From Chaenocephalus aceratus (lineage: Eukaryota; Chordata; Actinopteri; Perciformes; Channichthyidae), in NCBI GenBank assembly GCA_023974075.1, contig CM043800.1, positions 37,973,877-38,037,876 on the forward strand: a stretch of 64,000 bases of DNA. Direction: 5' to 3'. This document shows positions 1 to 64,000 of the stretch, piece after piece (position 1 is the first letter of the stretch; the number at the start of each line of letters is the position of its first letter). Under the pieces are notes generated by a model that was not told the DNA's origin, did not search any database, and saw only the letters and a program-made list of their open reading frames with translations. The position numbers were made by a program, and so were the translations under genes.

Positions 1-1098
1 AACCCCCAGTGTTTCTGATTGTGGTGTTGAAACAGGTGTAATTCAACCTCGGAACTTTTGCAAAGAATAAGGGCTTTTTTTAACTCCGCGTTGGCTAAAG
101 GGAAGTAAACGTCGTATTTAGAGCAATTGTGTCGAGGGTTGTCTGTCCCCATTATTTCAGTGGCACACATTGGTTCTACCGGGGCAGGAATTATGTGGAG
201 CAGGGGTCTGGCTCCCATACAAACGAGGCAGTCATCGCCTGTGTCTAGCGCAGCTTGTTGTGCCATCAGTAACCAGTTGTTGCTGTTTGCTGAGCGTCCC
301 GAGATTCCAGTTGCTACTTGGAACTCTTGATCAGTTGTCCACTCCTTAGTGGAGTGGATCACCACCCCCTTTTGGATGGATACTATGTCAGATTGTGGTC
401 TTTTAATGCGACCGGACCTGCATACGTATATAGAGAATTGGGGGCTTGGCGATGTCTTGGGCCATAGATAAAAGGATGCGCAAGGGGGTTCATCTTTCTT
501 GGGTGGGGGTACCCCCGTTAAGTCTAACTGTACTATGAGGCCAGATGAGGATTTTGCTAGATGTACTCTTTGCCTTACTTTTTTCGCTGTTCCTGTTGAC
601 GATGAACTCCAATCCGCCCCTGTCTCTCCCACCAAGTCGGTCCACGCTCGACCATAGCTATATCTTTCATTGGGATCGCCTTTTCCGAACCAAAGTCTAG
701 CGTCATGTACCATTGGTATTTGTTTCCCCACGACCCTCCTTTTGGTTGCGTTCATTTGACAAACTGGTGTACGGGATGAGGGTAGTGGTGCTTGAGTCCG
801 AGGGTAGGCAAAGTGTCAGCGAGATGTGTCTTAATGCATCTTCTGGTTACATTGGGTGAAATTTGCCGTATCTACTGTGCCGGCCACATTGCGGACGTGT
901 CTAGTTAGGCTGTTTTTTGGAGGAGAAAAGGTATCTTGTGTAGTTTCATTTTGTGGGGAATTTGGATTATTACTTTGGTCAATGATTTGCCCTCCCCCTT
1001 TCACCCACTATGATAATGATTATTCCAACAATGATGAAAAAACAAAGTGTTAAGGTCAAGCAATAGAGGTGTTGGTTAGGTCCTGAGTTCTTCTTCAT
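1..1098 (-). pseudogene. env: ERV envelope (surface part), partial, runs off left edge
   Basis: Read on the minus strand, a short frame begins with ATG at 1098 and encodes a leader with a strongly hydrophobic stretch (motif FFIIVGIIIIIVG); it stops at 979. A second frame is open from 815 to the left edge, with its first ATG at 755. That frame encodes a soluble, cysteine-containing product with the motif CLVCMGARPLL, which I associate with surface domains of fish ERV envelopes. It lies directly 3' of integrase, as env should. The leader and body are in different frames, so the copy is broken or carries an indel. The transmembrane subunit and LTR would lie left of the window. Seen: frames, hydrophobic leader, position. 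Inferred: Env identity. Confidence 0.6.
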
Positions 1099-1233
1099 CT
1101 TCGTTTTTCTTTGTAAAAGTTCTTTGGTGTATCAGTGTAGGTGAGTGTCTCTTGTGTGGTGTGTGTATGTGATGCGTGTGGTGTACCGCCTACTTTGGGG
1201 GAGCGGTCCCTTGTTGTGCCTCCTCGCCGGCTG

Positions 1234-2834
1234 TTATCTCCTGGGCTGTCGTTGGTTCTCCTGTTGTCTCCTCCTCCTCGGAAGTTGAGCGATCTGTCCA
1301 CACTTGGGGGTTGGGGGGGCTTCGGTTGTTTGCCTGATGTTCAGTTGGCCTAGGTCCTGGATGGTGTCAGCGAGGTTCCCTGGTAGGTGCTGGTGCTTCC
1401 ACACACCTGCTCCAGTGGTACCACGTGTCTCTTTTCCGTCTACTCTGACTGCATGATCTGTTCGCTGGGTTACCTTGAGTGGTTCAGAGAACCTTGGAGC
1501 ACACCACTTGGGTTTGATCGTCTTCAGGCGGACGTCTTCAGGGCGGACGTATTCAGCGTCCCTGCTGCCCTCAGCTTCCTCTGTGTGTCCTTTGGCTCTG
1601 GCTGCTGTGGATTCGTCTGCGAACTCTGCAACGAGCATTTTAGTTGTTTATAGTAGGCCTGGTGCCCCACTTGTCATACAGTTCCTTTGAAACCGTGGCT
1701 CCCGCCCCTGGGCCTGGGAACTGGTGCCCATGAGTCATCTCATATGGAGTGAACCCAGTGGTCCTGCAAATGGAACTCCTGATAGCCAATAGGGCGAGAG
1801 GTAGTGCCTCCAACATGTCATTCCTGTTTCTTCCATCGCCTTTGCTAGTTTCTGTTTTAGATTTAAGTTCATTCTCTCAACCTTTCCCTGTGATTGTGGA
1901 TGATACACTGCTCCAAATCTGTGGGTTAGCCCAAGAGAGGCTTCCACCACCGCTAAATCGTGATTTTTGAAGTGGCTGCCATTGTCACTGCGAATCTTTT
2001 TGGGGAACCCGTGTTCTTGGAATGTAGGTTTGTACCAGGAAGTTGATTACAGACTGGCTGTCTTCTTTTGCACAGGGGATGGCTTCTGGCCACCCTGTGT
2101 AGGCATCCACAACCATGAGTATGTACCTCTTTCCCCTATGTCTGTCTATCATGTCTGTATAGTCTATGACTATCTCCTCCCCTGCCATTGTTATTGTTAC
2201 TGCAGGAAACTTTCCCTCATGTGGTTTGATGGTTGCCCTCACATTGTAGCGTCCACAAATACTGCATTCTTCAAGATGATTGGCTATTAAATCTGGTAGG
2301 TAAGGGTGCCACCAATGGGTCAGGGCCCTAACCATTTGGTTCTTTCCTACGTGTGCCATTGAGTGTGCTTCCTTCATCATAGCTCTTACCCACCCTGGTG
2401 GGATCACTGGCCTCCCGTCTGGGGAGTACCAAATGTCATTTGCTCCCTTTCTTGCCCCTTTGTTTCTCCAGGCCGTTAGTTCTTGCGGGGAAGCTTTAGA
2501 TTGTTCTTTAGCCAACGCCTCATCTGTTCTGGCTTCTAGTATTCCTTCTTGGGGAGCCCGTACAACCATTTGTGAGAATGTGGCTTCGTATCCGGCTGCC
2601 TGCTTGGCGGCCAGATCGGCGGCATTGTTTCCATCGGTTAGGTACCCTGTGGTTTTGGAGTGTCCTTTGCATTTGATTACAGCTACTCTGTTGGCTTTCA
2701 TGATAGCCTCCTCTAACGCCTTGATTTCGTGATAGTGTTTCACTGGTGTTCCTGTACTAGTTACGAATCCTGCCCTGAGCCATCTTTTTAGGTCGTGGTG
2801 CACTACCCCGTGTACGTATGCTGAGTCTGTGTAC
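1234..2834 (-). pseudogene. pol: ERV pol fragment: RNase H C-terminal part plus integrase
   Basis: The minus strand starts abruptly at 2834 inside RNase H (YTDSAY, then the KCKGHS region). It continues in one frame to 1985 through the H2C2 zinc-binding part (H..H, CSIC) and the first catalytic Asp (VIDYTD). One base shift later come SDNGSHF (second Asp) and QGKVERMN (catalytic Glu, about 1850-1960). After another shift, 1638-1234 carries the integrase C-terminal domain (KPKW..PRF, then RTDHAVRV). All three DDE residues are present, but the reading frame is split at least three ways. The arrangement is gamma/epsilon-retrovirus-like. Reverse transcriptase, protease and gag are absent because a different LTR element begins at 2835. 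Confidence 0.8.
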
Positions 2835-3373
2835 TGTTAGGAGATTTGGGTGGTAACTAGGCCGCATTTCCAAATCTCCCCGCGTCCCTAAAACAAGCTG
2901 TTATCTTACATGAAGGAAATCCAGAGCATACACTTAACCGTTAAACAATAATCCACTTTAATGGCAATATACAATGCAATACAATCAAATACATTACCAT
3001 ACACAACCATATCGTATCATATGTAATGTCAGGAGTTTGGCCTACTCCTGGCTCCTGCCCACAGGCCGCCACGACCTCCCAGTCCCAGCGGCGCGAGGAG
3101 AGAGAGGCAGAACACAGCGGGGTTCCTGTCTATATACCTCGCTGACCCAAGGAGGAGTTATCTGCGCCTCCCTTCCAGACCAGTGATTGGCTGCCCAAAT
3201 TATCATCAACACCCCACATCAGGGATGACTGTATGTTAACTCCTGACCTTCCCCCTCTTCCTTTGTCCTCAAAAAACCACATGTTAGCAGGCCCAAAACC
3301 AGCCCAGTTTTCTACACAAATCATTTCAAGCTTCTTCACAGTTTGCATGAATACATACAAATATTTCCTTACA
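2835..3373 (-). repeat. 3' LTR of the LIM-carrying element
   Basis: This is a 539-bp repeat of 9431-9969. On the minus strand it begins TGTAAGGAAATA and ends ATCTCCTAACA. A TATATA box (3131-3136) followed about 170 bp later by an ATTAAA poly(A) signal (2957-2962, minus sense) gives a plausible U3-R-U5 layout. It abuts the broken RNase H of the neighbouring ERV at 2834. Near its U5 end (2846-2853) it differs from the other LTR in a tight cluster. Confidence 0.85.
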
Positions 3374-3385
3374 ATTCCCTCTTTT
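3374..3385 (-). other. polypurine tract
   Basis: The minus-strand sequence AAAAGAGGGAAT directly precedes the TGTAAGG start of the 3' LTR. This is the expected plus-strand primer position, and it fixes the element orientation as minus. Confidence 0.75.
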
Positions 3386-3457
3386 GCACTCTTAAACAAG
3401 AGTGCAACTTACACAAGGCACTTGCAAAAAAACTGCATCCTTGTCTGCTGAGTCTCC

Positions 3458-3792
3458 ATACTTTTTATTCTCAGTGTCCACAGTGAAGGGCACTCCGTCC
3501 AGGCTCTCGTTGCAGATGACGCAGCGGAAGCAACCGGGGCGGTAAGACTTCCCCAGGGCCTGCCGGCCTGCATGTCCATGATTAGATGTCCACCTGCGTT
3601 GCACTTGTCTGCAGACTGCTGGAACCCAGAGTACAGAAAGTCCTCTTCACAGAAAACCCTTCCTGCGTCATAGTAGAACGCCTTCCCTCTCAGCCTTCGA
3701 CTACAGGTGCTGCAACTGTCATGGTAGAGGCTGCCCATAGCTTGGCAGGCCTGGCTGGCTCCATACACCGTCTTGTTGCACTTAACACACAC
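3458..3792 (-). pseudogene. captured LIM-domain segment (Ajuba/LIMD1/WTIP type) inside the LTR element
   Basis: The minus frame from 3792 encodes a LIM zinc finger ([49 protein letters not shown]). It is followed, after a frameshift near 3590, by the start of the second LIM domain ([32 protein letters not shown]). The spacing and wording are those of the C-terminal LIM domains of the Ajuba family (AJUBA, LIMD1, WTIP), which are cytoplasmic and junctional adaptors that scaffold signalling and P-body proteins. LIM1 runs straight into LIM2 without an intron, so the source was processed RNA. A few residues between the zinc ligands of LIM1 are missing, and the similarity stops after TENK, about 70 bp before the polypurine tract. 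In place it occupies the env or accessory position. It is probably not functional as it stands. Confidence 0.85.
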
Positions 3793-4103
3793 ACTCCTGT
3801 TTCAGCGGAGAGTGGAGTCCCCTGTGCCATCCTGGCTTGCCGTGTCTTTGTCCCCTCTGATCCGCTGACGGCGGCTTCTGGGCTGCCTGCTAGAGAGATG
3901 TCTTCCTTCTCCTCCGGCTTGCTGATGGCGGCTTCCGAGTCGCTGCTGAATAGATGTCCTCCCGATCTTCCTTCTCCGGTCCGATGATGATGCCTCCTGG
4001 GACGACTGCTGGATGGATGTCCTCGAGGTCCTTCTCCTCCAGTCCGCTGATGACAGCATCCGAGTCGACCTCCATGATGAGAGCCGATCCGTCCTGATGT
4101 CGT

Positions 4104-4364
4104 CTAGGGTCCTCGCAGTGTTTTCCCCGCCGCACACTGGCTCCAGTGTACCAGTTGTCCCCCTTTCCTTGTAGGCGGACGGCACGGGATGTCCTCTGGG
4201 TCACTCGGTCGGGGCCGGAGAGCCTGGGGTTGACAGTCAGCCTCCTGCGTCTCGGGTCCCCCTTTTGGCATCACAACCTGTGTGGAGAAATCTGATACAA
4301 ATCCCTCAAGCCTACGCTCCGGGCTCTGGGGCCCTCGGCTGTTTGACCCACCAGTGCGTGGCAA
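4104..4364 (-). pseudogene. pol: integrase C-terminal remnant of the LIM-carrying element
   Basis: The minus strand encodes VTQRTSRAVRLQGKGDNWY (4204 leftward) and, in the next frame, LVHWSQCAAGKTL. Together these match the C-terminal tail of gamma-like fish retroviral integrases, split by one frameshift. No catalytic core was found upstream. The frame continues leftward to 3890 as an acidic stretch with an imperfect internal repeat (SGLEEKDLEDIHPA and GPEKEDREDIYSA), then stops before the LIM segment. Confidence 0.65.
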
Positions 4365-4369
4365 CTTGG

Positions 4370-7300
4370 AGCCTGTTGGTGGGGTGTCTTAAAACACAGA
4401 CGTCTGTGCACAGGTTTTCTAAATTAATTGTGCAGCTTCAGAATCTTAATACTTGGACTGTGCCCACTAAATAAGAACCCCAACATCTTTAGGTAAACTA
4501 AATAACATATTTCAATAGCTCTGAATTTCTGACAAGCATCTGTATTTATTTTTAAATGAAATCCCTGAGATCCCATTAAAAATCTAAAAATATGATTTGA
4601 ACTGTTAATGTTTCTGGTAAAGAAACACACTAATCTTATGGATTCAAAAACAACCAAAATCACAATACTAACAAAGTGAATGGCTTCCTGGTGATACTGC
4701 TTTACCCGTCAGTGCTTAGATATTATCCCACTAAAAAATGAATACAGAATTCCCACAAACTGTCATCAAATGTCTTTCTATTACAAATGTAGATGAAATG
4801 TATATCCCCATAATGACCTAAACAATAAAGTCTATGGCTTTTACTTCTTTACCAGGCTAGTTACATGATGTTGTCTGTTGAAACATTACTCACAGGTCAG
4901 CTCCCAGCATTCCATTCTGGACTTACATCTCTCCCAGCAGCCCCTTGGCCACTGATTCTCTATCTGTGTTACCTGCTATAACTCAATCAATATTAGAGAC
5001 ATGTCAACATTCATCAAACAGTGTGTTATCCCCAGATATGGAGCAGGTCAATTCTAAAACTGTCAATCAATGGTCAGATTGAACAATGGAGTTGGGCCAG
5101 CCGGTTCCTTTCAGTCCCTAAATGAAAAATGTACATTGTAAAGTTTACACTCCCCCTTTTTTACACATTTTCTCATGTGTAAACAAAAACCTGTATGGGA
5201 AGAAAACCTTCAGGTCATAATGGATTATAAGACAATACCAAACATTTTTCCCAGTAAACACTTGAGAGTGTTTCTCTCCATCATTCAGTCCTAAAAGAAA
5301 CAGAATTCCAAATGTCATAGTTTGAGTTTCACATTCTGCAAACGGCCACCTCCTGTGGGAGTGAAACATCATGAAGCAGATTAGATACGGTTTCCCCTTT
5401 TGTGCAATGTTAGGAAACCTCTCATTTCACACATTATTATCACACAAAAATAATGTGTTAGTCCAAAACATGCTTGATTAGTCATCGTTTTAAATCATGC
5501 AGTTGCACTGATCAGGTGCAGACATACACACACTCACACTCACACTGTCAGGTTGTAAAGTCAGGTTTGGTCAGGTTCACCGCAGAGTCAGTCATTGACA
5601 GTGCCTTCCCAAGTTACCCTGTCGGTCAGTTGGTCTCAGTCTTTTTGGCCATGTGTCGTGCTCTGCAGAGACTTTGATGTTCCAGCACAGGCCAGCATCC
5701 TCCGTCTATACAAATCTGTATATATGGAGCGCCATCATTTATTAATTCACAATTACAACTATAATGTTCAAGATATCTCCAACCCCTCCTTGCCGTTTCC
5801 CACATTCCCTGAAAAGTGTCTAGCCAAAAAAATGTCACTTCCTTATTGTACTATTACTATTACTGCAATTCATTTACACCTAATTAGTATCAAAATGACT
5901 AATAGATCTATTTCAGAAACATGTGTACATCACTATTATCTTGTGTCAAAACATTACTAGGATCTGTAAAGATCTGCTATGTATTCCATAACTCATTCTA
6001 TCAATTTATCTTCAATTCTGGTGCACTTAAAGAACAATGTTACCCTCTTTAACAGTGCGTGGAACTCTGGGTGTCTGAACATGAAACCAGTACCTCAAAT
6101 TGAAATACTATATTTTGTTTAGAACCAGCTTTCCCTTCAACATGACCTATATAAATAAATATTTATCTGATCTCATAGAGCTGTTACTAAAACTCTCCCT
6201 TTGAACTGATCAATACTGTAACAAATTAAAACACTACCAAATTCACACACGAATAAAAAGTCCAGTGCATACTTCCTTCATGCCCCCCCCTTTTTTTTAT
6301 CAGTGTGTATTAGACTGATTTTCCACTTCCCTTTAATAGTTCCCCTCTTTTCCGCTATTTTTATTTACCACTTGACTAATTTATGGTCCATACATCTTCT
6401 TATCTTCACTTATTTATCAAGTCAATTCAAGTTCTTTACAATACATTAGTAGATACCTTGTGGAGTCTTCACAATAACTAATCCCCTCTAGGATATGAAA
6501 TCCATTCATCTTCAAGCAGATACTATGTCCTTATTTATCTTTTGTTCATGATAACAATGGTATAACAACCACACGTCTTCAATTCTGGTCCACCTAAAAA
6601 TCAATGTTAAACTCTCAGCAGTGTGTGGAACCCTGGATGTCCGAACATGCAACCATTACTCCCTCCTTTATCAAGGATTTAAAAACAGAAGTCATTTCAT
6701 ATTTCCCATGGTAATAACTATGCTACAATGGTGAAATCAATTATTTAGATTGGAATACTATATCTGGCTTGGCACCAGCTCTCCCTTTAACATTATCCAT
6801 ACAGATAAAGATTTGTCTTATAGAGTGGTTCCTAAAACTATCCCACTACTTTATTCACACAATAAAAATGTCAAAGAATATTTTGTTAACCTGATGAAAA
6901 GATTGAAGAATATGGTTGTACTCTGAACCCTCAGTGTGTTCTCATTTTACTCTAATAGTTTACTGCTATTTTTAATTTAATAAATCTTTCTGTCTTTACG
7001 TATTTATGCTTTAAATGTGCGTTTTGTGAATAAGTGTGTTTATGTGTAAACTCACTCATTCCCGTTTCCTTTTCTCCTCCTCTGGTTTTCTCAAGCCGTG
7101 ACCCCGGCCTCCTCACTTCTAATCGACCATGCCAACTCCTCTGATTCTGTGTTCTCTTCAGTCCATCAGCTGTAACTTCATCAGCTGTAACTCTTTCAGG
7201 CAGCCATTGGCCCAGTTACATCTGCAGCTCCCATCATGCTAATGTTCCTGCACTGCTTTGCATTTCATCTTCCTTTACAGTCTCCCTGCTGTTTTTATGG

Positions 7301-9410
7301 AGGGGGATTCTGCTCTCATGTCCCACACTTTGCTCTTGTGCTCAGCTTGGAACTTCATGGTCCCGTCTGAGGGACTGATGAGCGTAGATCTCTGCCTGTC
7401 AGCATGCTGTTTGGTTCTGGATGCCACAGGTGGAGATAGTTCTGGCTGCAGTCTTGTTGTTGTTGTTTCAGCTCTGGTTCTCTGTCTGTTCGATGGAGAA
7501 GGAGGAGTCTCCCGTTGGGTTAGGTCTTTTGTCTGCTTGGAGGGTCGGGATCGTAGCCTTTTCTAACTCAGAGGGGGAGTCCAGGTCTCGGGACGCATTA
7601 CCTATAGGAAGTCTAGCACACTGAGGTTAAATAAATCCAACCCTTTCCACTCTGACTCTTTGTAATCATACTATCTGTCTTAATTGTTAAATGCCATCTA
7701 AACAACCTAATTGATGTCTACAAATGATATTACAAAAACTCACTCTAAAAATTGTTTCATCCATTGCTACATATTTACCCAACATAACTCTTTCAGGAAA
7801 CCATTTTCTCCTATACATTGAAAAACGTACATGTTTCCAGCATCACATATTCCACACACTACGAAAGAACATCTACATATTTTCTCCAATATTTTAAGCT
7901 AGTTTCTATAACAAGATTATCATGTGTGACATAATAATCAGATGTCTTGTTTGCTAACCAAAATATTAAACTTTAAAATCTCTTTTGACCAGTTGAAGTC
8001 CTGCTTACTTCATCTTTAAACTCTTCTTTAATTTGAAACCAAAAAAGGTCTTCCTTCTCCACCATGATCCTATCTCTATATCAAAGTCCAGACAAACTGA
8101 TGATTTATCTCTATAAACCATGAGGAATGAAAACACTATTCTCCCTTACTTCAGTTCTAAATCAAATGAGCCAGACAGGAAACCCCCTTTAACCACTTGC
8201 TTATCCTATTATTTTGATCAAAGTTGTGTTACAAGCAGGTTAGATCTGTAATGAATTAAAATCAATATTTAAAGACGCAATATAAGTTAAATATATTGTT
8301 AAGCTAATTACTGTTTTATTGTGAAGGCCTCTCTGGCGAACAGCGGCCTTTGGTTTTATTTTGAAAGGCCGTTCCGGAACAGCGACAATCGTTCTAATGC
8401 ATTAACTATAGTCGTGAAAGAGACAAGGAGGGGGAAGGCGTGTGGAAGCAAGCAATGAACTGAAAATGCCACCAATCCTGTTTTAACGTGATGGCGCACA
8501 TTGAAAACCGAAGCGCCCTGTCATAACTGACAAGCGTTCAAAAACCTTTCTGCTTATCTCTTAGGCCACTACTTTTTGTTTTATTCATAACCTAAAAATA
8601 CAATTGTGATGAATAGCTTGCTTTTGTACCATTACATTTACCAACATAAAACAAGGTCTGTACTAATCAACAATGACAACCTACAGACAGCTCATTTATT
8701 TAAATATACGCACTATATTGACTTCGTTTTTTTTTTATCTGACTTCTTCACTCTTCTGAGTGCTTTGGTCACAGAAGTATTTCAGGTAAAAATCACACAG
8801 ATTTATTCCCCGTACAGTTTGTCCGGCTTGATAACGTGCTACATATGTCGTCACGCAGGACTCTCTGCCTACCTTGCGATCAACGTTATGTTTACGTCAG
8901 CCTTTCAAATAATTTTTACAGACAAGGGAAACGGGAGCCGGTCTCGTCACAATGTAGGTGACGTTAGCGCTCTCTCCCAAGGATTTAACAGATAAAAGTC
9001 CGCTGACACTTTCGCTTATTTGGTCTTGGACTCTTATTTACCCCCAGTTATAAACGGCGGATCGATCTGAAATATCGATCATCCAGGTTCCGTCGTGTAA
9101 GACTCACACCTACATCCCACGAACTGCACCGCTCCTACGCCACTTCAGGACTAAAATACCTGAGATCCACGCAAACTGCTTTTATTTCTTGTTACGCAGG
9201 ACTCTCTATACCTGGCGATCAACGTTCACGTGTTATATATAACTTTCCTAACATGGTAAAAAATATGCATTGTATACTCCATTCAAACTTCAAAAACACT
9301 CTGAAACGCCTACAGACAATCCTACAGGGCCCTGCTATTGTCCGAGGCGTCTAAAAGTGCTTGTTCCCGACCCAGTGTGGTCCTCTGAATCCTTCCACAG
9401 CTCATGTTTA
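4370..9410 (-). other. interior of the LTR element without recognisable genes
   Basis: About 5 kb, AT-rich in its central part, with only short shadow frames on either strand. I found no reverse transcriptase, protease, nucleocapsid knuckle or Env signature. It contains an imperfect tandem duplication (6003-7000). It also contains a proline/serine/glutamine-rich minus-strand stretch (about 7300-7610) that could be gag debris. Near the 5' LTR there is a short motif (ACGCAGGACTCTCT ... GCGATCAACGTT) present twice, near 8855 and 9194. Confidence 0.5.
6003..7000. repeat. imperfect tandem duplication, period about 570 bp
   Basis: The block starting ATCTTCAATTCTGGTGCACTTAAAG at about 6009 recurs near 6576 with many substitutions and a roughly 100-bp insertion. 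Matching segments include GTGTCTGAACATG/GTGTCCGAACATG, the ACCAGCT..CCCTT..ACAT region and ATAGTTTACTGCTATTTTT. The copies are clearly older than the LTR pair, so this duplication predates the last mobilisation. Confidence 0.6.
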
Positions 9411-9428
9411 TTCAGCGTCGAGTCACCA
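9411..9428 (-). other. primer-binding-site-like sequence
   Basis: The minus strand reads TGGTGACTCGACGCTGAA two bases after the 5' LTR. TGG is the expected start of a retroviral primer-binding site, complementary to a tRNA CCA end. It partly resembles a tRNA-Trp complement but does not match perfectly, so the primer tRNA is not assigned. Confidence 0.5.
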
Positions 9429-9430
9429 TT

Positions 9431-9969
9431 TGTTAGGAGATATAAATGATAACTAGGCCGCATTTCCAAATCTCCCCGCGTCCCTAAAACAAGCTGTTAT
9501 CTTACATGAAGGAAATCCAGAGCATACACTTAACCGTTAAACAATAATCCACTTTAATGGTAATATACAATGCAATACAATCAAATACATTACCATACAC
9601 AACCATATCGTATCATATGTGTAATGTCAGGAGTTTGGCCTACTCCTGGCTCCTGCCCACAGGCCGCCACGACCTCCCAGTCCCAGCGGCGCGAGGAGAG
9701 AGAGGCAGAACACAGCGGGGTTCCTGTCTATATACCTCGCTGACCCAAGGAGGAGTTATCTGCGCCTCCCTTCCAGACCAGTGATTGGCTGCCCAAATTA
9801 TCATCACACCCCACATCAGGGATGACTGATGTTAACTCCTGACCTTCCCCCTCTTCCTTTGTCCTCAAAAAACCACATGTTAGCAGGCCCAAAACCAGCC
9901 CAGTTTTCTACACAAATCATTTTCAAGCTTCTTCACAGTTTGCATGAATACATACAATATTTCCTTACA
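9431..9969 (-). repeat. 5' LTR of the LIM-carrying element
   Basis: Same 539-bp length as 2835-3373 and the same TG...CA ends. A TATATA box lies at 9729-9734 and an ATTAAA signal at 9553-9558 (minus sense). Single-base differences from the 3' LTR are scattered, apart from the cluster near 9442-9449. Confidence 0.85.
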
Positions 9970-10043
9970 CTTCCTACACACATCGTAACATTTCTAAGGT
10001 TTATTGACATATCATATACGCAAACGGTGTAGTTATGCAATGA

Positions 10044-10285
10044 ATGAAAAACGTGGGTCGCAGGTTCCTCAACAGTGCATTACAAGACATCTATCAATAT
10101 TAGTATCAAATACTATGTTGAAGCACTTATTTGAACTGTATTATACATATGTATTATACTCTTATAAGTTGTATGTAGTATAATAAATGTGCACATACGA
10201 TAGTTTAATGGTGGAGGTATACACACATATTAATAGATGTCTTGTAATGCACTGTTGATGAACCTGCAACCCAAGTTTTTCATCT
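10044..10285. repeat. foldback (MITE-like) element
   Basis: Arms of about 53 bp (10044-10096 and 10233-10285) are inverted copies of each other with a few mismatches. They share AACAGTGCATTACAAGACAT. The 135-bp spacer is AT-rich. No target duplication was recognised. Confidence 0.75.
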
Positions 10286-10850
10286 CCGACCTTGTCAGGT
10301 ATTGAACATTCAATAAATAAAGAACACAGAATTATTAAATATAAAACACATAATTTGTGTGATTATACTAAATGATTTACAAATAAACACCACTGCATAT
10401 TTACAACTGTTACACATGCTGATGTAACGCAAATGTTTCCAACTTAGGATCAATAAAGTATATCTTATCTTAAGATGATCAATGGCTACTGCCATATTTG
10501 CAAAATGTGCCTCTGAACCTTGACAAGTGCATGTTTCAGGCTCATCAATTAACAACAGGAGGGGTCACAGACATAAGACCAGCAGTTAAATAAAGCTCTT
10601 CTGACCTTAGCTGTCATGTGGGTATATTAATGCTGCCCATTATGGGCACAAGCAATTTTCACCCATGTATTAATTATATGTTTTAAATGTGAGTGTTCCT
10701 ATCCCCTAAACCTCCAGGGATGTGCACAGTTTAAGACTGGCAACTTCTTATTATGGGAAATACGAAAACGTCTTTTAAAGCCACAACTCCCAGTAGAGAC
10801 GTGCCATAGATAACATGTTGCGAAACACAATAGCCAGCATGTGTAGTTCT

Positions 10851-10880
10851 GGGGACGGGGTGGGGGAGGTGGGGATGGGG
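10851..10880 (+). other. G-quadruplex-capable tract
   Basis: Five runs of four or more G separated by short loops within 30 bases (starts GGGGACGGGGTGGGGG). It meets the usual G3+N1-7 rule. Function unknown. Confidence 0.6.
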
Positions 10881-11814
10881 TGGACCCATTCAAATCCAGT
10901 TTTGGACAGTCTGCCGTGGTTCCATCCCATTTCAAGTGCTGTTCGACGCTCGGCGTAACCCTCAGAGCACACTCAAACATCCAATCACAGAGTTTGGGTT
11001 TGTCAAGCGGAGAGAATACTTACTTCCGGGTGTAAAATTCTCTAAAGCAAATGAGTTGCTCGGAACCACGGTCCTGACAGACTCCAATTTGTGTTTATTG
11101 ATCAAACAAATAAATAAACACAAGGATAATTATGTGTTATTGTTGAGTAAATGGAGAATTGCACAGGGGAAAATAACGTATCAATGCCACAATTTTAGAT
11201 GCGGATTTTGTTAAACTAATACGTTTGCGCTGTGGACCAACACTATACATTGACGGGGAAGGGGGTAGCAATAAAGATAATACCATTAAACAGTTACACA
11301 ACATAACAGAAATAATATCGAAAATAGGCATTTATACCGAGAATAAAACGAAGTTCAGCCATGTTTTTTTTTTCTGCAGGGAGAAATGTGAAGATCACGT
11401 GACATAGACGCCAACCATTGGAATGAATGGTGAAAACAACATAGGGATCTTACAATTTCAGAGGCGTTTTTGTAGAAATACTACGTCCCAAGTTGTGGAT
11501 GTAGTTATTACATGTTTTTTTGTGAGACTGGGTTGAATGATCACCAATACAAATGGTTCACGAAATATGACTACTACTCTTACTGTTTAACATTTTTGGT
11601 TACTTAATGTTACTTCATATTAAGGCTAATACAAATTACAAGGCTGTAATGCTAAACTAACGTGCTAGCTACTAGCTAGGTAGCTAACTTGATCCAGCCA
11701 CTCCTGGTCCTTTCATCAGACGGGAAGCGAAAAAACGAGCAAGACACATTGCTGGTATGATAACAACCTGGTACTAAGCACACAGGCATCTTGTTAAAGT
11801 TATCTTATCTTAGC

Positions 11815-11851
11815 CAGCGCCATATAGCTAGATTATATCTATATGGCGCTG
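11815..11851. repeat. short inverted repeat
   Basis: CAGCGCCATATA and TATATGGCGCTG form a perfect 12-bp stem around a 13-nt loop. Confidence 0.6.
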
Positions 11852-11949
11852 ATCTTAGCTATCTCTTAGTGGAGGAAAACAATTTTGACATCACTTACGC
11901 GACTCTGGGATTTGTAGTCTTTCTAGTTGCATATTTTTCATAATCTTAT

Positions 11950-12125
11950 ATTTCAACAGTTTTACGACAAACTGTGACTTTTTTGACATGGAAATAATTT
12001 TTTTAAGATTGACAAACATCATATGTGTAATTCATGGCACAATTCAAACGGGATCGACAGATACGTTTTCTCTCTCCATTGACTTCAATACATTATTTTT
12101 CCGAAATAAGGTCCCATGGACCGGA
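11950..12125 (+). repeat. dispersed repeat, copy 1 (inverse copy at 53322-53490)
   Basis: The segment with TTTGACATGGAAATAA, ACAAACATCATATGTGT, AATTCAAACGGGATCGA and CCATTGACTTCAAT is matched in reverse complement at 53322-53490. Interspersed repeat of unassigned family. Confidence 0.7.
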
Positions 12126-12555
12126 AGTAGATGGGCGTGACTTCCCCACTCTATATATAAATGGACGTAGTGTCCGTGACGTCACCCATAGGATTCTGCA
12201 GAGTTGCTGAGAAGCCCTTAGTAGGCGGAGTCGGCCACGTCTCGACAGGGACATCAGAAGGCTTGTTTGAGACACATTGCGGCTCGCCTCGAAAGTAGAC
12301 GAGAGTAGCCGATCGCAGCCGGGGGAGGTGTCAAAATGCTCGTCTTAAGTCGGACAGCTCGGACTCAGAGTCGGCTTGACTGGCTGGGTTTGCAATGGCG
12401 GAAATTGCGTTGGCGTTTTTCGTTGCAGATGAAGTGGATGCAATAGAAATCCCACATGTATTGTATGGAGAATGACATGATCTAAAGGGACTGTGATTGA
12501 GAGAAAATTAAATATTTATACATAGTGATGTCACATTGTTCAGATGTAAAAAATG

Positions 12556-12596
12556 AGTCCAACTGAGGGAGGCCCCCCCCCTCCCTCAGTTGGACT
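12556..12596. repeat. perfect 17-bp stem hairpin with C7 loop
   Basis: AGTCCAACTGAGGGAGG is followed by seven C and its exact reverse complement. A DNA transposon end or foldback remnant is possible. Confidence 0.7.
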
Positions 12597-12652
12597 TGGA
12601 GGGGGAACATCCTTCTGGAGTGAACTTTGGGATTTAAGCCTTTTTAGACCAT

Positions 12653-12659
12653 GCACACA

Positions 12660-12723
<64 letters not shown>

Positions 12724-12749
12724 CACACCACACACACACACACACACAC
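12653..12749. repeat. (CA)n microsatellite
   Basis: About 97 bp of CA repeat with a few CACCACA and CTCAC interruptions. A second, shorter CA tract lies at 12961-12987. Confidence 0.95.
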
Positions 12750-13023
12750 CTGTCTGAGAGGGATGGAACACAACAGAATGATTTTATAATGTTAAGATAA
12801 GATGGACCTTATAGCGGCAACAGAAACCCAGAGCACTAGCCAAAATAAGCGTGAGTGTTATAAATATAAACCCAGAAGAAAGTAACACAAGTAGTTCACA
12901 TAAGAATATACACAGGGATATTAAGCATAAATAAAAGAATAAACATGTATTAACGGTATGAACAACACACACACACACACACACACTCTTGTTTATAGTG
13001 TAATCTTTTCTTGTGTTAACTAG

Positions 13024-16000
13024 ATCAACAACGCCGGCTGTATGGTGAACCAGAGAGAGTTGACTGAGGAGGGTTTGGAGAAGAGCTTTGCCACAAATAC
13101 ACTGGGTAAATAAAGTGTGTTTAAAACCTCCGTATGAAGCTTATTGGAGTCGTCCCTTTCCTGTCGTGTTATACAGGTTTGTGTGCATGTAAATGGTCTG
13201 CAGAGGCTAAAATCCCTAAGTTTCTCTCGCCCCCTGGAATCATTAACTCTACCGAATATAAAAGAATATTCCTACGAAAAGCTTTCCGATAACACTTTTG
13301 TTAAGACACCAGTTAATGAATACCTGTTGTCTGGGAGATTTGCTAAAATGTCTTCTGTGTTTATTTTATTTTTCAGGTACGTACATCCTCACCACGGCGC
13401 TGATACCTGCACTCAAGAAGGTGGAAGATCCGAGAGTGGTGGGTTGAATTTAAACTTTAAAACCCTCGTGCCAGATAAGATAATGACATGCAAATAATGT
13501 TTTACTATCAGAACAGAACAAGAAAGTACACTGATAATCAAATGTGTGCAGTTTATCAGAATGCACTAATTGTTATGCTTCTGCTTCTTCGAAGGTCACG
13601 GTGTCGTCGGGCGGGATGCTCACACAGAAGCTGAACGTGGACGACCTGCAGTTTGAGAAGGGGACGTTTGACGGCACCATGGTCTACGCCCAGAACAAGG
13701 TACAGGAGATGGAGTTAGAACACGAGATGACTGCGGCGTGCGCGTTGTGTCTGCTGAAGTGTTTTTGTGTTGACGCTCTGACAGAGACAGCAGGTGATCC
13801 TGACGGACAGGTGGGCGTCTCAGCACAAAGAGATCCACTTCTCCTGCATGCACCCCGGCTGGGCCGACACTCCAGGTAGGGACAGGACATTAGATTAACA
13901 TGTTGAGAAACAAATGGCAGCTGTACCTTCTTTGAGACATGGACATAAAATAAATCCCTGCTAGCATTATAGCATAGTATTTGTGTTCAACATGTAAGAA
14001 GTAGAAAGTATAGGTATTTGTGTTCAACATGTAAGAAGTAGAAAGTACAGGTATTTGTGTTCAACATGTAAGAAGTAGAAAGTACAGGTATTTGAGTTCA
14101 ACATGTAAGAAGTAGAAAGTACAGGTATTTGTGTTCAACATGTAAGAAGTAGAAAGTACAGGTATTTGGTTCAACATGTAAGAAGTAGAAAGTACAGGTA
14201 TTTGAGTTCAACATGTGAGAAGTAGAAAGTACAGGTATTTGAGTTCAACATGTGAGAAGTAGAAAGTACAGGTATTTGAGTTCAACATGTAAGAAGTAGA
14301 AAGTACAGGTATTTGTGTTCAACATGTAAGAAAGTAGAAAGTACAGGTATTTGAGTTCAACATGGAAGAAGTAGAAAGTATAGGTATTTGAGTTCAACAT
14401 GTAAGAAGTAGAAAGTACAGGTATTTGAGTTCAACATGTGAGAAGTAAGTGAAAGTACAGGTATTTGTGTTCAACATGAGAAGTAGAAAGTACAGGTATT
14501 TGGGTTCAACATGTAAGAAGTAGAAAGTACAGGTATTTGTGTTCAACATGTAAGAAGTAGAAAGTACAGGTATTTGGTTCAACATGTAAGAAGTAGAAAG
14601 TACAGGTATTTGTGTTCAACATGTGAGAAGTAGAAAGTACAGGTATTTGGATTCAACATGTAAGAAGTAGAAAGTACAGGTATTTGGTTCAACATGTAAG
14701 AAGTAGAAAGTACAGGTATTTGATTCAACATGTAAGAAGTAGAAAGTACAGGTATTTGGTTCAACATGTAAGAAGTAGAAAGTCAGGTATTTGGTTCAAT
14801 ATGTAAGAAGTAGAAAGTACAGGTATTTGAGTTCAACATGTGAGAAGTAGAAAGTACAGGTATTTGTGTTCAACATGTAGAAGTAGAAAGTACAGGTATT
14901 TGTGTTCAACATGTAAGAAGTAGAAAGTACAGGTATTTGTGTTCAATATGTGAGAAGTAGAAAGTAAGGTATTTGTGTTCAACATGTAAGAAGTAGAAAG
15001 TACAGGTATTTGAGTTCAACATGTAAGAAGTAGAAAGTACAGGTATTTGGTTCAACATGTAAGAAGTAGAAAGTACAGGTATTTGTGTTCAACATGTAAG
15101 AAGTAGAAAGTACAGGTATTTGTGTTCAACATGTAAGAAGTAGAAAGTAGGTATTTGTGTTCAACATGTAAGAAGTAGAAAGTACAGGTATTTGTGTTCA
15201 CTGTAAGAAGTAGAAAGTACAGGTATTTGTGTTCAACATGTAAGAAGTAGAAAGTACAGGTATTTGTGTTCAATATGTAAGAAGTAGAAAGTACAGGTAT
15301 TGTGTTCAATGTGAGAAGTAGAAAGTACAGGTATTTGTGTTCAACATGTAAGAAGTAGAAAGTACAGGTATTTGAGTTCAACATGTAAGAAGTAGAAAGT
15401 ACAGGTATTTGGTTCAACATGTAAGAAGTAGAAAGTACAGGTATTTGTGTTCAACATGTAAGAAGTAGAAAGTACAGGTATTTGGTTCAACATGTAAGAA
15501 GTAGAAAGTACAGGTATTTGAGTTCAACATGTAAGAAAGTAGAAAGTACAGGTATTTGTGTTCAACATGTAAGAAGTAGAAAGTACAGGTATTTGGTTCA
15601 ACATGTAAGAAGTAGAAAGTACAGGTATTTGTTCAACATGTGAGAAGTAGAAAGTACAGGTATTTGAGTTCAACATGTAAGAAGTAGAAAGTACAGGTAT
15701 TTGGTTCAACATGTAGAAGTAGAAAGTACAGGTATTTGTGTTCAACATGAGAAGTAGAAAGTACAGGTATTTGATTCAACATGTAAGAAGTAGAAAGTAC
15801 AGTATTTGTGTTCAACATGTGAGAAGTAGAAAGTACAGGTATTTGTGTTCAACATGTAAGAAGTAGAAAGTACAGGTATTTGGGTTCAACATGTAAGAAG
15901 TAGAAAGTACAGGTATTTGTGTTCAACATGTAAGAAGTAGAAAGTACAGGTATTTGGTTCAACATGTAAGAAGTAGAAAGTACAGGTATTTGTGTTCAAC

Positions 16001-19000
16001 ATGTGAGAAGTAGAAAGTACAGGTATTTGAGTTCAACATGTAAGAAGTAGAAAGTACAGGTATTTGGGTTCAACATGTAAGAAGTAGAAAGTACAGGTAT
16101 TTGTGTTCAACATGTAAGAAGTAGAAAGTTCAGGTATTTGTGTTCAACATGTAAGAGTAGAAAGTACAGGTATTTGTGTTCAAATGTAGAAGTAGAAAGT
16201 ACAGGTATTTGTGTTCAATATGTGAGAAGTAGAAAGTACAGGTATTTGTGTTCAACATGTAAGAAGTAGAAAGTACAGGTATTTGAGTTCAACATGTAAG
16301 AAGTAGAAAGTACAGGTATTTGGGTTCAACATGTAAGAAGTAGAAAGTACAGGTATTTGTGTTCAACATGTAGTAGAAGTAGAAAGTACAGGTATTTGAG
16401 TTCAACATGTAAGAAGTAGAAAGTACAGGTATTTGAGTTCAACATGTAAGAAGTAGAAAGTACAGGTATTTGTGTTCAACATGTAAGAAGTAGAAGTACA
16501 GGTATTTGGTTCAAACATGTAAGAAGTAGAAAGTACAGGTATTTGTGTTCAACATGTGAGAAGTAGAAAGTACAGGTATTTGGGTTCAACATGTAAGAAG
16601 TAGAAAGTACAGGTATTTGTGTTCAACATGTAAGAAGTAGAAAGTACAGGTATTTGTGTTCAACATGTAAGAAGTAGAAAGTACAGGTATTTGGTTCAAC
16701 ATGTAAGAAGTAGAAAGTACAGGTATTTGTGTTCAACATGTAAGAGAGAAAGTCAGGTATTTGGTTCACATGTAAGAAGTAGAAAGTACAGGTATTTGAG
16801 TTCAACATGTGAGAAGTAGAAAGTACAGGTATTTGTGTTCAACATGTAAGAAGTAGAAAGTATAGGTATTTGTGTTCAACATGTAAGAAGTAGAAAGTAC
16901 AGGTATTTGTGTTCAACATGTAAGAAGTAGAAAGTACAGGTATTTGTGTTCACATGTGAGAAGTAGAAAGTACAGGTATTTGTGTTCAACATGTAAGAAG
17001 TAGAAAGTACAGGTATTTGAGTTCAACATGTAAGAAGTAGAAAGTACAGGTATTTGGTTCAACATGTAAGAAGTAGAAAGTACAGGTATTTGAGTTCAAC
17101 ATGTAAGAAGTAGAAAGTACAGGTATTTGAGTTCAACATGTAAGAAGTAGAAAGTACAGGTATTTGTGTTCAACATGTGAGAAGTAGAAAGTACAGGTAT
17201 TTGTGTTCAACATGTAAGAAGTAGAAAGTACAGGTATTTGTGTTCAACATGTAAGAAGTAGAAAGTCAGGTATTTGTGTTCAACATGTAAGAAGTAGAAA
17301 GTACAGGTATTTGGGTTCAACATGTAAGAAGTAGAAAGTACAGGTATTTGAGTTCAACATGTGAGAGTAGAAAGTACAGGTATTTGAGTTCAACATGTAA
17401 GAAGTAGAAAGTACAGGTATTTGTGTTCAACATGTAAGAAGTAGAAAGTACAGGTATTTGAGTTCAACATGAAGAAGTAGAAATACAGGTATTTGAGTTC
17501 AACATGTGAGAAGTAGAAGTACAGGTATTTGAGTTCAACATGTGAGAAGTAGAAAGTACAGGTATTTGTGTTCAACATGTGAGAAGTAGAAAGTACAGGT
17601 ATTTGGTTCAACATGTAAGAAGTAGAAGTACAGGTATTTGTGTTCAACATGTAAGAAGTAGAAAGTACAGGTATTTGATTCAACATGTAAGAAGTAGAAA
17701 GTACAGGTATTTGTGTTCAACATGTAGAAGTAGAAAGTACAGGTAGAATTGAGAGAAAGTATATTTGAGTTCAACATGTAAGAAGTAGAAAGTACAGGTA
17801 TTTGGGTTCAACATGTAAGAAGTAGAAAGTACAGGTATTGTGTTCAACATGTAAGAAGTAGAAAGTTCAGGTATTTGAGTTCAACATGTGAGAAGTAGAA
17901 AGTACAGGTATTTGTGTTCAACATGTGAGAAGTAGAAAGTACAGGTATTTGTGTTCAACATGTAAGAAGTAGAAAGTACAGGTATTTGTTCAATATTGGA
18001 GAAGTAGAAAGTACAGGTATTTGTGTTCAACATGTAGAAGTAGAAAGTACAGGTATTTGAGTTCAACATGTAAGAAGTAGAAAGTACAGGTATTTGGTTC
18101 AACATGTAAGAAGTAGAAAGTACAGGTATTTGTGTTCAACATGTAAGAAGTAGAAAGTACAGGTATTTGAGTTCAACATGTAAGAAGTAGAAAGTACAGG
18201 TATTTGAGTTCAACATGTAAGAAGTAGAAAGTACGGTATTTGTGTTCAACATGTAAGAAGTAGAAAGTACAGGTATTTGGGTTCAACATGTAAGAAGTAG
18301 AAGTACAGGTATTTGAGTTCAACATGTGAGAAGTAGAAAGTACAGGTATTTGAGTTCAACATGTAAGAAGTAGAAAGTACAGGTATTTGGTTCAACATGT
18401 AAGAAGTAGAAAGTACAGGTATTTGTGTTCAACATGTAAGAAGTAGAAAGTCAGGTATTTGGTTCAACATGTAAGAAGTAGAAAGTACAGGTATTTGAGT
18501 TCAACATGTGAGAAGTAGAAAGTACAGGTATTTGTGTTCAACATGTAAGAAGTAGAAAGTACAGGTATTTGTGTTCAACATGTAAGAAGTAGAAAGTACA
18601 GGTTTTGTGTTCAATGTGAAAGTAGAAAGTACAGTTTTGTGTTCAACATGTAAGAAGTAGAAAGTACAGGTATTTGAGTTCAACATGTAAGAAGTAGAAA
18701 GTACAGGTATTTGGGTTCACATGTAAGAAGTAGAAAGTACAGGTATTTGTGTTCAACATGTAAGAAGTAGAAAGTACAGGTATTTGAGTTCAACATGTAA
18801 GAAGTAGAAAGTACAGGTATTTGGTTCAACATGTAAGAAGTAGAAAGTACAGGTATTTGTGTTCAACATGTAAGGTAGAAAGTACAGGTATTTGGGTTCA
18901 ACATGTAAGAAGTAGAAAGTACAGGTATTGGGTGTTCAACATGTAAGAAGTAGAAAGTACCGGTATTTGAGTTCAACATGTGAGAAGTAGAAAGTACAGG

Positions 19001-22000
19001 TATTTGAGTTCAACATGTAAGAAGTAGAAGTACAGGTATTTGTGTTCAACATGTAAGAGTAGAAAGTACAGGTATTTGAGTTCAACATGGAGAAGTAGAA
19101 ATACAGGTATTGAGTTCAACATGTAAGAAGTAGAAAGTACAGGTATTTGAGTTCAACATGTGGAAAGTAAGTACAGGTATTTGTGTTCAACATGTGAGAA
19201 GTAGAAAGTACAGGTATTTGGGTTCAACATGTAAGAAGTAGAAAGTACAGGTATTTTGTTTCAACATGTAAGAAGTAGAAAGTACAGGTATTTGGATTCA
19301 ACATGTAAGAAGTGAGAAATACAGGTATTTGTGTTCAACATGTGATAAGTAGAAAGTACAGGTTTTGAGTTCAACATGTAAGAGTAGAAGTACAGGTATT
19401 TGGGTGTCAACATGTAAGAAGTAGAAAGTACAGGTATTTGTGTTCAACATGTAAGAAGTAGAAAGTTCAGGTATTTGTGTTCACATGTAAGAAGTAGAAA
19501 TTACAGGTATTGTGTTCAACATGTGAGAAGTAGAAAGTACAGGTATTGGTGTTCAATATGTGAAGAAGTAGAAAGTACAGGTATTTGTGTTCAACATGTA
19601 AGAAGTAGAAAGTACAGGTATTTGAGTCAACATGTAAGAAGTAGAAAGTACAGGTATTTGGGTTCAACATGTAAGAAGTAGAAAGTACAGGTATTTGTGT
19701 TTTCAACATGTAAGAAGTAGAAAGTACAGGTATTTGAGTTCAACATGTAAGAAGTAGAAAGTACAGGTATTGAGTTCAACATGTAAGAAGTAGAAAGTAC
19801 AGGTATTGTGTTCAACATGTGAGAAGTAGAAAGTACAGGTATTGAGTTCAACATGTAAGAAGTAGAAAGTACAGGTATTTGTGTTCAACATGTAAGAAGT
19901 AGAAAGTTCAGGTATTTGTGTTCACATGTAAGAAGTAGAAAGTACAGGTATTTGGGTTCAACATGTAAGAAGTAGAAAGTACAGGTATTTGAGTTCAACA
20001 TGTGAGAAGTAGAAAGTACAGGTATTTGCGTTCAACAGTAAGAAGTAGAAAGTACAGGATTTGTGTTCAACATGTAAGAAGTAGAAAAGTAAGGTATTTG
20101 AGTTTCAACATGGAAGAAGTAGAAAATATAGGTATTTGAGTTCAACATGTAAGAAGTAGAAAGTACAGGTATTTGAGTTCAACATGGAAGTAGAAAGTAC
20201 AGGTATTTGTTCAACATGTGAGAAGTAAAATACAGGTATTGGGTTCAACATGTAGAAGTAGAAAGTACAGGTATTTGTGTTCAACATGTAAGAAGTAGAA
20301 AGTACAGGTATTTGGATTCAACATGTAAAGAATAGAAAGTACAGGTTTGTGTTCAACCTGTGAGAAGTAGAAAGTACAGGTATTTGAGTTCAACATGTAA
20401 GAAGTAGAAAGTACAGTATTTGGGTTCACATGTAAGAAGTAGAAGACAGGTATTTGTGTTCAACATGTAAGAAGTAGAAAGTTCAGGTATTTGGGTTCAA
20501 TATGTAAGAAGTAGAAATTACAGGTATTTGAGTTCAACATGTGAGAAGTAGAAAGTACAGGTATTTGTGTTCAACATGTAAGAAGTAGAAAGTACAGGTA
20601 TTTGTGTTCAACATGTAAGAAGTAGAAGTACAGGTATTTTGTGTTCACTATGTGAGAAGTAGAAAGTACAGGTTTTTGTGTTCAACATGAAGAAGTAGAA
20701 GTACAGGTATTTGAGTTCAACATGTAAGAAGTAGAAGTACAGGTATTGTGTTCAACATGTAAGAAGTAAGAATACAGGTATTTGTGTTCATATGTAAGAA
20801 GTAGGAAAGTACAGGTATTTGTGTTCATATGTGAGAAGTAGAAAGTACAGGTATTTGTGTTCAACATGTAAGAAGTAGAAGTACAGGTATTGAGTTCAAC
20901 ATGTAAGAAGTAGAAAGTACAGGTATGGGTTCAACATGTAAGAAGTAGAAGTACAGGTATTTGTGTTCAACAGTAAGAAGTAGAAAGTACAGGTATTTGA
21001 GTTCAACATGTAAGAAGTAGAAAGTACAGGTATTGAGTTCAACATGTAGAAGTAGAAGTACAGTATTTGAGTTCAACATGGAAGAAGTGAAAATATAGGT
21101 ATTGAGTTCAACATGTAAGAAGTAGAAAGTACAGGTATTTGAGTTCAACATGTGAGAAGTAGAAAGTACAGGTTTGTGTTCAACATGTGAGAAGTAGAAG
21201 TACAGGTATTTGGGTTCAACATGTAAGAAGTAGAAAGTACAGGTATTTGGATTCAACATGTAAGAAGTAGAAAGTACAGGTATTTGTTTCAACATGTGAG
21301 AAGTAGAAAGTACAGGTATTTGAGGTTCAACATGTAAGAAGTAGAAAGTACAGGTATTTGGGTTCAACATGTAAGAATAGAAAGTACAGGTATTTGTGTT
21401 CAACATGTAAGAGTAGAAAGTTCAGGTATTTTGTTCAACATGTAAGAAGTAGAAAGTACAGGTATTTGTGTTCAACATGTGAGAAGTAGAAAGTACAGGT
21501 ATGGTGTTCAATATGTGAGAAGTAGAAAGTACAGGTATTTGTGTTCAACATGTAAGAAGTAGAAAAGTACATGTATTTGAGTTCACATGTAAGAAGTAGA
21601 AAGTACAGGTATTTGGGTTAACATGTAAGAAGTAGAAAGTACAGGTATTTGTGTTCAACATGTAAGAAGTAGAAAGTACAGGTATTTGAGTCAACATGTA
21701 AGACGTAGAAAGTACAGGTATTTGAGTTCAACATGTAAGAAGTAGAAAGTACAGGTATGTGTTCAACATGTGAGAAGTAGAAAGTACAGGTATTTGAGTT
21801 CAACATGTAAGAAGTAGAAAGTACAGGTATTGTGTTCAACATGTAAGAAGTAGAAAGTACAGGTATTTGTGTTCAACATGTAAGAAGTAAAAGTACAGGT
21901 ATTTGTGTTCAATATGTGAGAAGTAGAAATACGGTATTGTGTTTCAACATGTAAGAAGTAGAAAGTACAGGTATTTGAGTTCAACATGTAAGAAGTAGAA

Positions 22001-24641
22001 AGTACAGGTATTTGTGTTCAACATGTAAGAAGTAGAAAGTACAGGTATTTGTGTTCAATATGTAAGAGTAGAAAGTACAGGTATTGTGTTCAATATGTGA
22101 GAAGTAGAAAGTACAGTATTTGTGTTCAACATGTAAGAAGTAGAAAGTACAGGTATTTGAGTTCAACATGTAGAAGTAGAAAGTACAGGTATTGGGTTCA
22201 ACATGTAAGAAGTAGAAAGTACAGGTATTTGAGTTCAACATGTAAGAAGTAGAAAGTACAGGTATTTGAGTTCAACATGTAAGAAGTAGAAAGTACAGGT
22301 ATTTGAGTTCAACATGGAAGAAGTAGAAAATATAGGTATTTGAAGTTCACATGTAGAAGTAGAAGTACAGGTATTTGAGTTCAACATGTGAGAAGTAGAA
22401 AGTACAGGTATTTGGTTCAACATTGAGAAGTAGAAAGACAGGTATTTGGGTTCAACATGTAAGAAGTAGAAAGTACAGTATTTGTGTTCAACATGTAAGA
22501 AGTAGAAAGTACAGGTATTTGGATTCAACATGTAAGAAGTAGAAGTCAGGTATTTGTGTTCAACATGTGAGAAGTAGAAAGTACAGGTATTTGAGTTCAA
22601 CATGTAAGAAGTAGAAAGTACAGGTATTTGGGTTCAACATGTAAGAAGTAGAAAGTACAGGTATTGTGTTCAACGTAAGAAGTAGAAAGTTCAGGTATTT
22701 GTGTTCAACATGTGAGGTAGAAAGTACAGGTATTTGAGTTCAACAGTAAGAAGTAGAAAGTACAGGTATTTGGATTCAACATGTAGAAGTAGAAAGTACA
22801 GGTATTTGTGTTCACATGTGAGAAGTAGAGTACAGGTATTTGAGTTCAACATGTAAGAAGTAGAAAGTCAGGTATTTGGGTTTCAACATGTAAGAAGTAG
22901 AAGTCAGGTATTGTGTTCAACGTGTAAGAAGTAGTTCAGGTATTTGGGTTCAATATGTAAGAAGTAGAAAGTACAGGTATTTGAGTTCACATGTGAGAAG
23001 TAGAAAAGTAACAGGTACTCTGTGTTCAACATGTAAGAAGTAGAAAGTACAGGTATTTGTGTTCAACCTGTGAAGTAGAAGTACAGGTATTTGTGTTCAC
23101 ATGTGAAAAGTAGAGGTTATTTGTGTTCAACATGTAAGAAGTAGAAGTTACAGGTATTTGAGTTCAACATGTAAGAAGTAGAAAGTACAGGTATTTGTGT
23201 TCAACATGTAAGAAGTAGAAAGTACAGGTATTTGTGTTCAACGTGTGAGAAGTAGGTACAGGTATTTGTGTTCAACATGAGAGAAGTAGAAAGTACCGGT
23301 ATTTGTGTTCAAAATGTAAGATAGAAAGTACAGGTATTTGTGTTCAAGTGTGAGAAGTAGAAAGTACAGGTATTGTGTTCAACATGTGAGAAGTAGAAAG
23401 TACAGGTATTTGTGTTCAACATGTGAGAAGTAGAAGTACAGGTATTGTGTTCAACATGTAAGAAGTAGAAAGTACAGGTATTTGTGTTCAACATGTAAAA
23501 GTAGAAAGTACAGGTTTTGGTTCAACATGTAAGAAGTTAAAAGTGGTCAGAAAAATAAGTAGTGGAGTAAAGTACTGATACCCGAAACATTAGTACAGTA
23601 AGGAAGTATTTGTACTCCACTTCTTCCCACCTCTGATTTTCACCCCAAAAACGTTGCTGCTGTGATTGATTTCCTCCCTCTGCAGCTGTCCCGACGTCCA
23701 TGCCTTCGTTCCACGCTAAGATGCAGAACAAACTGCGGCGGAGGCGATGGGAGGGGACCGGCCGTGTGGCTCTCTGTGTCTGCGGCCGCCATCAAGCAGC
23801 CGAGCGGACGGTTCTTCCAGGGTCAGACACTAAACACCGTGTGAAACCTGTTTATCATCTTTCTGCTTTTCACAATTTGATTGGATAATAGAGCTATGGC
23901 ATGGGCGGCCCCGTCTTAGTGTGTGGGAGAGAAAGACCTACTGGAGGGGACACAGGGATTGTAGCCTTTGCAGACCCTTTACATGCACTCAAACTACAGG
24001 AACGGGAAAGCCCCAAAAAGCATAATATGGCCCCTTTTAAATGTGTATTAAACACAGACCTTATTTATAACTCTCTTTGGAGCCTGAAGGGGAAAAATAA
24101 GGGCCAATCCACATTACTTAGGAGTGCCAAAATTAAACCGTTAAGGCTAAATTAATCTGCAATCCCTAACAAGGAAGTGGCAATAAAAGAAAAACCAACA
24201 TACAAAAAAGGGCACAAAACAGATAATGCAAGTCACGCATACAAACAAACACGAAGAGACGGAGACGCACAACATTCAACACTGTCGCAGAGAACCAGGG
24301 GTTACATTACAAATAGGTTTTAGGTGAAGTCTGATCTATACGGGTTTACACGCTCAATCCATCCCTTCCAACACTTGTCAGATGTGTCTGTCTTGAGTCT
24401 TCACATTAAACCAGTCTGCCAGAGGAGGTGGCTCGGCGTAACCATGTTTTCGTTATGGCGACTAGCACATCTGAGAGAAAGTGTAAACATTTCTCTTTGT
24501 CTGATGTTTATCCACGATGTGTTCCGCAGACCGTAAAGCGGTGGCGACGCACCTCCTCTGGCCTCCACCCGCTCCTCCCCTCAGGACGAGGAGAAGCTGC
24601 AGGCGGCGCTGGACGAGTTCACCCTCAAGTTCAAACCTTAA
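13024..24641 (+). CDS. dhrs12: dehydrogenase/reductase SDR family member 12, 3' part (six exons)
   Basis: Exons: 13024-13105, 13377-13438, 13595-13699, 13785-13875, 23686-23821 and 24530-24641 (TAA). All have AG/GT borders and compatible phases. The product is a short-chain dehydrogenase: NNAG motif in the first exon here (INNAGCMVNQREL), catalytic Ser region VTVSSGGM and the YxxxK pair in VYAQNK in the third, HPGWADTP in the fourth. Family knowledge: NAD(P)-dependent oxidoreductase of uncertain substrate. The N-terminal nucleotide-binding exons are not found within the 13 kb upstream, so they lie left of the window or are lost. The exon at 23686 lacks two bases and that at 24530 lacks one relative to the conserved frame; with these restored, the product would end at the natural ...KFKP stop. 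Intron 4 is 9.8 kb of tandem repeat. Poly(A) signal candidate at 24942. Confidence 0.9.
13977..23543. repeat. 9.6-kb minisatellite, 37-bp unit, in dhrs12 intron 4
   Basis: Roughly 260 head-to-tail copies of a 37-bp unit containing GTTCAACATGTAAGAAGTAG followed by AAAGTACAGGTATTTG. Two sites vary from unit to unit: the base(s) after TTTG (T, A, G or none) and ATGTAAGAAG versus ATGTGAGAAG. Units from about 18.9 kb rightwards carry many more one-base deletions than those on the left. Minus-strand frames across it (motif TFYFLHVE) are by-products of repetition. Confidence 0.97.
23544..23637. mobile_element. right end of a fish MITE bordering the 37-bp array
   Basis: GGAGTAAAGTACTGATACC and TTGTACTCCACTTCTTCCCACCTCTG resemble the terminus of the MITE-like element at 61655-62104 (…GAGTACTTTTTCCACC). 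The array probably grew inside such an element, whose left end is no longer visible. Confidence 0.5.
23890..24110 (+). repeat. dispersed repeat fragment
   Basis: GGGATTGTAGCCTTTGCAG and CCCTTTACATGCACTCAAAC recur in diverged form near 13185-13240 and 26235-26280 and partly at 12625-12650. Family not assigned. Confidence 0.45.
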
Positions 24642-24941
24642 TATCTCTGTAAACGCACTTATGAAACCACGCACTCCTTAATAATTACCGATGTTTACAT
24701 AATTGTTATTTCTCAATGTACAGGTGTTTATTTGATACTTTGTTAAAGCTGCCTGAAGAACAAACACACCGAAGTCAAGTTGTTTTTGGAAGGAAGAGTG
24801 TTTGTTGTTGTTGTTGGGAGATTAATCGACTGAATCAACCTGAAGGAAATAAATACACTTATATAAAACCTTTAATACGGCATTCAGCAAGTCTACTGGG
24901 AGATATTTATCAACATGTAATAATGCAAATTGTTATTTGTA

Positions 24942-24947
24942 AATAAA
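24942..24947 (+). terminator. candidate dhrs12 poly(A) signal
   Basis: AATAAA about 300 bp after the dhrs12 stop codon; another AATAAA lies near 24850. Confidence 0.45.
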
Positions 24948-24959
24948 TATATTTATACG

Positions 24960-27786
24960 TTTCTCTCTCGTCTCCATCCATGTGTGTGATGTCTTAAAAA
25001 ATATGTGAGGCCCAACAGGGTCTAAACTTGTCAATACCTTCAGTGTTGTGAAAGTAGTACTGAGTAAAACATATTGAGGGTATTTGTAAAAAGAAAAAAT
25101 GGTCAGGCAATTTGTCGAGAAGGTGCACCGCTCTTTTAATTTCTTTTATTCATACATGGTTACATCAACGGCAGAAACACACATCAAAGTATCTTTCCTG
25201 CAACAGAAAATAAACCACTGGCCTTGGATGAATTTATTTGAGCTGCAACAGGATTTTAAGTATTCTTAATCTTTAAGCAAATCATCCATTTAAATCATAC
25301 ACTTTACATGAACACAGGAATTTATTTAGCAAAACAAGCTATTAACAGCTTCTGGCAAAAACGTGAACTGTACATCATGCATTTTTAACGGGTCTGCAAA
25401 AAGAAGGAATTCTACATGGTTTTAAAGAAGAGCTGAAAACACGGTTTGGTTGAAGGTCTTCCAGAAGCTCACAGCGAGTCATCTCTCACTCCTGTTGTGT
25501 TAAAGGGGCCCTTTGTGTTTAGTGCCTCTGCTGGGACATGTCTCCATGCTTAATGTTTCTCATACTGCCTCTTTTCACCCTCTGTTCTGAACCAGAGCCC
25601 AGTCTGCTCTGATTGGTTAGCTAGTCGGCTCTGTTGTGATTGGTCAACAACTTAGGCGCTGTTTACACGAGAACGAAACGGGTTGTATACGCTACTTTTC
25701 ACACGAGGCCGTAACGGAAACGGGATAACGGGTCCCAAGGTGGATAGATCTGCGGACGGAATGCTCTGGGGGCCAAACGGCTCCGTGGTACGTCCTATAC
25801 GATCATTTCCTGATAACGATGAAGCCAGCCCCGCCTCTCCCCATCTCTGCTGCTGCTCTGCTGTAGAGTAGCTACTGCTACTGACGTTAGTGCACAATCT
25901 ACAGCTCCTCTACCACAACAGCACAACAAGTGGACATGGAGAACTACATGTTGCTAAATCCACGCGGAGAATAAACAGAAGGGCAACCATGCTCGGGGTC
26001 TTCTTCGCTGCTTTTAGTGTATTTTGTTGCGCGGCATATGTACTACGGCGTCTCCAGCGGGCCGAGTGGTCTCGTGTGAAGGGACACGTTTATGAGCCGT
26101 ATCCGTGTGAAAGGAAGACTTTTTTGATATCGAATTTGGTCTGTTTGCGTTCCCGTGTAAACGGGGTCTTAGAGAGGTCCTGCCCCTTAGCCAATCACGT
26201 ATAATGTGTTGGAGCGCTAGCCGATGGTAGAACAATGGATTGTATCCTTAGCAGACCATTTACATTCACACAAACTATAAGAGGGCCTCTTCAAACACAA
26301 CTTTATTTTCAATCTTAATATCCAACATCTTTGGGAAATATTCAGCGTTATTATGAATCAACTTAGTTACCACAGACGGTTAAAGCACAAACTTGATAAT
26401 CACAGAACGTCTTCTCTTCACAGCAGCCATTGTGAAATGTTTGATTCCAGTGCAGTGACAGTAACGATAAGAAACAAAATCAAACGTTCATTAACTTCCT
26501 TTCAGTCCTGATACATGTATGAATGTGAAGCCACTCATTAACTTGATATGTGTCAGAAACATTTCGACCGACACGTAGAATAATAAATAATCTCATAAAA
26601 CACCACGCAGTCTGATGGTTAATGCACGGATTACAAAACTTCACATGACGAGGGTCCACGATGCAAACACATCAGTATCTATTACACTTTTTAGGCAGCT
26701 GTATAAGACTCCATACTTTTCATCAAATGATATCAACTTATATACTTTTCCCCACATTTTAGCCATATTATTTTGTGTTTTGCAAACTTTATAATCACTA
26801 CTAGAATATGAAATTAAGTTCTGTGGATCTGAACAATGTTTCGCTGCAGGAAACCGTTTTAAAAGTTGGCGTGATATCAACTACTTCAGCATTAAGGGGA
26901 GAGCTTATTAGGGTGCGCATGATATTGATTTATTTAGGGTATAGTGAGACTTGGGTTACGATGAATTTGAGTTCGTAAACAAATGATATGATATAGTTTT
27001 TACTTCAACTCAAAGTCTTTTCTCCGTTTAGGTTCTTTGTGTACAGTAAGCATGTGACGGGTGAGTTGATAAACAAAATGATATTCTTTGTGGTGAAATA
27101 TTCCTTCAAGAGCCGCAGGAAGACGGTACATAGCGCCATTAGCATATCTACAGTATTATAGGACCACCTTTTAATGCTCATGTCCTCAAAGTGTCACTAT
27201 GTGTTCTCTGTCCTTTATCACCGGTCCTTAGTGACTTGCTAGATGGATAAAAGCGGTCATAGCCGGATTTGGTGAATTTGAAAGCAAAGAAATTGTCTGC
27301 TGCTACTTTCTTTACTTCCTGTAGGTCGTGCATGTCGGTGTAGAACTGTCGAAGTGATCCAACAGCTCCCTCTTACGGCCTGCTAACAGTGAGTTGAAGG
27401 TTGTGACTTCTTGTTCAATTCGGTTACCTCCTTAAAATAATACGTTAAGGTTTTACGGTACCCGCTGACAAAGTGCAGAAATGTTTCACTTCAGGTTTGA
27501 AATCGGCAGGAATGCATGAAAATTAAGGATTTCAAGTCCTTGTAAAGCCCTCCCACACACACTGACATAATACAAACACACACATACACACAGATAGGGA
27601 TCCCCCACACAAAACAAAAACCGTCTGTAACCTTCAGTCCGCTCCGTGCTGTTCCCAGAGTCCTCCCTGTGGACAGCCGCTGCTCAAAGTTAAATATTAT
27701 CCAGGTGACATGGAGACTGTTCCTCTCTCTCTCTTCCGAGTGCCTGCTGCCGTGAAGCCCCTTGGTGGACAGAGCGTCAGCTGACC
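24960..27786 (-). other. intergenic / probable wdfy2 3' UTR (minus strand)
   Basis: No coding frame of substance. The stretch lies between the convergent dhrs12 stop and the wdfy2 stop codon. Most of it may be the wdfy2 3' UTR; minus-sense AATAAA candidates occur near 25145, 25228 and 25321. A MITE-like element occupies 25652-26172. Confidence 0.4.
25652..26172. mobile_element. MITE-like element with terminal inverted repeats
   Basis: The left end AGGCGCTGTTTACACGAGAACG and the inverted right end (TAAGACCCCGTTTACACGGGAACG read on minus) are similar. Subterminal TTCACACGAG/TTCACACGGA motifs are also paired. No long transposase frame. Target duplication not resolved. Confidence 0.6.
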
Positions 27787-27816
27787 TCAGGACACCACAG
27801 GAGACATGTCCCACAG
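27787..27816 (-). CDS. wdfy2: WD repeat and FYVE domain containing 2, terminal coding exon
   Basis: On the minus strand, a CTCTCTGCAG acceptor (27817-27826) is followed by codons for LWDMSPVVS and a TGA at 27789-27787. This is the conserved C-terminal end of WDFY2, the last strand of its seventh WD repeat. WDFY2 is an endosomal FYVE/WD40 scaffold. In human, as I recall, WDFY2 and DHRS12 are neighbours and convergent; the same arrangement is seen here, which supports both calls. Upstream exons would lie to the right; I did not find the preceding exon in the window. The last intron therefore spans at least the 28053-37253 arrays. Confidence 0.8.
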   Translation of the reverse strand: MWDMSPVVS

Positions 27817-28052
27817 CTGCAGAGAGACACACACATGGTTTTCCTCAGATTCAACGGGCTTCTGGAGAGACATTCCTGCAGACTCAAAACCTACTGCTGC
27901 TTTTCAAACAATATTTACTTCAAATGAAATCGCCAAAATTAGACCGTTATTCACATCCAGGAATTTCTCCTCATCTTTCTGTATTGATGACCGATGTACT
28001 ACTTTCATCAATCAGAACTTTTTAGTTTGACATTCGATTGCATTCAGGCTTC

Positions 28053-28277
28053 ATGATATCCTTCAGAGGAGACATATCCTTCAGAGGAGACATATCCTTC
28101 AGAGGAGACATATCCTTCACAGGAGACATATCCTTCACAGGAGACATATCCTTCACAGGAGACATATCCTTCAGAGGAGAAATATCTTTCACAGGAGACA
28201 TATCCTTCAGAGGAGACATCCTTCACAGGAGACATATCCTTCAGAGGAGACATATCCTTCACAGGAGACATATCCTT
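28053..28277. repeat. 18-bp minisatellite
   Basis: About 12 copies of an 18-bp unit (CTTCAGAGGAGACATATC and its CTTCACAGG variant). Because 18 is a multiple of three, both strands encode hexapeptide repeats (SFRGDI/SFTGDI on plus), but there is no sign that it is coding. It flows directly into the 10-bp array at TTCACTGTGTGTCAC. Confidence 0.95.
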
Positions 28278-31200
28278 CACTGTGTGTCACTGTCTCACTG
28301 TGTGTCACTGTGTGTCACTGTCTTACTGTGTCTCACTGTGTCTCACTGTGTCCACTGTGTGTCACTGTGTGTCACTGTGTCTCACTGTGTCTCACTGTCT
28401 CACTGTGTCTCACTGTGTCTCACTGTCTCACTGTGTCTCACTGTCTCATTGTGTCTCACTGTCTCACTGTGTATCACTGTGTCTCACTGTGTCACTGTGT
28501 CTCACTACTGTGTCTCACTGTCCACTCTGTCTCACTGTGTCTCACTGTGTTACTGTGTCTCACTGTGTCTCACTGTCTCACTGTGTCTCACTGTGTGTCA
28601 CTGTGTCTCACTGTGTGTCACTGTGTCTCACTGTGTCTCACTGTCTCACTGTGTCTCACTGTGTCTCACTGTGTGTCACTGTGTCTCACTGTGTCACTGT
28701 GTCTCACTGTGTGTTACTGTGTCTCACTGTGTCTCACTGTGTGTCACTGTGTGTCACTGTCTCACTGTGTCTCACTGTGTCTCAATGTGTGTCACTGTGT
28801 GTCACTGTGTCTCACTGTGTCTCACTGTGTCACTGTGTCTCACTGTGTCTCACTGTCTCACTGTGTCTCACTGTGTGTCACTGTGTCTCACTGTCTCACT
28901 GTGTCTCACTGTGTCTCACTGTCTCACTGTGTCTCACTGTCTCACTGTGTCTCACTGTGTCCACTGTGTGTCACTGTGTCTCACTGTGTCTCACTGTGTG
29001 TCACTGTGTGTCACTGTGTCTCACTGTCTCACTGTGTCACTGTGTCTCACTGTGTGTCACTGTGTCTCACTGTGTGTCACTGTGTCTCACTGTCTCACTG
29101 TGTCACTGTGTCTCACTGTGTCTCACTGTGTGTCACTGTGTCTCACTGTGTGTCACTGTGTCTCACTGTGTCTCACTGTGTCTCACTGTCTCACTGTGTC
29201 TCACTGTCTCACTGTGTCACTGTGTCTCACTGTCTCACTGTCTCACTGTGTCTCACTGTGTCTCACTGTGTCTCACTGTGTCACTGTGTCTCACTGTGTC
29301 TCACTGTGTCTCACTGTCTCACTGTGTGCGTCACTGTGTCTCACTGTCTCACTGTCTCACTGTGTCTCACTGTCTCACTGTCTCACTGTGTCTCACTGTG
29401 TCTCACTGTGTCACTGTCTCACTGTGTCTCACTGTCTCACTGTGTGTCACTGTGTCTCACTGTGTCTCACTGTGTGTCACTGTCTCACTGTGTCTCACTG
29501 TGTCTCACTGTCTCACTGTGTCTCACTGTCTCACTGTGTCTCACTGTGTGTTACTGTGTCTCACTGTGTCTCACTGTGTCTCACTGTGTGTTACTGTGTC
29601 TCACTGTGTCTCACTGTGTCTCACTGTGTCTCACTCTGTCTCACTGTGTGTTACTGTGTCTCACTGTGTCTCACTGTGTGTCACTGTGTCTCACTGTCTC
29701 ACTGTGTTACTGTGTCTCACTGTGTCTCACTGTCTCACTGTGTCTCACTGTGTGTCACTGTGTCTCACTGTCTCACTGTGTCTCACTGTGTCTCACTGTC
29801 TCACTGTGTCTCACTGTGTCTCACTGTCTCACTCTGTCTCACTGTGTCTCACTGTGTGTTACTGTGTCTCACTGTGTCTCACTGTCTCACTGTGTCTCAC
29901 TGTGTCTCACTGTGTGTGTCACTGTGTCTCACTGTGTCACTGTGTCTCACTGTGTGTTACTGTGTCTCACTGTGTCTCACTGTGTGCACTGTGTGTCACT
30001 GTCTCACTGTGTCTCACTGTGTCTCAATGTGTGTCACTGTGTGTCACTGGTCTCACTGTGTCTCACTGTGTCACTGTGTCTCACTGTGTCTCACTGTCTC
30101 ACTGTGTCTCACTGTGTGTCACTGTGTCTCACTGTCTCACTGTGTCTCACTGTGTCTCACTGTCTCACTGTGTCTCACTGTCTCACTGTGTCTCACTGTG
30201 TCTCACTGTGTGTCACTGTGTCTCACTGTGTCTCACTGTGTCTCACTGTGTGTCACTGTGTGTCACTGTGTCTCACTGTCTCACTGTGTCACTGTCTCAC
30301 TGTGTGTCACTGTGTCTCACTGTGTGTCACTGTGTCTCACTGTGTGTCACTGTGTCTCACTGTCTCACTGTGTCACTGTGTCTCACTGTGTCTCACTGTG
30401 TGTCACTGTGTCTCACTGTGTGTCACTGTGTCTCACTGTGTCTCACTGTGTCTCACTGTCTCACTGTGTCTCACTGTCTCACTGTGTCACTGTGTCTCAC
30501 TGTCTCACTGTCTCACTGTGTCTCACTGTGTCTCACTGTGTCACTGTGTCTCACTGTGTCTCACTGTGTCTCACTGTCTCACTGTGTGCGTCACTGTGTC
30601 TCACTGTCTCACTGTCTCACTGTGTCTCACTGTCTCACTGTCTCACTGTGTCTCACTGTGTCTCACTGTGTCACTGTCTCACTGTGTCTCACTGTCTCAC
30701 TGTGTGTCACTGTGTCTCACTGTGTCTCACTGTGTGTCACTGTCTCACTGTGTCTCACTGTGTCTCACTGTCTCACTGTGTCTCACTGTCTCACTGTGTC
30801 TCACTGTGTGTTACTGTGTCTCACTGTGTCTCACTGTGTGTTACTGTGTCCACTGTGTCTCACTGTGTCTCACTGTGTCTCACTCTGTCTCACTGTGTGT
30901 TACTGTGTCTCACTGTGTCTCACTGTGTGTCACTGTGTCTCACTGTCTCACTGTGTTACTGTGTCTCACTGTGTCTCACTGTCTCACTGTGTCTCACTGT
31001 GTCACTGTGTCTCACTGTCTCACTGTGTCTCACTGTGTCTCACTGTGTGTCACTGTCTCACTGTGTCTCACTGTGTCTCACTGTCTCACTGTGTCTCACT
31101 GTGTGTTACTGTGTCTCACTGTGTCTCACTGTGTCTCACTGTGTGTTACTGTGTCTCACTGTGTCTCACTGTGTCTCACTGTGTCTCACTCGTCTCACTG

Positions 31201-34200
31201 TGTGTCACTGTGTCTCACTGTGTCTCACTGTCTCACTGTGTCACTGGTCTCACTGTGTCTCACTGTGTCTCACGGTGTCTAACTGTGTCTCACTGTGTCT
31301 CACTGTGTGTTACTGTGTCTCACTGTCTCACGTGTGTCACTGTGTCTCACTGTGTCTCACTGTGTGTCACTGTGTGTCACTGTGTCTCACTGTCTCACTG
31401 TGTTACTGTGTCTCACTGTGTCTCACTGTCTCACTGTGTCTCACTGTGTCACTGTGTCTCACTGTCTCACTGTGTCACTGTGTCACACTGTGTCTCACTG
31501 TCTCACTGTCTCACTGTGTCTCACTGTGTCTCACTGTGTGTCACTGTCTCACTGTGTCTCACTGTGTGTCACTGTGTGTCACTGTGTCTCACTGTGTCAC
31601 TGTGTCTCACTGTCTCATTGTGTCTCACTGTGTCTCAATGTGTCTCACTGTCTCACTGTGTCTCACTGTGTCTCACTGTGTGTCACTGTGTCTCACTGTC
31701 TCACTGTGTCTCACTGTGTCTCACTGTGTCTCACTGTGTCTCACTGTGTCTCACTGTCTCACTGTGTCTCACTGTGTGTTACTGTGTCTCACTGTGTGTC
31801 ACTGTGTCTCACTGTGTCTCACTGTGTGTTACTGTGTCTCACTGTGTGTCACTGTCTCACGTGTCTCACTGTGTGTCACTGTGTGTCACTGTGTGTCACT
31901 GTGTCTCAATGTGTCCACTGTCTCACTGTGTCTCACTGTGTGTCACTGTGTCTCACTGTGTGTCACTGTGTCTCACTGTGTCTCACTGTGTCTCACTGTC
32001 TCACTGTGTCTCACTGTGTCTCACTGTCTCATTGTGTCTCACTGTGTCACTGTGTCTCACTGTCTCATTGTGTCTCACTGTGTCTCAATGTGTCTCACTG
32101 TCTCACTGTGTCTCACTGTGTCTCACTGTGTGTCACTGTGTCTCACTGTGTGTCACTGTGTCTCACTGTGTCTCACTGTGTCACTGTGTCTCACTGTGTC
32201 TCACTGTGTCTCACTGTGTGTCACTGTCTCACTGTGTCTCACTGTGTGTCACTGTGTCTCACTGTCTCACTGTGTCTCACTGTCTCACTGTGTCTCACTG
32301 TGTCTCACTGTGTCACTGTGTCTCACTGTCTCACTGTGTCACTGTGTCACACTGTGTCTCACTGTCTCACTGTCTCACTGTGTCTCACTGTGTCTCACTG
32401 TGTGTCACTGTCTCACTGTGTCTCACTGTGTGTCACTGTGTGTCACTGTGTCTCACTGTGTGTCACTGTGTCTCACTGTGTCACTGTGTCTCACTGTCTC
32501 ATTGTGTCTCACTGTGTCTCATTCTCAATGTGTCTCACTGTCTCACTGGTCTCACTGTGTCTCCTGTGTGTCACTGTGTCTCACTGTCTCACTGTGTCTC
32601 ACTGTGTCTCACTGTGTCTCACTGTGTCTCACTGTGTCTCACTGTCTCACTGTGTCTCACTGTGTGTTACTGTGTCTCACTGTGTGTCACTGTGTCTCAC
32701 TGTGTCTCACTGTGTGTTACTGTGTCTCACTGTGTGTCACTGTCTCACTGTGTCTCACTGTGTGTCACTGTGTGTCACTGTGTGTCACTGTGTCTCAATG
32801 TGTCTCACTGTCTCACTGTGTCTCACTGTGTGTCACTGTGTCTCACTGTGTGTCACTGTGTCTCACTGTGTCTCACTGTGTCTCACTGTCTCACTGTGTC
32901 TCACTGTGTCTCACTGTCTCATTGTGTCTCACTGTGTCACTGTGTCTCACTGTCTCATTGTGTCTCACTGTGTCTCAATGTGTCTCACTGTCTCACTGTG
33001 TCTCACTGTGTCTCACTGTGTGTCACTGTGTCTCACTGTGTGTCACTGTGTCTCACTGTGTCTCACTGTGTCACTGTGTCTCACTGTGTCTCACTGTGTC
33101 TCACTGTGTGTCACTGTCTCACTCACTGTGTCTCACTGTGTGTCACTGTGTCTCACTGTCTCACTGTGTCTCACTGTCTCACTGTGTCTCACTGTGTCTC
33201 ACTGTCTCACTGTCTCTCACTGTGTGTTACTGTGTCTCACTGTGTGTCACTGTGTCTCACTGTGTCTCACTGTGTGTTACTGTGTCTCACTGTCTCACTG
33301 TGTCTCACTGTGTCTCACTGTGTCTCACTGTGTCTCACTGTCTCACTGTGTCTCACTGTATCTCACTGTGTCTCACTGTCTCACTGTGTCTCACTGTGTC
33401 TCACTGTGTGTTACTGTGTCTCACTGTGTCTCACTGTGTCACTGTGTCTCACTGTGTGTCACTGTGTGTCACTGTGTCTCACTGTGTGTCACTGTGTCTC
33501 ACTGTCTCACTGTGTCTCACTGTGTCTCACTGTGTGTCACTGTGTCTCACTGTGTCTTACTGTGTGTCACTGTGTCTCACTGTGTCTCACTGTGTGTCAC
33601 TGTGTCTCACTGTGTCTCACTGTGTGTCACTGTGTCTCACTGTGTCTCACTGTGTTACTGTGTCACTGTGTCTCACTGTGTCTCACTGTGTCACTGTGTC
33701 TCACTGTCTCACTGTGTCTCACTGTGTCACTGTGTCTCACTGTCTCACTGTGTCTCACTGTCTCACTGTGTGTCACTGTGTCTCACTGTCTCACTGTGTC
33801 TCACTGTGTCTCACTGTGTCTCACTGTGTGTCACTGTGTCTCACTGTGTCTCACTGGTGTCACTGTGTCTCACTGTGTCACTGTGTTACTGTGTCACTGT
33901 GTCACTGTGTCTCACTGTGTCACTGTGTCTCACTGTGTCTCACTGTGTCACTGTGTCTCACTGTCTCACTGTGTCTCACTGTGTCACTGTGTCTCACTGT
34001 CTTACTGTGTCTCACTGTGTCTCACTGTGTCAATGTGTCTCACTGTGTCTCACTGTGTCAATGTGTCTCACTGTCTCACTGTGTCTCACTGTGTCTCACT
34101 GTGTGTTACTGTGTCTCACTGTGTCTCACTGTCTCACTGTGTCACTGTGTCTCACTGTCTCACTGTGTCTCACTGTGTCTCACTTTCTCACTGTGTCTCA

Positions 34201-37200
34201 CTGTGTATCACTGTGTCTCACTGTGTCTCACTCTGTCTCACTGTGTCTCACTGTGTGTCACTGTGTGTCACTGTGTCTCACTGTGTGTCACTCTGTCTCA
34301 CTGTGTGTCACTGTGTGTCACTGTGTGTCACTGTGTCTCACTGTCTCACTGTGTCTCACTGTGTTACTTTGTCTCACTGTGTCTCACTGTGTCTCACTGT
34401 GTCTCACTGTGTCTCACTGTGTGTTACTGTGTCTCACTGTGTGTCACTGTGTCTCACTGTGTGTTACTGTGTCTCACTGTGTCTCAATGTGTCTCACTGT
34501 CTCACTGTGTCACTGTGTCTCACTGTGTCTCACGGTGTGTTACTGTGTCTCACTGTGTCTCACTGTGTCTCACTGTGTCTCACTGGTGTCACTGTGTCTC
34601 ACTGTGTCTCACTGTGTCTCACTGTGTCTCATTGTGTCTCACTGTGTCTCACTGTGTCTCACTGTGTCTCACTCACTGTCTCACTGTTTCTCACTGTGTC
34701 TCACTGTGTGTCACTGTGTCTCACTGTGTCTCACTGTGTCTCACTGTGTCACTGTGTCTCACTGTGTCCCACTGTGTCTCACTGTGTGTCACTGTGTGTC
34801 ACTGTGTCTCACTGTCTCACTGTGTCTCACTGTCTCACTGTGTCTCACTGTGTCTCACTGTGTCTCACTGTGTCTCACTGTGTGTCACTGTGTGTCACTG
34901 TGTCTCACTGTATCAATGTGTCTCACTGTGTCTCACTGTCTCACTGTGTCTCACTGTGTCTAACTGTCTCACTGTGTCTCACTGTGTCTCACTGTTTTAC
35001 TGTGTTACGTGTCTCACTGTGTGTCACTGTGTCTCACTGTGTCTCACTATGTGTTACTGTGTCTCACTGTGTCTCACTGTCTCACTGTGTCTCACTGTCT
35101 CACTGTGTCTCACTGTGTCTCACTGTCTCACTGTGTCTCACTGTATCTCACTGTGTCTCACTGTGTCTCACTGTGTCACTGTGTCTCACTGTGTCACTGT
35201 GTCTCACTGTGTCTCACTGTGTCTCACTGTGTCTCACTGTGTGTTACTGTGTCTCACTGTGTCACTGTGTCTCACTGTGTGTCACTGTGTCTCACTGTGT
35301 CTCACTGTGTCTCACTATGTCTCACTGTGTCTCACTGTGTCACTGTGTCTCACTGTCTCACTGTGTGTCACTGTGTCTCACTGTCTCACTGTGTCTCACT
35401 GTGTGTCACTGTGTCTCACTGTCTCACTGTCACTGTGTCTCACTGTGTCTCACTGTGTGTCACTGTGTCACTGTGTCACTGTGTCTCACTGTCTCACTGT
35501 GTGTTACTGTGTCTCACTGTGTCTCACTGTCTCACTGTGTCACTGTGTCACTGTCCACTGTGTCTCACTGTGTCTCACTCACTGTGTCTCACTGTGTGTC
35601 ACTCTGTCTCACTGTGTCTCACTGTGTCTCACTGTGTGTCACTGTGTCTCACTGTGTGTCACTCTGTCTCACTGTGTCTCACTGTGTGTCACTGTGTGTC
35701 ACTGTGTCTCACTGTCTCACTGTGTCTCACTGTGTCTCACTCTGTCTCACTGTGTCTCACTGTTCTCACTGTGTCTCACTGTGTGTCACTGTGTCTCACT
35801 GTGTCTCACTGTGTCACTGTGTCTCACTGTGTCTCACTTTGTCACTGTGTCTCACTGTCTCACTGTGTCTCACTGTCTCACTGTGTCTCACTGTGTCTCA
35901 CGTGTCTCACTATCTTACTGTGTCTCACTGTGTCTCACTGTGTCTCACTGTGTCACTGTGTCTCACTGTCTCACTGTGTCACTGTGTCTCACTGTCTCAC
36001 TGTGTCACTGTGTCACACTGTGTCTCACTGTCTCACTGTGTCTCACTGTGTCTCACTGTCTCACTGTCACACTGTGTCTCACTGTCTCACTGTGTCACAC
36101 TGTGTCTCACTGTCTCACTGTGTCTCACTGTGTCTCACTGTGTGTCACTGTCTCACTGTGTCTCACTGTGTCTCACTGTGTCTCACTGTCTCACTGTGTC
36201 TCACTGTGTCTCACTGTGTCTCTGTGTATCACTGTGTCTCACTGTGTCTCACTGTCTCACTGTGTCTCACTGTGTCTCACTGTGTCTCACTGTGTGTCAC
36301 TGTCTCACTGTGTCTCACTGTGTGTCACTGTGTCTCACTGTGTCTCACTGTGTCACTGTGTATCACTGTCTCACTGTGTCTCACTGTGTCTCACTGTGTG
36401 TCACTGTCTCACTGTGTCTCACTGTCTCACTGTGTGTCACTGTGTCACTGTGTCTCACTGTCTCACTGTGTGTTACTGTGTCTCACTGTGTCTCACTGTC
36501 TCACTGTGTCACTGTGTCTCACTGTCTCACTGTGTCTCACTGTGTGTCACTGTGTCTCACTCTGTCTCACTGTGTCTCACTGTGTTCACTGTGTGTCACT
36601 GTGTCTCACTGTGTGTCACTCTGTCTCACTCTGTGTCACTGTGTCTCACTGTCTCACTGTGTCTCACTGTGTCTCACTGTGTCTCACTGTCTCTCACTGT
36701 GTGTCACTGTGTCTCACTGTGTCTCACTGTGTCACGTGTCTCACTGTGTCTCACTGTGTCACTGTGTCTCACTGTCTCACTGTGTCACTGTGTTTCACTG
36801 TGTCTCACTGTCTTACTGTGTCTCACTGTCTCACTGTGTCTCACTGTCTCACTGTGTCACTGTGTCTCACTGTGTCACTGTCTCACTGTCTCACTGTGTC
36901 ACTGTGTCTCACTGTGTCACTGTGTCTCACTGTCTCACTGTGTCACACTGTGTCTCACTGTCTCACTGTGTCTCACTGTCTCACTGTGTCTCACGTGTCA
37001 CTGTGTCTCACTGTGTCTCACTGTCTCACTGTCACACTGTGTCTCACTGTCTCACTGTGTCACACTGTCTCACTGTGTCTCACTGTGTCTCACTGTGTCA
37101 CTGTCTCACTGTGTCTCACTGTGTCTCTGTGTATCACTGTGTCTCACTGTCTCACTGTGTCTCACTGTCTCACTGTGTCTCACTGTCTCACTGTGTCTCA

Positions 37201-37253
37201 CTGTGTCTCACTGTGTGTCACTGTGTCTCACTGTGTGTCACTGTCTCACTGTG
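28276..37253. repeat. 9-kb array of a 10-bp unit in the wdfy2 last intron
   Basis: Some 900 units of CTCACTGTGT with 10-bp GTCACTGTGT and 8-bp CTCACTGT variants, plus rarer GTTACTGTGT, CTCAATGTGT and CTCATTGTGT. The unit contains no plus-strand stop in any phase, so all three plus frames stay open for up to 3,077 codons. These are artefacts of composition, not genes. Larger blocks are duplicated: about 29091-29570 recurs 1,260-1,270 bp downstream, and 31920-32230 recurs 890 bp downstream. Confidence 0.97.
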
Positions 37254-37259
37254 AAATAT

Positions 37260-37560
37260 GGGTTTACATAAACAGTTTGAGCCTCGCAACCGTGCCCGCC
37301 ACCTATGCGCCGCATAAGCGCATAGGTGCGCCGTATTTGCGGCTCCCTCCGCGAGGTGAGGCTCCCTCCGCGAGGTGAGGCCCCACACAGTCTGTGTGAT
37401 CAGCCTGTAGGGAGGGACAGCCCTGTCGGCAGGCCACATCATGTGTGGACAGACAGCACCCTGTGTGAGGCAGACCCACATTTGCGCAGCGTTGCGTTCA
37501 CAATACATTAAAAAAAAAGGAAAATCGCCAGGCCAGCAGGCCACTTAACAGGCCAGGCCA
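37260..37560 (+). repeat. dispersed repeat with palindromic GC-rich start
   Basis: CCTATGCGCCGCATAAGCGC is part of a near-palindrome. A 19-bp block (CTCCCTCCGCGAGGTGAGG) is tandemly duplicated at 37343-37380. The segment 37310-37420 matches 47255-47335 in reverse complement. The GTCGGCAGGCCACA ... CCTGTGTGAGGCAG ... GGCCACTTAACAGGCCAG part matches 58660-58735. Confidence 0.6.
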
Positions 37561-37739
37561 TCGGGAACCTCCGGTCCTCCCGATGGCCAGTCCGGGCCTG
37601 GGCTAAGCTAACCTGTAGCTGCTCCCTCCACACTCACACCAACTTCATACAGACATAAATAAAGCAGCTGTATTCGCCATACAGGAAACACACATTTAAA
37701 ACGGTTTTGCCTGCCGTTTTTGTGTACACAAGCATTCAT

Positions 37740-37840
37740 CAATGGTTTGGAAAGTGGCGCTGTACCTTAATAATATAAAGGCTTGTATTTGCGTGCATTT
37801 CCTGTTCGGAAAGTGGCGCTGTACTGAGAGTGGAGGGTGT
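37740..37840 (+). repeat. dispersed repeat with internal duplication
   Basis: GGAAAGTGGCGCTGTAC occurs twice about 60 bp apart, with TTGTATTTGCGTGCATTTCC between. The block is matched in reverse complement at 57645-57715. Confidence 0.55.
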
Positions 37841-38474
37841 CCTGACATTAGCGCCTGCAGGCAGGCTCCATGGAGCTGTCAGCTCCGGACTGCGCAAAAT
37901 GCGTACATGAAGCACTACGTCATGAACGCAAGAAATCTACCCTCGTGGGGGCGCGCTCATGTGATTGGCTTAGAATTGAGGAGACATCTGATTGGCTATA
38001 GATAGAAATAATTACAAGTACGAATCGGCTGACCATCAGGGGAGTCTCAAAAAACCCGCACACGAATGCACAGCGATCCGTGCACAGAAAGCTGTTTGTG
38101 TTTGCAGGTTCAGGGGATTTAAACGGAAAACAAATATGTGAGGATCAAAAATACACATGTAAAACTTTTTTCTGTATTTGGATTTATTTACATGTATATG
38201 AAACGGAATACATTTGTGTGTGCATTGAAAAACACAAGTGTGGATCCGAAAATACAAGTTTGAATCCTTTTGCGGATCATGAAATACAAGTGTGAATCCT
38301 TCTGTGCGCATGTGTGTATTATGAGACTGTTCTGAGCCCATACAAATGTGTGTAAAATGTTACCGGGCGCTGTAATCACTCATCTGGTTACGTTATTGAC
38401 CCCCCCACCCCCCGACCCAAAAACATTGGCTTCCCCTACATTTTTCCCCACCCCACGCTACTGCACAAAGGTAC

Positions 38475-38836
38475 TTCCCAGTCTTGACAAACATCAGCTC
38501 GGACTCAAGAGAATCGGGAGGCCTGTATGATGTGAGGAACTTTGGAGACTCTTCTCTTCGGAAACCCTCATGTAAAACCCTCGGTAGAAATGTTCCAGTT
38601 TTCCTCTGTGCTTTACTTGAAGGTGGTACTGCTGGATTTGAATGTGTCTTTTTTCTTCCCTTCTGAGGAACTGACAGAGACCTGTACAGTTTAAGAGAGA
38701 AATCTGGCGGTTTGATCCACACGTCGCTGTGGCTCTCAGTCTCGGGGTCGGGGAGTTGAAACCATTTGCTCCTTGCATAAGAGAGATGCTGAGTAGCAGA
38801 GAATTCCGTTTTTTCTTCCAAGCACACTTTGGACAT
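38475..38836 (-). CDS. conserved-looking coding exon of unknown gene
   Basis: The minus frame from ATG 38836 encodes about 120 residues of balanced composition with motifs typical of a real protein (LSYARSKWFQLPDPE, LYRSLSVPQKGRKK, LHEGFRREESPKFLTSYRPP, SLESELMFVKTG). It ends at a plausible GT donor (38474, phase 2), after which the frame runs into low-quality translation and a stop at 38393. The style, short and Pro/Tyr/basic-rich, recalls small sperm or ciliary microtubule-associated proteins, but I cannot name it. Downstream exons are not seen. It lies between the wdfy2 array intron and a transposon, so it may be a nested gene, a pseudo-exon or an upstream neighbour. Confidence 0.5.
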
Positions 38837-38948
38837 CGGATGCAATAAACTGTATGGAGCTATGATTGTTGATTAACAAAGGTATTTGCTTACCTTGAAT
38901 TCGCTACAGATATCCCCTGATTTGTCTTAGTTTAAATCCAGTTTGAGC

Positions 38949-41487
38949 TACGACGCTGAAGTGGCTTCCGATTCAGAGCATCCGATTCGGCAGTTAAGGG
39001 GAAAGTTAAGGGACATTTAATTTACAGCGCTGAGCGAACAATCCTCCGTGTTTGAACGTCTTAAATCACTGCATAGCCGATTTATTTGGACTGGATTATC
39101 CCAGAGAGTCTAAAGATTCTTTATAACATAGTTTCAGATTTGTGAAACCTTAATTCTATTTGTGAAAATTAGGGCTGTCAACGATTAAAATTTTTAATCA
39201 GATTAATCACAGCTTAAAAATTAATTAATCATGATTAATCACCATTCGAACTATGTCCAAAATATGCCATTTATTTATGTATATTGTTGTGGGAATGGAA
39301 AGATAAATGAAAGCAGGCGGATATATCCATTTAACATACAGTATGTATGTTAATTATAAAAAAATTCTGCATGTCAAAATGAAAGACAACCCACACACCT
39401 ATCAATCATCAAACCGTGGGGTCTTAATTCATTACGTGTTGATTTCTATCAACGGGGGAGTACTTCAGGAAAGTCGACAGAGGGGGGGGGCTAGTGGAGT
39501 ACTTCGTGACCACAGAGTGTGAACGTTGTGATCAGCTGTTTTAGCGCAGTTCTCCAGTGAAGGGGGGAGTCTCCCTCCGCAGCCGGTTGGCGTAGTTTTG
39601 GCACAGTTCCGTTGTACAGACCGACGTTAACAGCAGCCCTGTCTGTGCACACGGAGACCGACTCTGTCGTCCGGTGATCTAACCGCCTTCTGGAAAAGCT
39701 TCACAAGTACGTCGGTACGCAAATGCGCTTTGTGACACAAGTGACGGTACGCATTTCAGATTACGCACATAACCTGCGTACCCAGTTATGTGCACCCCTG
39801 TACCAGAGCATATTATTACTTTATATGGCTCTGCCCTGTACACGCAAGAGTATTCTCCGTCGGGACTTCCTGCAACAACACCACGCCGTTATCAAAGATG
39901 TTCTATTGAGAAGACGATCACTACGTGACAAAAGTTTTCAAAACCGTGGCTACTGAAATCAATCTTACTAACTGCTGTCTGTGCAATTTACTCCGCGCGA
40001 GTTGGCAGACTTTATTTTGCTTACTTTAACATCATGTCTCATGGTGGGGCTAAGCCATTTCTTGGTATGGGTGTAGCCTACCCCAGCCATACCCTGGCGC
40101 TGCCACTGGTGGCACGTATGGGGCGGGCCATTCTGCACATGCGTTAAATGCGTTAAATATTTTAACGCAATTAATTCAAAAAATTAATTACCGCCGTTAA
40201 CGCGATAATTTTGACGGCACTAGTGAAAATACAAACAAGGGAGATCTTGCTGCTTTTTTTAATCTAGACCACATTAGACCAGGTCCTGATCTAAAACCAC
40301 TAGACCTAGACTCATCAAATCTGGACTGGATTATCCCAGAGGGTCTAAAGATTCTTTATAACCCAGTTTCAGATTTGTGAAACCTAAATTCTATTTGTGA
40401 AAATACAAACAAGGGAGATTTTGCTGCTTTTTTTAATCTAGACCACATTAGACCAGGTCCTGATCTGAAACCACTAGACCTACACTCATCAAATCTGGAC
40501 TGGATTATCCCAGAGGGTCTAAAGATTCTTTATAACACAGTTTGTGATTTGTGAAATCTTTATTTTATTTGTGAAAATAGAAACACAGGTGGAAGGCTGA
40601 GGTTGCTGCAGCAGGCCAGGATCAGGATCAGAAAGTGAACCTCCCAGCTGGGCAAGCAGGGCACAAACAGGACAACACTCCCAGTACCTGCCAGAGGACA
40701 GCAAGGCAGGGAGCACAGACAGGCAGAAGGGGTCGTCACAACATGTTCTTTTGTTTTGTTTTATTGTTCTGTCTTTGTATTTAAGTATTCCAGTAATGTA
40801 TGTGCATGTTTTAATTTGATTGTATTTACTTGTTTAAATGAATTTGTTTTAGGTTCACTTATAAAATCTGTCCAGGGACAACAGATGAAAAATAGCCTCT
40901 TGGCTAACTCTGGCACATTTACAGGAATGTTAATTAATGTGCACTGTCCCTGTTAAACAAATGAATACATAAATAAAAAACTGTATGCTCCTCATTTAGG
41001 TGATAATTCTTTATCTACAAAGTTTTCGTATCTTAAATACTGTTTCATAGCAAACAAAAAAATGAAAGAGATGTTAAAGGAATTCAGGTTCATGAGATAA
41101 AATAGAATAAAGGTTTCACAAATCTGAAACTGTGTTATAAAGAATCTTTAGACCATCTGGGATAATCTAGTCCAGATTTGATGAGTCTAGGTCTAGTGGT
41201 TTCAGATCAGGACCTGGTCTAATGTGGTCTACATGTGAAAAAAGCAATGAAATCTCACTTTTTGTATTTTCACAAATATAATAAAGGTTTCACAAATCTC
41301 AAACTGTGTTATAAAGAATCTTTAAACACTCTGGGATAATCCAGTCCAAATAAATCGGCTATGCAGCGATTTAAGAGGTTAAAACACGGAGGATTGTTCG
41401 CTCAGCGCTGTAAATTAAATGTCCCTTAACTTTCCCCTTAACTGCCGAATCGGATGCTCTGAATCGGAAGCCAACTTCAGCGTCGTA
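38949..41487. mobile_element. DNA transposon/MITE with about 220-bp terminal inverted repeats
   Basis: 38949-39160 and 41275-41487 are inverted copies (TACGACGCTGAAG..GGCTTCC, CCGATTCGGCAGTTAAGG, GAACAATCCTCCGTGTTT, GGACTGGATTATCCCAGAG). Inside are tandem subterminal blocks of about 180 bp (40223-40325, 40320-40500, and an inverted one at 41110-41260) sharing CATTAGACCAGGTCCTGATCT. No transposase is visible, so it is non-autonomous. The original element was about 1.5 kb; a 1,053-bp hAT has inserted at 39170. Confidence 0.8.
39170..40222. mobile_element. hAT-type non-autonomous element, nested, with 8-bp TSD
   Basis: Ends TAGGGCTGTCAA and TTGACGGCACTA (imperfect inverted repeats) are flanked on both sides by GTGAAAAT (39162-39169 and 40223-40230), the 8-bp duplication typical of hAT transposition. 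Interior subterminal AT-rich ATTAATC and GTTAA repeats. No transposase. A second, partial copy in inverse orientation lies at 57438-57604. Confidence 0.9.
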
Positions 41488-41853
41488 ACCTACGGTCAGG
41501 GCTGCGACTGTGCAGTCGATTAATATGGCTCAATAATAATTTCAGTGAAAAAGTTATAAAAACGCAGCAGATAACGCACCGCCAAAGCATCGTGAAATCT
41601 CCCAAAAGTTAAAGTTATTAAAACATATACTTTTTCTTCTGCAGCAGGAAACGTTGTGGAAAACTAATGAAGTGGGTTTATCACATTCTCTAGCTGTATG
41701 GGGGAGGCCGGTGAGTCATGTTCCTATATATATATACACGTCATAAAAATACCTGGGAATAACTTGTGGAGATGTGCATCTAGAAACAGATGTTTGAAAT
41801 GTTACCTATGACCAACATATACAATATCTCTGTCACCCCTTTTTTTGTAAGAA

Positions 41854-44800
41854 ATGGTACCTTCCAATGGGAACCGCGAAAAGGGTCCGTTAAGGGCGCG
41901 TGTTAGGTCAGGTTTACTGCACCTAGCTTCAGGGTTGCTGCCTGGGCCGGCTAGCTTTCCTTCAGGTAGAAGACTGAACCTCCGTGATTTCACATTTAAC
42001 TACGCCATGGATGAAAATGGAAGAGATATCACATATCCGGGCATGGATGCTATAGCAACTGCAGCATTAAAAGGTAATGTAATTGTGTATTTTATGCTGC
42101 ACCTCTCCACCAAGCTTTACATTATTTGAATCGGTTGGACAACAAGTTAGCATGCAAAGTAAGCTAGCTAGCTGGCTACATATCTAGTGTTAACTTAGCT
42201 AATATATACTGTAAGCTGTTAATAACTGCACAAATGACAAATCGTGGTTAACATTTTAATGTATACTGTATTATTGCCAGAAATAATGTCAAGAAGCAAA
42301 TGAACCTTCCACAATGACAGTAAAGTATTTAGCATAGCCATCTTTGGCGCCCTTTTTTGTTGTAGACAGCATTTCACAATGCGTTGTTGTATGATAGTGC
42401 GGGCTATTGTAACAGCAATTGTTTAAATGTCAAAGTAAGTGCAATACATGTTTTAATGTTAAATACAATATTGTGAAGCTAGCCAGAAATCTACATTACT
42501 CTTTCATTTTATGTATTTATATACATATGTTGCTTTTACCTTATTATTAACTGTGTGGTTAAATCTGTTTTCAGCTGCTAATATACGCAGAGACATGCTG
42601 CCCAGCCTATCTAAGGAGGACTTGCGTGATCTCCTTCCTGGGCCTGAGCACTTCTTCAGAAGAAGAACCATTTGGAGACTGACTCATGATAATGAGGTAA
42701 TTCCAGATTCTAACATTTGAGGAACTTTAAACCTGTTACCAAGTAAGCCTTTCCTAGTCATCATGCAGTTATTTGAAGAAGTGGAGTTTTTTGGTTGTGT
42801 TGGTTATTTTTTTGTCACAGTGTAGTGTTCTTTTCATTGTAAATACCATTATTTTTATATAATATATGCATCTTTTATACAGGGCCAGGAGAGAGACCTG
42901 TGTAGACCGAGTACCTCTCATGGGACTTGTGATTTCAGCCCTATTCCCACCCCCCAACCTTCCTTGTTTGCCTCCTCTTCCTCCTCCTGCCTCAACCCCT
43001 GTCCATCCCCTGTCTTTTCTCCACCCTCCTTCCCCTCTCAAAGCCCACAACCCCAACATGGTGCCAGCAGAACCGTACAGCTTCCTAGTCCACTGTATGT
43101 CTTATACACAGACACAGAATTGGAGCAATCACAAAGCACCTTTTCTGAAAAGCAGCGTGCTGGAGAAGAAGGAGACTACGTCCTTTCCAAAGACCTTCGC
43201 TGTCGATTGATCAGGAATACAGTCACAAGCATGATTTCCATTAAAAGAGCAGCTGGGGATGACTTTAACTATCCATGCAGCCGTGAACTCACTGTAATGG
43301 CGAAGCGTCTAATTGAGTACGACCCGATGCTTCGGGACAGATCTTAAACCAGTAGAGCTGAGTGGGTATGTCACTATTCAAGTTTTCAACTCATGGTTCA
43401 GACAAAGCACTGCAATCATTTGCCTATCAAACTGGGAGTGATGTGTTTTATCCAGTTCAATAAGAGCTCTGTGCAACTGCTTGTATGGTGTATTTTGTTT
43501 GATACAAGTTTGTTTAATGTGAGTTATAACGCAACCTGTTGTGTGTGTGTCTTGTAAGGAAACTGTGAAAAAGCAGCTTTTGAAAAGGATCCAGAATGTG
43601 ACAACCCCCAAAAAGAAGCAGGGTTCAACTCCTTCAAGATAGAGGCCTAGCAGTTTAAGCTTTCAGAGCAGCCATGAGACGTCCACTGATGAGACTGATG
43701 AATCCACCGCATCCATCTTGATCTTGGAGAGATCACCACCATCTCGATGCAGCGCCCCGGAGGCTGAACAGTTATGTGGTAAGTACAGAAATTGAAATAG
43801 TAGATGGTTCAATCTCTTCAAGAGTAACAATATCAATAAGCTATTTTAGAACCCTTTTTTATTCAAGATTACTCATCTATGTTTGCCCTGTGTCAGTGAC
43901 TATGGCTGTTTGTGTGTTAATGTCTCATTTAAACTTTAACATCAGAAATAAAAATAGTGGGGTTTATGTTTTCTAGCATCAGAAACTGAGAGCCCACAGA
44001 CCCAGGCGAGACATTATAAGACTCTACAGGCGATGTATAAAACCAAGGCCAGACCAAACAAGATGGATGTTGCTCAGCTCCTGGACCTCGAAATCCAAGC
44101 GAGAAGGGCCTTCATCGACTCTGATGTTACAAAGGAGCAGGACAGGCCTTCCAACATTCTTAAAGCTTATCCTTGCTTTGGAGAACTGGATCATGTAAGC
44201 AAATGTTTTCGTTTTATATACAACTATGCTTCCTAATTCGGTTAACCTTAGACCAAATTTGAAATGAGAAATGGTATGACAATTAAATCAGATCTGTATC
44301 ATTATTTATAAATAAATGACTCAAATATGCTTATTGAATACACATATTTATTCTGCATAGATATATAAAAACCCTCCACTTATTTAAAAAGAACACATTT
44401 CATTTGTTAGTAGTATTGACAATACGTATTTAAAAATAGTGTGTGCATCAGACATATTTCTATGTGCACTGTAATATTTTTGTTAAGTGACCATTTAAAT
44501 CACATTATACACATGAATCTTTTTTTGGAAATTAAATTAAGAGACGAATTACTAACCCTTGGAATGTAGATTTGAATGTTTCTCCTATATTTTTTCTCTC
44601 GTTGTCTTAGCTAATGGATGAACTACGGCGGGTCTTCAATCAAGGCAACTCCCACTTCTTAACGGAACTTAAGACCCGGTGGGGGACCTTTTGTGAGAGG
44701 GCACAGTTTTATGGAGTTTTCAAAAAGCTCATGAGGCCTCCGCAGCTTGACAAAGGTGATTATTATCTCTGACGATGTCTATTCATTAACTGACTGCAGG

Positions 44801-45361
44801 AAACGGAATGACACTTTTTTTTTTAACAGTAAAGCACTCAATTGCCATGATGAAGGCTTTACCAGAGATGTTCCCATCACCTATTGCTCCACCCAAGAAG
44901 TTAAGGCATGCGAGTGAGGCTGTGCTCCACGTCCTTGAGGTAAGAACATTTATAATTCTTACCTAATTCATGTCGATTCAAAGAGTGAAATGTTGTGATC
45001 ATATTTGTTTGGCTTTTTGTGATGATTTCTTTGTCTGTTTTTGTGTCAGTCTGCAGAAGACCCCAACACCTTTCTTCAGACACGACCACTCTCCAGCCCT
45101 GTTGTCATCATCTGCGAAACCAACTGTATACTGGCCATTGGAACCATGCCCGTGCTCATCTTCCCAAAAGAGGACATTCATGAAAGCGTGATGTATCTCG
45201 TGGCATGTTATTACACCTTTCACCTCACCTATCCTAAGTGCATTGCAACACTTCTGTCTGTGGTGCAGACTGAAGTCCTCTTGGACGCCATTCACGACTG
45301 TGACATGACTACTTCATACAAAAAGGCTATGGCCGACTGGAAAAAGTTCATAAGTGATTAG
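41854..45361 (+). pseudogene. eight-exon SAMD3-like gene copy with two in-frame stops
   Basis: Exons 41854-42073, 42575-42696, 42883-43365, 43559-43778, 43977-44194, 44611-44755, 44830-44939 and 45050-45361 (TAG) all have AG/GT borders and matching phases. The product starts with a Gly/Ser-rich segment, then a short SAM-like helix region (LSKEDLRDLLPGPEHFFRRR), a Ser/Pro linker, a central conserved part (RLIRNTVTSMISI) and a C-terminal domain (VLIFPKEDIHESVMYL, TYPKCIATLLSVVQTEV). I associate this layout with uncharacterised teleost proteins named 'sterile alpha motif domain-containing 3-like'. In-frame stops occur at TAA 43345-43347 and TAG in exon 4 after GSTPSR. Unlike other genes here, no indel is needed. 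It is likely a recently dead copy, or two substitution errors. Confidence 0.6.
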
Positions 45362-46009
45362 GGCACTTATATATGAGGGGCCGCTAGGGACATTATTCAG
45401 AAATACTGTTACACCTAAAGCTTTTTTGGATGGCCAAACATGCCAGAGGAAGAATAATTATTGCACTTTATCCGTTTAAGAGTAGTTTGTCCCAATACAC
45501 AGTACTGGAAGTCAAATGCAACTTGCCAAAAATACCAGGAAGTCCTACTGCATTTGGTCGCATATTGCAGTATGAAAATGTGCATAGTATTCAACCCTCC
45601 ATCCTCGGTGCCGCGGAGAAGACGTCACATTGACTGAAACCCTGAGAGAGAAGCAGAGCTCTCCATCTGTGGCGAACATAAGCTCACATATTTTTATTTT
45701 AACGTCACCTATTATGCAAAATGCACTTTTCAATGTGTTTTATACATGAATGTGTGGCCCCGGTGTTACATGTTTTGTATAGATATGGCCCCTATAATAT
45801 ATTGTGCAAAAATTGCGACGGATAAATGAGAAAGAGGGTTAAAGTTCAAGATATAAGACGTTTGTTCCCAATTGTGTGTATTCTGCATGCTAGTGCAGTT
45901 GCACTACATACTGAAAGAAAAAAGTATGCAGCCTTATTTTTGCATCCATATGACCTTATTTGATCGTATCAAATATTCCACTCTGCAATTAATAATAATA
46001 ACAATAATA

Positions 46010-46400
46010 GATTTATTTTGTTTGCGCTTTTCCAGGTGCTCAAAGACGCTTTACAGATATAGTGAAAAGAACAACAAATAAATAAAGTTAAATTCAAATA
46101 ATACAAAAACAATCACACATTAAAAGCCAGATTGAAGAGGTGAGTGTTTTGAAGGTGGTGAGGTCAGGGCAGTCTCTGATGGGTTGGGGAGTGAGTTCCA
46201 GAGGGAGGGGGCAGCGACGGAGAAGGCTCTGTCCCCCAGGTCCGGTGCTTGATGCGGGGGGGATGGATAGGATGTTGGCTTCTGATGAGCGGAGGCAGCG
46301 GAAGGGGTGTGGTGGTGCAGCAGGTCTGTGAGGTAGGGGGGGGGCCTGATTGTTGAGGGCTTTGTGAGTAATCAGGAGGACTTTGAAGTTGATTATCCAT
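46010..46400 (-). mobile_element. L2-type LINE 3' fragment
   Basis: The minus strand encodes the reverse-transcriptase protein C-terminus (GDRAFSVAAPSLWNSLP, with a later frameshift). The trailing part (46010-46130) has GCGCTTTTCCAGGTGCTCAAAG. Strongly 5'-truncated. Confidence 0.65.
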
Positions 46401-46744
46401 TAAGAAGGATCGTCCAATTCCCTTATTTTTATTTTTAAAATGTAATTGAGATTGAAGTACGGAAATTGTACGACATTGGTGTATAATATTTCACATCTGT
46501 TTATGCGACGATCATACAAAGACAATTCAACAATAGGCATGTAACATTTAAGTTTAAGATTTATTTTATTATTATTTTCCTGAATTTCTTGCACATTTTC
46601 CTGAAGAAAAAATCATATTGTGAGCTTTGCTTTTTCTTTATTTTCTATTTCAAGGAGCTGGCGGAGAAGGGTGGGAATGTTACGGAGTTTCAGTGGAAAT
46701 ATTTTGTAAGAACTACAAAGCAAAACTAACAATTGTAATATTAA

Positions 46745-47250
46745 TCCAATCCAACTTTATTTATATAGCACTTTAAAAACCTTCAGACCAAAGTGCTGTA
46801 CAGAGAGATAAGCTCACACAACATAATAAATACATTTAAAATACAAGATACAAACACAAAACAAACCAGAATAAACGTAATAATTAAAAAATAAATAACA
46901 GCCATATAATAAAAACAATAGACCACTGAAAGCAAATAAAAGCAACACTCTACTTGTTTCTGAATGCTAAGGAGAAGAGGTGGGTTTTAAGACGGGATTT
47001 AAAAGCAGTCTGTGTGGGAGCCTGTCTGATGAGCAAGGGCAGGTCGTTCCACAGTTTAGGGGCGGCAGCAGAGAAAGCACGGTCCCCTCTGCGCTTAGAC
47101 TTTGTTTTTGGCACCCTCAGGAGCAACTGATCAGCTGACCTGAGAGTGCGAGTTGGCGTGTAGCTGAGAGGTAGGGCGGGGCCAGGCCATTGAGGGCTTT
47201 AAAAGTAAATAAAAGAGTTTTAAAATGAATCCTCAAATTAAGACAATAAG
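46745..47250 (-). mobile_element. L2-type LINE 3' fragment
   Basis: The minus strand encodes FKTLLFTFKALNGLAPPYLS and then RSADQLLLRVPKTKSKRRGD and FSAAAPKLWNDLP, the typical end of L2-clade ORF2. The 3' UTR begins around 46950 and ends at TTTATTTATATAGCAC (46755). The 5' part is missing. Confidence 0.75.
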
Positions 47251-47254
47251 CAGG

Positions 47255-47340
47255 CCCGCCCCTCCCTACACGCAGATCACGTGGGGCCTCACATCGCGGA
47301 GTGGGCCTCACCCGAAGCGCATATGCGGCGCAATTACTGT
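47255..47340 (-). repeat. dispersed repeat, inverse copy of 37310-37420
   Basis: GGGGCCTCACATCGCGGAG and GCGCATATGCGGCGCA correspond in reverse complement to the GTGAGGCCCC and GCGCATAGGTGCG parts of the other copy. A C16 run follows at about 47351. Confidence 0.55.
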
Positions 47341-47439
47341 AAGCATGCACCCCCCCCCCCCCCGGGTGTTTTTTTAATGCTGAAACATTCAGACTGTTGG
47401 AAAAACCCAGATAACCTGGAGAAAACCCATTCATGAAGA

Positions 47440-47575
47440 CTACATGGATTTAGGGGGGACAATGGGAACACATTACATTAAAGGGGAACAGGTTCTCCCT
47501 TGGAAAAGAGATCAATGATCTCAATGGGATTTTATCTGTATAAATAAAGGTTTGAAATGAAATGAAAGGTAGAGG
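47440..47575 (+). mobile_element. LINE-like 3' tail
   Basis: The segment with CTCAATGGGATTTTATCTG followed by TATAAATAAAGGTTTGAAATGAAATG has the simple-repeat ending typical of teleost LINE 3' ends. No coding part is attached. Confidence 0.4.
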
Positions 47576-47617
47576 GGGAAAGTGGGGTAGAGGGGTAGAG
47601 GGGATGTAGATTGCCAT

Positions 47618-49856
47618 TTAATTCAGCACCATGGAGTTCTCCTGCTTCCTCTTGATCATTTGTGTTTGCGGAGTGGAATATGTGCGCAATGGTTCCCCTG
47701 TCATCAGACTGTGGGTCTGCGACCCCACCCGAGCGGAACGGATCTTTACTGCAGGAGGGTTTGCTATTGTGAGTGGTGCGACGAGGGTACGCCGCAGGCT
47801 AATTGCATTGGTCTTCTTCAGATGTGGTGCGACGACGGTACGCCGCAGGCTAGTCTCACTGTTCTTCTTCAGAGGTGGTGTGACGAGGGTACGCTGCACG
47901 CTAGTCTCACTGTTCTTCTTCAGAGGTGGTGACGAGGGTACGCTGCACTCTAGTCTCACTGTTCTTCTTCAGAGGTGGTGTGACGAGGGTACGCTGCACT
48001 CTAGTCTCACTGTTCTTCTTCAGAGGTGGTGCGACGAGGGTACGCCGCAGGCTAATTTCACTGTTCTCCTGCTTGGTGTCCCGGCTTTTAGAAGTGTCCA
48101 ATCTGGGCGACCGCTCTCCTGTTTCTTTCCCACGGTTCTTTGATGACTCCACCCCAGTTAGGGCAGAGTGTCTTCCTGCAGGTGCTCCCGGTGTTTTAAT
48201 GGTTGGGGTGCGGGTTGGCCGCAGATCAGCAGTACTGCTCTCTTTGGGCTGAAACGTGTCCTTTTCCAGGTACTGCTTTATCTTCTTCCTCCGAGGAAGC
48301 GGTGCACTGGCATGTAGAATTTGCCTTCGTGGGCAACGGTTCACCTGCATCTTTTGAACCATGGCGGGCATCACCAGCTCGGGAAAGTGTTGGCAGGACG
48401 TGCGGCCTCACATCCACCGCGGCTTGCTGCAGGCTGCTGCGTTCCCGTTTCATTGAGCACTCCTTGCTAAACGGGTCAGTACCGCGTTTGGGCAACCGCT
48501 CATCAGTTTCTCGACAGAAGTAATTGTAATCTGGCACCTCCCGTAATCTCTGAGCTGCTGGATGATGCATAGTCTCCTGCTGCATGTATTGCTGGATTTG
48601 GTTCTCTCCCTCAGCAATCTGTCTCCATTTCTCTGGCAGCATGTAATTCCTCTCTTATCTCCTGTTGACGAAGGGCTTTATTTTTAGCAGCATCGGATAA
48701 TAAATCCTCTTGATGCTTAATGTTGGTTTGTCTTTTTAAATACACTTCTCGTTTACTTTGCTCCTCAGACAACCTGTCAAGCTGTTTCAATTGATGTAAC
48801 AGTCCAGGCTGTTCTTTTTCTCTCTTTTTCCTTCTGTTCTTTCCACGATGTGTTTCCACTCTGTGAGTGGCAATGCTCTTCTGAGCCGCAGCCCTCTTCT
48901 CCTTCACGTCCTTCTGCTGTTTTCTCACTTTAGCATCTGCCTCGGCCACTTCCTTGGACAACCTCACCTCCTCTCTCTGGATTCTCTGAGCAGCCTGCGT
49001 TTTTTAGCCGCTGCCAGTTGGTCTTTAACTATATCCTTAGGAATCTGCCTCATCTTGAGTTGTTCTGACTTCTCCTGTTTTCTCTGCTGCAGCAGTTCCT
49101 CTATGTCAGTCTGAACACGTTTAGTTTCCTTCTCCTTCATGTTCACTTTTTCCATTTCTTTTTGTCTGAGGCAGTTTTTTCTACAGATTTCCTCTTTACG
49201 AAGTTTTATGTTTTCGTCGTTTTCCTTCTGTTTTTTCGATGCTCCTCTCGAAGCTTCTGTTTATGCTGTTCATCGAGGGCCCTGAGTTGGTCTCTTTCTT
49301 CCTTCTCCTGTCGTCTCTTCTCTTCCCAACAGCTTCTTCTCCTTGGTCTGCTTAACAAGCTCGTTTTTCAGAGCCACATTATCACGGCGTCTCTGACGAA
49401 TGTTGTCTTCCTCTTTTCTCTGAGCATCAATACGTATCTGGCGCCTCTTTTCGTCCTCCTCCCTTTTCTGTTGGTTAGCCTTCCTCTCTGTCTCTCTATT
49501 AGACGCAGCCATAACTGCATTGTCCTCTCTTATTTTTTCTTTTAAGAGGTCGCTATTGAACTTCCTGACACTTGCATTCAGGATAAGGGTAAGAGGAAGA
49601 ACCTCTTATCCTTGGCTGCGTCAAGCGCCAATGATAAGTGCCGGTCTTTTCTCTTTAAATCCACGTCATTTGCAGCCGTCTCAGACCTATAGTCCTCCTC
49701 TGCCTGTTTGCGCATCATTGTTTGTTCCCGCTGCTTCAATATGCAGGTTTTGTAGATTGGATGAGCCATTTCAGTTTGTTCTGTGTTGTCGTGTTGTGTT
49801 GGGGAAAATACCGTCTGTACTGCAACCTGTGTTGTGTCTCTGTGTTGTGTCTCCAC
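47618..49856 (-). pseudogene. intron-less coiled-coil protein gene (frameshifted), with 17-residue repeats at its C-terminus
   Basis: On the minus strand a long Glu/Lys/Arg/Gln-rich coiled coil runs from about 49774 (MAHPIYKTCILKQREQ) to 48600 (QYMQQE). A C-terminal region follows, ending in five to six copies of a 17-residue unit (LKKNSETRVQRTLVTPP) and a stop at 47618. There are no introns, but the frame shifts by one base at about 49600, 49210, 49005 and 48290, plus a two-base loss in one repeat. Several lie beside A or G runs. Composition resembles ciliary coiled-coil proteins of the trichohyalin-plectin-homology type; this is inference only. It could be an intact single-exon retrogene broken by sequencing errors, or a processed pseudogene. 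Confidence 0.65.
47770..48062 (-). repeat. 51-bp coding minisatellite (17-aa unit)
   Basis: Five to six copies of a 51-bp unit (ACTGTTCTTCTTCAGAGGTG core on plus). Length is a multiple of three, so the protein repeat stays in frame except in the copy near 47930, where GTGTGACG reads GTGACG. Confidence 0.9.
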
Positions 49857-50217
49857 GAACTGATGGACTGGAAAGGAATTCTGAGAATTTGGTTCAAAGC
49901 AATGACATCATTAGATACTGAGTGACCTCACATTCCGTGTGACAGCACTTGACTTTTGACTATTAAGTCATTCAAATAATCGCATTCCAAGTTGCCTATA
50001 CAGTTGCTAGGCAACCAACATTATTGAATTTCACACCTGATTCTAAACTAATGCATTCCAATCAGGGGCGGATCTAGACAAATATTCATGGGGTGGCAGG
50101 AGATGTTGAGGGGTGGCATCCCACGGCAGAAGTATATGCTGATTTAATCGCAGTCATATCAATCAATGTTAACTTGGAAAGCCACAATATTAATATTTTA
50201 ACTCAATAACATCAGGA

Positions 50218-51714
50218 CAGAGATGTTCACAAGTCTTTTTTTGCAAGTCCAAGTCAAGTCTCAAGTCTTTGGTCACGAGTCCAAGTCAAGTCTCAAGTCT
50301 TTGTGGGGTGAGACTTGATCAAGTCTCAAGTCTTTGGTCACGAGTCCAAGTCAAGTCTCAAGTCTCTAAAAAAATAAAAGTCTCATCATGTCTCTTCTGG
50401 TTGTAATAAGCCAATTGTCTGCTGCTATCCAGTCTGTTAAGAATACTGCACAGCTATATCTAAGAAATTCAAAGCATTTACTGTGTTATTATCACTCCTA
50501 TATCTATTAGCATCCAGTATCAGTACTGACTAGTTGTTTGTTATATGATCACTTTAAACCGGCTATTGCAATGCAATATGAGGAAAAACATCACACTTTA
50601 GCTAAATGCAAACAACTTATAAGCAAAACAATTCAGAATCAGAAATACGTCAAATACATCTTTGTATCAACCGTATTGTTTAATTACACTGGGTCTCTAA
50701 TGACATCTTTTAAGTCTACTATTAATAAACATAATCCTCTATCCTCTCACTCAAACCCAGTGTCATGGTAACCTGATAAACCTGTAACATTAACGTTACG
50801 TGGTCAACAATAAACCTGTAACCTGCCTATAAACCGACAGATGTATTTATGTATGTAACTATGTATTTTTCTACGTTTAACGTTAGCCAGCAGCGGGTAA
50901 TGATTAACGTTACCGACCTTTTTTATGTCATGTCAAGAGTTGGATGTCAACGCCACTCAACTCAAACAAGTGTGACAAGCAATTCACTAATCTTTTCAAA
51001 TATGCAGTTACAAAGCTAGCAGCAAGCTAAGTTAACATTACACAGCTGATGCTGAGCTAAACATGTTTGCTAACCGTCCATGCGTTAATGTGACTGACCT
51101 CTCCGGGTGAGTTTTCAAGTGCCTGATGAAATCCGACGTTGTTGCGCCAGCATCCTTGATTTTGATATTGCAGACTTTGCAGTGTGCGCTCCTTTTGTTG
51201 GTGCCGCCGGCGTTTTGTTCGAAGTTTTTGTAGTTGAACCTAATTACAAGCGGTATAGCCGCAGGTGTGCCGCCGGTCGCCATGGTGTTACTACGAGGTA
51301 GTAACAGAGGCGCGCACGTCTGCGTAATGAGCCCGGCTAAATAACTGGATGGCCTACCTGCCTGTCAGCCTTCCATCTGGGCACAAACTGATCTCGTGCC
51401 CTCATTGGTCATGTGCGCGTTCGTGTGTGTTGGAGGAGGCGGGCTCTTAAGGAAGTAGTGCAGCCTCTAGCAGATTATCTCCGGTTGTGTATTTTCAAAT
51501 TCTAGCGATCTCGAGCCGGTTTCTCTCAAATGTACCTACCCCACCTTTAATACGCCAAAATAGAAAACACAATGATTGTTCACGAGTCCCAACACACGAG
51601 TCCAAGTCGAGTCTGAAGTCTTTTGGTCACGAGTCCAAGTCAAGTCTGAAGTCTCTGTGTGTGCGACTTAAGTGCGACTCGAGTCCGAGTCGCAGACTCG
51701 AGTCCCCATCTCTG
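50218..51714 (-). mobile_element. hAT element with BED zinc finger, 8-bp TSD
   Basis: Terminal CAGAGATG...CATCTCTG, extended by subterminal AAGTCTCAAGTCT and GACTTGGACTCGTG repeats, is flanked by CATCAGGA at 50210-50217 and 51715-51722. It contains the 5' part of a transposase gene on minus but no catalytic domain or dimerisation region, so the copy is internally deleted. Confidence 0.9.
51038..51283 (-). pseudogene. hAT transposase N-terminal BED finger fragment
   Basis: The ATG at 51283 opens an 81-codon frame. It contains CKVCNIKIKDAG followed by FIRHLKTHPE, giving the C2...H-x4-H ligand pattern of BED zinc fingers that bind transposon ends. The frame ends without the rest of the transposase. 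Confidence 0.8.
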
Positions 51715-52159
51715 CATCAGGATACATTATTGTGGCACATCATTTAAATATAAATATATAAGGTGGCAGACATCATTTAATGAATTTTAAATGAACAATA
51801 ACAAATAAAAGACCAGCAGGGGTACCAAATCTATGCAGACTGCTGCAATACGTACATTAATTAACTGTCTCTTCGATGTTTGTCTGAATTAATATGATAA
51901 TATTAACAATCATATCATTCTTATCAGCTGTCAATCACTGTTATGATTCACATATTCATTTATTATTCAATAAACTATATTTTTTGGAGGAGTTAATGAT
52001 GAATGTTCCTCAAGATGCTTGCTCACCCTCCTTCAAATTTGAATGACTATATCAAAACTCAAAAGATTCAAAGGAACAGTTCAGCGCAGCACGACTTTAC
52101 TGCAAACAGTTACAACCTTGACTTTACATCAGAAAGAACAAACATTAAAGAAGTGACTA

Positions 52160-52590
52160 ACTGCATCAATTAGGGTTAAAAAACGTGTATTCAGCTAAAA
52201 TATATACACCGCTGCAGCTATTATCCAGTGGAAAGTCCTTACCTACTGGCCAGGTAAATCCTTTGTGCCTGTAGCCATCAGGCTGCACAACAATGTTACT
52301 GGACATAAATACACACTGTTTCCATACATCCATGCAAATATATGTAATATGTATGACCCAATATGTATTATGTTCATTTTCATTCATTTCTTACTTCATA
52401 GTTTATATGACCCAATGTAGCTATATAGGCTCATTTTTATTTTGTATTCATTTCTTATTTCATAGTTTTTCATCATTTTTATTTGAATCTTTGATTTTAT
52501 TAATCTGTGTGAATCTGTGCTGTCCTGTTTTTCATTCTTACCCTGTTGCTGTTTGAACTGCTGGATTAATAAAGGTCCATCTTATCTTAA
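52160..52590 (+). mobile_element. LINE 3' fragment
   Basis: GKSFVPVAIRLHNN (about 52252-52293) matches the end of fish LINE ORF2. It is followed by a 3' UTR ending AATAAAGGTCCATCTTATCTT. Confidence 0.55.
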
Positions 52591-52932
52591 ATCAAAGTGG
52601 TTACTTTTTTTTGGCTGGGCAGTGTAGTTGTACGTAGTGCTGCGTACCTGGACTCACATTCAGGTTCAGGTCAGGACTCAAGTCCAGAGGTTCAGGTTTA
52701 GGTCCGGACTTATAAGTAACGCAGAATATATATTATTTTTTAATTGTAAATAATTAGAAACATTATTTATGTGCACAAGTACACACACATAACAAGCTGT
52801 CCCGAGTTCCTCCGGCTGCAGTTCCGCAGACGGCCGGTGTGTGGCAGCAGAGCGCTGGGAGCAGAGGGAGGTGAGTAGACGGATATGACGGAAATACACC
52901 CGAACACATCTGGTACCCCGAACACATCTGGT

Positions 52933-53158
52933 ACAACTCTTTTTATGGGGTTCTTTTATTTAGGGTTAAGTACATTGTCAGAATAAGTGAGGAATGAATT
53001 TAACTTCTGTTAGACAGCCATATGCCATACATTTTTGCATACATTCACAGTAAATATGTATTCAGTATGATAGCTGTCTAACAGAAGTTACATCCATTTC
53101 TCACTTATTCTGACAGTGTACTTAACCCCAAATAAAAGAACCCAATAAAAAGAGTTGT
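52933..53158. repeat. foldback element
   Basis: Arms 52933-53018 and 53072-53158 (about 87 bp) are inverted copies (AACTTCTGTTAGACAGC, CAGAATAAGTGAG, GGGTTCTTTTATTT). The loop is about 53 bp. No coding content. Confidence 0.85.
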
Positions 53159-53321
53159 TAAATAATAGTGAAGTCACGTTGTAATAACAATAACTCATCT
53201 CTCTCGAGTTTTCTTTTTGAGCTTTGCTAAAAGCCACTGTGTCAAGTGTCCATCTTGGGTTGCCGTCCGGAGTTGTCCAATAGAGAGGCGAAGTCCCTCC
53301 CTTTCCGGGAGCCTCCATGGG

Positions 53322-53490
53322 ACCCCGGAAGCGTAAAATTATACATTGAAGTCAATGGAGAGAGAAAGGTTATCTTTTGATCCCGTTTGAATTGTGCCAC
53401 GAATGACACATATGATGTTTGTCAATTTAAAAGAATATTTTGCAAGTCAAAAAAATTAAAATGTGTCGTAAAACTGTGAAGTTACACATT
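53322..53490 (-). repeat. dispersed repeat, inverse copy of 11950-12125
   Basis: ATTGAAGTCAATGG, TTTTGATCCCGTTTGAATTG and ACACATATGATGTTTGTCAA are the reverse complement of the first copy with moderate divergence. Confidence 0.7.
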
Positions 53491-53984
53491 TCTTTGTGTG
53501 AAACCGCTGAGTGAACTCCAGGTCTCTGGTCTCGCACAATACGCGTCACCATCACAAAGACGGCCGTCACGTTGGCACATTTCACCTGTTTCTTTCAGAA
53601 TGAGAATAAAAGTATAAAACGAGGTGACTACAAGTCTGGACACGTTGAGAGCTGTACATACACGAAAGGGGAGTTAGTCGGTTCTGTAAGAGCAGCGGGA
53701 CCGGCTTTACAAGATGTTGGTGAGTAATATGAGTGCAATGTGTAACGTTAATGTCAGCTAACATTAGCTAACAAGGTACACTAACGTGTTTTGTTTCAGT
53801 AACTAGTGTTCTCCTTTAGAACTTCGTGGTCTGTGTATGCTGTGGATAACATTAGTGTTCACAAGAACAAGGTACACTCCCGTGTTTTGTTTTAGTTGCT
53901 CTTCAGATTGAAGCGGCCAGTTTTATATCGACTATACTGTATGTGTGATCTCCTTTTACATCTCGTTGTGTCATTTGAGTTTAT

Positions 53985-55508
53985 TTGCTGTGTGTAGATT
54001 CAAGGGTTTTGGTTATCTTGTCAATTTGTTTGGTTATCCAGGCACAGCTGTGTGTGACTCCCTCGGGTACACTGGTATGTGTGTACAAAACACTGGAGCC
54101 AAAAAGGGTTCTACAGAGGCCAAAGAAGGTGCTGAGTGGTCCCGGGGGTGGATTGAACTGTTTAGGGCAGTTTATAACTCAGACCAGCTACAAGGGGAAA
54201 ACATACACATGCAGGCTCTATGTCATTAGAGGGCAGAGTGTGAATAACCTACTCAGCAGGCCAGTAGCTGTAGCTATGGGGTTAGTAAAGCGAGTGGGCG
54301 AGGTCAACACCAGTGAACAGGAGTTTGGCTTACTGAAAACACAGCCTGTGAAGATAGCTCTAAAGGACAATAACCAGCCCTATGCAGCATGCACAGCACG
54401 CCGGGTCCCCATACCGCTCCTGGGTGCAGTGAAAGAGGAGTTGGAGAGGATGGAAGCCAACGACATCATTGAAGCCGTGACTGACCCAACAGAGTGGTGC
54501 GCACCCATGGTGCCAGTCCAGAAAAAGTCTGGAAAAACACGCATCTGTGTGGACTTAAAGAAGCTTAATAAGGCTGTCAAAAGGGAGAGATTCATCTTGC
54601 CGACATCAGAGGGGATGATAGCTCAGCTCAGCGGCTCCACCGTCTTCTCATCACTTGACGCAGCGTCAGGGTTCTGGCAGATCCCACTGGACAAAGACAG
54701 CCAGAGGTTGACCACCTTCATCACGCCGTACGGAAGGTACTGTTTTAAACGTCTTCCCTTTGGGATAAGCAGCGCACCTGAGATATTTCAGAGGAAGATG
54801 GTAGAGACGCTGGAAGGGCTGGATGGCGTTGCCGTCTACATGGACGACATCATCATCCATGGCAGCAACACCAGCGAACATGATGAGCGGCTGCAGAAGG
54901 TTCTGGATCGGCTGGAGTCTGCAGGCCTGAAGCTGAACAATGAGAAGTGTGTGCTGAGAAAGGAGGAGCTGCACTTCCTGGGTCAGGTGATCAACAAAGA
55001 TGGTGTACGACCCGACCCGGCCAAAGTGTCTGCAGTCAGAAAACTTGAACCACCAGAAAACGTGCAGGAACTAAAGAGAGCCCTCGGCATGATCAACTAC
55101 CTGGGGAAATATATTCCAGACCTCGCCACAGTGGGCCAGCCACTATATGCACTGTTAAAAGCAGACTCGGTGTGGATGTGGGGTCCGGCGCAACAAGCAG
55201 CCTTTGAGCGAGTTAAAGAGCTCCTCACAACGTCACCTACCCTGGTGTACTATGATGTTACCAGGAGCACAGTGGTCTCAGCAGACGCAAGCAGTTATGG
55301 GATAGGCGGTGTCCTGCTGCAGCTCCATGGCGAGGACTGGAGACCAGTAGCATACTGCTCAAGGCGACTGAGCGACGCTGAAACCAGGTACGCTCAGATA
55401 GAGAAGGAGTGCCTGGCGAGCGTGTGGGCGTGCGAGAGGTTTCAGATGTATCTCTACGGCCTACCAGCATTCAAACTGATTACGGATCACAAACCTCTCA
55501 TCCCATGA
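53985..55508 (+). pseudogene. pol: gypsy protease remnant, reverse transcriptase and RNase H
   Basis: The 507-codon frame has no ATG at its head (it opens at TTG). Residues about 70-105 carry the protease end ([15 protein letters not shown]). Reverse transcriptase follows, with [31 protein letters not shown] and the catalytic [11 protein letters not shown], then RNase H with [15 protein letters not shown] and ITDHKPL. The frame ends at 55508 because of a one-base shift right after HKPL; the downstream RNase H part (DLDNVPLRCQRLLMRLMRF) continues in the next frame. The catalytic Asp pair is intact. Confidence 0.85.
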
Positions 55509-56941
55509 TGAACTCCAGGGATCTCGACAATGTGCCACTCCGCTGCCAGCGACTCCTCATGCGGTTGATGAGGTTCAACCCGGAGCTGAGTATGCGCCGG
55601 GGAAAACCCTGGTGTGGCAGACACACTGTCCAGGAGCCCACAGGAAGATAAGGAGCTCAGTAGAGACACAGACGTGGAGTGTTACGTAGCAGCTGTGATG
55701 AGCAGCATTCCAGCATCGCCGAAAAAGATAGACAGCATCCGCACGGAGACGGCAGCGGACGAGCAGCTCCAAGAAGTGATCAGGTACATACAAGCGGGGT
55801 GGCCTGAACACCTAGCACACATAAACACCTGTGTTTAGGGAGTACTTTCCCGTTAGGAACGAACTGTCTATGCATGATGGGATAGTGACCAGAGGGAGTA
55901 GAATAGTGATACCAGGAGATTGGAGGTCAGAGATACTAGAACGCATACATGAGGGCCATCAAGGTCTAACAAGTGCAGAGACAGGGCCAACACTTCGGTG
56001 TGGTGGCCTGGCATAGCCACACAGATCACACACAAAGTCGAGAACTGCATGTACTGTCGTGAGCAGAGGAGAGCACAGAACAGAGAGCCTCTCCTGTCAA
56101 CACCTCTCCCAGACGGGCCGTGGAAGAGAATTGGCATAGATTTATGTGAACATGAGAGAGAGAGTTACCTATCATAGCTGACTACTACTCTAGATACCTG
56201 GAGATACTCCACATGCCTACCACGACTAGTGCACATGTGATCTTGAAGCTGAGAGCCACGTTTGCCCGGCACGGAATACCGGAGCAGGTTGTCAGTGACA
56301 ACGGACCGCAGTTCAGCAGCGATGTCTTCAGAGGCTTTGCCTGTGACATGGACTTTACGCACACAACCTCTAGTCCCCACAACCCACAAGGAAACGGTTA
56401 TGCTGAACGTGCAGTCCAAACGGCAAAGGGGATTCTGAGACAAAGGACCTGCTTTAATGGTTTACCGTTCTTCTCCACACAGCAGTACGGGTGTCAGTCC
56501 GGCAGAGCTCCTAATGGGCAGGAAAATCAGGACGACGCTGCCCACTCTGGCCAAGAACCTGCAACCAAAGTGGCCGAGCAGACATCACATCAGAGCTCGA
56601 GATGCTGCGGAGAAGAGCAAACAGGCCTTCTACTATAACAAGCGCCATGGCGTGAGAGAGCTCACACACTGCAGCGAGGAGACCATGTTCTCACCAGACT
56701 GGACAATCAAAAGACCTGGTCCACACCTGCAGTAGTGGCAGGTGAGAGTGTTACACAGAGGTCTTATCTCATCGAGACGGAGCAGGGTGCTCTGTACAGA
56801 CGTAACCGTCGACATCTCCAAGCGGTGCCCGTCGCGGGGCCTCCAGCGAACGACGACACAAATCCCAGGAATAACACACCAGACATTCAGATGAGCCCAG
56901 AACTGGCTCGTCTGGTCCAACAAGGAACACTGATGGACTGA
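55509..56941 (+). pseudogene. pol: gypsy RNase H end and integrase, frameshifted
   Basis: Segments in alternating frames encode ADTLSRSPQ (55618), an integrase zinc-binding part (WRSEILERIHEGHQGL), the core with GIDL, VVSDNGPQFSSDVF and NGYAERAVQTAKG, and a C-terminal part ending at 56941 (RRNRRHLQAVP). The D, D and E catalytic positions are all present. At least four frameshifts separate the pieces. Confidence 0.8.
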
Positions 56942-57202
56942 TCCAAACCAGGTCTGGTAGACCTGTTAGACCTGTCCAGAGACTTGACCTGTGAGGGGAC
57001 AGTTCAATAACAAACAAAAAAAGGGTGTTGATATTGTAAAAAAAAAGAGAAAAAAAAGGAGAGATTCATAGTTATTGATGTGTTGATATTGTTAAAGAAA
57101 GATATCTAAGTTATTGATGTGTTGATATGTTAAAGAAAGATATCTAAGTTATTTGTTTGATTTTTTGATATGTGTTATATTGTTAAAAGGGAAAAAGGGA
57201 GA

Positions 57203-57373
57203 TGTCATAGTATTGTTAACTGACTACAAGGGGAGTTGTCATATATACGTTACGGCATGTTTTACGACAGTTACAGTAAGTGGGGGTGGCGAGAGAACCA
57301 CCGGAGGCAGCAAATAAAGAGTCCTGTTAAATAACCAACTGTTCCGTTGTCTGTTAATATCCAAGATATTACA
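57203..57373 (+). repeat. gypsy 3' LTR (171 bp)
   Basis: It starts TGTCATAGTATTG right after a purine tract (AAAAGGGAAAAAGGGAGA) and ends CAAGATATTACA. AATAAA at 57313. No second copy was found in the window, so the left limit rests on the purine tract and the TG...CA ends only. Confidence 0.6.
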
Positions 57374-57437
57374 GATAGGTGTGTGGGTTGTCTTTCATTT
57401 TGACACGCAGAATGTTATAATAAACATAGATACTGTA

Positions 57438-57604
57438 TGTTAAATTGATATATCCGCCTTCTTTCATTTATCTTTCCATTCCCACAACAATATACATAAA
57501 TAAAATGGCATATTTTGGACAGTTCGAATGGTGATTAATCATGATTAATTAATTTTTAAGCTGTGATTAATCTGATTAAAAATTGTAATCGTTTGACAGT
57601 CCTA
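57438..57604 (-). mobile_element. partial hAT copy, same family as 39170-40222
   Basis: Reverse complement of the left 165 bp of that element, ending at TTGACAGTCCTA. The other end is missing. Confidence 0.85.
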
Positions 57605-57630
57605 TATATATATATATAGATATATACGGA
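57603..57630. repeat. (TA)n microsatellite
   Basis: TATATATATATATAGATATATA directly abuts the hAT end. Confidence 0.9.
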
Positions 57631-57639
57631 CATCTTGTA

Positions 57640-60600
57640 TTGTAGTTACTATCAGTACAGCCGCAGCGCCACTTTCAGAACAGGAATGCACGCAAATACA
57701 AAATAAATCGTACTGACACTTATTATATACATAAAGTGTATATATAGATATATATATAAAAAAAGTGCCCGAAAAAAAAATTTTAACACATGTTTTATTT
57801 ATTGACTTTTCATTCCTGTATAATCATTTTGCGCAAAGATGGCACTGTTTGTCAGAGCACTTCATCCTTCTGGGATTTCATGAAGAACAGCTCCAACGCC
57901 TGTGTGTATGGGAACACCTCTGGTGCTGGTCCATTAACTGCCAGTGTTTCCCAGATCTGTTTCTCACATATCCCAAATAGCGGTAGTGGTGGTAGCGGGG
58001 GAGGGGTGGGTGTATGTTCCATACATGAACATATGGAAATGGGTTACTATTAAAAAAAAAAAAGTATTTATAAATGTATTCAGGAACCTATCCATGTGAT
58101 TTTTAGTGGGGGTCGACCTCAAATCCTCTATGGGGTCCAGGGGCATGCCCCCCCCCCCCCGGTAAGATTTTATTTTAGAGTTAAATGCATCAATCTGGTG
58201 CATTTTGAGGGGAAAATAAAGAGACTAGATCTATGGAAACACCTATATTAAACAGAACTGTACATTTCAATAATCATAAAATCATGGCCATAACCAATAA
58301 CATACCATTTCCAATATGAAAAAACACTGAAACTTGTTTATTAATTTATGTTTGGTTCATTTATAGTTGTGAGTGTGTCTGTGCTCCTGAATCAGCCTCT
58401 CCTGTCTCCCTCCCTCCCTCTTTGAGGCAGCAGCAAAGACTAGTTTTCTCTCAACAAGTTTTAAAGTGTATCTTGCCTTTTTTCACCTTAATATGTGTTT
58501 ACATAACTGGTGACCACACCGTTTGAGACCCACTGAGAACTTAGACTAAGTTAACTATCTAAACACTCAGAGAGTCCTTTACCTCACCTGAGCTGAGGTT
58601 ATCCCGAGCTTGAATGACACACAGAGACCAATCAAGGGCTTTGATTTATGATCTGTATGACAGTGGCCATGTCGGCAGGCCACAGCATGTGGACAGCCAG
58701 TCACCCTGTGTGAGGCAGGCCACTTAACAGGCCAGAAGGAGGCGAGATCAGTGCAAGGGAGCGAGGGATCATTGTCCACAAGTTAATCGATCGAAGATGG
58801 CGTCGTGGTCACAGACGAATAAAAAAAAAAAAACGCGTCAGAATCGTCACTTCCTGGACTGACAGTGGAGGTCATAGATATATATAAACACCAAATGATA
58901 GCTGGGGATTCTGGGTAGTGTAGTGTTCCTTCTGCCATCCTTTACTCCGAAAAAATATTTGTTTCTCCGAATCGAAGGGGAAAAATACAAAAGCATTGCA
59001 CACAATTTTAACCAATCAATGTTGTGTAATTACAAGGATAATCGGGTGTTTTTTAGTCGATGAGTAGTGCAGATATCACTGTGAATCAATCGACAGTAAG
59101 GGGAATACTTACTTCCGGGTGTACAGTTTTTCTCCGTTTATCCAATGAGAATGGACGCTCACATTGCCTTTAAGGGCAGCCGACACAAACGAATGCAGTG
59201 CTTTCCATGAGCGTCCATAGAAGCATATGGACATCCCGGAAATCTGAAAATGGACGCTAAGGGCCCCCCCCCCTTGCGTTGAAAATTGATGCTAAGGGCC
59301 CCCCCCCTTGCGTTGGAAAAAGCCAACACAGGGGACTTGACATAACGTCAACATAGGCCGACCTGGAGTGGGAGTGTTGGTTTCCACGTTCGCGCCAGGG
59401 CCGGGGGACGGGTTACAAGGCTCGGGTCTTGTGCTATCTTGCACTCGGACATTAGAGATTTTCTCTCATAAATGTCCGATGAGCCCCAACTTTTCTTTCA
59501 AAACAAAGCTGCCAACTGGGGTGGCAGCTTGGGTGGCAAGGCTATTTTTTACAGGTATCTTAATTAGAAGTAGCCTAATATAGCATACATATTAGTTTTG
59601 AGTACAAGTTCCCTAATACTGTTAAGTATTTCAGTATTACAATCTGTAATTACAATACTATGAATTCTGAGGTTGGTTTATGTATTTGGGATTCACCTTG
59701 AACTTTCCTCATGTAAGAGTTGCAGGTTTTTCCTGTGTCAATGCGGGTTTTCCCACTACAAATTGCACTAGTTGAGAATAAATGGCTTTTTTTAGTAACC
59801 GGTCAAATGTAAGATAACCACAAGAGGGCTCCATATTCTTTGTAAAACATTTTCTAACTACTGTACATTGCATGCATCTATGCATGTTCTACCCATAGGC
59901 CTACCGTGCAGTTGATGACAATAAAACAAACGTATTTGCACATCATAAACATGGCCAATTTCAGCCTTACATCTCTTTGACACAAGGGGAATTTGTAAAT
60001 AGCTTTCATCTAAAAAATGATGAATTTCAATTGGTTTGTAAAGTGTTTCTGTGTCTTAGCACACAGTGCTTAAGTGGGTTGAAGTATTTGACCTTAATTC
60101 ACCCTTCAGAAAAAAGTTTGCATTTGTTAATCCTGAGTCTGCATGTGCTTTAAATTGAGAGGATGAACGTTTTGCAGATAATAACACATTAAGCACAGAA
60201 TAATTGTATAACTGTACATTTTACATTCAAACAAATAAAAAAATAGTTTAAAAGAATAAATCCCTGCTCTCTCTCGCGTCATACAGTATTATGATATATT
60301 GCTGAATTATTATAGCTGATACTTTGAGTTGGATCAATATTGTCACAGTGAACAAACAATGTATTTGTGAAATAGTGGAGTTAAAAATACAGAGTTTCTG
60401 GATTAGAAGTATAAAACAGCATAAATACTGGAGCAAAGTACATCTAAACAAAGTATTGACGTTTTGTTTTCAATATTCAGAGCTGCTGTCACGCTATATT
60501 AGTGGACATCTTTTTACTTTGAATCCCATTCCCTTTGTTTACAGCCAATAATAGTCATCATCTTGGAGATAAATGACTTCCCATTAGTCAAATGTTTGTG

Positions 60601-60839
60601 TCTATCTTCAACGAGCTCCTTATCAATTGGCTATTTATTTACAGATAACAGATTCAAATTCAAAATGCCCCTTGTCGCCCCACTTGTGAACTCCTTGTGG
60701 GTGACACCAATCTGGGTGGCACCAATCTGTAAGAAGCATGGTGATTGGATACTGGACACGTCACTCAAACTATAGTCTGCTCTCATTGGTCCTAAGCCAA
60801 AACATGTACCCTAGAAGCCACGCCCCCTTTCATGCAGCA
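57640..60839. other. gene-free region before casp2
   Basis: No supported exon. Repeat pieces: 57645-57715 (inverse of 37740-37840), 58660-58735 (see 37410-37560), 59095-59130 (ATACTTACTTCCGGGTGTA, also at 11020) and a 40-bp tandem pair with C9-C10 runs at 59255-59320. CCAAT-type motifs at 60740 and 60783 could belong to the casp2 promoter. Confidence 0.5.
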
Positions 60840-63803
60840 CCCGTCGGAAGTTGGTGTGTGAAGTAGAGTTAAAAACGGGATGTTGAGGTAGTTTTTAAAC
60901 TCTTCGACATTTCTTTGGCATTTTTTATATTCTGTTGCAGACACAGAAGAACGGTAAGTCGTGGGTTTGAAAGGAATTACATATTGCTCACTTTAATGCA
61001 AGAAAAAAGGGGAGGTCCGAAGTTAGCTAGCTAGCTAGTTAGCATTTGTAATTTTAGCCATCACGTTTTAACTATCAATAAAAAACAACAACATTACAGT
61101 CTCTTACAATACATCGTGACATTTTGTTAAACTTACTTTATAAGATGTCAGATTTGCTAATTATTGTTGTCAACTATTAAGTTACCTGTACCTTTTTATA
61201 TCTTAGCATCGTCTAGCTAGCATCTTTGGCTTTATTTTTATTTTATAGTATATGATAAGTGATTGATAAGTATTTTTGTACTTGGACGATCACCGAAGTT
61301 TTATGTATAATTATTTAGCGAAATGTCCGATTAAGAAATCCAAGCGACAGTGAAATGTGCACCGATAGTATCTCGTCGCTATCTGAATAAATACAGAGAG
61401 GAACACACACTAGTGCTGTAGTAAGACGTTGGAGTTGTTTACATTCCGTGTCACGTTTTTCTGAATCAGAAATCCTCTATTAGTCCCACAGCTGGGAAAT
61501 GTACAGCATCAAAGCAAAACATTGGCATAGCAGGTTTAAAAAAAGGCATGCGATAATAAAGAATAAGCTTATTGAATGTGGAGAAGACAAAATACACACA
61601 TTAGTCATAATATAATATAAATAAAGACAATTAAGTACAAATCCATGGCTAAAAATCAGTGGTGTAAAGACACTAAGTACATCTACTCAAGTACTGTCAG
61701 TACAATTTGAAGGTGCTTGTACTTTACTTGAGTATTTAAATGTTCTGTACTTCTACTCCACTACAATTCAGAGTTTAATGTTTGTACTTTTACTCCATTA
61801 AATGTATTTAATACTTTTAGTTACTTTACATATCTGGATTAATGATGTGAAATATAATCAAGTGTTAAATCAGACTTTAATGATCAATCATTATAAAACG
61901 TATCATATATATTATTCTGAAATTGAACAATCTGCATACAAATACTTTTACTTTTTGTACTTTAAGTATATTATGATGCCCAAACTTTTACTTTTACTTG
62001 AGTTAACATTTTTAATGCAGGACTTTTACTGTAACAAAGTATTACTACACTGTGGTACTTCTACTTTTACTCAAGTACAAGATCTGAGTACTTTTTCCAC
62101 CTAGGAGCTTGACCTATGTCACTTAAATAACTTAGTCACATAGATACTATGTTTTGAGACATTCTAAAAAAAAAATGCGGACATTTATAATAATGTAACG
62201 GTGATTATTGCACAGTATTGCAAGGAGAATTGTCTATATGCACATTGCAGGTTCATTGCACAAGAGTGTCTGTATTGTGTAGGGGTCTACCAGGGGCCAG
62301 GGTGGTTATACAGTCTGACCGCTACAGTACATGGAGCTCATGTGTTGCGTTGCCTGTCCTGTCTCTAGTCTACTGGGCAGTATGTTGGAGTGCGGCATGC
62401 AGGAGCAGGACAGACGGGCTCTGCAGAGAAACACTGCGTCCTCTGCAAACAGCTGGTGGTGGACGAGCTGCTCATTCAGCTCCTACAGGCGGACAGCATC
62501 CTGACTGAGAGCATGGCCGAGGGCATCATGGTATGTGGACTCTGATATACAGGGTCCTTGCGGATCCTTGGCAAGTCTTAAAAGGTCTGGAATTGTAGGA
62601 GGGGAGTTATTGAGAGTTATCTGGGGCAGAATGAATGAGTGTGCAGGGGGGGGGGCATTGGTCACATTGGTTAATGTGAAGGCAGTCATGTTGGGTAATG
62701 TGCACTGAATATCTCCCGTTATTCAAATGCCATAAAACTCAGTAACGGTTCACACTGTTGTCTAGTTCATCGTTTTTTTTGTATTGGTATTATCTTTTCC
62801 TTTTTGAGGTCTTAAAAAGCTCTTAAAAGTCATTACATTTGTACTTAAAAAATGTGCAGATACCCTGATGTATGATTATTATTATTATTAAATTATTATT
62901 ATTATTATTATGTATGCTATAAGCTGTCTATCTGTCAACAGGTGAATCTATGTAATTTATTTTTATTTTGAAGCCAAATTCATATGACTTTGAGCCTGTT
63001 TTTTACCTTTTGATAGCACTGGGTATTTCAAATGTAATTCCGAATTTATTAATCTCAAGATTGTGTGATTTTCTATTTTCTTACTGTGCTAGTTTGCACT
63101 TATAGACAATTGTTCTGTTTGCTTGTGTCTTTAGGCAATACATTGTAGGTTAATAGTCATCTAAAATAAATACTTGGCACTAATTACAGCATCTTTTCAA
63201 TGGTAATAAACGTTCTTTCAGCTCAGCAGCAAAGGGCCTTTTCCATGATTGAAATACACTGCTTGAATAGCCTTCCCCTGGAGTCAATTGGATCAGTCAC
63301 CTTCGGCTTACCTGCAACTTGATTTTAAGATACATCTGCTTAAGGGAAAGCCTAAATACATTGCTTTCTCCGTGGCTTGTTATAGTGGTTTGATGCCCCC
63401 TCTAACCCCCAGCGTTACAGTGTTTCATCGTTTGTGATTGTTATGTTTTCTGGTCTGTCTCCTCTGCTGTAGGCCGAGCAAACATCTCACAAGCGAAGCT
63501 TTCGTTTGCTCCTTCTCCTGCCGAAGCGAGGGCCCAGAGCCTTCAGCGGCTTCTGCTCAGCGCTGCAGGAAACTGAGCAGCAGCACCTGTATGACCTGAT
63601 CAGACAATCAAGAACAATATAGCAAGGAGACATCTGTAAAGGTGAGTGTGCACTTCATCAAACAGCCTAAAGCTCAAAATACTGAGAGAAGAGAAGTGCA
63701 GTGCAGTTTCTGCACTGCTTTCTGCTCACAGGTTATTCAGCCTGAGGAAGAGCCAGAGGGAAGTGCAGTGCGACTAGTCATGTCTGAAAAGAAGAAAGAG
63801 GTG
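60840..63803 (+). CDS. casp2: caspase-2, 5' exons (CARD), runs off right edge
   Basis: A probable 5' UTR exon (about 60840-60953, GTAAGT donor) precedes exon 2 (62369-62530; ATG 62382, MLECGMQEQDRRALQRN). Exon 3 is 63473-63641 (RLLLLLPKRGPRAFSGFCSAL) and exon 4 63732 to about 63803 (VIQPEEEPEGSAVRLVMS). Exons 2-3 form a caspase-recruitment domain (KQLVVDELLIQLLQ, ILTESMAEGIM), used by caspase-2 for PIDDosome assembly through RAIDD. Catalytic exons lie beyond the window. Exon 2 lacks one base (GCGTCC after QRNT) and exon 3 carries a shift near DLIRQ relative to the conserved frame. Intron 3 is only 90 bp. CCAAT boxes upstream suggest a TATA-less promoter. Confidence 0.88.
61655..62104. mobile_element. 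MITE-like element in casp2 intron 1
   Basis: The left end GTGGTGTAAAGACACTAAGTAC and the inverted right end (…CAAGTACAAGATCTGAGTACTTTTTCCACC) resemble a very common fish element rich in ACTTTTACTCAAGTA motifs. No transposase. Confidence 0.65.
62873..62912. repeat. (ATT)n microsatellite
   Basis: ATTATTATT repeats with one AAATT interruption, in casp2 intron 2. Confidence 0.9.
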
Positions 63804-64000
63804 GTCAGTGTGCTTATAAACTTGTGACTAGGATCCTTGCAGTCATGTGTCACTCTTAGTATTTTCAAAAGAAGCTAAAGCCTAGAGAACTTTATGTCAT
63901 TAAAAATCTGTCTTTTTTTTTTACTGAGATTTCACATTTATCAGCTAACAGTTAAGGCCCTGTCACACTGTCCCGAAATTGACACCCATGGACACACGAT

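Follow-up and report, generated by a model that had tools for sequence, protein, structure and literature searches.

A probable capture of a host limd1a LIM fragment by a retrovirus-like LTR element in icefishes

An LTR-bounded element in the genome of the icefish Chaenocephalus aceratus carries, on its own sense strand between the LTRs, a coding segment derived from a host gene, the LIM region of limd1a (3792-3458, minus strand). We consider it very probable that this is a retrovirus-like LTR element, non-autonomous, into which part of host limd1a was transduced. The element lies in the window, by which we mean the whole stretch of 64,000 nucleotides that was analysed and to which all positions refer. 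A transducing LTR element with a captured LIM gene had been proposed in an earlier note on this DNA, and the proposal is supported by the paired LTRs, by an integrase remnant, by a LIM block in sense orientation and by the same joins in predicted proteins of two further icefishes, P0001 and P0003.

The element and its surroundings

Two direct repeats of 539 bases each, at 2835-3373 and 9431-9969, have TG..CA ends (TGTTAGG..CCTTACA) and are about 98% identical (534 of 547 alignment columns). The earlier note was right that the element is bounded by LTRs; the span it gave, 2835-4364, covers the 3' part only, the second LTR being the repeat at 9431-9969. Because TGGTGACTCGACGCTGAA stands beside the 9431 end of one repeat and AAAAGAGGGAAT directly upstream of the other, the element is read on the minus strand, in the following order.

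9431-9969, minus strand: 5' LTR with TG..CA ends; minus-strand TATATA (9729) and ATTAAA-type signal (9553), both of putative role
9411-9428, minus strand: putative primer-binding site TGGTGACTCGACGCTGAA, a TGG... stretch separated from the 5' LTR by two bases
4381-9410, minus strand: internal stretch, GC 0.38, with no gag or pol recognised by Pfam scan and tblastn
4100-4316, minus strand: frameshifted remnant of the integrase C-terminal domain, from tblastn with the integrase end of an older ERV and with P0122
3811-4080, minus strand: acidic repeat block of four units 57-63 bases apart, from direct repeats and alignments
3571-3792, minus strand: LIM1 and the beginning of LIM2, both of limd1a, from identity to P0002 and Pfam LIM
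3458-3562, minus strand: further LIM2 part of limd1a, in a different frame; P0002 agrees at 33 of 35 residues
3386-3457, minus strand: element tail after the LIM block, common to P0001 and in part to P0003
3374-3385, minus strand: polypurine tract AAAAGAGGGAAT, abutting the 3' LTR
2835-3373, minus strand: 3' LTR; minus-strand TATATA (3131) and ATTAAA-type signal (2957), both of putative role

The putative primer-binding site is, we presume, similar to a tRNA-Trp site. Divergence between the LTRs is about 1% (K2P 0.011): 2835-3372 and 9431-9969 differ by six substitutions at 535 sites and by seven gap columns, one of which is the base left out, and five of the six substitutions fall within the first 19 alignment columns. 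On assumed rates, the LTRs would be about 1 to 3 million years old. An 82% direct repeat (6009-6093 and 6576-6659) lies within the non-coding part of the element.

What coding capacity of its own does the element retain? Gag, pol and env frames of an autonomous retrovirus were not recognised beyond the integrase end. A Pfam scan of 4365-9430 covered both strands and all 32 stop-to-stop frames with a length of 50 codons or more; no frame scored above a curated cut-off for any family, and the lowest E-values, 0.006 and 0.013, belong to unrelated families. Pieces of the older ERV, which occupies the left flank, matched the element interior at the integrase end only, together with one 16-residue match at chance level (E 0.11). 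Since no gag or pol is recognised, we infer that the enzymes of a relative were used.

The integrase remnant, at about 4316-4100, was detected by tblastn both with the integrase end of the older ERV (35% over 74 aa, E 9e-7) and with P0122, a predicted protein of Gymnodraco acuticeps (E 3e-24 and 4e-12); it lies on the side of the LIM block that faces away from the polypurine tract, as had been read from the letters of the DNA. P0122 also matches the older ERV at 4e-17 and, weakly, the Pfam integrase C-terminal model (E 0.07). The name integrase derives from matches of the older ERV to Pfam rve (4.9e-5 and 1.4e-5) and to a zinc-binding domain (1.5e-4), none of which reaches its curated cut-off; RNase H is the sole match of that ERV above one.

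The older ERV (1-2834, minus strand) comprises RNase H, an integrase core in two frames and the integrase end. Its truncation coincides exactly with the boundary of the LIM element's 3' LTR (2834/2835), and its RNase H forms the left flank. A 271-codon open frame at 3-815, which has no Pfam match, is possibly its env. To the right of 9969/9970, neither reverse transcriptase nor any other rest of this ERV was found by Pfam in seven of the 17 frames of 45 codons or more that the minus strand of 9970-12900 contains; the right-flank matches are all below the cut-off (DUF7772, 3e-4; PRA1, 0.19). A target-site duplication, sought as a match of 4-6 bases with end offsets of up to 3, is absent (GTGTAC on the left, CTTCCT on the right), such a duplication being the mark of an undisturbed insertion and not of the LTR retroelement family. 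Because there is no duplication, because the left flank is RNase H of the older ERV and because no rest of that ERV is seen on the right, the pair of LTRs may stem from separate insertions brought together by recombination or assembly.

Elsewhere in the window, tandem arrays occupy 13977-23544 (period 37, about 263 copies) and 28277-37253 (period 10, about 949 copies), and inverted repeats with 208-base arms, 96% complementary, together with related direct repeats at 38962-41473, perhaps constitute a foldback mobile element. The plus strand at 13024-13107 reads INNAGCMVNQRELTEEGLEKSFATNTLG and resembles an exon of a short-chain dehydrogenase, which we take to be DHRS12. Rfam gave no match in the 64-kb window.

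The LIM block and the same joins in other icefishes

The LIM block runs from 3792 to 3458 on the minus strand in two frames (3792-3571 and 3562-3458) and ends just before the polypurine tract. Its position between the integrase remnant and the polypurine tract, on the strand of the element, agrees in order and strand with the earlier reading. The first piece is identical to limd1a of Pagothenia (P0002) at 70 of 77 residues, and P0002 is the best host protein (E 9.5e-37). Pfam LIM is matched above the cut-off by the first frame (E 1.2e-7), with the second frame at 2.6e-4 and 21.6 bits against a cut-off of 22.9; among 20 mononucleotide shuffles of the stretch, the highest score was 20 bits. A PDB search returned seven distinct LIM sequences, all distant (best E 2.5e-6). 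The wording ascribed to the Ajuba/LIMD1/WTIP family is therefore that of a real LIM region, given the Pfam match and shuffles of at most 20 bits, and its nearest proteins are of the LIMD1(a) type.

Only LIM1 and part of LIM2 are present in the window copy, against the three C-terminal LIM domains of LIMD1/Ajuba proteins; three LIM stretches are found in P0002, two in P0003 and one in P0001. The LIM1 of the window copy lacks three residues, with the loss of one Cys, and the first pair of LIM2, CNAC, reads CNAG. We take the Cys and CNAC positions to be ligands, following the LIM consensus.

P0001 (Pseudochaenichthys georgianus, 272 aa) and P0003 (Champsocephalus gunnari, 246 aa) are short predicted proteins of Channichthyidae among the 120 matches listed for the LIM block; both are gene models, and paired LTRs are observed for the window copy. 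P0001 starts in integrase-derived sequence and P0003 within the acidic block, without integrase-derived residues; both enter LIM1 and end in the element tail YGDSADK. The acidic/LIM and LIM/tail joins of the window thus recur in both, with a different length of LIM sequence between them. Over the integrase-derived stretch, acidic block, LIM and tail, P0001 is identical to the window at 254 of 259 residues, with seven frameshift marks; P0003 is identical at 181 of 194 over the acidic block and LIM, with two frameshift marks, and its tail also matches. Three LIM1 residues present in P0001 are missing from the window, so P0001 is not the same sequence. The joined acidic/LIM/tail structure is, as read from DNA and predicted proteins, present in at least three forms (window, P0001 and P0003). 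The earlier note had left open whether the element is a single fossil or the founder of a family; with two icefish predicted proteins spanning LIM and element-derived sequence on both sides, the family is favoured.

With the non-LIM part of P0001 as query, four of 219 candidates passed, namely P0001 itself, P0003, P0121 and P0122, and stretches related to the acidic block occur in these same four. P0121, from a metagenome contig of 1940 bases, contains the acidic block and breaks off at the final residues ahead of LIM. It may be a LIM-free relative that represents the form before capture, the alternative being that the contig ends at the junction. P0122 had been considered as a LIM-free parent and was dropped: it stops at the frame end of the integrase/acidic frame of the window and is for this reason uninformative on LIM. 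In a search for longer relatives of the integrase/acidic stretch, none of the 383 candidates gave a score. Viral contigs scanned with the LIM frame, P0122, P0121, an ERV frame and two LTR words yielded no relative, nor did prokaryote contigs scanned with P0001, and NCBIfam had no match for P0001, P0002 or P0003.

How did a LIM fragment come to lie within an LTR element? An ordinary, LINE-made processed copy of limd1a could have been inserted into the element, or overrun by it, as the earlier note had weighed. The LIM block spans about 350 bases without a visible intron (frameshift-tolerant protein alignment), as a processed copy would, and an insertion into an element could spread with that element. 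LINE-made copies keep their 3' end, and the captured part has none, since it stops inside LIM3 in P0003 and inside LIM2 here. The sense strand of 3373-4400 has no run of six or more A that could be a poly(A). Element-derived sequence also flanks LIM on both sides in P0001 and P0003. Because both gene ends are lost, poly(A) is absent and the fragment lies in sense between the pol remnant and the polypurine tract, capture of RNA during retroviral replication fits better than a LINE-made pseudogene, which we regard as very improbable.

Capture by the element would have begun either with read-through transcription from the element into limd1a or with reverse transcription that switched between element RNA and limd1a mRNA. 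LIM1 to part of LIM3 would thereby have come to lie between the pol terminus and the polypurine tract, and an intact relative would then have supplied the enzymes that carried the chimera. P0003 passes through LIM2 into LIM3 before the tail, whereas P0001 and the window go from mid-LIM2 straight to the tail, and both of these read CNAG where P0003 and limd1a have CNAC. From the longer CNAC form and the short CNAG form we infer that the longer form came first and the deleted form later; an internal deletion would have taken out the LIM2/LIM3 part in P0001 and the window copy and not in P0003.

Did the chimera move after the capture? All three LIM copies could go back to one insertion at an orthologous locus: a single capture that never moved again would appear as the same locus inherited by related icefishes. 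The 254 of 259 identical residues of P0001 and the membership of both P0001 and P0003 in Channichthyidae suit such a locus, while P0003 shows no internal deletion, and 13 of its 194 aligned residues are different. The LTRs, about 1% apart, suggest an insertion younger than the P0003 difference, a weak argument that sets protein beside DNA differences, uses assumed rates and takes LTRs perhaps of two insertions. We consider a single immobile locus possible and rather unlikely.

Could the fusion instead be a domesticated host gene, with integrase tail and LIM kept as a working gene of icefishes? P0003 and P0001 are annotated as proteins, and P0003 has two LIM matches. Set against this, frameshifts interrupt the window copy and some of its LIM residues are gone, and P0001 shares one of these losses (CNAG) and shows a single LIM stretch. 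Domestication is, in our estimation, very improbable.

The donor gene

The protein search with LIM gave 818 candidates, of which 739 passed E 0.001, and diagnostic residues were counted on the best 120 of the 739 together with P0121 and P0122. DA in place of VG and SYR in place of SYH (SYRPG) occur jointly in the window and in two of the 122 proteins compared, P0001 and P0003; three and 13 of the 122, respectively, are without the pattern. Common to all three copies, DA and SYR indicate a single capture. The T in KCNKTVYG is found in the window, P0001, P0003 and Pagothenia P0002 (three of the 122 proteins, with 11 lacking the pattern); Eleginops P0050, from another notothenioid family, has A at this donor-mark position.

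Ranked by score against the LIM of P0003, P0002 is first of 119, with a lead of one residue (137 versus 136 identical) over Centropristis, which is not a notothenioid, and an unnamed protein. From the T mark and this top rank, the donor is probably limd1a of an Antarctic notothenioid. The earlier note had proposed alignment with ajuba, limd1 and wtip exons as the way to the donor; comparison with proteins puts LIMD1(a)-type proteins nearest and P0002 best among the matches listed. The look-alike proteins carry mixed LIMD1(a) and WTIP database names, of which limd1a is our chosen name, a choice helped by what we take to be the N-terminus of LIMD1.

Place among known host-gene captures

Capture of host mRNA by retroviruses is described as relatively uncommon (PMC4299795). 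Two crocodilian ERV lineages contain host mRNA according to the passages of PMC4299795 that concern them, nectin3 in CrocERV31 and KIT-ligand in CrocERV29. Like the LIM element, they are endogenous lineages with a captured host mRNA, and for nectin3 the capture came at a cost to env (PMC4299795). Their captured frames are described as intact and as bearing signs of purifying selection, and the KIT-ligand lineage as having retained viral coding regions (PMC4299795). The LIM element, in contrast, holds a host fragment that is broken in the window copy, and of viral coding sequence the integrase remnant alone is recognised in it. The same source names two earlier cases, src of Rous sarcoma virus and the cyclin homologues of walleye epidermal hyperplasia virus. 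Both resemble the LIM element in that a host growth-control gene is found in a retrovirus, in the walleye case in fish; they are exogenous viruses with genes of their own and a kinase or cyclin cargo (PMC4299795), unlike the LIM scaffold carried here. With the KIT-ligand, nectin3, src and walleye cyclin cases before us, LTR elements that transduce host genes are a known kind.

LTR-mediated retroposition by template switching, treated as a source of gene retrocopies in a review citing Tan and coworkers (PMC5408686), similarly copies a limited part of a host mRNA into element cDNA, between the LTRs. Its products are described as gene retrocopies (PMC5408686), whereas the LIM element presents a joined fragment in more than one species. 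No report of a LIMD1 cargo, or of a notothenioid setting for such an element, was found in the titles and abstracts of the papers listed from the open-licence literature, in keeping with the earlier note, which knew of no LIM-transducing retrovirus.

Was the captured fragment ever active? The window copy is decayed and most likely does nothing as a protein today. A bolder proposal is that a retrovirus of Antarctic fishes had the LIM fragment of limd1a as functional cargo, joined to its integrase tail and interfering with LIMD1/Hippo growth control in the manner of v-src or the walleye cyclins, and that some icefishes still express an intact form resembling P0003. We think this improbable.

The cargo of the transducing element is a LIM scaffold, not a kinase, cyclin or ligand, and the junctions, a donor candidate and relatives are all available together for one capture. 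With LTRs that differ by little, a donor traced to a small radiation of fishes, forms of two lengths and a possible relative without LIM (P0121) that ends at the junction, the steps of the capture could be read directly.
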